Positions 1 through 40,138 of a stretch of DNA of 40,138 nt are shown one piece after another. Below the pieces are notes generated by a model. It ran no database searches, was not told where the DNA came from, and was given only the letters and a program-made list of their open reading frames with translations. A program made the translations under genes and the position numbers. Source of the stretch: Myxococcales bacterium (GTDB lineage Bacteria > Myxococcota_A > UBA9160 > SMWR01); NCBI GenBank assembly GCA_013215605.1, contig JABSQW010000114.1, positions 1 to 40,138 of the forward strand, given 5' to 3'. Positions within the stretch are counted from its first letter, which is position 1; the number at the start of each line of letters is the position of its first letter.

Positions 1-201
1 TGGAACGCGATCTTCTGCGTCTCTGTGGTCCTCGGTTGCGTGACGCAGCTCGAGTCGGTGCTCGACTTCTCCGACGCCACCGTCTTCGCGATGGCGCTCG
101 CGAACATCCTGGGTCTGTACATCCTCGCCCCGATCGTGAAGCGCGAGCTCGACACGTACCTCGCAAAGGTGCGCTCCGGCGAGATCTCACCGCGCCGCTG
201 A
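1..201 (+). CDS. Sodium:alanine symporter (AGCS) family protein, C-terminal fragment (5' truncated by window edge)
   Basis: Frame 1 open from base 1 to TGA at 199-201: WNAIFCVSVVLGCVTQLESVLDFSDATVFAMALANILGLYILAPIVKRELDTYLAKV..., typical AGCS C-terminal TM plus KREL tail. Confidence 0.7.
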   Translation, partial: WNAIFCVSVVLGCVTQLESVLDFSDATVFAMALANILGLYILAPIVKRELDTYLAKVRSGEISPRR

Positions 202-256
202 TTGCGCATACAATGGACACGAAATCGAGCGACTCGCGTTCGTACGGAGCAGGTCC

Positions 257-1402
257 ATGACTGTCGAAGACATGATCTCGTCGGATTCCCACATCATCGA
301 GCCGCCGGATCTCTGGGAGCGTCGCATCGATCGCAAATTTCGCGACCGCGCACCCCGCGTCGTGCATGAGGAGAACGGCGACTGGTGGACGATCGACGGA
401 GAGCCCTCGATGTCGTTCCTGGGCGTCCAGACCGGGGACCGCTTCGAACGGGACGCCACGGAGCTGATCACCGAGGCACGCTTCGAGCAGGTGCGACCGG
501 CGGCGTATGACCCGAGCGCCTACGTGGAGGAGAATGCGCTCGACGGCGTGATGGGCTCGGTCCTCTATCCGAGCGAGGCCCTGCTCGCGTTCGGCATTCC
601 CGATTCCGCGCTCTGCTCTGCGACGATGCGCGCCTACAACGACTTCATCGCCGAGTTCTGCTCCGAAAATCGCGCCCGTCTGAAGGGCATCGCCCTGATC
701 AACGTCGACGATCCGGTCGAGGCCACGAAGGAGATGGCGCGCTGCCGCGAGCTGGGCCTCGTCGGCGCGATGATCAGCGTGCTGCCACCCACGGACCGCG
801 CCTACGACCAGCCCATGTACGAGCCCGTGTGGTCCGCAGCGGTGGACCTCGATCTTCCGCTCAGTATGCACGTCGCCACCGGGCGCAATGCCCTCTCGGT
901 CGACGAGAAGCAGACGAGCGTTCGCAAGGTGTCCGAAGCGGCCTTCTACCTGCAGGATCACTTCGTCCGGAAGTCGATCGGCGAGATGATCTTCTCCGGC
1001 GTCTTCGAGCGCCACCCGAAGCTTCGGGTCGGCTCCGTCGAGCACGAGATCTCGTGGATCCCCTTCTTCCTGTTCCAGATGGACTATTGCTACACGGACC
1101 GCCCAGTGCGCGGGGAGTGGCACCGCTTCGCCGATCCCGACGTGCGCCCGAGCGACTTCTTCCGGAAGAACTGCTTCGTATCGTTCCAGGAGGACGCGGT
1201 CGGGATCCGCGAGCGCGACGTCGTCGGGATCGAATCGCTGATGTGGGGCTCCGACTACCCGCACACGGAGTCGACGTTTCCCCGCTCGCGCCAGATCACC
1301 AGCGAGATCCTCGCCGACGTCACCAGCGACGAGCGGGCGATGATTCTGCGTGACAACGTCGCGAAGCTCTACGACTTCGACATCGAGTCGTTGCGCCGTT
1401 GA
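257..1402 (+). CDS. Amidohydrolase family protein (amidohydrolase_2 type)
   Basis: MISSDSHIIEPPDLWERR..., internal DHFVRKSIGEMIFSGVFERHPKLRVGSVEHEISWIPFFL and GSDYPHTESTFP motifs. Confidence 0.9.
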   Translation: MTVEDMISSDSHIIEPPDLWERRIDRKFRDRAPRVVHEENGDWWTIDGEPSMSFLGVQTGDRFERDATELITEARFEQVRPAAYDPSAYVEENALDGVMGSVLYPSEALLAFGIPDSALCSATMRAYNDFIAEFCSENRARLKGIALINVDDPVEATKEMARCRELGLVGAMISVLPPTDRAYDQPMYEPVWSAAVDLDLPLSMHVATGRNALSVDEKQTSVRKVSEAAFYLQDHFVRKSIGEMIFSGVFERHPKLRVGSVEHEISWIPFFLFQMDYCYTDRPVRGEWHRFADPDVRPSDFFRKNCFVSFQEDAVGIRERDVVGIESLMWGSDYPHTESTFPRSRQITSEILADVTSDERAMILRDNVAKLYDFDIESLRR

Positions 1403-2502
1403 TGCGCGCGCTCGTCGTCGGCGGAACGGGTCCGACGGGTCACTTCATCGTCAACGGTCTGCGCGACCGCGGCTACTCCGTCGCGATCCTCCACACCGGA
1501 CGCCACGAGCTCGACGAGATTCCCGACGACGTCGAGCACATCCACACCGACCCCTTCGACGAAGAGGCGGTGCGCAACGCGCTCGGCGATCGCACGTTCG
1601 ACGTGTGCATCGTGACCTACGGACGACTGAGGCGCATGGCCGCCGTCACCGTTGGAAAAGTGGGGCGATTCCTCTCCGTCGGCGGGGTTCCTGCGTACCG
1701 CGGCTACATGAACCCGGAACTCTTTCGCCCAGCGGGGCTTCCCGTGCCCACCGCCGAGGACGCCCCCCTCGTGCGCGAGGAATCGGACGACACGAAGGGC
1801 TACCGCATCGTGCGCACCGAAGAGGCCGTGCTCGACTTCCACCCCACCGCCGCCCACTTCCGCTACCCGTACGTGTACGGGCCCTACCAGCTCGCACCGC
1901 GCGAGTGGTGTGTCGTGCGGCGTATCCTCGACGGACGCCCGTTCATCATCCTTCCCGACGACGGCCTGACGCTTCACAGCTTCGGCTACGCGGGCAACCT
2001 CGCGCACGCGGTGCTGCTCGCGGTCGACCAGCCCGACGCCTCCGCGGGACAGATCTACAACTGCGCCGACGAGGAGGTGCTGACACTGCACCAAGTGGCT
2101 CTGGTCATCGCGGACGCGCTCGAGTGCGACCTGGATATCGTGTCGATGCCGTGGGAGCTCGCCGTCCCGGCCCGACCGCTGCTCATGCAGCCGCTGCCCA
2201 CCCACCGCGTGCTCGACCTCTCGAAGCTCAAGTCACAGCTCGGGTACCGCGACGTGGTGGCTCCGCGAGACGCGCTGGCGTTGACGGCGCGATGGCTGCG
2301 CGAGCACCCGCCGGAGCCGGGCGGGATGGAGGAGACCGTCCTCCAGGACCCGTTCGACTACGCGGCCGAGGACCGCCTCGTCGAATCGTGGAGGAAGGCG
2401 CTCGGGTCGATGGCCCCCGCCGAGTTCGCCGTCGAGCCGAGCTACGGGCTGGCGTACAGCGGACCGGGCGGCAGAACGCCATCCAAGCCCGAGTTCTCGT
2501 AG
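1402..2502 (+). CDS. NAD-dependent epimerase/dehydratase family protein
   Basis: N-terminal Rossmann MRALVVGGTGPTGHFIVNGLRDRGY; start codon overlaps the stop of the preceding gene. Confidence 0.85.
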   Translation: MRALVVGGTGPTGHFIVNGLRDRGYSVAILHTGRHELDEIPDDVEHIHTDPFDEEAVRNALGDRTFDVCIVTYGRLRRMAAVTVGKVGRFLSVGGVPAYRGYMNPELFRPAGLPVPTAEDAPLVREESDDTKGYRIVRTEEAVLDFHPTAAHFRYPYVYGPYQLAPREWCVVRRILDGRPFIILPDDGLTLHSFGYAGNLAHAVLLAVDQPDASAGQIYNCADEEVLTLHQVALVIADALECDLDIVSMPWELAVPARPLLMQPLPTHRVLDLSKLKSQLGYRDVVAPRDALALTARWLREHPPEPGGMEETVLQDPFDYAAEDRLVESWRKALGSMAPAEFAVEPSYGLAYSGPGGRTPSKPEFS

Positions 2503-2615
2503 AAATCAGCTGATCTCCGGCCCTTTCTCGCCCGCGGGTGATCTGAAGCCTCCCCCCGCGCGACCTCTCGTCAACCTCGCGCCACCCCGTGGCGCCGACG
2601 AGAGGAGCTCCGAAG

Positions 2616-2750
2616 ATGGCAGCGCTGAAGTGGACGGCGGCACAGCTCCACCACGCAGAACGCAGACACGGCTACCACGTCCGCCGGGTCGTGCTCGCGG
2701 TCGGCTTCTTCGGCTTCCACCTGCTGGCCGCCTTCAGCCACCCCGCCTGA
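2616..2750 (+). CDS. Possible small protein (44 aa, one hydrophobic segment)
   Basis: ATG preceded by AGGAG-like RBS (gagaggagctccgaag); MAALKWTAAQLHHAERRHGYHVRRVVLAVGFFGFHLLAAFSHPA; sits in an otherwise noncoding gap. Confidence 0.3.
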   Translation: MAALKWTAAQLHHAERRHGYHVRRVVLAVGFFGFHLLAAFSHPA

Positions 2751-2765
2751 CCCAACTTCACCCAA

Positions 2766-2820
2766 CCCCGGGGACGTTCCCTGGACGCAACTTGGAGACG
2801 TTCCTTGCCCACTTGGGGAT
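2766..2820. repeat. Dispersed AACTTGGGGACGTT-type repeat, copy A
   Basis: GGGGACGTTCC and GCAACTTGGAGACGTTCC followed by CACTTGGGGAT; same core occurs near 4963-5015 and 28545-28560. Confidence 0.5.
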
Positions 2821-2822
2821 GA

Positions 2823-3741
2823 TCAAGAGCCGGCGAGGCTTTCGTAGACGCTGCCGACGAAGTCGTCGGGCTTGATGAATCCGCGCGCCCAGGCGCCGTC
2901 GAGGTCACGGGTGGGCTTCGCGGCGATCGTCTCCTCTCGGCTCCTTCCTGCCTTGTGCTCCGCCCCCACGCGCTCGATCACCGTCGCGAGCATGTTTCGG
3001 TATCGCCGCAGCTCAGCGCGGTTCGAGAGGGGACCGTGGCCCGGGATGATCTTCGTGCGATTGTTCGCGAGACCGAGCCCGAGGTTCACGGCACCGAGCA
3101 TCCCTTCGACCGACCCGCCACTCGAGAGGTCGACGAACGGGTACATGCCGTTGAAGTACGTATCTCCCATGTGGATCACGTTGGCGTCGCGGAAGTGGAT
3201 CACGGAGTCGCCATCGGTGTGGGCGGGGCCGACGTAGCGTACCTGCACCGTGTCCCCGTTCAGGTGAAACGTCACCTCATCGCCGTAGGTGAGGAGAGGA
3301 AGAGCGACCCGTGGCGACGGCGGAATCCGAAGGTTGCGACGTGCCATGAACTGCTCCGTGCTCATGCGCGCGCGCACGTTGTCGTGCGCGATGATCACGC
3401 TGCCGCTCGCGCCGAACACCTCGTTGCCGCCCGTGTGGTCGCCGTGCCAGTGCGTGTTGACGAGGAAGCGCAGCGTCCCCGGACGCAGTGCCGCTACCGC
3501 TGCGCTGATCTTGCCGGCGAGCGGGGCGAACTGGTCGTCGATCATGAGGATGCCATCGTCGCCGGTGGAGACTCCGATGTTCCCTCCCTGTCCCACCAGC
3601 ATGGCGACTCCGCCGCCGAGCTTCCGGGTCTGGATCTCGACGTCGTCGAAGTTCTGCGCGTGGGACGACGCGGCCAGAAGCAGCGCCAGGGCCGCGGCGC
3701 CGACGTGAAGTACCGCGTAAGGTTCGGGGTGTCGGATCGTC
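2823..3741 (-). CDS. MBL-fold metallo-hydrolase with signal peptide
   Basis: MTIRHPEPYAVLHVGAAALALLLAASSHAQ leader; metal-binding NTHWHGDHTGGNEVFG, AHTDGDSV and IPGHGPLS motifs. ORF opens at 3770; internal Met at 3741 gives a better signal peptide. Confidence 0.9.
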
Positions 3742-3890
3742 ATGGCCTGGGCGACCTCCGTGAAGTGCACTCGTCACGCGCGTGACGGCCCACGCTAGCA
3801 TGCGACGAGACCCTGCCGAAAACCGACCGGGACCGCCCGCGCGCGGCTACCCTGGTTGCGCACCGACGAGCCGCGCGGGAGAAGCACGAA

Positions 3891-4955
3891 ATGACGCAGC
3901 CCCTGACCGAACCTCGCCCCGTGGGCATCCTGGTGAACCCGAGTTCGGGGCGAGACGTGCGGCGCATCGCCGCGCGAGCGAGCGTCATGACCATCGAGTC
4001 GAAGCGCGACCAGGTGGCGCGTGCCGTGGTGGGCGCCGCAGCCAGTGGTGCGACGCGAATCCTCGTGGTTCGCGATCTCCTGCGAATCGCCGATCGCGCC
4101 GTCGAGAACCTGCGTCTTCACGCCAAGATCGAACTCCTGAAGATCTCCGCGAGCTACAAACCCCACGACACGACGGTGGCCGCCGAGGCGCTACGGCAGG
4201 CCGATTGCGGCGCCATCGTCGTTTTCGGTGGCGACGGCACGAGCCGCATCCTCGCGAAGGCCTGGGCCGATGCTCCTCTCATGCCGCTCTCCACGGGGAC
4301 CAACAACGTGTTCCCCACGATGGTGGAAGCGGGCGTCGGCGGTGCAGCGGCCGGACTCGTGGCGTCGGGCCGCGTGGGAATTGACGAGGTCTCCCTGCGC
4401 GCGAAGGTGGTCCAGGTTTCGATCGACGGCGAAGACGACGACCTCGCACTGGTCGACGCGGCGTTCCTGGTCGACGACCACGTCGGCAACCTCATGCCGT
4501 TCGACGCGCAGCTCATCCGGCGGGCGGTGCTCGCTCGCGCCGAGCCGGCGGCGGTGGGTGTCTCGCCCATCGGTGGGCTTCTCGAGCCGTCGGGCGTCGA
4601 CGATGACTTCGGTGTCGATGTCCGCTGTACCGGTCCGGAAGCCGCGTCCGCCCGACCGATGCTCGTGCCGATCTCACCGGGTCTCTACCGCACCGTCTAC
4701 GTCGCCGGCGCCAATCGCCTGGCCCTCGGCGAAGACGTCGTCGTCGAGGGCCCTGGCATCCTCGCCTTCGACGGCGACCGGGAGCGAGTGCTCGCAGCGG
4801 GCCAGCAGGCCCGGCTGCGCGTGGTCCGAGAGGGTCCGCGGGTGATCGACGTCGGTCGCACGCTGGCCCTCGCGGCGGATCGTCATCTCTATCTCGACCC
4901 GCCCCACTGGCACGACACCTACGACTCGCCCAACAAGACATTCGACTGCTGCTGA
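3891..4955 (+). CDS. ATP-NAD kinase-like / AcoX family protein
   Basis: VGILVNPSSGRDVRRIAARASV N-terminus, VVFGGDGTSRILAKAW (GGDGT) and STGTNNVFP motifs. Confidence 0.85.
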   Translation: MTQPLTEPRPVGILVNPSSGRDVRRIAARASVMTIESKRDQVARAVVGAAASGATRILVVRDLLRIADRAVENLRLHAKIELLKISASYKPHDTTVAAEALRQADCGAIVVFGGDGTSRILAKAWADAPLMPLSTGTNNVFPTMVEAGVGGAAAGLVASGRVGIDEVSLRAKVVQVSIDGEDDDLALVDAAFLVDDHVGNLMPFDAQLIRRAVLARAEPAAVGVSPIGGLLEPSGVDDDFGVDVRCTGPEAASARPMLVPISPGLYRTVYVAGANRLALGEDVVVEGPGILAFDGDRERVLAAGQQARLRVVREGPRVIDVGRTLALAADRHLYLDPPHWHDTYDSPNKTFDCC

Positions 4956-4962
4956 ACGTCGA

Positions 4963-5015
4963 AACTTGGGAAGTCCCTTCTTGCTCGCCCGGGGAACCAA
5001 GAGTGTCCCCAAGTT
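4963..5015. repeat. Inverted-repeat element, copy B of the AACTTGGGG family
   Basis: AACTTGGG (4963-4970) ... CCCCAAGTT (5007-5015) inverted ends between two genes. Confidence 0.5.
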
Positions 5016-5123
5016 GTGCGGGATGTCTTCGACACCGCCGAGACCCGCGACCGGCGCCAGACGGTTCCCCACAGTAGGATTCCGGCTCGTCGCCCGATGC
5101 GCGGCAAGCGGAGGAGGTCCCTG

Positions 5124-5588
5124 ATGACGGTGTTCGATCGCGGAGAAGTCGAAGAGGCCTATCGGAATTTCGTTGCCGTGGGCGACTCGGGCGACTGGAA
5201 CGCCTGGGCGGATCTGCACACCATCGACGGCCTGTGGGTGGAGTGCCACCTCGGAACCTTCGAGGGTCGTGAGGCCATCCGCGAGGGCATCCTGAAGGTC
5301 ATGGCCGCCGCTCCGCGGGAGATGTACTTCCCCACGCCGTGGCACGTCATCGAGGGCAACCGCGTCGTCTACTACCCCATTCAAGCCCTGCCCGACCCCA
5401 CCGGCGGCGACGAGAAGTACGAATTCAGCTGCGTGACCATCCTCGACTACGCGGGCGACGGAGAGTTCTCCTATCAGGAAGACGTCTACAACCCGCGGGC
5501 GGGCGAGAAGGTCTTCGAGCGCTGGATCCGTGCGGGTGGGAAGCTGCCGACCGGGAGCGACTTGTTGAGATCGAGAAGCGACGGGTGA
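5124..5588 (+). CDS. SnoaL-like / NTF2-like nuclear transport factor 2 family protein
   Basis: MTVFDRGEVEEAYRNFVAVGDSGDWNAWADLHTIDGLWVECHLGTFEGREAIREGI...; ATG preceded by GGAGGAGG. Confidence 0.8.
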   Translation: MTVFDRGEVEEAYRNFVAVGDSGDWNAWADLHTIDGLWVECHLGTFEGREAIREGILKVMAAAPREMYFPTPWHVIEGNRVVYYPIQALPDPTGGDEKYEFSCVTILDYAGDGEFSYQEDVYNPRAGEKVFERWIRAGGKLPTGSDLLRSRSDG

Positions 5589-5598
5589 GTCCGACGGC

Positions 5599-6549
5599 TC
5601 AGGAGTAGAACTGGGCCGCCCAGCGCCGGAACTCTGGGATCGGTCCATCCTCTTCGCAGAGCAGCGGCTGCGGACGGAAGCGCTTGTTCTCGAAGATCGG
5701 AAAGTCCTCCTCGGCGACGACCCGGTGTTCGTCGATATAGGTGCGCAGCACCTGCTTCGTCGCCTCGTCACCGTCGTCGAGCTTCTCTCCGATCACACCC
5801 ATGCGCATGTGCAGCGTTTCGCCGTCGATCGGTGTCATCCCGGTCGCGATGATCGTGTTGAACTGGTTTCCGGTCTGCCGGATGAAGCTGTATCCGAGGC
5901 CCCAGTTCTCGCCGGCGAGGAAGAGGTCGTCCGGCGTGTCACCAAGAGTCGATACGTCCTTGCTGACCCCCACGCTCCACGTGTAGACGTGCTCCGCGAA
6001 GTGATGGCTTCGATCCTCGGGCATCGTCATTCGGTGGACACTCTGGAAGTGCGGCCAGTCGATGCCATTCTCCGCCATCTCCTGCGGGTGGGTCTTCACG
6101 GTCCATTCGTAGCGCAGCCAGGGGGTCACGAAGCCCTCGTCGTGCCACTCGGCGATGTCCGGAACGTCGTAGTTCGGAGCGTCTCCGTTCTCGTGCCACC
6201 ACGTGAAGATCATCCCGTTGCGCTCCACGGTGGGGTGCGCCCGGAGCTTCGCTCGCGACGGAATCCGCGCCGCATAGGGGATCTCGACGCAGTCCCCGGC
6301 CGCGTCGAACCGCCAACCGTGGAACGGACAACGCAGACTGTCGCCGACGACGCGGCCGCCGTGTCCGAGGTGCGCACCGAGGTGCGGGCAGAAGGCGTCG
6401 AACACGGCCACGGAACCACTCTCGCCGCGAAAAGCCACGAAGTCGCGTTCGAAGTAGTGGAGCGGGAGCACCTGACCCGCCGCAACTTCGTCGCTGTAGG
6501 CCATGAGGTACCAGCCGTTGGGGATGCCGAAGGGGAAGCGCGGCTCCAT
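5599..6549 (-). CDS. Rieske 2Fe-2S domain aromatic-ring-hydroxylating-type oxygenase (KshA-like)
   Basis: Rieske CPHLGAHLGHGG...CPFHGWRFD; NGIDWPHFQSVH mononuclear iron region; likely start MEPRFPFGIPNGWYLMAYSDEV. Confidence 0.9.
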   Translation of the reverse strand: MEPRFPFGIPNGWYLMAYSDEVAAGQVLPLHYFERDFVAFRGESGSVAVFDAFCPHLGAHLGHGGRVVGDSLRCPFHGWRFDAAGDCVEIPYAARIPSRAKLRAHPTVERNGMIFTWWHENGDAPNYDVPDIAEWHDEGFVTPWLRYEWTVKTHPQEMAENGIDWPHFQSVHRMTMPEDRSHHFAEHVYTWSVGVSKDVSTLGDTPDDLFLAGENWGLGYSFIRQTGNQFNTIIATGMTPIDGETLHMRMGVIGEKLDDGDEATKQVLRTYIDEHRVVAEEDFPIFENKRFRPQPLLCEEDGPIPEFRRWAAQFYS

Positions 6550-6622
6550 CGATTCTCCGATCCGCCAACGAAGCGCGGAGACCTGTAGGCTATCAACATT
6601 CTCAACCGCCGAAGGAATCATC

Positions 6623-7342
6623 GTGCCCGAGTCCACAGCCAGCGAGATCGGACTCCTCGAGGGAATCGCCACCACCCGAGCGATCCGCCGCTACACCGAC
6701 GAGCCCGTCTCCGGCGAGGATCTGGCCGCCATCCTGTTTGCCGCAACCCGGGCGCCATCGGGGTCGAACCGTCAACCGTGGCGATTCATCGTTCTCCGGG
6801 ACGATCCGAAGTCCCTCGAAGCGAAGCGGCTGCTGGGCGGCGCGGCGCGCAGGATGTGGGAGTTCAAGCGACGCGGCGATCGCTACGACGAGGGATCGGG
6901 GCAGCGGGAGGGCTCAGCCAAGGCCCGCATGGCTGGCGTGATGGAGCGTTTCGCCGAGCACTTCGAGGACGCTCCGATCGTGATCCTCCCGTGCTTTCTC
7001 CGCTATCGCGATCCCAGTCCACTGGAGGGCGCGTCGATCTACCCGTGCTGTCAGAACCTGCTCCTCGCCGCGCGGGCACGGGGTCTCGGTGGTGTCCTGA
7101 CGGGATTCCAGAGCGGTGTCGAGAAGGAGCTCAAGCTGCTGCTCGACATCCCCGACTCCGCGGTGCTGTCGGCCTGCATCCCGCTCGGGCATCCCGAGGG
7201 CTCCCACGGACCCGTGCGGCGCCGACCGCTCGCCGAGTTCGTCTTCGAAGGTGGCTGGGGGAAGACACCGGCCTGGGCCGTCGACCCGCCCGGCACTCGA
7301 TACGCCCGTGCCGGCCCGCCGGGTCACGAGAACGTCGACTGA
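6623..7342 (+). CDS. Nitroreductase family protein
   Basis: GTG start: MPESTASEIGLLEGIATTRAIRRYTDEPV...RAPSGSNRQPWRFIVLRD; YPCCQNLLLAARARGLGGVLTGF. Confidence 0.9.
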   Translation: MPESTASEIGLLEGIATTRAIRRYTDEPVSGEDLAAILFAATRAPSGSNRQPWRFIVLRDDPKSLEAKRLLGGAARRMWEFKRRGDRYDEGSGQREGSAKARMAGVMERFAEHFEDAPIVILPCFLRYRDPSPLEGASIYPCCQNLLLAARARGLGGVLTGFQSGVEKELKLLLDIPDSAVLSACIPLGHPEGSHGPVRRRPLAEFVFEGGWGKTPAWAVDPPGTRYARAGPPGHENVD

Positions 7343-7352
7343 CGCTCGGATC

Positions 7353-8237
7353 TCAGCCGCGCTTCTCGAGCACCTCGAGCAGGTTGTCGAGCTCGGCTGT
7401 ATCCGCGGTCGCGGAGTTGAGCATGCACTCCTCGACGCCGAGCTCCTCGTACGCGTCGAGCGACTCGCGCACCGCATCGGCACTCGAGCGGTCCACCACC
7501 GACGACATCGCCCGCGCGACGTCCTCGCCCATGATGCGCGTGTACTTGAAGACGTACTCCTTGAGCCTGCGATCGGCGTCCGGCGCGAGCGAGTACCAGA
7601 ACCCGGCGACGTGCTGCGGCGCGGCTTCGCGCCCTTCGTCCGTCCAGGCCGCGCGGACTCTCTGCAGCTGGCCGTCGATCTCGGCCGGGTTGCCGGCACC
7701 CGACCACGAGTAGACGCCGTCCGCGTAGCGGGACGCCCGCTTGATGGCGCCCGGTCCCATCACCCCCGCCAGGATCGGCGGGCCTCCCGGCTGAACGGGC
7801 GCGGGACCGATGGCCTCCGTCCCCTCGAAGGGCAGCTCGCCCCGCCAGATGCTGCGGATCTGCGCGACCTGTTCCTCCATCCGCGCGTGCGGCTTGTCGC
7901 GCTCGCGCTCCATACAGCGGTAATCGTGATCGCGCCCTCCGACCCCTACCGTGATCGTGACGCGACCTCCCGACAGAACGTCGAGTGTCGCGGCCTGCTT
8001 CGCGACCCAGATCGCCGGGTGCATCGGCAGCACGTAGAGCGTGGGAACGATGCGGATCCGCTCCGTCACCGCCGCAGCACCCGCCAGGGTCGTGCTCATC
8101 TCGACGCTGTTGCCGATCATCCGCTCGCCGCAAGACAGGCTCGAGAAAGGTCCCTCCTCGACGCGCCGGTACCAGGTGAGCATCGTCTCGCGCGACATGT
8201 CGGGCTGGGTGTAGGGAAAGCACAAACCGATCTTCAT
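7353..8237 (-). CDS. LLM class flavin-dependent (F420-type) oxidoreductase
   Basis: MKIGLCFPYTQPDMSRET...YVLPMHPAIWVAKQAATLDVLSGGRVTITVGVGG. Confidence 0.85.
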   Translation of the reverse strand: MKIGLCFPYTQPDMSRETMLTWYRRVEEGPFSSLSCGERMIGNSVEMSTTLAGAAAVTERIRIVPTLYVLPMHPAIWVAKQAATLDVLSGGRVTITVGVGGRDHDYRCMERERDKPHARMEEQVAQIRSIWRGELPFEGTEAIGPAPVQPGGPPILAGVMGPGAIKRASRYADGVYSWSGAGNPAEIDGQLQRVRAAWTDEGREAAPQHVAGFWYSLAPDADRRLKEYVFKYTRIMGEDVARAMSSVVDRSSADAVRESLDAYEELGVEECMLNSATADTAELDNLLEVLEKRG

Positions 8238-8271
8238 GAGGGTCTCCGAGCGGGGCGTTGTTGCGGGTTGA

Positions 8272-8490
8272 CTAGAGCGCGATCTCGTTGCCGTCGGCGT
8301 CGAGCACCGCGATCGCGAGGGCGGGACACTTGCGAGCGACGGCGACGAGCTCATCGCGGGAGAGCGCCGAGAGGCCCTCGGTCGCGTCACCGAGGTCGTC
8401 GTCGTCCCACGCGAACGCCGACGGATGCGCGTCGACGCAGTTCCCGGACGATTGGCAGCTCTGCTTGTCGATCTTCACCGTGTACTTCAT
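8272..8490 (-). CDS. Small ferredoxin (3Fe-4S/4Fe-4S type, 72 aa)
   Basis: MKYTVKIDKQSCQSSGNCVDAHPSAFAWDDD...VARKCPALAIAVLDADGNEIAL; cysteine pattern of P450-associated single-cluster ferredoxins. Confidence 0.85.
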   Translation of the reverse strand: MKYTVKIDKQSCQSSGNCVDAHPSAFAWDDDDLGDATEGLSALSRDELVAVARKCPALAIAVLDADGNEIAL

Positions 8491-8568
8491 GCGCCTGTTT
8501 CCGCGGAATCGCCGATGCCGTCGATTCTCGCCGATTTCGCGTGCGCTGGGGCAGCGGCCCGGTTCGCC

Positions 8569-9711
8569 CTAGACGATCGCCTTCGCGTCGCGCAGCTGCG
8601 CGATTTCGCCCGCCTCGAGTCCCCAGTCGACCAGCGCCTCGTCCGTGTGCTGGCCGGGGACGGGCGGCGGAAGCCCGAGCTCACCCGGAGTTCGGCTGAA
8701 GCGCGGTGCCGGGGCGGGCTGAAGTTTGCCGTCGTGGCTGACGAAGGTCTTGCGCGCGACGTTGTGGGGATGGGACGGCGCTTCGCTCATCGAGAGCACC
8801 GGCGCGAAGCAGACGTCGCTCCCCTCCATGATCTCGCACCACTCGTCGCGGGTCTTGCTGCGGAAGACCTCGACCATGCGCTGCTTCAGCGCCGGCCAGG
8901 CATCGCGGTCGCTCTGCGCGGGGAGGTCTTCCTCCGCGAGGCCGGTCTTCTCGAGGAGCTCGGCGTAGAACTGGGGCTCGATGGCACCGACCGACACGTA
9001 CTTTCCGTCGCGGGTCTCGTAGGCGTCGTAGTAGTGCGAGCCACTGTCGATGACGTTCGAGCCCCGCTCTTCGCTCCAATGGCCGTGCTGGTGGATCGAG
9101 AACAGCACGGTCAGGAGCGTCGCCGAGCCGTCGACCATGGCGGCGTCGACCACCTGGCCCTTGCCGGATCGCGTCCGCTCGAACAGCGCGCTCACCATCC
9201 CGAAGGCGAGGAACATGCCGCCACCGCCGAAGTCTCCCACGACGTTGAGCGGGGGTACCGGCGGTTGTCCGCGCCGGCCGATGTGCGCGAGCACGCCCGA
9301 CAGCGCGATGTAGTTGATGTCGTGTCCCGCGGCGTGAGCGAGCGGTCCGTCCTGACCGAAGCCTGTCATGCGACCGTACACGAGGGCGGGATTGCGCTCG
9401 AGACAGACGTCGGGACCGAGTCCGAGGCGCTCCATGACACCCGGGCGAAACCCCTCGATCAATCCGTCGGCCTTCTCGACGAGGCGCAGAAGCGTCTCGA
9501 CGCCGGCCGCGTGCTTGAGATCGACGCCGATGCTGCGCCGTCCGCGAGCAAGGGTGTCGCCACCCGCGTGCGCAGCGTTTCCGGCGGCGACGGCCTGCGG
9601 ACGCTCGATCCGCAACACCTCCGCCCCCATGTCGGCAAGCATCATTCCGCAGAAGGGGCCGGGGCCAATGCCCGCGATCTCGATGATCTTGAGGCCTTCG
9701 AGGGGTCCCAC
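8569..9711 (-). CDS. CaiB/BaiF family CoA-transferase (alpha-methylacyl-CoA racemase-like)
   Basis: MGPLEGLKIIEIAGIGPGPFCGMMLADMGAEVLRIERP...GRRSIGVDLKH...GFRPGVMERLGLGP. Confidence 0.93.
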   Translation of the reverse strand: MGPLEGLKIIEIAGIGPGPFCGMMLADMGAEVLRIERPQAVAAGNAAHAGGDTLARGRRSIGVDLKHAAGVETLLRLVEKADGLIEGFRPGVMERLGLGPDVCLERNPALVYGRMTGFGQDGPLAHAAGHDINYIALSGVLAHIGRRGQPPVPPLNVVGDFGGGGMFLAFGMVSALFERTRSGKGQVVDAAMVDGSATLLTVLFSIHQHGHWSEERGSNVIDSGSHYYDAYETRDGKYVSVGAIEPQFYAELLEKTGLAEEDLPAQSDRDAWPALKQRMVEVFRSKTRDEWCEIMEGSDVCFAPVLSMSEAPSHPHNVARKTFVSHDGKLQPAPAPRFSRTPGELGLPPPVPGQHTDEALVDWGLEAGEIAQLRDAKAIV

Positions 9712-9725
9712 GTGTCGATCTCCTG

Positions 9726-11210
9726 TCAGTACGACGCGCGGAGCGCCGCTAGGGCGGCGAGCAGCGGACGCGCCTTGTCGCGTGTCTCGCGAAGCTCGGC
9801 TTCTGGCTCCGAGTCGGCGACGATTCCTCCGCCGGTGTGCACGTAGGCGCGACCATCTCGCAGGATCAGCGTTCGGATCACGACGGAGAGATCGGCGCCG
9901 CCGCGCACGTCGAAGTAGCCGATCGCTCCCGAGTAGATCCCGCGCCGCACCGGCTCGAGCCGGTCGAGCAGCTTCATCGCCGCGATCTTCGGCGCGCCGG
10001 TCATCGACCCGGGAGGGAAGCTCGCGCGCAGGACGTCGACGATGTCGAGATCGGCTCGGACGCGTCCCGTAACCGTCGACACCATCTGGAACACCGAGGC
10101 GTACGCCTCGATGGCCATGAACTCGGGCACTGCGACGCTCGCCGTCTCACACACGCGACCGAGATCGTTGCGGACGAGGTCCACGATCATGAGGTTCTCG
10201 GCGCGATCCTTCTGGGAAGTCTCGAGCGCGAAGCGGTTCGCGTCGTCTTCCGCCGGGTGGCGGCCGCGCGCGCGGGTGCCCTTGATGGGGCGACTTTCGA
10301 CGGTCCGATCGGCCGAGAGTCGCAGGAAGCGCTCGGGGGAGCTGCTCGCAATGGTGAACCCGGGTAGCTCGAAGTAGCTCGCGAACGGAGCGGGATTCAC
10401 CGCGCGCAGCTGCCGGTAGAGGGCCCAGCCATCGCGGTCGTCGTCGTCTTCGAAGGCGGTCTCGAGGCGCCGGGTCAGACACGCCTGGTAGACGTTCCCG
10501 GCGCCGATCTCCTCGAGCGCGGTGTCGATCGCCTTGCGGTAGCCGCTGTCGTCGAGATCCGACACGACGCCGAGGGGCTCGGGATCTCCCGCGTGGCGGC
10601 GCCGATTGCGGAGACGCCTTGCGCGCGGCGGAGGTGCCGCCACGGCGGCGACCAGCGCGTCGACGGCGAGGGCTGCGCGCCGCGCGGCCTCTTCTCGCTC
10701 CTCTCCGAAGCCGAGACCCCAGGCGCCGAGTGTGTCGTTGACGTGGTCGTAGACCAGCACACGATCGACGAACAGGAGGACGAGGTCGGGGAGACCCAGG
10801 TCGTCGAGCGCGCGGAGCCGCAGCGGCTCGATGTGGCGTGCGAGCTCGTATCCGAGGTAGCCCACGGCCCCGCCGATGAACGGCGGCGCACCGGGAACCG
10901 CGCGCGGCGGCTCGGGGAGCAGCGTGCGGATCAGCTCGAAGGGGTCGGCGTCGAACTCGAGCGCGCCCAGCCGGAGTCCGGGTCGCACCGGGCGGCGGCA
11001 CTCGAGATCGATGCGGGACCCGTGGGCGCGTGCGACGAGATAGGGATCGGCGCCCGCGAACGAGTAGCGACCCAGATTCGCCGAGGGAAGAGAGCTGTCG
11101 AGCAGCCACGGATACGGCTGAGCGCGCAGGCTCTCGAACGCCTCGAGCGCGTTGCCACGCGTGGAGACTTCGCGGTAGTCGGCTGCGGCATGGCCCGGAA
11201 ATGCGAGCAC
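9726..11210 (-). CDS. pabB: Aminodeoxychorismate synthase component I / anthranilate synthase component I family
   Basis: GGAVGYLGYELARHIE, SSPERFLRLSADRTVESRPIKGTRARG, DLVRNDLGRVC, SFPPGSMTGAPKIAAMKLLDRLEP, GGGIVADSEPEAELRETRDKARPLL. Confidence 0.9.
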   Translation of the reverse strand: MLAFPGHAAADYREVSTRGNALEAFESLRAQPYPWLLDSSLPSANLGRYSFAGADPYLVARAHGSRIDLECRRPVRPGLRLGALEFDADPFELIRTLLPEPPRAVPGAPPFIGGAVGYLGYELARHIEPLRLRALDDLGLPDLVLLFVDRVLVYDHVNDTLGAWGLGFGEEREEAARRAALAVDALVAAVAAPPPRARRLRNRRRHAGDPEPLGVVSDLDDSGYRKAIDTALEEIGAGNVYQACLTRRLETAFEDDDDRDGWALYRQLRAVNPAPFASYFELPGFTIASSSPERFLRLSADRTVESRPIKGTRARGRHPAEDDANRFALETSQKDRAENLMIVDLVRNDLGRVCETASVAVPEFMAIEAYASVFQMVSTVTGRVRADLDIVDVLRASFPPGSMTGAPKIAAMKLLDRLEPVRRGIYSGAIGYFDVRGGADLSVVIRTLILRDGRAYVHTGGGIVADSEPEAELRETRDKARPLLAALAALRASY

Positions 11211-11322
11211 TGGGGGATACTCCGCCTCGAGGTCCGGCCGGAACTCGAGCGGGGAAGCTACCAGAGCCCGGGGATGGGTGTCAGCTCCGCTCGGATCAAA
11301 CCTCTGCCCGCTGCGCCCGCGA

Positions 11323-11448
11323 GTGACGCGAACGCAGATCCGAAGTCTCCCGATCGTCCTGACTCTGGTCTACGTCCTCGACTTCCTCGACCGCAACATC
11401 CTCTCGATCCTCGCCGAGGACATCGAGGCCGACCTCGGCCTCGAGTAG
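11323..11448 (+). pseudogene. Remnant of an MFS (spinster-like) transporter N-terminus
   Basis: In-frame VTRTQIRSLPIVLTLVYVLDFLDRNILSILAEDIEADLGLE* resembles MFS TM1 (LxYxxxFxDRxILxILxxxIxxDLGL), then stops. Confidence 0.55.
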
Positions 11449-11486
11449 GCGGCGTCCCACCTCCAGGGTTGAGCTAGGGTTCGGTC

Positions 11487-12338
11487 GTGCGACGCGTCCT
11501 CTACTACCACGCGGGTTGTCCAGACGGTTTCGGCGCGGCGTGGGCGGCGTGGCGGGCCTGGGGGAAAGACGGCGAATACCGGCCCCGCAGCCACGACGAC
11601 CGCGTCGATCCGTCGGACGTGATGGATGATCACGTCGTCTTCGCCGACATCGCCCCTCACAACGACGAGCTCGAAGGCATCGCCGAGGCCGCCGCGCAGG
11701 TGGTGGTCCTCGATCACCACATCACCGCGCTCGAGCGCTTCCAGTCGGAGCCGGCGCTCGAGAACGTCCTCGCGGCGGACGGACACCGCGTGCACTTCGA
11801 CCTCGAGCACTCCGGGGCGATGCTCTCGTGGCAGTACTTCCACCCGGGCAAGCCTTCGCCGCGGCTGCTCGAGTACGTGCAGGACCAGGACCTCTGGACC
11901 TGGGAGCTCCCGCAATCGGAAGAGGTGAATGCGGCAATCGGCTCGCACCCATTCGACCTCGAAGTCTGGGACGACCTCGCGGCACGCCCCATCCTGGATC
12001 TCGCGGCCCAGGGAGAGCCCATCGTCCGCCTCGCCCGGATCGAAGTGCAGCGCGCGCTGAAGACGGCGCGTCCTTTCGTGCTCGACGAGGGGCGGATCGA
12101 AGCCGTCAACTCACCGAGCAACCGCGCCAAGATCGGTCACGAGCTGGGGCGGCGCGCAGCCTATGGGACGGCTTGGGGACTCGTCTACCGCGTGACCGGC
12201 GACCGCGTCGACGCCTCGATCTACTCGATCGGCGACGTCGACGTCGCGAGCATCGCGCGCCGCCACGGCGGCGGCGGACACAAGAACGCGGCGGGCTTCA
12301 CACTCACGTTGCGCGAGTGGATGGAGCGGGTGATCTAG
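11487..12338 (+). CDS. DHH-family phosphoesterase / phosphohydrolase
   Basis: MRRVLYYHAGCPDGFGAAWAAW..., VVLDHHITALERF, C-terminal RRHGGGGHKNAAGFTL (DHHA1). Confidence 0.9.
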   Translation: MRRVLYYHAGCPDGFGAAWAAWRAWGKDGEYRPRSHDDRVDPSDVMDDHVVFADIAPHNDELEGIAEAAAQVVVLDHHITALERFQSEPALENVLAADGHRVHFDLEHSGAMLSWQYFHPGKPSPRLLEYVQDQDLWTWELPQSEEVNAAIGSHPFDLEVWDDLAARPILDLAAQGEPIVRLARIEVQRALKTARPFVLDEGRIEAVNSPSNRAKIGHELGRRAAYGTAWGLVYRVTGDRVDASIYSIGDVDVASIARRHGGGGHKNAAGFTLTLREWMERVI

Positions 12339-12351
12339 TCTTCGGGGACCC

Positions 12352-12372
12352 GATCCGGGCGTAGCCCGGATC
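12352..12372. terminator. Hairpin between convergent genes (REP-like sequence)
   Basis: GATCCGGGC-GTA-GCCCGGATC, perfect 9-bp stem; no T-run. Confidence 0.4.
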
Positions 12373-12449
12373 CACCCGAGCGCGCCCGCTGGGTGCTTGC
12401 GTCCGGGACCCGCACCTGCGAACTCACGGGTTGCGTGGGGACGCCCGGG

Positions 12450-13604
12450 TCAGTCCTTGGGAAGCCCGAGAATCCGCTCGGCGATGATGTTGCGTTGGAT
12501 GTTCGGCGTACCGCCGCCGATCACCACCTCGGGCCAGTTCAGCGAGAACTTCTGCCAGCGTCCGCCGTCGAGCGCCGACTCGCCGTCGAGGGCGCCGCGC
12601 GAGCCCTGGATCTCGAGCGCCAGCTCGCCGAGCTCGATCTCGAGAAGCGCGCGGTGGAGCTTGTTGACAGAGCTCTCGCTCCCTACCGGCTCGCCCTTGA
12701 GCTGCTTCGTGAGAAAGCGCATGCCGTTGAGCCGCATGGCTTCGATGCGCGTGTCCGCGGACGCGATACGCCGGCGGATGCCGGGGTCTTGGCTCGCCGG
12801 GCGACCTCCGCGCCTGCAGCTGCGCGCGAGCTCCTTCACATCGGAGAGCGTGCGGACGAGGCCGTGCACCTCCGCGATGCCGGAGCGCTCGTTCGCGAGG
12901 GCAGAAACGGTGACCTGCCAGCCCTGCCCCTCCACGCCGAGGCGGTTCTCGACGGGAACGCGCACGTCGTCGAAGAAGACCTCGGCAAAGATCGACCCGC
13001 CCGACATGTTCTTGATGGGGCGCACCGTGATACCGGGCGTGTCCATCTCGACGAGCAGGCAGGTGATGCCGTCGTGCTTTACCTCGACGTTGGTGCTCGT
13101 GCGCACCAGGAGGATCATCCACTTCGACCACATCGCAATGGACGTCCAGATCTTCTGGCCATTCACCACGTACTCGTCACCCTCGCGCACGCAACGCGTC
13201 TTGAGCGAGGCGAGATCACTCCCCGAGTCGGGCTCGGAGTACCCCGTGCACCACTGGTAGGTGCCGTCGAGGATGTCGGGGATGAACTTCTGCTTCTGCT
13301 CCTCGGTGCCGTACTGGATGATGCCCGGTCCCACCCAGGCGAGGCCCATGAAGCAGCTGCCGAGCGGCGGCGCTTTGCGCTTTGCCATTTCGTCCTTGAG
13401 GATCACCTGCTGCATCAGGCTGCCGCCGCCGCCACCCACGTCGGCCGGCCACGAGAACCCGACCCAGCGCCTCTCGCGCACTTTGCGACTCCACTCCGCC
13501 ATGAACTCGGCCGTGCGTTCGCCATCGGGCACGAGATTCTCGTCGAGAAACGCGCAGACCTCCGCGCGAAACGCCTCTTCTTCGGGCTCGAGGTTGAAAT
13601 CCAT
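12450..13604 (-). CDS. Acyl-CoA dehydrogenase family protein
   Basis: MDFNLEPEEEAFRAEVCAFLDENL...YQWCTGYSEPDSGSDLASLKTRC...VNGQKIWTS; start overlaps the upstream gene's stop at 13604. Confidence 0.93.
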   Translation of the reverse strand: MDFNLEPEEEAFRAEVCAFLDENLVPDGERTAEFMAEWSRKVRERRWVGFSWPADVGGGGGSLMQQVILKDEMAKRKAPPLGSCFMGLAWVGPGIIQYGTEEQKQKFIPDILDGTYQWCTGYSEPDSGSDLASLKTRCVREGDEYVVNGQKIWTSIAMWSKWMILLVRTSTNVEVKHDGITCLLVEMDTPGITVRPIKNMSGGSIFAEVFFDDVRVPVENRLGVEGQGWQVTVSALANERSGIAEVHGLVRTLSDVKELARSCRRGGRPASQDPGIRRRIASADTRIEAMRLNGMRFLTKQLKGEPVGSESSVNKLHRALLEIELGELALEIQGSRGALDGESALDGGRWQKFSLNWPEVVIGGGTPNIQRNIIAERILGLPKD

Positions 13605-14731
13605 CAGATTCCTCCGAGGCGGGCGACTCGCTCGTAGTGGTAGTCGGCGTCGCCGAATGTCGGTCTGCACCACTTGGCTCGCTTGAGGTAGAGGTGCGCG
13701 TCGTACTCCCACGTGTAGCCGATGCCGCCGTGCAGGCCGACGGTGTCGATACCGATACGCGGGAACGCCTCACTCGCGTACGCCTTTGCGCGCGATGCGG
13801 CGAGGGATGCCTCCTCGGGGAGGTTGTCGAGCGCCCAGGCCGCGTAATAGAGCAGCGACTTGAACGACTCGATGTCCACGTACATCTCGGCCAGCGGATG
13901 CTTGACGCCCTGGAAGCGCCCGATCGGTTGGTCGAATTGGACGCGCTGCTTCGCGTAGCTGGCGGTGAGCTCGAGCGCGGCTTCCGAGGCGCCGATGGCT
14001 TCGGCGGTGATGGCGACGGCTCCACAATCGAGCAGGCGTTCGAACAGCGGCGCGGCGCCCCCGGGCTCGCCGAGGATCGCATCCGTTTCGACGCGCACGC
14101 CGTCGAGCCGCAAACGGCCCTGTCGCTGGGTGACGTCGATCGACCCCGCGGGCTCGACGTCGAGACCGGCGGTGGCGCGTTCGATCACGGCGAGGGAGAT
14201 GTCCTCCTCACCGGCTCCACTCTTGAAGGGAACGACGAACAAGTCGGCATTCGCGGCGTCGAGCACCATGTGCTTCCCGCCCGTGAGGAGGAAGGCATCG
14301 GCGTCGCGGCGGGCCAGGAGCTCGACGCCCGCACACCCGAGCACGTCGCTGTCCTCGAGGTGGGCGAGCGTACCGATCAGACTGCCGTCTGCGATTCCCG
14401 GGAGCCAGCGCGCCTGCTGGGCTTCGCTTCCCGCGGCCTGGATGGCAGCTGAGGCGAGGCTGGTGGCGATCAAGGGCGAGGGAAACAGCGTGCGTCCCGT
14501 CTCCTCGAGAACAACCACGAGGTCGACCCAACCGAGTCCGATGCCGCCGTGGACCTCGGGCACCCCGAGCCCCACCCAACCGAGCTCGGCGAAGCGGTCC
14601 CAGTAGCTGCGCGAGAATCCCTGGGGCGTCTCGCTGAGCTTGCGCACTTCTTCCAGCGGACAGTTCTGGTCCAGGAACTTGCGCACCTCGGCGCGGAGGA
14701 GCTCCTGTTCCTCCGAGAATCCGAAATTCAT
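13604..14731 (-). CDS. Acyl-CoA dehydrogenase family protein
   Basis: MNFGFSEEQELLRAEVRKFLDQNCP...YAKQRVQFDQPIGRFQGVKHPLAEMYVDIE...LHGGIGYTWEYDAHLYLKR. Confidence 0.93.
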   Translation of the reverse strand: MNFGFSEEQELLRAEVRKFLDQNCPLEEVRKLSETPQGFSRSYWDRFAELGWVGLGVPEVHGGIGLGWVDLVVVLEETGRTLFPSPLIATSLASAAIQAAGSEAQQARWLPGIADGSLIGTLAHLEDSDVLGCAGVELLARRDADAFLLTGGKHMVLDAANADLFVVPFKSGAGEEDISLAVIERATAGLDVEPAGSIDVTQRQGRLRLDGVRVETDAILGEPGGAAPLFERLLDCGAVAITAEAIGASEAALELTASYAKQRVQFDQPIGRFQGVKHPLAEMYVDIESFKSLLYYAAWALDNLPEEASLAASRAKAYASEAFPRIGIDTVGLHGGIGYTWEYDAHLYLKRAKWCRPTFGDADYHYERVARLGGI

Positions 14732-14904
14732 GTTGGGGATCTCCGTGACCAGGCGCCGAGGCGGCGCGTCCGGTGTCCGATTCCAGCGAGGAGAAGAAGC
14801 TATCTCATCGGAGTACCCCATACCGGGTGCCGCGTGCGGGAAGCCCGGCGACTTGCGGCGGGATCTGCGCGAGACTCCGGCACAGCGCCCGTGGAGGAGA
14901 ATCG

Positions 14905-15645
14905 ATGGCCAGCGCCAGCCGAGGGGGCGTGGTGACCCCCGGAATCGGAGAACGCGTCGCCGCGATCGACTGGGAAGGCGTGGGCGCCGATCTCGATGCG
15001 GTCGGGCACGCGCGGATCCGGGATCTGTTGACGGAGGGCGAGTGTCGCTCGCTCGCCGCCGACTTCGACGACGACGACCGCTTCCGCAGCACCATCGATA
15101 TGGCGCGGCACTCGTTCGGCGAGGGGCGCTACCGCTACTTCGCCAATCCGCTCCCCAGCATCGTCTGCGAGCTCCGCGAGGAGTTGTACCGACCGCTCGC
15201 GTCCATCGCGAATGGCTGGCGAGAGCTCCTCGGATCCGACGAACGGTTTCCCGCGACACTCGAGGGCTTCAACGCCGTGTGTCACTCGGCGGGACAAGAG
15301 AGACCGACCCCCCTGCTCCTGCGCTACGAAACCGGCGGCTACAACTGCCTCCATCAGGATCTCTACGGAGACGTTGCCTTCCCGCTGCAGGTCGCCGTAC
15401 TGCTGAGCACACCCGGCGAAGACTTTGACGGGGGCGAGTTCCTGCTCGTCGAGCAGCGTCCGCGCCGGCAGTCGCGCGGCGAAGCGATCGCACTGGCGAT
15501 GGGAGAGGCCGTGGTGTTCCCGAACCGCGAGCGCCCTGTGCAGGGAAAGCGCGGCTTCCACAGAACACAGATGCGGCACGGAGTGAGCCGAGTACAGCGC
15601 GGAACGCGAACGACCCTCGGCATCATCTTCCACGACGCGACCTGA
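14905..15645 (+). CDS. 2OG-Fe(II) oxygenase
   Basis: LLLRYETGGYNCLHQDLYGD (HxD), DFDGGEFLLVEQRPR, RHGVSRVQRGTRTTLGIIFHDA. Confidence 0.85.
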   Translation: MASASRGGVVTPGIGERVAAIDWEGVGADLDAVGHARIRDLLTEGECRSLAADFDDDDRFRSTIDMARHSFGEGRYRYFANPLPSIVCELREELYRPLASIANGWRELLGSDERFPATLEGFNAVCHSAGQERPTPLLLRYETGGYNCLHQDLYGDVAFPLQVAVLLSTPGEDFDGGEFLLVEQRPRRQSRGEAIALAMGEAVVFPNRERPVQGKRGFHRTQMRHGVSRVQRGTRTTLGIIFHDAT

Positions 15646-15693
15646 AGCGCCGTGCTGTCACTCTGGCGGCCGTCCCCGTTGCTTCCAAGCGAG

Positions 15694-15724
15694 CGGGCGG
15701 GCTGGATCGGCTCCAGCCCGCCCG
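15694..15724. terminator. Strong bidirectional hairpin between convergent genes
   Basis: CGGGCGGGCTGGA-TCGGC-TCCAGCCCGCCCG, perfect 13-bp stem with 5-nt loop. Confidence 0.65.
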
Positions 15725-15740
15725 GACTTCGTCTGACGAT

Positions 15741-16229
15741 TCAGGAGCCGGTCACCGGGATGACACGCGCTCGCGACTTCTCTTCCGCGGGCTTGGCCAC
15801 GGTGACTTCGAGAACGCCGTTCTTGTAGGACGCCGTCACGTCCTCGTCGGCGGCCTCGAAGGGCAGGCGAATCGCGCGATGGAAGCTGCCGCGCGTGGAC
15901 TCGACGTGGTAGTAGCCCTCGCGATCCTCCTCGCGCTCGGCCGTTCGCTCGCCCTTGATCGTGATCACGTTTTCGTCGATCACGACCTCGACGTCGTTCG
16001 CGTCGAGGCCGGGGAGCTCGGCGCTCACGCGGACCTCCGTCGCTGATTCGTCGATATCGACGCGCGGCGCGTAGTCGACGTGATTCGGAGCGCTACCCGA
16101 CGGTGTGACGAGCGTCGAGCTCCAGAGATCCTCGAGAAGCCGGTCCAGGGAACGCACCCGAAGTCGCCCGAAACCGGGACCAACGCCGCGGACGGATAGG
16201 CTGCGCGGTACGAATTGATGGCTGATCAT
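15741..16229 (-). CDS. Hsp20/alpha-crystallin family small heat-shock protein
   Basis: APRVDIDESATEVRVSAELPGLDANDVEVVIDENVITIKGERTAEREEDREGYYHVESTRGSFHRAIRLP...KNGVLEVTVAKP; RBS aggaggtag before ATG. Confidence 0.95.
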   Translation of the reverse strand: MISHQFVPRSLSVRGVGPGFGRLRVRSLDRLLEDLWSSTLVTPSGSAPNHVDYAPRVDIDESATEVRVSAELPGLDANDVEVVIDENVITIKGERTAEREEDREGYYHVESTRGSFHRAIRLPFEAADEDVTASYKNGVLEVTVAKPAEEKSRARVIPVTGS

Positions 16230-16344
16230 GCTTGCTACCTCCTGTTGGTCCGAAGAAGTAGGCACCGTGAGCGAGTCGTCAACCGACGCAGACGATCTTT
16301 TTCCGTGCATCTCGGTCGCGGCCCCGTAGGGCCGCGCGCAGCAT

Positions 16345-17223
16345 TCAGATCTTGCGAAGGGGCTCGATCACGTTCTCCGCGTACTGCTCGAGATGGTCGC
16401 ACTCCTGCTCGAGCGTGGGCGACTCCGCTCCAATCGCGAGCGAGGGCGGATAGCTGAGCGTCGCCGTCATCCCCTTCTGCGCCATACGCGTGAAGAGCGC
16501 TTCATCGGGCTCACCCGCCAGCGGCACGAGACACTCGAAGCTGTCGCCAGCGCGACCCTCTTCCGCGCGCAGCCGCGCGAGTGTGTCGAGTACCGCGGAT
16601 GCACTCTGCTCGTCGTGTCCATGACCGATCCAGCCCTGGGCGAGCCGCGCGGCGCGGCGCAACGCAATCTTGCTCGAGCCACCCACCCAGATCGGAATCT
16701 CGAACGAGGCCGCCGGACTCATGCTGATTTCCGGGAACTCGAAGAACTCCCCCTCGTGGGAGACCGGCTTCCCGGACCACAGCTTGCGGAGCACCTCGAT
16801 CTGTTCGTTCATTCGGCGCCCTCGGGTCTCGAACGGGATGCCCTGGATGTCGAACTCCTCCTTCATCCAGCCGGTTCCGATGCCGAGCGCGAGCCGACCG
16901 CCCGAAATCGCGGCGACGGTGGACGTCTGTTTCGCGACCTCGATGGGATCGTGGAGCGGCAGGATATAGACGGCGACCGAGAACTTCAGGCGCTCGGTAA
17001 CGGCCGCCATCGCACTGATCGCACACCACGGCTCGGGAAACGGCGTCGTCTTCGCGAACAGTGGCGTTCCGTCGGGCGAGTAGGGGTAGCTGGACTCGAT
17101 GTCTTCCGGGTAGAAGAGATGGTCCGCCATCAGCACACCCTCGAACCCGACCTCCTCGGCCTTCCTCGCGAGGGGAACGAGATGCGCCGGATCCGTGAAC
17201 GAGACCGAGATCCAGAACTTCAT
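16345..17223 (-). CDS. LLM class flavin-dependent (F420-type) oxidoreductase
   Basis: MKFWISVSFTDPAHLVPLARKAEEVGFEGVLMADHLFYPE...YILPLHDPIEVAKQTSTVAAISGGRLALGIGTGWMKEEFD. Confidence 0.92.
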   Translation of the reverse strand: MKFWISVSFTDPAHLVPLARKAEEVGFEGVLMADHLFYPEDIESSYPYSPDGTPLFAKTTPFPEPWCAISAMAAVTERLKFSVAVYILPLHDPIEVAKQTSTVAAISGGRLALGIGTGWMKEEFDIQGIPFETRGRRMNEQIEVLRKLWSGKPVSHEGEFFEFPEISMSPAASFEIPIWVGGSSKIALRRAARLAQGWIGHGHDEQSASAVLDTLARLRAEEGRAGDSFECLVPLAGEPDEALFTRMAQKGMTATLSYPPSLAIGAESPTLEQECDHLEQYAENVIEPLRKI

Positions 17224-17409
17224 GGGAGGCGCGCTCCTAGGCGTGGAGAATTTCCGCGTAGTCTACAGACGCGCTCTTCGGGTGCGGAAGCTGAATCGAC
17301 CGACGGCGGTCAGGCCAGCGCTCCAGCGAGCAGTCCGGAGAGGCCGCCGAAGAGTCGCCGGGTGTCGGCTGCGCCGCCGCCGATCACGCGCATCCCTCCG
17401 ACCGGCATG

Positions 17410-18606
17410 CTAGATGATCTCGTCTTCGGCGAGGCGCTCGAGATCGGCCGGGCCGAGGCCAATCTCTGCAAAGATCTCCGCGTTGTGGGCGGCGAGGTCG
17501 GGCGCGAGGGCGCGCTCGCGCGGTTCGGCTCCGGAGAACTTGAGCGGGTTGCCGTGGAAGACGACCTCGCCGAGATCCGGGTGGGGGTGGCGCTCGATCA
17601 TCTCGCGCGCCAGGAGCTGCGGGTCGTCGAGGAGCTCGTCGGGACGCACGACCTTCGCACACGGAAGCTCGGCGCCACCCCGACCCAGAACGCCCACCAC
17701 CTCGTCACAGGTCCGCTCTGCCACCCACTCGCCGACGATCGCGTTGATGAGCGTGCGGTTGGCCGCGCGGCTCCTGTAACTCCTGAAGCGCTCGTCGCTG
17801 ATGAGCTCCTGCTTGCCAATGGCGGCGGCCAGGATGCGGAAGAGCTTGTTGCTGCCGACGGCGATCGCCACGAATCCGTCACGGGCGGCGTACGCGTCGT
17901 ACGGAGCCGTGTACGGGTGCTGGTTGCCGACGCGCGAAGCCTCCGCGCCGATGCCCGCGTGAATCGTGGCGGCGGAATCGGTGATGGCGAAGATCGCGTC
18001 CTGATTCGACACGTCGAGCACGCGCGCCACACCGGTGCGGTCGCGGTCGCGCAGCGCCACCACCACGCCGAGCGCGAGATAGAGACCGCCCACGTAGTCG
18101 CCGAGGGCGCCGCCACCACGCACGGGCGCCGCGTCTGGAAAACCCGTCATCGCCAGGAGGCCGCCCGTGGCCTGCGCAACGATGTCGTAGGAAGCCTCGC
18201 CGGCGCGGGGGCCCGTGTTGCCGAAGCCATTGAGTGAAGCCACCACGCAGCGCGGATTGCGCTCCTGAATCGCAGCCGCCGAGAGCCCCCGGGCGTCGAG
18301 CCAGCCGGCGCGGAAGTTCTCCACCACCGCGTCGGCGCGCTCCACGAGGCGCAGGAGGAGGTCGCGGCCCTCCGGCTTGCGCAAGTCGAGGGTGATCGAG
18401 CGTTTGCCGCGGTTCGTATTCTGAAAAGACAGAGAGGTTTGCCCCACCGCGGACGGGCCGTAGCGGTAGTCGTCGCCCGTGCGCGGGCGTTCGACCTTGA
18501 CGACGTCGGCGCCGAGATCCGACAAGACGCTCGTCGCGAAGGGCCCCGCTACGACGCGCGTCAGATCGAGGATGCGCACGCCGTCGAGCAGTCGCCCCGT
18601 TACCAC
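17410..18606 (-). CDS. CaiB/BaiF family CoA-transferase
   Basis: GTG start; LLDGVRILDLTRVVAGPFATSVLSDLGADVVKVERPRTGDD...NRGKRSITLDLRKPEGRDLLLRLVERADAVVENFRAG. Confidence 0.93.
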   Translation of the reverse strand: MVTGRLLDGVRILDLTRVVAGPFATSVLSDLGADVVKVERPRTGDDYRYGPSAVGQTSLSFQNTNRGKRSITLDLRKPEGRDLLLRLVERADAVVENFRAGWLDARGLSAAAIQERNPRCVVASLNGFGNTGPRAGEASYDIVAQATGGLLAMTGFPDAAPVRGGGALGDYVGGLYLALGVVVALRDRDRTGVARVLDVSNQDAIFAITDSAATIHAGIGAEASRVGNQHPYTAPYDAYAARDGFVAIAVGSNKLFRILAAAIGKQELISDERFRSYRSRAANRTLINAIVGEWVAERTCDEVVGVLGRGGAELPCAKVVRPDELLDDPQLLAREMIERHPHPDLGEVVFHGNPLKFSGAEPRERALAPDLAAHNAEIFAEIGLGPADLERLAEDEII

Positions 18607-18649
18607 GAAACCCGACCTTTCCGCGCGTCCTGCGAGAACCGCTGACGAG

Positions 18650-19003
18650 CTAGAGACGCACGACCGCGACGATGGCGAGCAGACTTCCCACCGAGGCAAT
18701 CCCGTAGAGGAACGTGGCCAGTTCGGTGTCGCGATCGGCGCCGCCGAAATCGATCGACAGAGAGCGGATGTGATGCGCACCCTTCCACAGCGGCAGCGCA
18801 ATCAGCGCCACGAGGACGACGCGGCCGATCAGACTCGACGCCAGGCCGTGAGCGTGCTCGTAGCTGAGCGAATCGACCACTCCGAGCGGAGCCAGTACGC
18901 CCATCACGAGCACCCAGCCCGTGAGGAGCATCGTGCCGATCATGATCCCCTGACCGAACAGCAGCCAGATCACGGGCTCGACCTTGAGCAGGAACTGCTT
19001 CAT
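18650..19003 (-). CDS. frdD: Fumarate reductase membrane-anchor subunit D
   Basis: MKQFLLKVEPVIWLLFGQGIMIGTMLLTGWVLVMGVLAPLGVVD...; last gene of frdABCD order. Confidence 0.85.
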   Translation of the reverse strand: MKQFLLKVEPVIWLLFGQGIMIGTMLLTGWVLVMGVLAPLGVVDSLSYEHAHGLASSLIGRVVLVALIALPLWKGAHHIRSLSIDFGGADRDTELATFLYGIASVGSLLAIVAVVRL

Positions 19004-19443
19004 CAGGAGATCCCTCCCATGAGAGCGGCCGACATCAACACGGTGATGCCGATCCACGCGGCGTAGAGCATGCCGACGATGACCGGCCCCGGAGGTGGCT
19101 TCAGGGGCCCGATGCGCGGCGGCTGGGCCTTGGGGAAGAGACCGAAGAAACGCACGGCCACGAAACACACGGCCGCGAGCGTGATCACGTGGAAGCCGAT
19201 GTAGAGCGGATTGGCCAGCTGCTGCTGGATGTTCGCCCACGCCGCGGAGCCCGTACCGAGCGCCCAGACGACCCGCAGCGCGACGAACCCGACGAACAGG
19301 TACAGAAAGCCCGTGGCGTCGAAGAGCGTATAGGCGCGGTAGCGGCCCGTCATCGGAAACTGGGGCGGCATCGTCGGCGGCGCCGTCCGTGTCCGGCCGG
19401 GCTTCACCGGCTGCATGGCTTGGGGGTGTGCGGGGCGCGCCAT
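19003..19443 (-). CDS. frdC: Fumarate reductase membrane-anchor subunit C
   Basis: TGRYRAYTLFDATGFLYLFVGFVALRVVWALGTG...LANPLYIGFHVITLAAVCFVAVRFFGLFPKAQPPRIG; stop overlaps frdD start. Confidence 0.87.
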   Translation of the reverse strand: MARPAHPQAMQPVKPGRTRTAPPTMPPQFPMTGRYRAYTLFDATGFLYLFVGFVALRVVWALGTGSAAWANIQQQLANPLYIGFHVITLAAVCFVAVRFFGLFPKAQPPRIGPLKPPPGPVIVGMLYAAWIGITVLMSAALMGGIS

Positions 19444-19445
19444 GA

Positions 19446-20195
19446 CTACTCCTTCTCTCCGCTCGGGAGCACCAGACCGGTCGCCCAATCGATCACCGCG
19501 TTGAACTTCGCCTGATTCACAGCCGCTGCCGGATCGACGTTCTTCGGGCAGACCTCACTGCACTCGTTGGCGAACGAGCAGGAGAAGACCGTGCCCTCGC
19601 CGCGGAAGATCGCATTGCGCTCGCTGGCGCCCTCGTCGCGGGAATCGACGTTGTAGCGGTGACCGAGGGCGATGGCCGCGGGCCCGAGGAACTCGGGCTC
19701 ATTGCTGACGACCGGACACGCCGAGTAGCAGAGCATGCAGTTGATGCACATGCTGAACTGCTTGAACTCCTCGAGCTCCTCCGGCGACTGCCGCACCGGA
19801 CCGTCTTCGGCGGCGAGCTCCTTCGCGCGGATGATCCAGGGCTTCACCTTCTTGAACTTGTCCATGAAGCCGTCCATCTCCACGACGAGATCGCGGATGA
19901 CGGGAAAGTTCGAGAGGGGAGTGATCTCGACCGTGTCGCCGTACTGGCTCACCGAGTCCTTGCAGGTGAGGCGCGGTTCACCGTTCACCATCATGCCGCA
20001 GCTGCCGCACACCGCCATCCGGCACGACCAGCGGTGGGAGAGCGTGCCGTCGACTTCATCTTTGATGTAGTTGACGGCGTCGAGGACCTTCCAGTCGGGG
20101 TCGACGGCGATCTCGTAGCTCTGGGTCTTCGGCACTTCGTCCACGTCGGGATCGAAACGCGTGATCACGAAGGTCTTCTTCGGCGGGTCGCTCAT
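19446..20195 (-). CDS. frdB: Fumarate reductase/succinate dehydrogenase iron-sulfur subunit
   Basis: SHRWSCRMAVCGSCGMMVNGEPRLTC (2Fe-2S); CINCMLCYSACPVV and CSFANECSEVCPKNVDP clusters. Confidence 0.93.
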   Translation of the reverse strand: MSDPPKKTFVITRFDPDVDEVPKTQSYEIAVDPDWKVLDAVNYIKDEVDGTLSHRWSCRMAVCGSCGMMVNGEPRLTCKDSVSQYGDTVEITPLSNFPVIRDLVVEMDGFMDKFKKVKPWIIRAKELAAEDGPVRQSPEELEEFKQFSMCINCMLCYSACPVVSNEPEFLGPAAIALGHRYNVDSRDEGASERNAIFRGEGTVFSCSFANECSEVCPKNVDPAAAVNQAKFNAVIDWATGLVLPSGEKE

Positions 20196-21919
20196 CAGTA
20201 CTTGCGCTCCTCAGGCTCCCACTTGCCCAACGTCACCGGCTTCGTACTCACCTTCGGCCCGGTGGAATCGAAATGGCACAGGGAGTGGTGCAGGAAGTTC
20301 TGGTCGTCGCGGTTCGGAAAGTCGCGCCGGGTATGCGCGCCGCGCGATTCCTTGCGCACGACGGCGCAGCTCGTGAGCGCCTCGGAGATGTCGATCATGT
20401 TCGACAGCTCGAGGACAGAGATCAGCTCGGTGTTGAACACCTTGCTGTGGTCCTGGATCTCGACGTCTTCGAAGCGGCGCTTGATTTCCTGCACCGTGTC
20501 GACGGACGCCTGAATCTGTACCTCCTCGCGGTAGACGCCGCAGCCCGATTCCATCGTGTCGTTGAGCGCGCGGCGCAGGCCAGAGATCTTCTCGGTGCCG
20601 CTCGTCTTCGCGCGCAAGGCGTCGACACGGCCGGCTTCATTGGCGCCCTCGGAACGCAGCGAGCTCTCGTCGCCCTCGCTCGCGCCCCTGGCGAACTCCA
20701 GCGCTTTTCGACCCGAACGCGCGCCGAACACGAGGCACTCGGTGAGTGAGTTGGAGCCGAGCCGATTGGCACCGTTCAGCGAGACCGACGCGCACTCGCC
20801 AGCGGCGTAGAGTCCGTCGATGCTGGTGCCGCCTTCGATGTCCGTGTCGATGCCACCCATCATGTAGTGGACCACGGGCCGGATCGGGATGGGATCGTGC
20901 ACGGGGTCGACACCGACGTAGAGCTTCGAGAGCTCGCGGACCATCGGGATCCGGGACTGGATCTTCTCCTCGCCGAGGTGCGTGAGGTCGAGGTAGACGT
21001 GCTCCCCCCAATCGCCCTGCGTGACCGCACGGCCGGCTTCGATCTCCTGGATGATCGCGCGGGAGATCATGTCCCGCGGGCCGAGCTCGGCTTTCGTGCC
21101 GACGCCGTAGTCGCGCTCGACGAGGAAGCGCTCGCCGTCGGCATTGCGCAGGTACCCCCCCTCGCCGCGCGCCGCCTCGGTGATGAGGATGCCCGTGCCG
21201 GGGAGACCCGTCGGGTGGTATTGGACGAACTCCATGTCCTTCAGCGCCACGCCCGCACGGTAGGCGAGAGCCATTCCATCGCCCGTCTTGATGTTGCCGT
21301 TCGTCGTGAACGGGAAGGCCTTGCCCCCGCCCCCGGTGGCGAGCACCACGGCGCGGCCGAGGACGAGGCGCATCACGCCCTCGCGAATATCGAGGGCGGC
21401 CACGCCGCGGATGGTATTGCCGTCGACGAGGAGCTTCGTCACGAACTGCTCGTCATAACGGACGATCTGGTCGAAGCGCATCGAGTGCTGGAACAGCGCG
21501 TGCAGCATGTGGAAGCCGACCTTGTCGGTGGCGAACCAGGTGCGCTTCGTGCTCATCCCTCCGAAGGCACGGGTGGCCACCGTGCCGTCTTCGTTGCGGC
21601 TCCAGGGGCAGCCCCAGTGCTCGAGGAGCGCGAGCTCCTTCGGCGCCTCCTGGACGAAGTACTGGATCACGTCCTGATCGCCGAGAAAGTCCGATCCCTT
21701 CACGGTGTCGTACCCGTGCATCTCGAAGTCGTCGTCATCGCGCGCGACGGCGGCGGCCCCCCCCTCGGCGGAGACCGTGTGGCTCCGCATGGGATAGACC
21801 TTCGAGACCATTCCGATCGATACGCTCGGGTCGGCTTCTGCGACCGCGATCGCCGCGCGGAGGCCTGCGCCTCCACCACCGACGATCACGATGTCGTGAC
21901 GTAGAACTTCGATTTCCAT
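20195..21919 (-). CDS. frdA: Fumarate reductase/succinate dehydrogenase flavoprotein subunit
   Basis: DIVIVGGGGAGLRAAIAVAEADP..., RSHTVSAEGGAAAV, FVQYHPTGLPGTGILITEAARGEGGYLRN, YAAGECASVSLNGANRLGSNSLTECLVFG. Confidence 0.95.
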   Translation of the reverse strand: MEIEVLRHDIVIVGGGGAGLRAAIAVAEADPSVSIGMVSKVYPMRSHTVSAEGGAAAVARDDDDFEMHGYDTVKGSDFLGDQDVIQYFVQEAPKELALLEHWGCPWSRNEDGTVATRAFGGMSTKRTWFATDKVGFHMLHALFQHSMRFDQIVRYDEQFVTKLLVDGNTIRGVAALDIREGVMRLVLGRAVVLATGGGGKAFPFTTNGNIKTGDGMALAYRAGVALKDMEFVQYHPTGLPGTGILITEAARGEGGYLRNADGERFLVERDYGVGTKAELGPRDMISRAIIQEIEAGRAVTQGDWGEHVYLDLTHLGEEKIQSRIPMVRELSKLYVGVDPVHDPIPIRPVVHYMMGGIDTDIEGGTSIDGLYAAGECASVSLNGANRLGSNSLTECLVFGARSGRKALEFARGASEGDESSLRSEGANEAGRVDALRAKTSGTEKISGLRRALNDTMESGCGVYREEVQIQASVDTVQEIKRRFEDVEIQDHSKVFNTELISVLELSNMIDISEALTSCAVVRKESRGAHTRRDFPNRDDQNFLHHSLCHFDSTGPKVSTKPVTLGKWEPEERKY

Positions 21920-22034
21920 CGAGGTATGGGTCCTCTTCCCGGCCCGGCGACCGAGGTCGTCCCGGCGGTGACTGGCATCCTGGTTCCGGACCGTGCCAAC
22001 GTCGCAGATCCCTCGATGTCGAACCGGGTCCATT

Positions 22035-22059
22035 CGGGTCGGGTCTCGACCCGGTTTTT
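22035..22059 (+). terminator. Rho-independent terminator-like hairpin on the + strand, in the frdA 5' region
   Basis: CGGGTCG-GGTCT-CGACCCG followed by GTTTTT. Confidence 0.45.
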
Positions 22060-22298
22060 CGCGAAAGCTGCGGGGCTCCGGAGGCGGAACAGCGCGGGCG
22101 AGCGGTGATGAGTCCCACCCTTCGCGATCCGAGCCTGTCGGGGCGTGCCGGCCACTCTGGTCCCGATGCTGCGGAATCGCGCAGGGGGTCTCGAGGCGCT
22201 CAATTTGTAACGAATCCCGAGGGGTTCGGAAAGGCGGAGAAGGCCTCCCAGCCGACGATCCCGGCTGAAATGGCGGGAGTTGGGAAGCGGCTTCGGGC

Positions 22299-22321
22299 GC
22301 TGTGACCGGACCCGTCACAGC
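22299..22321. promoter_or_regulatory. Perfect inverted repeat GCTGTGAC-N7-GTCACAGC in the frdA / GGDEF-EAL divergent region
   Basis: 8-bp perfect arms around CGGACCC. Confidence 0.35.
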
Positions 22322-22850
22322 CAGCGGCCATCCTGCACGGCGTTGGAACATCCCCCTGACTCGCGGGTCGTTGGCGTAGTGGTACCAGCGGCCCGCGGGT
22401 CTTCTCTCCCCGAGGTCGCGCCGAGCCTCGCGCCACAGGAGTCACTCGTGATTGCTCGTCCGTATTTCGCACCCCCGCCGGTTCAATCCCTGTCGCCATC
22501 AGCCGGCGTCAGATCGCCGTCCCCCCTGTGGCGAGGCTGTCTCGAGACGCTGTTCATCGTGGTCTCGTTCGTGGTGGGTGGAATCGTGGGGGCGGCCGGG
22601 CTAGAACGCGCCATCGGGTCCGGGCACGCCTATCCCGGGCTACGCCCCGTCCCGCACCTGGGCCTGGACGCACCCCGAGTCGGCACGGAGCGGCCGGAGA
22701 CGCCTGCCTGAGGACGGGCCCAACCCGCGCTCTCGGAGGTCGCGCTCCCCGAGGGCACTCGTAGGGGAAAAGGGGCCCGCACGGCTCACGAAGCCCTCCG
22801 GAACGGTCGATGGGTTCATCGAGCATCGAGGTTTCTCAGGGGACCAGAGA

Positions 22851-24623
22851 TTGAGCCAGCGCGCCCCCTCAGCAGGGGAAGACCCGATCCGCGTCCTCCT
22901 CGTGGACGGCAGCCCGAGTGAGGAGCGGCGGATCAGCCAGTTGCTCGCCAGCGGCTCCGGCTCAGTGCGGTTCTCGGTATTCGAGGCCCCCGGAATCGAG
23001 GCTGCCCTCGCACGTCTCGTCGACGAGCCCTTCGATGTCGTCGTGCTCGATCTCCGGCTGCCCGAGAGTGAAGGGCTCAACACCCTCGAACGCGCCAAAG
23101 CGGTGGCGACGAGCGTTCCGATCGTCGCTCTGGCGGACAGCGACGCGGAAGAAGAGGGGCTGCGAGCGCTGCGCCTCGGGGCGCAGGAATACCTCGTCAA
23201 GTCCAGGCTCGACGCCCACACGATGGCGCGGAGCGTGCAGTACGCAGTCGAGCGCCACCGGCTGATCGCACAGCTGCGCGCAACGCGAGAGCGCGAGCAC
23301 TTCCTGGCGACCCACGACGCACTCACCCGGCTGCCCAATCGCTGCTACTTCCACGACCAGCTGATGAGTGCGATCTCGTACGCCGGCCGTCACAGCCGCA
23401 AGCTGGCCGTCCTGTATCTCGACCTCGACAGCTTCAAGGCGATCAATGACAACCTCGGCCACCCCGTGGGAGACACGCTGCTGATCGAGGTCGCGAATCG
23501 GTTGTCGAGCATCGTTCGCCGCAGCGACGTCGTCGCACGGCTCGGAGGCGACGAGTTCGTCCTGTTGCTTCAAGACGTGAAGCAGGATGCCGCGGCCGAA
23601 ATGGTGGCACGCAAGGTCAACGAGGTTCTCGCGCAGCCCTACGTTCTCTCGGATCGCGAATACTGGGTAACCGCGAGTATCGGAATCTCGGTCTTTCCCC
23701 GCGACGCCTGCGACCCCGATGAGCTGGTCCGGGCCGCCGACATGGCGCTCTACCAGGCGAAGAGGATGGGGCGCAACAACTTCCAGTTCTACAGCGAGAA
23801 GATGAACGAAGCCGCTAAAGCTCGCCTTTCCATCCAGCGGAAGCTGCACGTCGCCCTGGAACGGAACGAGTTCCGCGTGTACTACCAGCCGAAGATCGAG
23901 GTCGCATCGGGGCGCATCGTCGGCATGGAGGCACTGCTGCGCTGGCGCGATCCCGACCGCGGTCTCGTCACACCCGCCGAGTTCATCCCCGCGGCCGAGG
24001 AGACCGGTCTGATCGTGCCGATCGGAGCCTGGGTGCTTCGCCAGGCGTGCGCCCAGACTCGGGCATGGCAGGAAGCCGGCCATACCGACCTCCGCGTGTC
24101 CGTGAATCTCTCGGCGTACCAGATCGATGACGGCAGCCTGCGCGAAACCGTCGTACGCACGCTGTGGGATTCGAACCTTCCGCCCACTTCTCTCGAGCTC
24201 GAGATCACCGAGAGTGCGCTGATGCACAACGAAGCGGCCGCGATCGAAACGCTGCGCGAGATCAACGAGATCGGCGTCCACCTCTCGCTCGACGACTTCG
24301 GTACGGGCTACTCGTCACTGAGCTACCTCAAGCGCTTTCCCGTCGATACGGTCAAGATCGACCGCTCGTTCATCGAGGAGATCGCGATCGATTCAGACGA
24401 TCGCGCCATCGTCGGCGCCATTCTGAGTATCACCGAGCATCTGGGGCTGACGGCGGTTGCCGAAGGGGTCGAGACGCTGCAGCAGCGCGACCTGCTGTAC
24501 GCGAGTGGCTGCCAGCAGCTTCAGGGCTTCCTCTACAGCCCTCCCGTCCCGGTGGACCTCGCCACCGACCTTCTGGGAGTGGGCTGCCTCGTGCCTGCGA
24601 CGGACAAGGAAGACGCGTCGTAG
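22851..24623 (+). CDS. Response regulator receiver protein with GGDEF and EAL domains
   Basis: [23 protein letters not shown]...[14 protein letters not shown]...[45 protein letters not shown]...[29 protein letters not shown]. Confidence 0.93.
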
Positions 24624-24719
24624 TCCCAGCCCGGCCCGATCGCTTCCCGGGTTGCCAAGACGTTGTCGCGTGGGTCGCAGATCCGCAGATTCGGCGCCGG
24701 AAGTCGCTAGGCTGGCGAC

Positions 24720-25196
24720 GTGAGCCAGACCGAGGAATCCGCAGATTGCCCTCCTCCCGACCGCTGGCTGGTCGACGGCTACAACGTCCTGCACGCCGGA
24801 TTGCTGGGAAGCGATCGCGAGGAGTGGTGGCGCGAACACCGGCGCGAGGAGCTGATCGAGGTGAGCCGCCAGTTCGACCAGGCCGGTGCGGACATCTGGG
24901 TGGTCTTCGACGGGCCGCGGCCGGATCCAGAACCGCATGCCCCGCCGCCCGCGGAGTCTTCGAACGAGAGCGAAGCCGCCGAGTTCGCCACCGCGGGCGC
25001 AACCGTCCACCGGGTGTTCGCGCCCTCAGCCGACGACTGGCTCGTTGCCCGGGTCCGCGAGTCGGATGCGCCCTCTCGGTTCGCCGTAGTCAGCGCCGAT
25101 CGAAAGGTCGGCGCGAGGGTTCGCCACCACGGCGGAAGGATCGTTCAGCCTCGACAGTTTCTCGAGCGCTGCTCGCGCCAGGGCGGCGTGGCGTGA
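24720..25196 (+). CDS. YacP-like NYN domain protein (putative RNA-binding/nuclease)
   Basis: WLVDGYNVLHAGLLG..., ADIWVVFDGPRPDPE, VARVRESDAPSRFAVVSADRKVGARVRHHGGRIVQPRQFL; GTG start. Confidence 0.8.
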   Translation: MSQTEESADCPPPDRWLVDGYNVLHAGLLGSDREEWWREHRREELIEVSRQFDQAGADIWVVFDGPRPDPEPHAPPPAESSNESEAAEFATAGATVHRVFAPSADDWLVARVRESDAPSRFAVVSADRKVGARVRHHGGRIVQPRQFLERCSRQGGVA

Positions 25197-25273
25197 ACTC
25201 CCGGTCAACCCCCGGTGTCGCGGCGGGATGCTGGGATATCTGCATGATTTCGGGCATCTTCGGCCGGTTCGGC

Positions 25274-25302
25274 TTGACCGGAGGGTCGGCTGGAAATATG
25301 GT
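25274..25302 (+). promoter_or_regulatory. Putative sigma70-like promoter upstream of the RND transporter
   Basis: TTGACC (25274-25279), 17-nt spacer, TATGGT (25297-25302). Confidence 0.35.
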
Positions 25303-25415
25303 GCTGGCGTTCAGCGTCGGTTCGTCCCGAGGCCCGCGACGGCCGTCACCACCGATAGCCAGCAACGTGGCGCCCACCCCCCGCCTCCTTTCCGACCCTG
25401 CTCGCGGGAAGGCCA

Positions 25416-25445
25416 CGCGATCACACATCGCGAAACAGTGTTTCG
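25416..25445. promoter_or_regulatory. Overlapping palindromes just upstream of the RND start codon (candidate repressor operator)
   Basis: CGCGAT-CACAC-ATCGCG (25416-25432) overlapping CGAAAC-AGT-GTTTCG (25431-25445); ATG at 25461. Confidence 0.5.
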
Positions 25446-25460
25446 GAGCCTGAGGTACCC

Positions 25461-28400
25461 ATGGCGGAAGCAGCCGGCCAAAGCAACGAGTCCAATTCGC
25501 TCAGATTCGCGCGATTCATCGTGCGAAACCGCGCCGTCGTGGCGTCGCTGCTGATCGCCGCCAGCCTCTTTTTCGTCTACCCGATCCTCAACATGATCTC
25601 GTCGGCGCTCGGAACCGAGCTGCCCGGCCCGATCGTGCGGATCGATACCAAAGCACGCGACCTCTTCCCCGACCATCCCTACATCCACGCCCAGGACAAG
25701 TACGCGAGCGAGTTCGGCGGCTCGTCGGCAGTCGCCGTCGCGGTGGTGGTCGAAGAGGGCACGATCTTCACGCCGGAGGTTCTGAAGGTCATCCGACAGG
25801 TCACTCGGCGGGTGGACGGCCAAGGCTTCGAGGGTTTCCAAGACGAGCGGGACGAGATGCGAGACATCCTCGAGGAGGACGAATCCCACACCGTTCAGGA
25901 GATCCGCGACAGGCTCGACCGAGCTTACCCCCCCTACCCCGTCAACCACGACCAGATCCGCTCGATCGCCCACGGCAGCACGCGCGTCATCCAGATCCAG
26001 CCCGACGGCAGCATCGAGGGCGACGTCCTGATGAAGAAGCTTCCAAAGACCCAGGAGGAAGCCGACGAGCTGCGCGAGCAGGTGCGCCAGAACCCGCCCA
26101 TCATCTACGGACGCCTGGTGTCTCGTCCCGACGAAAAGGGCGCACTGATCACCGCGGGCTTCGTGACCGATCGCCTCTCGAGCCGAGAGGTCTACATGGC
26201 GGTGTTCAATCACCTCCAGCGAATGAAGGCGGACCTCGAGACCGACAACATCAAGATCTACGTCTCGGGCGAACCCATCCTCACCGGCTGGGTCATCACC
26301 CACGCGTTCGAGATCGTGCAGTACGTCGTGATGACGGTCGCGATGATCTTCTTCCTTCTCTGGCTCTACTTCCGCAGGTGGCACGGGGTACTCATTCCCG
26401 CGGTGGCCGCACTCATGACGGTGATCTGGGGGCTCGGCTTCACCGGGTGGGTGGGTATCACCTTCGACCCATTGATCCTCGTGATCCCGATGATCATCAC
26501 GGCGCGGGCGGTATCGCACACCGTACAGATGGCGGAGCGCTTCTTCGAAGACTACGAGGTCATGCTGCCCCGCCTCGGTGATCCGCAACGCGCCAAGATC
26601 GAGGTGGCGACCGTCGCCATGGGTGAACTCGTCGTCCCCGGCACCCTCGGCATCATCACCGACGTCGCCGGCCTGCTGGTCATTCTCGTCACCACGATTC
26701 CGCAGATGCAGAACCTCGCGATATTCGGTGCGTTCTGGGTGCTCTCGATCATCGCGACGGTGGAGATCCTGCACCCGGTCCTGATCTGCTACTTGCCGGC
26801 GCCCAGCGAGCACGAGCACTTCCTGCCCGGCTTCATGGTGCGGTTCACGCGGGCGGTGGGCGACATCTGTACCCACCCGACGGGCAAGTACGTCGTGGCG
26901 GTCATCACCTTGACGCTGTTCACCGGGTCCACCTACATCGCGCTCTACCACTCGAAGATCGGAGAAGCGACGCCCGGCACTCCACTCCTGTGGCCGGATC
27001 ACGAATTCAATGTGGCCACTGACGAGATCGCCACGCGCTTCGGTGGCGTCGACAGCTTCGTCGTCTTCTCCGACGGCGACCGACCCAAGGCCAGCGAGGA
27101 CGCCGCGCCCATCAAGGCGATGGAGAACTTCGAGCGCTACCTGACAACCAACACGGACCTGGGCGCCTCCGTATCTGTCGCGCCGTTCCTGCGAAGCTCG
27201 TGGCGCATGAACCACTACGGAGATCCGAAGTGGTATTTCATTCCGAACAACACGGGAACGGTGCGGCAGATGATCTTCCAGCTGCGCCAGAACGGAGCCC
27301 CTGGTTTCATGCGGCCGTTCATGACGGACGACGGCCGCAGGGCGAGCATGTCGTTCTTCTTCCCCGACCACAAAGGCGACACGGTCCAGTACGCGCGGCA
27401 CTTCGCGGAGAGGTTCGTCTCCGAAAACCCACTGGGCGAGATCTACGTGCGTCTCGACATGGACAAGGCCGAGCAGTTCGCCGGCTTCTTCGACACCGAG
27501 AACCTCAAGGACATGGGCTACTACATGTTCGGCCCGATGCTTCCGCCGCGGAACCACAGCCTGACTGTGCGCATTCGCCAGGACGACGGCAGCTACGAGG
27601 AAGTTTCGGTCATCCCGGCTTCCGAGGGCCTCCCCGAGTGGATCGAGGATTTCCGCGAACAGGCCGTCGAGGACTACTGGAACACGTTGGACGACACGGA
27701 CGAGGACTCCATCTTCACGTGGCCGGACACCCTTCAGGAGTGGGAGATCAGCGATATCGACGCCTGGTGGGAGCACCACGATTCGGGCATCCGCGCGGTC
27801 GCCGTGAACACCAAGGACCTCATCGTCTCGGACACGAAGGCAGTCGACAGCACACCGAAGTACCAGCCCACGAACTCATTTACGCGCGGTGTGCAGTTCG
27901 TGCTGGCGGGCGGCAGCATGGGCATTCTCGCGGCCATCAACGACGAGGTCGAGCGCAGCCACGTCGCCAACATCTCGCTCATCTTCATCGTGATCTTCGT
28001 GCTTCACTCGGTCACGTACAAGTCGGTTCCGAGCGGGGCGATCATCCTGCTGCAGATCGCCACCGCCACGATGCTGTCGCTCGCCTACATGTCCCTGCGG
28101 AACATCGGTCTCAACATCAACACGCTGCCCGTGCAGTCAGTGGGTGTCGGAATCGGTGTCGACTACGCGATCTACATCGTGGACCGCATACGCCAGGAGG
28201 TGGCGGACACCGCGGACATCGACGAGGCAGTACGACGCGCGGTCCGCACCACCGGCATGGCAGTGAGCTTCACGGCCACCACGATCGTGGGAGGCATCTT
28301 CCTCTGGAGTTTCTCCAGTCTGCGCTTCCAGGCCGAGATGGCTCAGCTTCTGGTGATCCTCATGATCATCAACATGCTCGGCGCCATCACGGTAGTGCCC

Positions 28401-28523
28401 GCCTTCTACTCGATCCTGCGTCCGAAGGTGGCAACGGCGCTCCTGTCCGACGAGCAACGCGAGTCGATCCGAATCCAGAAGGACCGCGAGAAGAAGCTCG
28501 GCCTGCGCGACGAAGACGAATAG
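25461..28523 (+). CDS. RND / MMPL family transporter (1020 aa)
   Basis: Two TM blocks with large extracytoplasmic domains; IVQYVVMTVAMIFFLLWLYFRRWHGVLIPAVAALMTVIWGLG; PVQSVGVGIGVDYAIYIVDRIRQE; TGMAVSFTATTIVGGIFLWSFSSLRFQAEMAQLLVILMIINMLGAITVVPAFYSILRP. Confidence 0.92.
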   Translation: MAEAAGQSNESNSLRFARFIVRNRAVVASLLIAASLFFVYPILNMISSALGTELPGPIVRIDTKARDLFPDHPYIHAQDKYASEFGGSSAVAVAVVVEEGTIFTPEVLKVIRQVTRRVDGQGFEGFQDERDEMRDILEEDESHTVQEIRDRLDRAYPPYPVNHDQIRSIAHGSTRVIQIQPDGSIEGDVLMKKLPKTQEEADELREQVRQNPPIIYGRLVSRPDEKGALITAGFVTDRLSSREVYMAVFNHLQRMKADLETDNIKIYVSGEPILTGWVITHAFEIVQYVVMTVAMIFFLLWLYFRRWHGVLIPAVAALMTVIWGLGFTGWVGITFDPLILVIPMIITARAVSHTVQMAERFFEDYEVMLPRLGDPQRAKIEVATVAMGELVVPGTLGIITDVAGLLVILVTTIPQMQNLAIFGAFWVLSIIATVEILHPVLICYLPAPSEHEHFLPGFMVRFTRAVGDICTHPTGKYVVAVITLTLFTGSTYIALYHSKIGEATPGTPLLWPDHEFNVATDEIATRFGGVDSFVVFSDGDRPKASEDAAPIKAMENFERYLTTNTDLGASVSVAPFLRSSWRMNHYGDPKWYFIPNNTGTVRQMIFQLRQNGAPGFMRPFMTDDGRRASMSFFFPDHKGDTVQYARHFAERFVSENPLGEIYVRLDMDKAEQFAGFFDTENLKDMGYYMFGPMLPPRNHSLTVRIRQDDGSYEEVSVIPASEGLPEWIEDFREQAVEDYWNTLDDTDEDSIFTWPDTLQEWEISDIDAWWEHHDSGIRAVAVNTKDLIVSDTKAVDSTPKYQPTNSFTRGVQFVLAGGSMGILAAINDEVERSHVANISLIFIVIFVLHSVTYKSVPSGAIILLQIATATMLSLAYMSLRNIGLNINTLPVQSVGVGIGVDYAIYIVDRIRQEVADTADIDEAVRRAVRTTGMAVSFTATTIVGGIFLWSFSSLRFQAEMAQLLVILMIINMLGAITVVPAFYSILRPKVATALLSDEQRESIRIQKDREKKLGLRDEDE

Positions 28524-28544
28524 CCCGGGGTTCGGACACCACTT

Positions 28545-28560
28545 GCAACTTGGGGACGTT
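28545..28560 (+). repeat. Dispersed AACTTGGGGACGTT-type repeat, copy C
   Basis: GCAACTTGGGGACGTT, 15/16 identical to GCAACTTGGAGACGTT at 2787-2802. Confidence 0.5.
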
Positions 28561-28594
28561 GACGGGTCCACCGGTCCCGGTACTGTTCTCCGGC

Positions 28595-31228
<2,634 letters not shown>

Positions 31229-31403
31229 CTCCCCCTGCTGGGCGGCACTCCGCTCGAGTTGCTGTCGCGACACGGGTCAGAATCCCCATGTCGATTCTGG
31301 GTTTCCGTGATCGTGTTTCTGACAGCTTTCCGTGGCCTTTTTCGCCGATTCTGGAGTTTTCGAGCCCGTTGAAGCGTATTTCGAGTGAATTTCGAAGATA
31401 CCC

Positions 31404-31431
31404 TTGCCTAAAACAGAAACTGTGCTATTAT
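31404..31431 (+). promoter_or_regulatory. Putative sigma70-like promoter
   Basis: TTGCCT (31404-31409), 16-nt spacer, TATTAT (31426-31431), in an AT-richer stretch. Confidence 0.4.
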
Positions 31432-31457
31432 TTCAACAGCGTCACAAAAAAATAAAA

Positions 31458-31482
31458 CCCGCCGCCCGGCGGGATTTTTTTT
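31458..31482. terminator. Rho-independent, probably bidirectional terminator
   Basis: ACAAAAAAATAAAA-CCCGCC-GCCC-GGCGGG-A-TTTTTTTT; A-tract on one side, T-tract on the other. Confidence 0.85.
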
Positions 31483-31621
31483 GCCTGGAATTCGCCTGGA
31501 ATTTCGCTCCCTTCCGCGGTTCCCTGCCTACCTCTCGCGATTTCCCCTGAAGCTTCGCGATCCGATCGACCGATCCATAGGACCCACCTGATTCCGCGGA
31601 CAACCGCGGGGAGGCCATCCC

Positions 31622-31852
31622 GTGGATCCGACGACCAAGGAAATGGAAGCCGCGGAAGCCGAAGCGCTTACGCCGGACGAAGAAGTCAGCACCGACAGTC
31701 CGCTCGAGACCACACGGATCAAGCCGATCCGGATGGTGGAGCGAGAGCTCACGCGCCCTGACGGGACCACGGTGAAGGTGGACGTCCCCGTGTATCCGCC
31801 GTTCGAGCTCGACAGCGTGCAATCGGTGGAGAAGAAGAAGAACTCGAAGTAG
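31622..31852 (+). CDS. Small hypothetical protein (76 aa, acidic N-terminus, Lys-rich tail)
   Basis: GTG start after ggggaggcc; MDPTTKEMEAAEAEALTPDEEVSTDSPLETTRIKPIRMVERELTRPDGTTVKVDVPVYPPFELDSVQSVEKKKNSK. Confidence 0.6.
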   Translation: MDPTTKEMEAAEAEALTPDEEVSTDSPLETTRIKPIRMVERELTRPDGTTVKVDVPVYPPFELDSVQSVEKKKNSK

Positions 31853-31889
31853 GGCTCGCTCGGCTTCGCGCGGTCCGCCTCGTCGCCCT

Positions 31890-32504
31890 TCAGGCCCCCG
31901 CCTCGATGAGCCTCCGCGCGTCTCTCAGCAGACTGACGGGCCCGTCCCCGCGGCTGCGGTAGAAGCCGCGGATGATTCCCTCACCGTCCACCAGAACGAA
32001 ATGACTCCCATGGCGGATATTCCGGGGCTCGCCTTCCTTGACGGGAACTTCTTCCTGGGCCTGCTTGAACCCCTTGACCACCACTTCTTCGGTGATCTCC
32101 GGCGGACCGGTGAGGAACGACCAGTTGGTCTGGTCGACCCGGTGGTGACTGGCATACGCCTCGAGTACCTGCGGCGTATCGACCACAGGATCGACGGTAA
32201 ACGACAGGAAGTGGACCGAGTCGGCGTTTTTCGAGAGGTCCTTCTGGATCCCCGCCATCGTGCTGGTGAGTAGCGGGCAGATGTCGGGGCACGACGTGAA
32301 GATGAAGTTTGCCACCCACACCTTGCCGAGGACCCTGTCGGAGCCGAACGTCGCCTGGCGTTGATCCGTGAGCTCGAAGACCGGCGCCTTGGAGATCCGG
32401 GGGAGCTCGGGTGCCGGTCCGCAGGCACTGGCGAGTACGAGCGCTGCCGGGCCCAGGCTTGCGAAGACGGCGATTCGGAACGCGATTCGCTTTGTGGAGT
32501 TCAT
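31890..32504 (-). CDS. SCO1/SenC/PrrC family copper-delivery lipoprotein-like protein
   Basis: N-terminal lipobox-like LVLASAC; NFIFTSCPDICPLLTSTMAGIQKDL (CxxxC); FTVDPVVDTPQVLEAYA; RHGSHFVLVDGEGIIRGFY. Confidence 0.92.
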   Translation of the reverse strand: MNSTKRIAFRIAVFASLGPAALVLASACGPAPELPRISKAPVFELTDQRQATFGSDRVLGKVWVANFIFTSCPDICPLLTSTMAGIQKDLSKNADSVHFLSFTVDPVVDTPQVLEAYASHHRVDQTNWSFLTGPPEITEEVVVKGFKQAQEEVPVKEGEPRNIRHGSHFVLVDGEGIIRGFYRSRGDGPVSLLRDARRLIEAGA

Positions 32505-32508
32505 CCGA

Positions 32509-32673
32509 TCATCCGAGGTGTCGTGAGGATTGAGGCCACGCCAGCGCGAGCGTGTTGAACGCGGTGTCGGCGACCGGCAGCCGCGGCTGATCGGGTGGCG
32601 GCCACGCTATCGCGTTGATCCTGGAGATGCTGAAGGCGCTGATCAGGCCCGCGAACAACCGGTCTTCTCTAGC
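32509..32673 (-). pseudogene. Possible remnant of a cytochrome c oxidase subunit III-like gene
   Basis: Minus-strand translation ...REDRLFAGLISAFSISRINAIAWPPPDQPRLPVADTAFNTLALAWPQSSRHLG*; WPPPDQPRLPV...NTL resembles the N-terminal region of some CoxIII proteins. Confidence 0.35.
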
Positions 32674-32935
32674 CGCTGAGGTGGCCGATTCCTTCCGGTG
32701 GCCTGGCGAGTCTGGACGCTCTGCGCATCCAGAAGATCAGTAGCGATGCCACCCCCACCAGGACCACGCTCACCACCCCCAGCAGGACGAGCACTCCCGC
32801 CTGAACGCCCAGGGCCATCGGAGAGCCCGGCTCGCCGTAGCAGACCGCGCAGGCCAGCGCGGGTTGCGCGCTCAGGAGCGCGACGACACCGATGAGCGCT
32901 GCAAGCGCTGCGTTCAACCGTCTGCGCCCGCTCAC
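32669..32935 (-). CDS. Small membrane protein with CxxC (88 aa) in cox operon
   Basis: Signal-like N-terminus, LSAQPALACAVCYGEPGSPMALGVQAGVLVLLGVVSVVLVGVASLLIFWMRRASRLARP. Confidence 0.7.
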   Translation of the reverse strand: MSGRRRLNAALAALIGVVALLSAQPALACAVCYGEPGSPMALGVQAGVLVLLGVVSVVLVGVASLLIFWMRRASRLARPPEGIGHLSG

Positions 32936-33138
32936 AGGTAGCTCACGTCCTTCAGCTTGCGGAGGAACCAGACGCCGTAGAACGCCAATGCGGCACTTCC
33001 GAGGAAGGATCCCACGCCGAGGGCCAGGTGAACGACGCTTCCAGACTGGGCGTAGTCCCGGGTCCCCCAGACCCCGAAGCCGAAAGCCAGCGCGATCGAC
33101 ATCACGATGAAGAAGATGTGAAAAGCCTTCAGCGACAT
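32932..33138 (-). CDS. Small two-TM membrane protein (68 aa) in cox operon
   Basis: MSLKAFHIFFIVMSIALAFGFGVWGTRDYAQSGSVVHLALGVGSFLGSAALAFYGVWFLRKLKDVSYL; overlaps the start of the downstream gene. Confidence 0.7.
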   Translation of the reverse strand: MSLKAFHIFFIVMSIALAFGFGVWGTRDYAQSGSVVHLALGVGSFLGSAALAFYGVWFLRKLKDVSYL

Positions 33139-33147
33139 CTCACGGCT

Positions 33148-33459
33148 CTAGAGCGGCCAGAGCGGGCCGTTCCCTATTTGCGTCCCCAAGGGCAGGATGA
33201 ACAGTACGAAGAGGAACGCCGCGCAAAGGAGCAGGACCCAGAGGATCACCTTTTCCTCGGAGATCAGATGCATGAAGTAGCCGGCCACGAGGCCTGCCTT
33301 CACGGTGGCCACGACCATCGCCAAGGTGATGGCAAACCCGGTCGGCAGGTGCAGATACGAGATCCCGACCGTGACCACCGTCAAGACCGCCAGCGCGACG
33401 AAGACCGTCACGTATACCTTGATGTGCTGCCTTACGTGTTCGACGTCAGATTCGCTCAT
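33148..33459 (-). CDS. Cytochrome c oxidase subunit IV-like (prokaryotic COX4/CyoD type)
   Basis: HIKVYVTVFVALAVLTVVTVGISYLHLPTGFAITLAMVVATVKAGLVAGYFMHLISEEKVILWVLLLCAAFLFVLFILPLG. Confidence 0.88.
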   Translation of the reverse strand: MSESDVEHVRQHIKVYVTVFVALAVLTVVTVGISYLHLPTGFAITLAMVVATVKAGLVAGYFMHLISEEKVILWVLLLCAAFLFVLFILPLGTQIGNGPLWPL

Positions 33460-33468
33460 TGCTGATCC

Positions 33469-34098
33469 CTACAAAAGATAGAGTGTGGGAAAGAGAAAGA
33501 TCCAGACCAGGTCCACGAAGTGCCAGTAGAGCCCCGCGATCTCGATCCGGCCGGTAAGCCGCTCTTTGTCGGTCTTCCACAGGGCGACACCGAAGAACAG
33601 CAGCCACAGGTTGACCAGGATCCCCAAGATGACGTGCAGCGCATGTAGCCCGGTCAACGTGAAATACAGACCGTAGAACACGGACGGATCGCCGGCCTCG
33701 GGCCAACCGGTGGCGGGGAAGATGTGGTGACCGAATTTGTCGCTGTACTCGAAGGCCTTGACCACCAGGAAGACCAGTCCCAGGGCGATCGTGGTTCCGA
33801 AATAGCGGCGGAACGCTGCGAGGTTGTCCATCTTGAGCGACGCCCACGCCATCACCATCGTGATGCTCGAGGTGATGAGCACGAGGGTGTTCGCGGTCCC
33901 GATGGGTACGTTCAGACCGGCTTCCACGCCGGTGGGCCAGTTCTCGACCGCCGCGCCCACGCGCAGGAGCACATAGGAGGAGAAGAGCGCGCCGAACAGC
34001 ATGACCTCGGAAGCCAGGAACAACCAGATCCCGAGCTTTCCGCTGGTGACGCCCGTAACCGGATGCGGCTCGACCTGGTAGGGGATGACGACGGACAC
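33469..34098 (-). CDS. coxC: Cytochrome c oxidase subunit III
   Basis: [29 protein letters not shown]...[17 protein letters not shown]...[21 protein letters not shown]. Confidence 0.95.
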
Positions 34099-34101
34099 GG
34101 A

Positions 34102-35826
34102 CTATGCCTCCTGCTTCACATATTGCGGGGAGAAGTCGCGATCGGCACCTGGCACACTGTATTCATACGGCCCGCGGTAGACCACGGGGGTCTCGGTAAA
34201 GTTCCCATGGGGCGGAGGTGTCGGTGTCGCCCATTCCAGGGTCGTCGCCTGCCAGGGATTCTCCTCGGCCCTCTCGGTCTTCCGCATGCTCCAGAAGAAG
34301 TTGATGATGAACGGAATCTGGGCAGCGGCGAGGCACCAGGCCGACCAGGAAGTCATCACGGTGAGGCCGTGTACCGCCGCTCCGTGGTCATAGATCGTAG
34401 GGTCGAACAGCCGGCGCGAGACCCCCGCCATGCCCTCGAACATCATGGGCATGAAGACGCCGTTCATGAAAATGAAAGAGAGCCAGAAGTGCACCTTTCC
34501 GAGAGTGACGTTCAGCGTCCGGCCCGTGGCCTTTGGATACCAGTAATAGATCCCCGCAAACATCGCGAAGATGGTGCCGGGTGCAACCACGTAGTGGAAG
34601 TGTCCGATCACGTAGTAGGTGTCGTGCAGGTGGGCGTCGGGAGCCGCCAATCCGAGGGGGAGTCCCGTGAGCCCGCCGATCCCGAACATGGGCAGGAACG
34701 CCAGCGCGAAGAGCATGGCGACGGAGAATCGGATCGAGGCGCCCCACAGGCTGATCACCAGGCACGTCAGGATGATCACCGAGGGAATCGAGATGATCAT
34801 CGTGGTGATCTGGAAGAAGGTGCTCATGGTGGTTCCCATGCCGGTCATGTACATGTGGTGCGCCCACACGCCGAAGGACAGGAAACCGAGGACGAGGAGC
34901 GAGTACACCATCGGGCGGTAGCCCCACAGGGGCTTGCGCGTGTTGTTGGCGATCACCTCGGCGATGATCCCCATGCCCGGCAGGATCAGCACGTACACCT
35001 CGGGGTGGGCGAGGAACCAGAACAGGTGCTGCCAGAGCAGGGGGCTGCCGCCGCCGGCCGCGACGATCTGTTCCCCTCCCACGACCAGCCCGCTCGGAAG
35101 GAAGAAGCTCGTGCCGGCCAACCGGTCCATCAGCTGAAAGATGGCCGCGGCCTGGAGCGGGGGAAACGCCAGCAGCAGCAGGAAGGCGGTCACCAGCTGC
35201 GACCACACGAAGAACGGCAGGCGGAAGAACGTCAGGCCCTCCGCTCGGATATGGAGGATCGTGACGATGAAATTGAGCGCGCCGAGTAGCGACGACGCAA
35301 TGAGGAAGATCATTCCGATCAACCAGAAGGTCTGACCCGTCGTCGCTGTGACGGCGAGAGGCGCGTACGAGGTCCAGCCTGAGCTCGCCGCGCCGCCCGG
35401 CAGGAAGAAGCTCGCCAGCATCACGATGCCGCCGATCACGAACGCCTGGTAGCTCATCATGTTGAGCCGCGGAAAGGCCATGTCCGGCGCGCCGATCTGC
35501 AGTGGAACCACGTAGTTTCCAAACGCTCCGACGGCGAGCGGGACGATGCCCATGAAGACCATGATGGTGCCGTGCATGGCGCCGAGCTGGTTGTAGAAAT
35601 CGGGCAGCATGGCCCCCCGATCCACCAGGGTATCCGGAAGCAACCCTCCGATGATCGGGATCGCCGACCCCGGATAGGCGAGCTGCCAGCGCATCATCAT
35701 CATCAGGGAGAAGCCGAAGAACAAGAAGACGAGAGCCGTTATGCCGTACTGGATCCCGATCGTCTTGTGATCCGTAGAAAACACATACTTGCGTAAGAAT
35801 CCCAGATCCGAGTGTTCATCACTCAT
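34102..35826 (-). CDS. coxA: Cytochrome c oxidase subunit I (A-type heme-copper oxidase)
   Basis: STDHKTIGIQYG, MLPDFYNQLGAMHGTIMVFMGIVP, QHLFWFLAHPEVYVLILPGMG, VWAHHMYMTGM, HDTYYVIGHFHYVV. Confidence 0.97.
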   Translation of the reverse strand: MSDEHSDLGFLRKYVFSTDHKTIGIQYGITALVFLFFGFSLMMMMRWQLAYPGSAIPIIGGLLPDTLVDRGAMLPDFYNQLGAMHGTIMVFMGIVPLAVGAFGNYVVPLQIGAPDMAFPRLNMMSYQAFVIGGIVMLASFFLPGGAASSGWTSYAPLAVTATTGQTFWLIGMIFLIASSLLGALNFIVTILHIRAEGLTFFRLPFFVWSQLVTAFLLLLAFPPLQAAAIFQLMDRLAGTSFFLPSGLVVGGEQIVAAGGGSPLLWQHLFWFLAHPEVYVLILPGMGIIAEVIANNTRKPLWGYRPMVYSLLVLGFLSFGVWAHHMYMTGMGTTMSTFFQITTMIISIPSVIILTCLVISLWGASIRFSVAMLFALAFLPMFGIGGLTGLPLGLAAPDAHLHDTYYVIGHFHYVVAPGTIFAMFAGIYYWYPKATGRTLNVTLGKVHFWLSFIFMNGVFMPMMFEGMAGVSRRLFDPTIYDHGAAVHGLTVMTSWSAWCLAAAQIPFIINFFWSMRKTERAEENPWQATTLEWATPTPPPHGNFTETPVVYRGPYEYSVPGADRDFSPQYVKQEA

Positions 35827-35846
35827 GCTCTATACCCTTCGTGCAG

Positions 35847-35869
35847 GCATGCGGGTTGCGGCCGCATGC
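35847..35869. promoter_or_regulatory. Hairpin between coxB and coxA
   Basis: GCATGCGG-GTTGCGG-CCGCATGC, 8-bp perfect stem in the intercistronic gap. Confidence 0.35.
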
Positions 35870-35900
35870 GTTCGATAAACGGCTCGTCTGCGCCGGCTCG

Positions 35901-36659
35901 TCAGTAATCGTCCAGCCCCAGCGCCGCGTGCTCTTCATCCAACCAGCGCTGGTAGTCCTCCGGCGACTCGATGATGAGATCCGCCTTCATCTCGTAGTGG
36001 CCCAAGCCGCACAGCTGTGCGCACCCCACTTGGAACTTGCCCGTGGATTTCGCTTCGAACCAGATTGGGATCTCCATCCCCGGGATCAGATCCTGCGTGA
36101 TGCGCATGACGGGCATCTTGAAGCTGTGGATCACGTCCTTGGCCGTGAGGCGCGCGATCACCGGCCTCCCCACCGGGAAGTGCAGACCCCGGACGGTGAT
36201 GTCGTCGAACCCGTCCTCGTCGTCGAAATCCAAGCCGGCCGGGTTGTCGTCGGCGTAGAACTCCACGCCGGTCCTGCCGAATTTCCCGTCCTGCCCCGGG
36301 TAGTGGAACAGCCATTTGAACTGCTCCGCCACTACGCGTATGACGACCGGATTGTCCTGCGTGGGAAAGTCGTTCTTGATCTTGGCCCAGACGGGCATGG
36401 CGAAGAAGGCCAGGATGACCGCCTCCGCGACGGCCACCCCTACTTCCAGCCACTTGGAGAAGCCCGCCTTGATGGGCTTGTAGACCGCGACGTGGCCCGG
36501 TCGCTCTCGGAAGCGAACCAGACAAAACACCATGAAGGCCCCCCAGCCGACGAACAACGCCAGCATGAACCAGTGGATCACGTTGATCATGGTGTCGATG
36601 TCGTCGCCCTGCACCGAGACGTTCGGGGGCAACCACCAGCCGTATTCCGGTTCGTTCAT
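35901..36659 (-). CDS. coxB: Cytochrome c oxidase subunit II
   Basis: Two N-terminal TMs, VIRVVAEQFKWLFHYPG, DVIHSFKMPVMRITQDLIPGMEIPIWFEA, CuA-site CAQLCGLGHYEM. Confidence 0.95.
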   Translation of the reverse strand: MNEPEYGWWLPPNVSVQGDDIDTMINVIHWFMLALFVGWGAFMVFCLVRFRERPGHVAVYKPIKAGFSKWLEVGVAVAEAVILAFFAMPVWAKIKNDFPTQDNPVVIRVVAEQFKWLFHYPGQDGKFGRTGVEFYADDNPAGLDFDDEDGFDDITVRGLHFPVGRPVIARLTAKDVIHSFKMPVMRITQDLIPGMEIPIWFEAKSTGKFQVGCAQLCGLGHYEMKADLIIESPEDYQRWLDEEHAALGLDDY

Positions 36660-36713
36660 GGCCCTAGATTCCTCTTTCGGGGATCATTCGGTCGGCGATT
36701 CCCTGATCTCCAG

Positions 36714-37454
36714 TTAGCTCTTCGTGGGGTACGTGAACTCGAGCGTCTGGGTCTCGCCGTCGCCGATCGTGACGGTCTGTTCCATCACGTCGTACTTCTC
36801 GTGCCAGGCTTCGATGGTGTAGGTGCCCGGGGGGAGGTTTGGCAGTTCGAACGAGCCGTCCGGCCCGGTCACCGCGAAATAGGGATGGGGGACCACGGCG
36901 ACGAATGAGTTCATCCACGGATGAATGTCGCATTTGACTTTCATCGGCGGGCTCGCCTCGTCCCGTCTCATGCGGATCGCGACGTTTGAGGCGCCCGCCG
37001 GCTGGGACCGGTTGAAGGACCGGTTCTTCTTTCCGAAACCGTGGACGTTGTGGGCCGTGGGATCGCTGGTCTTGACCGAGAGCGACTGGCCCTGCCGCAT
37101 GCCCTGCACGTGGGGGGTGTACATGCAGCCCTTCTGATCCAACAGGGCGTCGCCCTCGGGCATCGGGAACTTCCAGCCCTCGGCGCCCGTCTTGACCCAG
37201 ACGAAGACGTTTCGCAGGGTCCCGTTCTCGTTGATGATGACCGTCTCCGGCTTCTGCCGCTCGCCGCCGTGCATCTCTGCGCACTTCGCGTCGGCGCCCG
37301 CCATGTCGATACGGCGCATTCGCGGTGCTTTGCCCTCGAACTTCACGCTGCCCGTGACCTTCGCCGTGCCCAGTGCCGGGTTCCACGGCTTGTCCTCGGC
37401 ACCGCTCGCCGCGGCAAGAAAGAAAAGGCTGATCAACACGAGAAATAGACGCAT
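36714..37454 (-). CDS. Secreted cupredoxin-like protein with carboxypeptidase-regulatory-like domain
   Basis: MRLFLVLISLFFLAAASGA signal; TAHNVHGF...MKVKCDIHPWMNSFVAVV (His...Cys-x2-His-x2-Met); C-terminal GPDGSFELPNLPPGTYTIEAWHEKY. Confidence 0.8.
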   Translation of the reverse strand: MRLFLVLISLFFLAAASGAEDKPWNPALGTAKVTGSVKFEGKAPRMRRIDMAGADAKCAEMHGGERQKPETVIINENGTLRNVFVWVKTGAEGWKFPMPEGDALLDQKGCMYTPHVQGMRQGQSLSVKTSDPTAHNVHGFGKKNRSFNRSQPAGASNVAIRMRRDEASPPMKVKCDIHPWMNSFVAVVPHPYFAVTGPDGSFELPNLPPGTYTIEAWHEKYDVMEQTVTIGDGETQTLEFTYPTKS

Positions 37455-37643
37455 GTCCAAGGACCTCCCTACCCAGGCGCGAAGAGATACTGCTATTGGC
37501 GCTCTCGGAAGCGCAAGGCGATTCCGATTCTCTTGACGGGGAAACATCGGTGAGAAAGCGCCGGCAAAATCCAGAGTACCTCTAGAAGATGCGGGCAGTT
37601 TTACCATATCATGCGCCAGTCTTCACCCGAATCGGAGGAGTGC

Positions 37644-39398
37644 ATGGCTGGGGGCGGGGGGTGGCCGAAAGCGCTGGTAGGAGTCCGCGGCGGGATCCTG
37701 AAGATTTCGCTGATCCTGACGGCGGTCTATTGCCTCGTCTTCCTGCTCCCTCGGTTGTTCGAGACCGCCGACTATCGGCACTTTCCCCTGATCGGCAGCC
37801 GCGTGCTCGTGTGGGGCCTCGCCCAGGCGCACCTCATGTTCGCCGCCTTCGTGCTGGGCGTGCCGATCTTCGTGCTGATCGCCGAGGTGCTCGGCGTCGT
37901 TTCCAAGAACGAACGCTACGACGGTCTCGCCAAAGAGTTCACCCGCCTGCTCGCCATGAGTTACACGATCACCGCGACGCTGGGCGGGCTTCTCCTGGTG
38001 GCGCTGGTGGTCTTCTACCCGAAGTTCACCACGCACATGGAGAAGGTGTTCGATCCCACGTGGTCCTTCTACGTGGCGGTCATCTTCTGCGAGGCGCTGT
38101 TCGCGTACTCCTACTGGTACACCTGGGATCTGCTGCAGGGTTCGCGGAAGCGCTGGCACCTGCTCATCGGCGTCATGGTCAACGCGTTGGGCATCGCCAT
38201 CCTCGCCATCACGAACGCCTGGACGGGATACATGATGACGCCAGGCGGTGTAGAGGGCACCGATCTGGCCATCACGGTCACGAGCCGATACGACGCCTTC
38301 GTGAACTACGCCTGGAATCCTCTCAACATTCATCGGCTGCTCGCCAATGTGTGTTTCGGCGGCGCCATCGTGGGCGCCTACGCGGCCTTCCGCTTTCTGG
38401 CCGCCACGAGCGACGAGGAGCGCGAACGCTTCGACTGGATGGGCTACATCGGCAGCTTCATCGCCGTGGCGGCCTTCATTCCTCTGCCGTTCGCCGGCTA
38501 CTACCTGGGCCGCGAGATCTACGCCTACAGCCAGCAGATGGGCGTGTCCATGATGGGCGGTTCCTTCGCCCAACTGTGGATCCTCCAGGCCATCCTGATC
38601 GGCGCACTGTTCCTGGCCATCAATCTCTACCTCTGGCTCGCCATGGGTCGCATCCCCGGAGGCGAGCGCTATCGCAAGTACCAGGCGCCGGTGCTGTTCG
38701 TCCTGGCGACGGGCCTCGCCGTCTGGGCGACGCCGCACACCATCATCGCCACGTTCGCCGAGATGAAGGCCATGGGTTCGGCCCACCACCCGAGGCTGGG
38801 CGTTCTGGGCGTGATGTCGGCCAAGAACACCGCCGTCAACCTGATGATTCTCTCGACGTTCATCACGTTCATGCTCTACCGGCGAGGGAACAAGGAGGCG
38901 ACGGCGTCGTTCGCCGTCCCGGGCAAGGGGATCCAGGGGCTCGCACTGCTGGCGACGATCGTGGGGATCGTCTGGATCGGCATCTACGGCTACTTCGTCC
39001 CCGCCGCGGTGCGGGTCGGGCTCTCGGCCTACCAGCCGCTGATGGTGGGCGCGTTCATGATCTTGTTCCTGGCGCTCGAGGTCCCGATTTTCCGGGGTGC
39101 GAATTCGCTCGGCGAGATCCAGTGGGGTCGGATGCCGCGGATCTCCCAGTACGTCCTGTTCTTCCTGGCCGTTACCTTCACCTGGCTCATGGGACTCATG
39201 GGATACATCCGCTCCGGCATCCGCCAGTACTGGCACGTCTACCAGGTCATGCGGGACACGAGCGAGGGGGCGTACATCCCGACCCACGGGTTCGCAACGA
39301 TCGTCGTCTCGTTCATCGTGGTCCTCTTCTTCTTGTTCGTGTCGATGGTGTTCGCGCTGGCGATGCGCTCCGAGCGGAGAGAGCAAGCGGCCAAGTGA
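37644..39398 (+). CDS. Cytochrome bd-like oxidase subunit I (CydA superfamily, divergent)
   Basis: QAHLMFAAFVLGVPIFVLIAEVLG, FCEALFAYSYWYTWDLLQGSRKRWHLLIGVMVNALGIAILAITNAWTGYMMTPGG, NPLNIHRLLANVCFGG; ATG with GGAGGAG RBS (ORF opens at 37611). Confidence 0.85.
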   Translation: MAGGGGWPKALVGVRGGILKISLILTAVYCLVFLLPRLFETADYRHFPLIGSRVLVWGLAQAHLMFAAFVLGVPIFVLIAEVLGVVSKNERYDGLAKEFTRLLAMSYTITATLGGLLLVALVVFYPKFTTHMEKVFDPTWSFYVAVIFCEALFAYSYWYTWDLLQGSRKRWHLLIGVMVNALGIAILAITNAWTGYMMTPGGVEGTDLAITVTSRYDAFVNYAWNPLNIHRLLANVCFGGAIVGAYAAFRFLAATSDEERERFDWMGYIGSFIAVAAFIPLPFAGYYLGREIYAYSQQMGVSMMGGSFAQLWILQAILIGALFLAINLYLWLAMGRIPGGERYRKYQAPVLFVLATGLAVWATPHTIIATFAEMKAMGSAHHPRLGVLGVMSAKNTAVNLMILSTFITFMLYRRGNKEATASFAVPGKGIQGLALLATIVGIVWIGIYGYFVPAAVRVGLSAYQPLMVGAFMILFLALEVPIFRGANSLGEIQWGRMPRISQYVLFFLAVTFTWLMGLMGYIRSGIRQYWHVYQVMRDTSEGAYIPTHGFATIVVSFIVVLFFLFVSMVFALAMRSERREQAAK

Positions 39399-40138
39399 GA
39401 GCGGTCTTCCTCCGAATCCTGGGATTCGTGATCCTGATCGACCTCTTCTACATGTCGATCGGTCAGTTTTACCTGGCCCAGTCGGAAGAGCATCCGCCGG
39501 CCGAACTCGAAATTGCGCTCGATACCGACACCGACACCCTGGTCGGGATGGGCGAGACCCTGGTCCAGGCGAAGGGCGGCTGCCTCCTCTGCCACAAGAT
39601 CACCGAGGTGGGGAACACGCGCGGGCCGGACCTGCGGGGGATCGGGGGACGGGCCGCGGCGCGACAGCCCGGTATGAGCGCCGAGGCCTACCTCACGGAA
39701 TCGCTCGTCGACCCGGGCGCCTACGTGGTCGCGGAGTTCGCCACGGCCGGCGGCATGAGCATCATGCCGGCCGCTGACAAACCGCCGGCCGACTTCTCCC
39801 CGACGGAGCTCAAGGCTGTCGTCGCCTACCTCCAGTCCCTCGGCGGCGAGATCACGGTCGCGATCACGGCGCAGGACGTCGCCGCCGCCGAGGCCCGGAA
39901 GACCAAGCCAGCCGCGGTCGTGACCAGCAACCATCCGGGGTTCGCCCTCCTCACGTCGAAGGGCTGCGTGGCCTGCCACGACGTGAACGGCAGCGTGCGC
40001 CTCGTGGGGCCACCCCTCTCGAACGTCCAGGAGCGCCTGTCGGCCGCCGAGATTCGCGAGTCGATCGTCGATCCGAACGCCGTCATCGCCGAGGGCTTCC
40101 AGCCGGACCTGATGCTGCAGGACTTCGCCGATCAGCTG
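39395..40138 (+). CDS. Membrane-anchored diheme cytochrome c (3' truncated by window edge)
   Basis: GTG start overlapping previous stop; N-terminal TM VFLRILGFVILIDLFYMSIGQFYL; two heme motifs CLLCH and CVACH; not in supplied ORF track because it has no in-window stop. Confidence 0.88.
   Translation, partial: MRAVFLRILGFVILIDLFYMSIGQFYLAQSEEHPPAELEIALDTDTDTLVGMGETLVQAKGGCLLCHKITEVGNTRGPDLRGIGGRAAARQPGMSAEAYLTESLVDPGAYVVAEFATAGGMSIMPAADKPPADFSPTELKAVVAYLQSLGGEITVAITAQDVAAAEARKTKPAAVVTSNHPGFALLTSKGCVACHDVNGSVRLVGPPLSNVQERLSAAEIRESIVDPNAVIAEGFQPDLMLQDFADQL

Follow-up and report, generated by a model that had tools for sequence, protein, structure and literature searches.

The window analyzed here, a stretch of 40,138 nucleotides, is an entire contig (C18) of G000, a Myxococcales genome assembly of 6.74 Mb in 713 contigs (89.9% complete). 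At its right-hand end, a cytochrome c oxidase (cox) operon and a gene for a cupredoxin-like protein diverge from a bd-like gene, which is followed by a cytochrome c gene cut by the end of the contig:

31890-32504, minus strand: SCO1/SenC copper chaperone, downstream of the cox genes
33148-33459, minus strand: CoxD, subunit IV (COX4_pro)
33469-34098, minus strand: CoxC, subunit III
34102-35826, minus strand: CoxA, heme-copper oxidase subunit I, the sole PF00115 match in G000
35901-36659, minus strand: CoxB, cytochrome c oxidase subunit II, with the CuA motif CAQLCGLGHYEM
36714-37607, minus strand: secreted cupredoxin-like protein, with the motif HNVH...CDIHPWM recognized by eye and a C-terminal CarboxypepD_reg domain
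37644-39398, plus strand: P0001, bd-like (putatively OR-N-type) CydA homolog of 584 amino acids with about 14 transmembrane (TM) helices, Q-loop quinol residues absent
39395-40138, plus strand: cytA, membrane-anchored cytochrome c, residues 1-248, with CLLCH and CVACH

The GTG start codon of cytA at 39395 overlaps the TGA of the bd-like gene (39396-39398) by 4 nt (GTGA). The cupredoxin-like gene, a divergent neighbor in the window, is kept at many bd-like loci. Elsewhere in the window, adjoining genes for succinate dehydrogenase/fumarate reductase iron-sulfur and flavoprotein subunits occupy 19446-22351 on the minus strand; a response regulator of 590 amino acids with GGDEF and EAL domains is encoded at 22851-24623, upstream of a gene for an MMPL-family transporter (25461-28523).

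A CydA Homolog without the Canonical Quinol Site

The coordinates and the CydA-like nature proposed for P0001 in the initial annotation were both right: the 584-residue product matches PF01654, the sole family found above its cut-off (69.1 bits for a cut-off of 26.2; E-value 3.6e-19), and is the single PF01654 match in G000. Its sequence matches in the PDB are CydA proteins only (5doq_A, 2.7e-11; 9r2g_A, 1e-5). Because its differences from the 84%-identical copy of locus L003 lie mostly at third codon positions (66, 57, and 254 at positions 1, 2, and 3), P0001 looks to be under purifying selection. Hydropathy predicts about 14 TM helices, a number also reported for the bd-like protein of Nitrospina (PMC3578206). 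An AlphaFold2 model derived from ten input sequences was of low-to-moderate confidence (pLDDT 61, pTM 0.63), and all ten of its Foldseek matches in the PDB at an E-value of 0.001 or below were cytochrome bd subunit I (CydA); we take the model as tentative support for the fold and as too poor for heme placement.

In E. coli CydA, solved bd structures identify H19, H186, M393, and E445 as heme ligands, and K252 and E257 as quinol residues of the Q-loop; E445, M393, and E99 of canonical bd serve the hemes and the proton path. We compared these positions across 77 aligned CydA-type sequences, E. coli CydA among them; 22 of the rows are canonical, and a given site is covered by either 52 or 54 bd-like rows. 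The histidine landmarks of the initial annotation were borne out, H63 of P0001 corresponding to H19 (kept in 52/52 covered bd-like rows) and H230 to H186 (54/54), as was its glutamate, E150, which corresponds to E107 (50/54). R53, the equivalent of R9, is likewise present in all 52 covered rows. Conversely, the columns of K252 and E257, which hold Lys and Glu in 22/22 canonical rows, are both Gly in P0001 and in 52 of the 54 bd-like rows, in agreement with the earlier statement that no quinol-binding loop is evident. The M393 column is occupied by Asn (N395 in P0001; 48/54 bd-like rows), the E445 column by Leu (L518; 46/54), and the E99 column by Tyr in P0001 and all 54 bd-like rows. The GRQPW motif had been declared missing; the canonical motif and its proline (P450, replaced by Tyr) are indeed lost, but a degenerate form, RQYWH, survives, in which R527, Q528, and W530 correspond to R448, Q449, and W451. 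The equivalent of R448 is kept in 52/52 bd-like rows and that of W451 in 50/52.

Two features peculiar to the bd-like rows may bear on the lost ligands. The residue following W530, H531, is a histidine in 52/52 covered bd-like rows, the canonical rows having mostly Val or Ile, and K394, beside the M393 column, is invariant (54/54); from this conservation pattern, H531 or K394/N395 could be a candidate replacement heme ligand. Moreover, 132 residues separate the M393 and R448 columns in P0001, versus a canonical median of 56, which amounts to about 76 extra residues. Overall, P0001 shares with canonical CydAB (E. coli bd-I, Geobacillus 5doq) the core fold and the equivalents of H19, H186, E107, R448, and W451, and differs from it by its extra helices and by the lack of the Q-loop residues, M393, E445, and CydB.

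Consistent with the remark that no CydB follows, the CydB profile PF02322 has no match anywhere in G000 (89.9% complete), nor in the six other genomes searched (G028, 97% complete, G063, G046, G181, G307, and G067), while G048 and G448 do match. PF01654 itself has one match in G000, one in G028, and two in G046, counts that a very divergent paralog or a gene in the missing 10% of G000 could escape. That P0001 is subunit I of an ordinary quinol-oxidizing cytochrome bd, with CydB encoded elsewhere, would agree with its PF01654 match, but it is extremely improbable given the absence of PF02322 from seven genomes and the replacement of K252 and E257 by Gly, and the loss of M393 and E445 together with these residues and CydB led us to reject the canonical CydAB reading. 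The initial annotation had named a normal Q-loop and GRQPW motif with a cydB partner, or a loss of the heme histidines, as contrary to its reading; we looked for both and found neither.

Probable Continuation of the Operon

Among complete loci, the nearest relative is L003, which encodes the bd-like copy of 84% identity and comes from a metagenome-assembled genome (MAG) titled Myxococcales. Its bd-like gene is followed by cytA, cytB, and alt-NxrC, then by genes for a Usp+PCP_red protein, a GNAT protein, a NUBPL/Mrp protein, and a PCP_red protein. CytA has 465 residues and three CxxCH motifs in L003, the third at residue 386, CytB is a monoheme membrane cytochrome c of 245 residues, and alt-NxrC (13903-15465, 520 residues) combines two cytochrome c domains, each with its CxxCH, an ethylbenzene-dehydrogenase-type heme-b domain (EB_dh, PF09459), and a C-terminal TM helix. 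In G000, the end of another contig, C444, encodes the C-terminal 59 residues of CytA, followed by CytB, alt-NxrC (70% identical to its L003 ortholog), Usp+PCP_red, GNAT, Mrp, and PCP_red proteins. Because this gene order matches L003, we infer that C18 and C444 adjoin, so that the extension sought beyond position 40138 would be found on C444, where the operon resumes. Identity to L003 CytA is 73% for residues 1-248, encoded in the window, and 61% for residues 407-465, encoded on C444; the gap between the two contigs corresponds to about 159 CytA residues, among which the third CxxCH is expected. The cytochrome c of the window had been described as diheme and as overlapping the bd-like stop codon by 4 nt. 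CLLCH, CVACH, and the overlap stand, but the orthologs of L002, L003, and L017 have three CxxCH each, so that "diheme" applies to the truncated portion.

Distribution and Phylogeny

Nine other genomes encode relatives of P0001 with 38-86% identity, and further bd-like relatives are found in many genomes of the window's phylum and in Nitrospirota. The module as a whole is recurrent in MAGs of Nitrospirota, Myxococcota, and Pseudomonadota. A survey of the neighbors within 12 kb of 36 bd-like genes bears out the conservation of the bd-like/cytochrome c pairing, with cytB-type genes at 28/36 and alt-NxrC-type genes at 26/36 loci; cupredoxin-type genes were present at 21/36 and cox genes at 7/36. 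Truncated contigs lower these counts, and some of the matches reflect weak similarity between cytochromes c; related genomes are represented among the 36 entries, as is one gene split between L048 and L049. Cox genes accompany the bd-like gene in the clade of the window (window, L002, L003, and L017) and at three other loci, L078, L080, and L117. The gene arrangement with coxBAC and a cupredoxin had been considered the less familiar part of the locus; this holds for the cox neighbor, but a cupredoxin is standard in the published cluster (PMC3578206).

In a quick maximum-likelihood tree, the bd-like sequences occupy one side of a branch with a support of 100 and the 22 canonical CydA (E. coli being included twice) the other, a split that partly reflects selection because the rows were gathered with P0001 as query; the tree samples these two sets, not OR-C or the reference set of Murali et al. 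Within the bd-like side, the window groups with L002, L003, L017, L004, and L005 (100), then with sequences from Rhodocyclales/Betaproteobacteria MAGs (96), and the bd-like paralogs of Nitrospirota group with P0001, apart from the 22 canonical rows. The orthologs 71-86% identical to P0001 (L002, L003, and L004) come from assemblies titled Planctomycetota, Myxococcales, and Gammaproteobacteria, and the bd-like gene is absent from 16/16 family-level relatives of the window that were sampled. These mixed titles and the absence from family relatives suggest horizontal transfer or mis-binned MAG contigs. Plasmid sequences searched with P0001 gave remote matches only (28-29%).

Comparison with Known Systems

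Proteins of this class and gene clusters of this kind have already been described. A cluster of bd-like_3, alt_NxrC_2, and two cytochromes c is known in Nitrospira moscoviensis (PMC6606698), which matches our module and shows that proteins of this class, lacking the Q-loop, occur in Nitrospira, as the initial annotation had stated. The Nitrospira-type cluster is conserved in Nitrospina and in the anammox bacterium Kuenenia, along with cupredoxin-like proteins (PMC3578206). Like it, the module described here encodes a bd-like protein of about 14 TM helices without Q-loop residues, an alt-NxrC with a heme-b domain, two CxxCH, and a membrane helix, and the accompanying cytochromes c CytA and CytB, with a cupredoxin-type protein nearby in both the window and L047. 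It differs in that the first cytochrome c is triheme in the orthologs, mono- and diheme cytochromes c being those that accompany the published cluster, in that Usp/PCP_red, GNAT, and Mrp/NUBPL genes come after the module, and in that the nitrite oxidoreductase (NXR) alpha subunit is undetected and an aa3 cox operon is divergent from the module. A further parallel is the terminal oxidase complex TO_1 of Ca. Manganitrophus, in which a bd-like protein is accompanied by a periplasmic cytochrome b that is thought to take periplasmic electrons (PMC9040806); by its description, it is also a bd-like complex of an organism studied for a metabolism other than nitrite oxidation, in that case Mn oxidation, but from another phylum and with other gene surroundings.

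The passages of PMC10839748 and PMC12342949 that relay Murali et al. (2021) describe OR-N as families of the cytochrome bd superfamily made of CydA homologs without a quinol site or CydB, with cytochrome c as presumed donor; OR-N1/N2 are thought there to pair with a second paralog, CydA'. P0001 resembles OR-N in being a CydA homolog without the quinol site, in the absence of CydB, and in having cytochrome c as presumed donor, and probably falls in this class, an assignment made by matching these class descriptions. Unlike in the OR-N1/N2 pairing, a second CydA' paralog was not detected in G000. What the present locus adds is a compact module in which NXR is undetected, the bd-like gene is single, and a cox operon is divergent.

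Respiratory Setting

The window's cox operon encodes the one heme-copper oxidase detected in G000; two were detected in G028. No cytochrome b of a bc1 complex was found in G000, G028, G181, or G307. We considered whether the module could fill a vacant complex III role, but rejected this possibility: despite the absence of bc1, contig C222 of G000 carries an alternative complex III (ACIII)-like cluster composed of a 5-heme ActA, an ActB of 1007 residues, an NrfD-type ActC, and followers. NXR was likewise rejected as a partner of the module, as no NXR alpha or type II DMSO-reductase alpha was detected in G000 (89.9% complete), G028 (97%), G063, G181, or G307. The best TIGR03479 matches scored 68 bits in G000, 132 bits in G028 (an ORF of 654 residues), and 69 bits in G063, while the positive control G448 has two NXR-like ORFs of 1158 and 1159 residues at 194-200 bits; because it encodes four bd-like paralogs along with these NXR-like genes, we infer that G448 is a Nitrospira.

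Proposed Function

The gene content points to a putative OR-N-type, quinol-independent bd-like complex encoded together with its periplasmic electron-transfer subunits CytA, CytB, and alt-NxrC, quinol independence being suggested by the loss of the K252/E257 quinol residues and the conservation of c-type cytochromes downstream. Periplasmic electrons would enter from a c-type cytochrome or a cupredoxin and might reach the bd-like hemes by way of alt-NxrC, CytB, and CytA, whereupon the bd-like subunit could reduce O2 with cytochrome c as donor. Respiration would then have two parallel branches, the complex and the neighboring aa3 oxidase, both fed by one set of periplasmic carriers, some of them reduced by ACIII. 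The view that P0001 has c-type cytochromes or a cupredoxin as redox partners in place of quinol, which had been expressed from the window alone, is supported by the lost quinol residues, the train of cytochromes c, and the cupredoxin neighbor. The same annotation had considered an oxidase and a c-to-quinone module alike.

The most likely reading, at somewhat better than even odds, is a cytochrome c-fed O2 reductase working in parallel to aa3, supported by the retention of the heme histidines, the loss of the quinol site, and the conservation of cytochrome c partners. OR-N enzymes have been inferred to use cytochrome c, confirmation being stated as lacking (PMC10839748), and we found no published O2-reductase activity for any OR-N enzyme in the literature. 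Several observations count against O2 reduction, namely the replacement of E445, M393, and E99, the presence of a complete aa3 oxidase next door, beside which a second oxidase might be superfluous, the failure to detect NXR as a donor to alt-NxrC, and the reported occurrence of the module in the anammox bacterium Kuenenia, where O2 respiration is unexpected (PMC3578206).

Some of the same observations fit a cytochrome c:quinone oxidoreductase, in which reverse electron transport, of the kind that autotrophy would need, would be driven by the proton motive force from high-potential cytochrome c or cupredoxin up to quinone, at a quinone site unrelated to the Q-loop. This function, already put forward for the module of Nitrospira, Nitrospina, and anammox bacteria (PMC3578206; PMC6606698), is compatible with the presence of the module in an anaerobe and with the loss of the heme ligand E445 and of E99, and the approximately 76 extra residues of the M393-R448 span could form another site. 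We regard it as a real but lesser possibility, because the canonical quinol residues are all gone and the ACIII-like cluster is available in G000 for exchange between quinone and cytochrome c. To our knowledge, no alternative quinone site is known.

It is rather unlikely that the module acts as a wiring hub, handing electrons from a periplasmic donor on to the adjacent aa3 oxidase, perhaps within a supercomplex, with the bd-like protein as a scaffold or charge-coupled relay and not a catalyst. Cox genes do adjoin the bd-like gene at the seven loci named above, the CuA site of CoxB implies that the oxidase accepts electrons from cytochrome c or a cupredoxin, and in Nitrospira bd-like proteins have been suggested to take part in a III/IV supercomplex (PMC6606698). 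However, 29 of the 36 bd-like loci have no nearby cox gene and some modules lie in other contexts, and the invariant H63, H230, R53, and R527 and the near-invariant W530 suggest that heme catalysis is retained. Quite unlikely, too, is a non-oxidase bd-like complex that, in bacteria other than nitrite oxidizers, would split or lift periplasmic electrons received from cytochrome c or cupredoxin, sending part of them to aa3 and part uphill to quinone; if it were true, OR-N modules would be general c-to-quinone energy converters, with nitrifiers exploiting one of several uses.

Whichever its reaction, the bd-like/alt-NxrC module has so far been read as nitrite-oxidation machinery, being conserved among Nitrospira, Nitrospina, and anammox bacteria. 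Its completeness in genomes without detectable NXR alpha or another type II DMSO-reductase alpha, including the 97%-complete G028, argues for a more general function, that of a quinol-independent route that links the membrane to periplasmic carriers. Such genomes, in which the bd-like gene is single, heme-copper oxidases are few, and both bc1 and CydAB are absent, also offer a simpler setting for testing OR-N than Nitrospira, with its four bd-like paralogs.

Related Gene Arrangements

L018 (G046:C138) and L004 each carry two bd-like genes per locus (about 590 and 657-718 residues) with their own cytB/alt-NxrC sets and cupredoxin-type genes; the genomes of both also encode many type II DMSO-reductase alpha homologs. 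A bd-like/Mo-enzyme pairing of another sort is seen at L009 (4838-11383) in Nitrospirota MAGs, where the neighbors of a gene for a shorter bd-like protein (498 residues) encode cytochromes c, a molybdopterin oxidoreductase, an Fe-S subunit, and a chaperone of the nitrate-reductase-delta type. At L006 (4875-7622), the bd-like protein and a diheme cytochrome c are apparently fused into a product of 915 residues, which may result from an assembly frameshift because a run of Lys codons lies at the junction; a model of this fusion, considered for docking, was uninformative (pLDDT 58, pTM 0.50). Finally, the bd-like module is accompanied in several lineages by PCP_red (PF08369) proteins of three kinds (Usp+PCP_red, stand-alone, and radical SAM+SPASM+PCP_red), whose genes lie at 15515-17611, 19479-19904, and 19919-21178 in L003, and at 9394-9864, 11634-13790, and 6568-7824 in L047.
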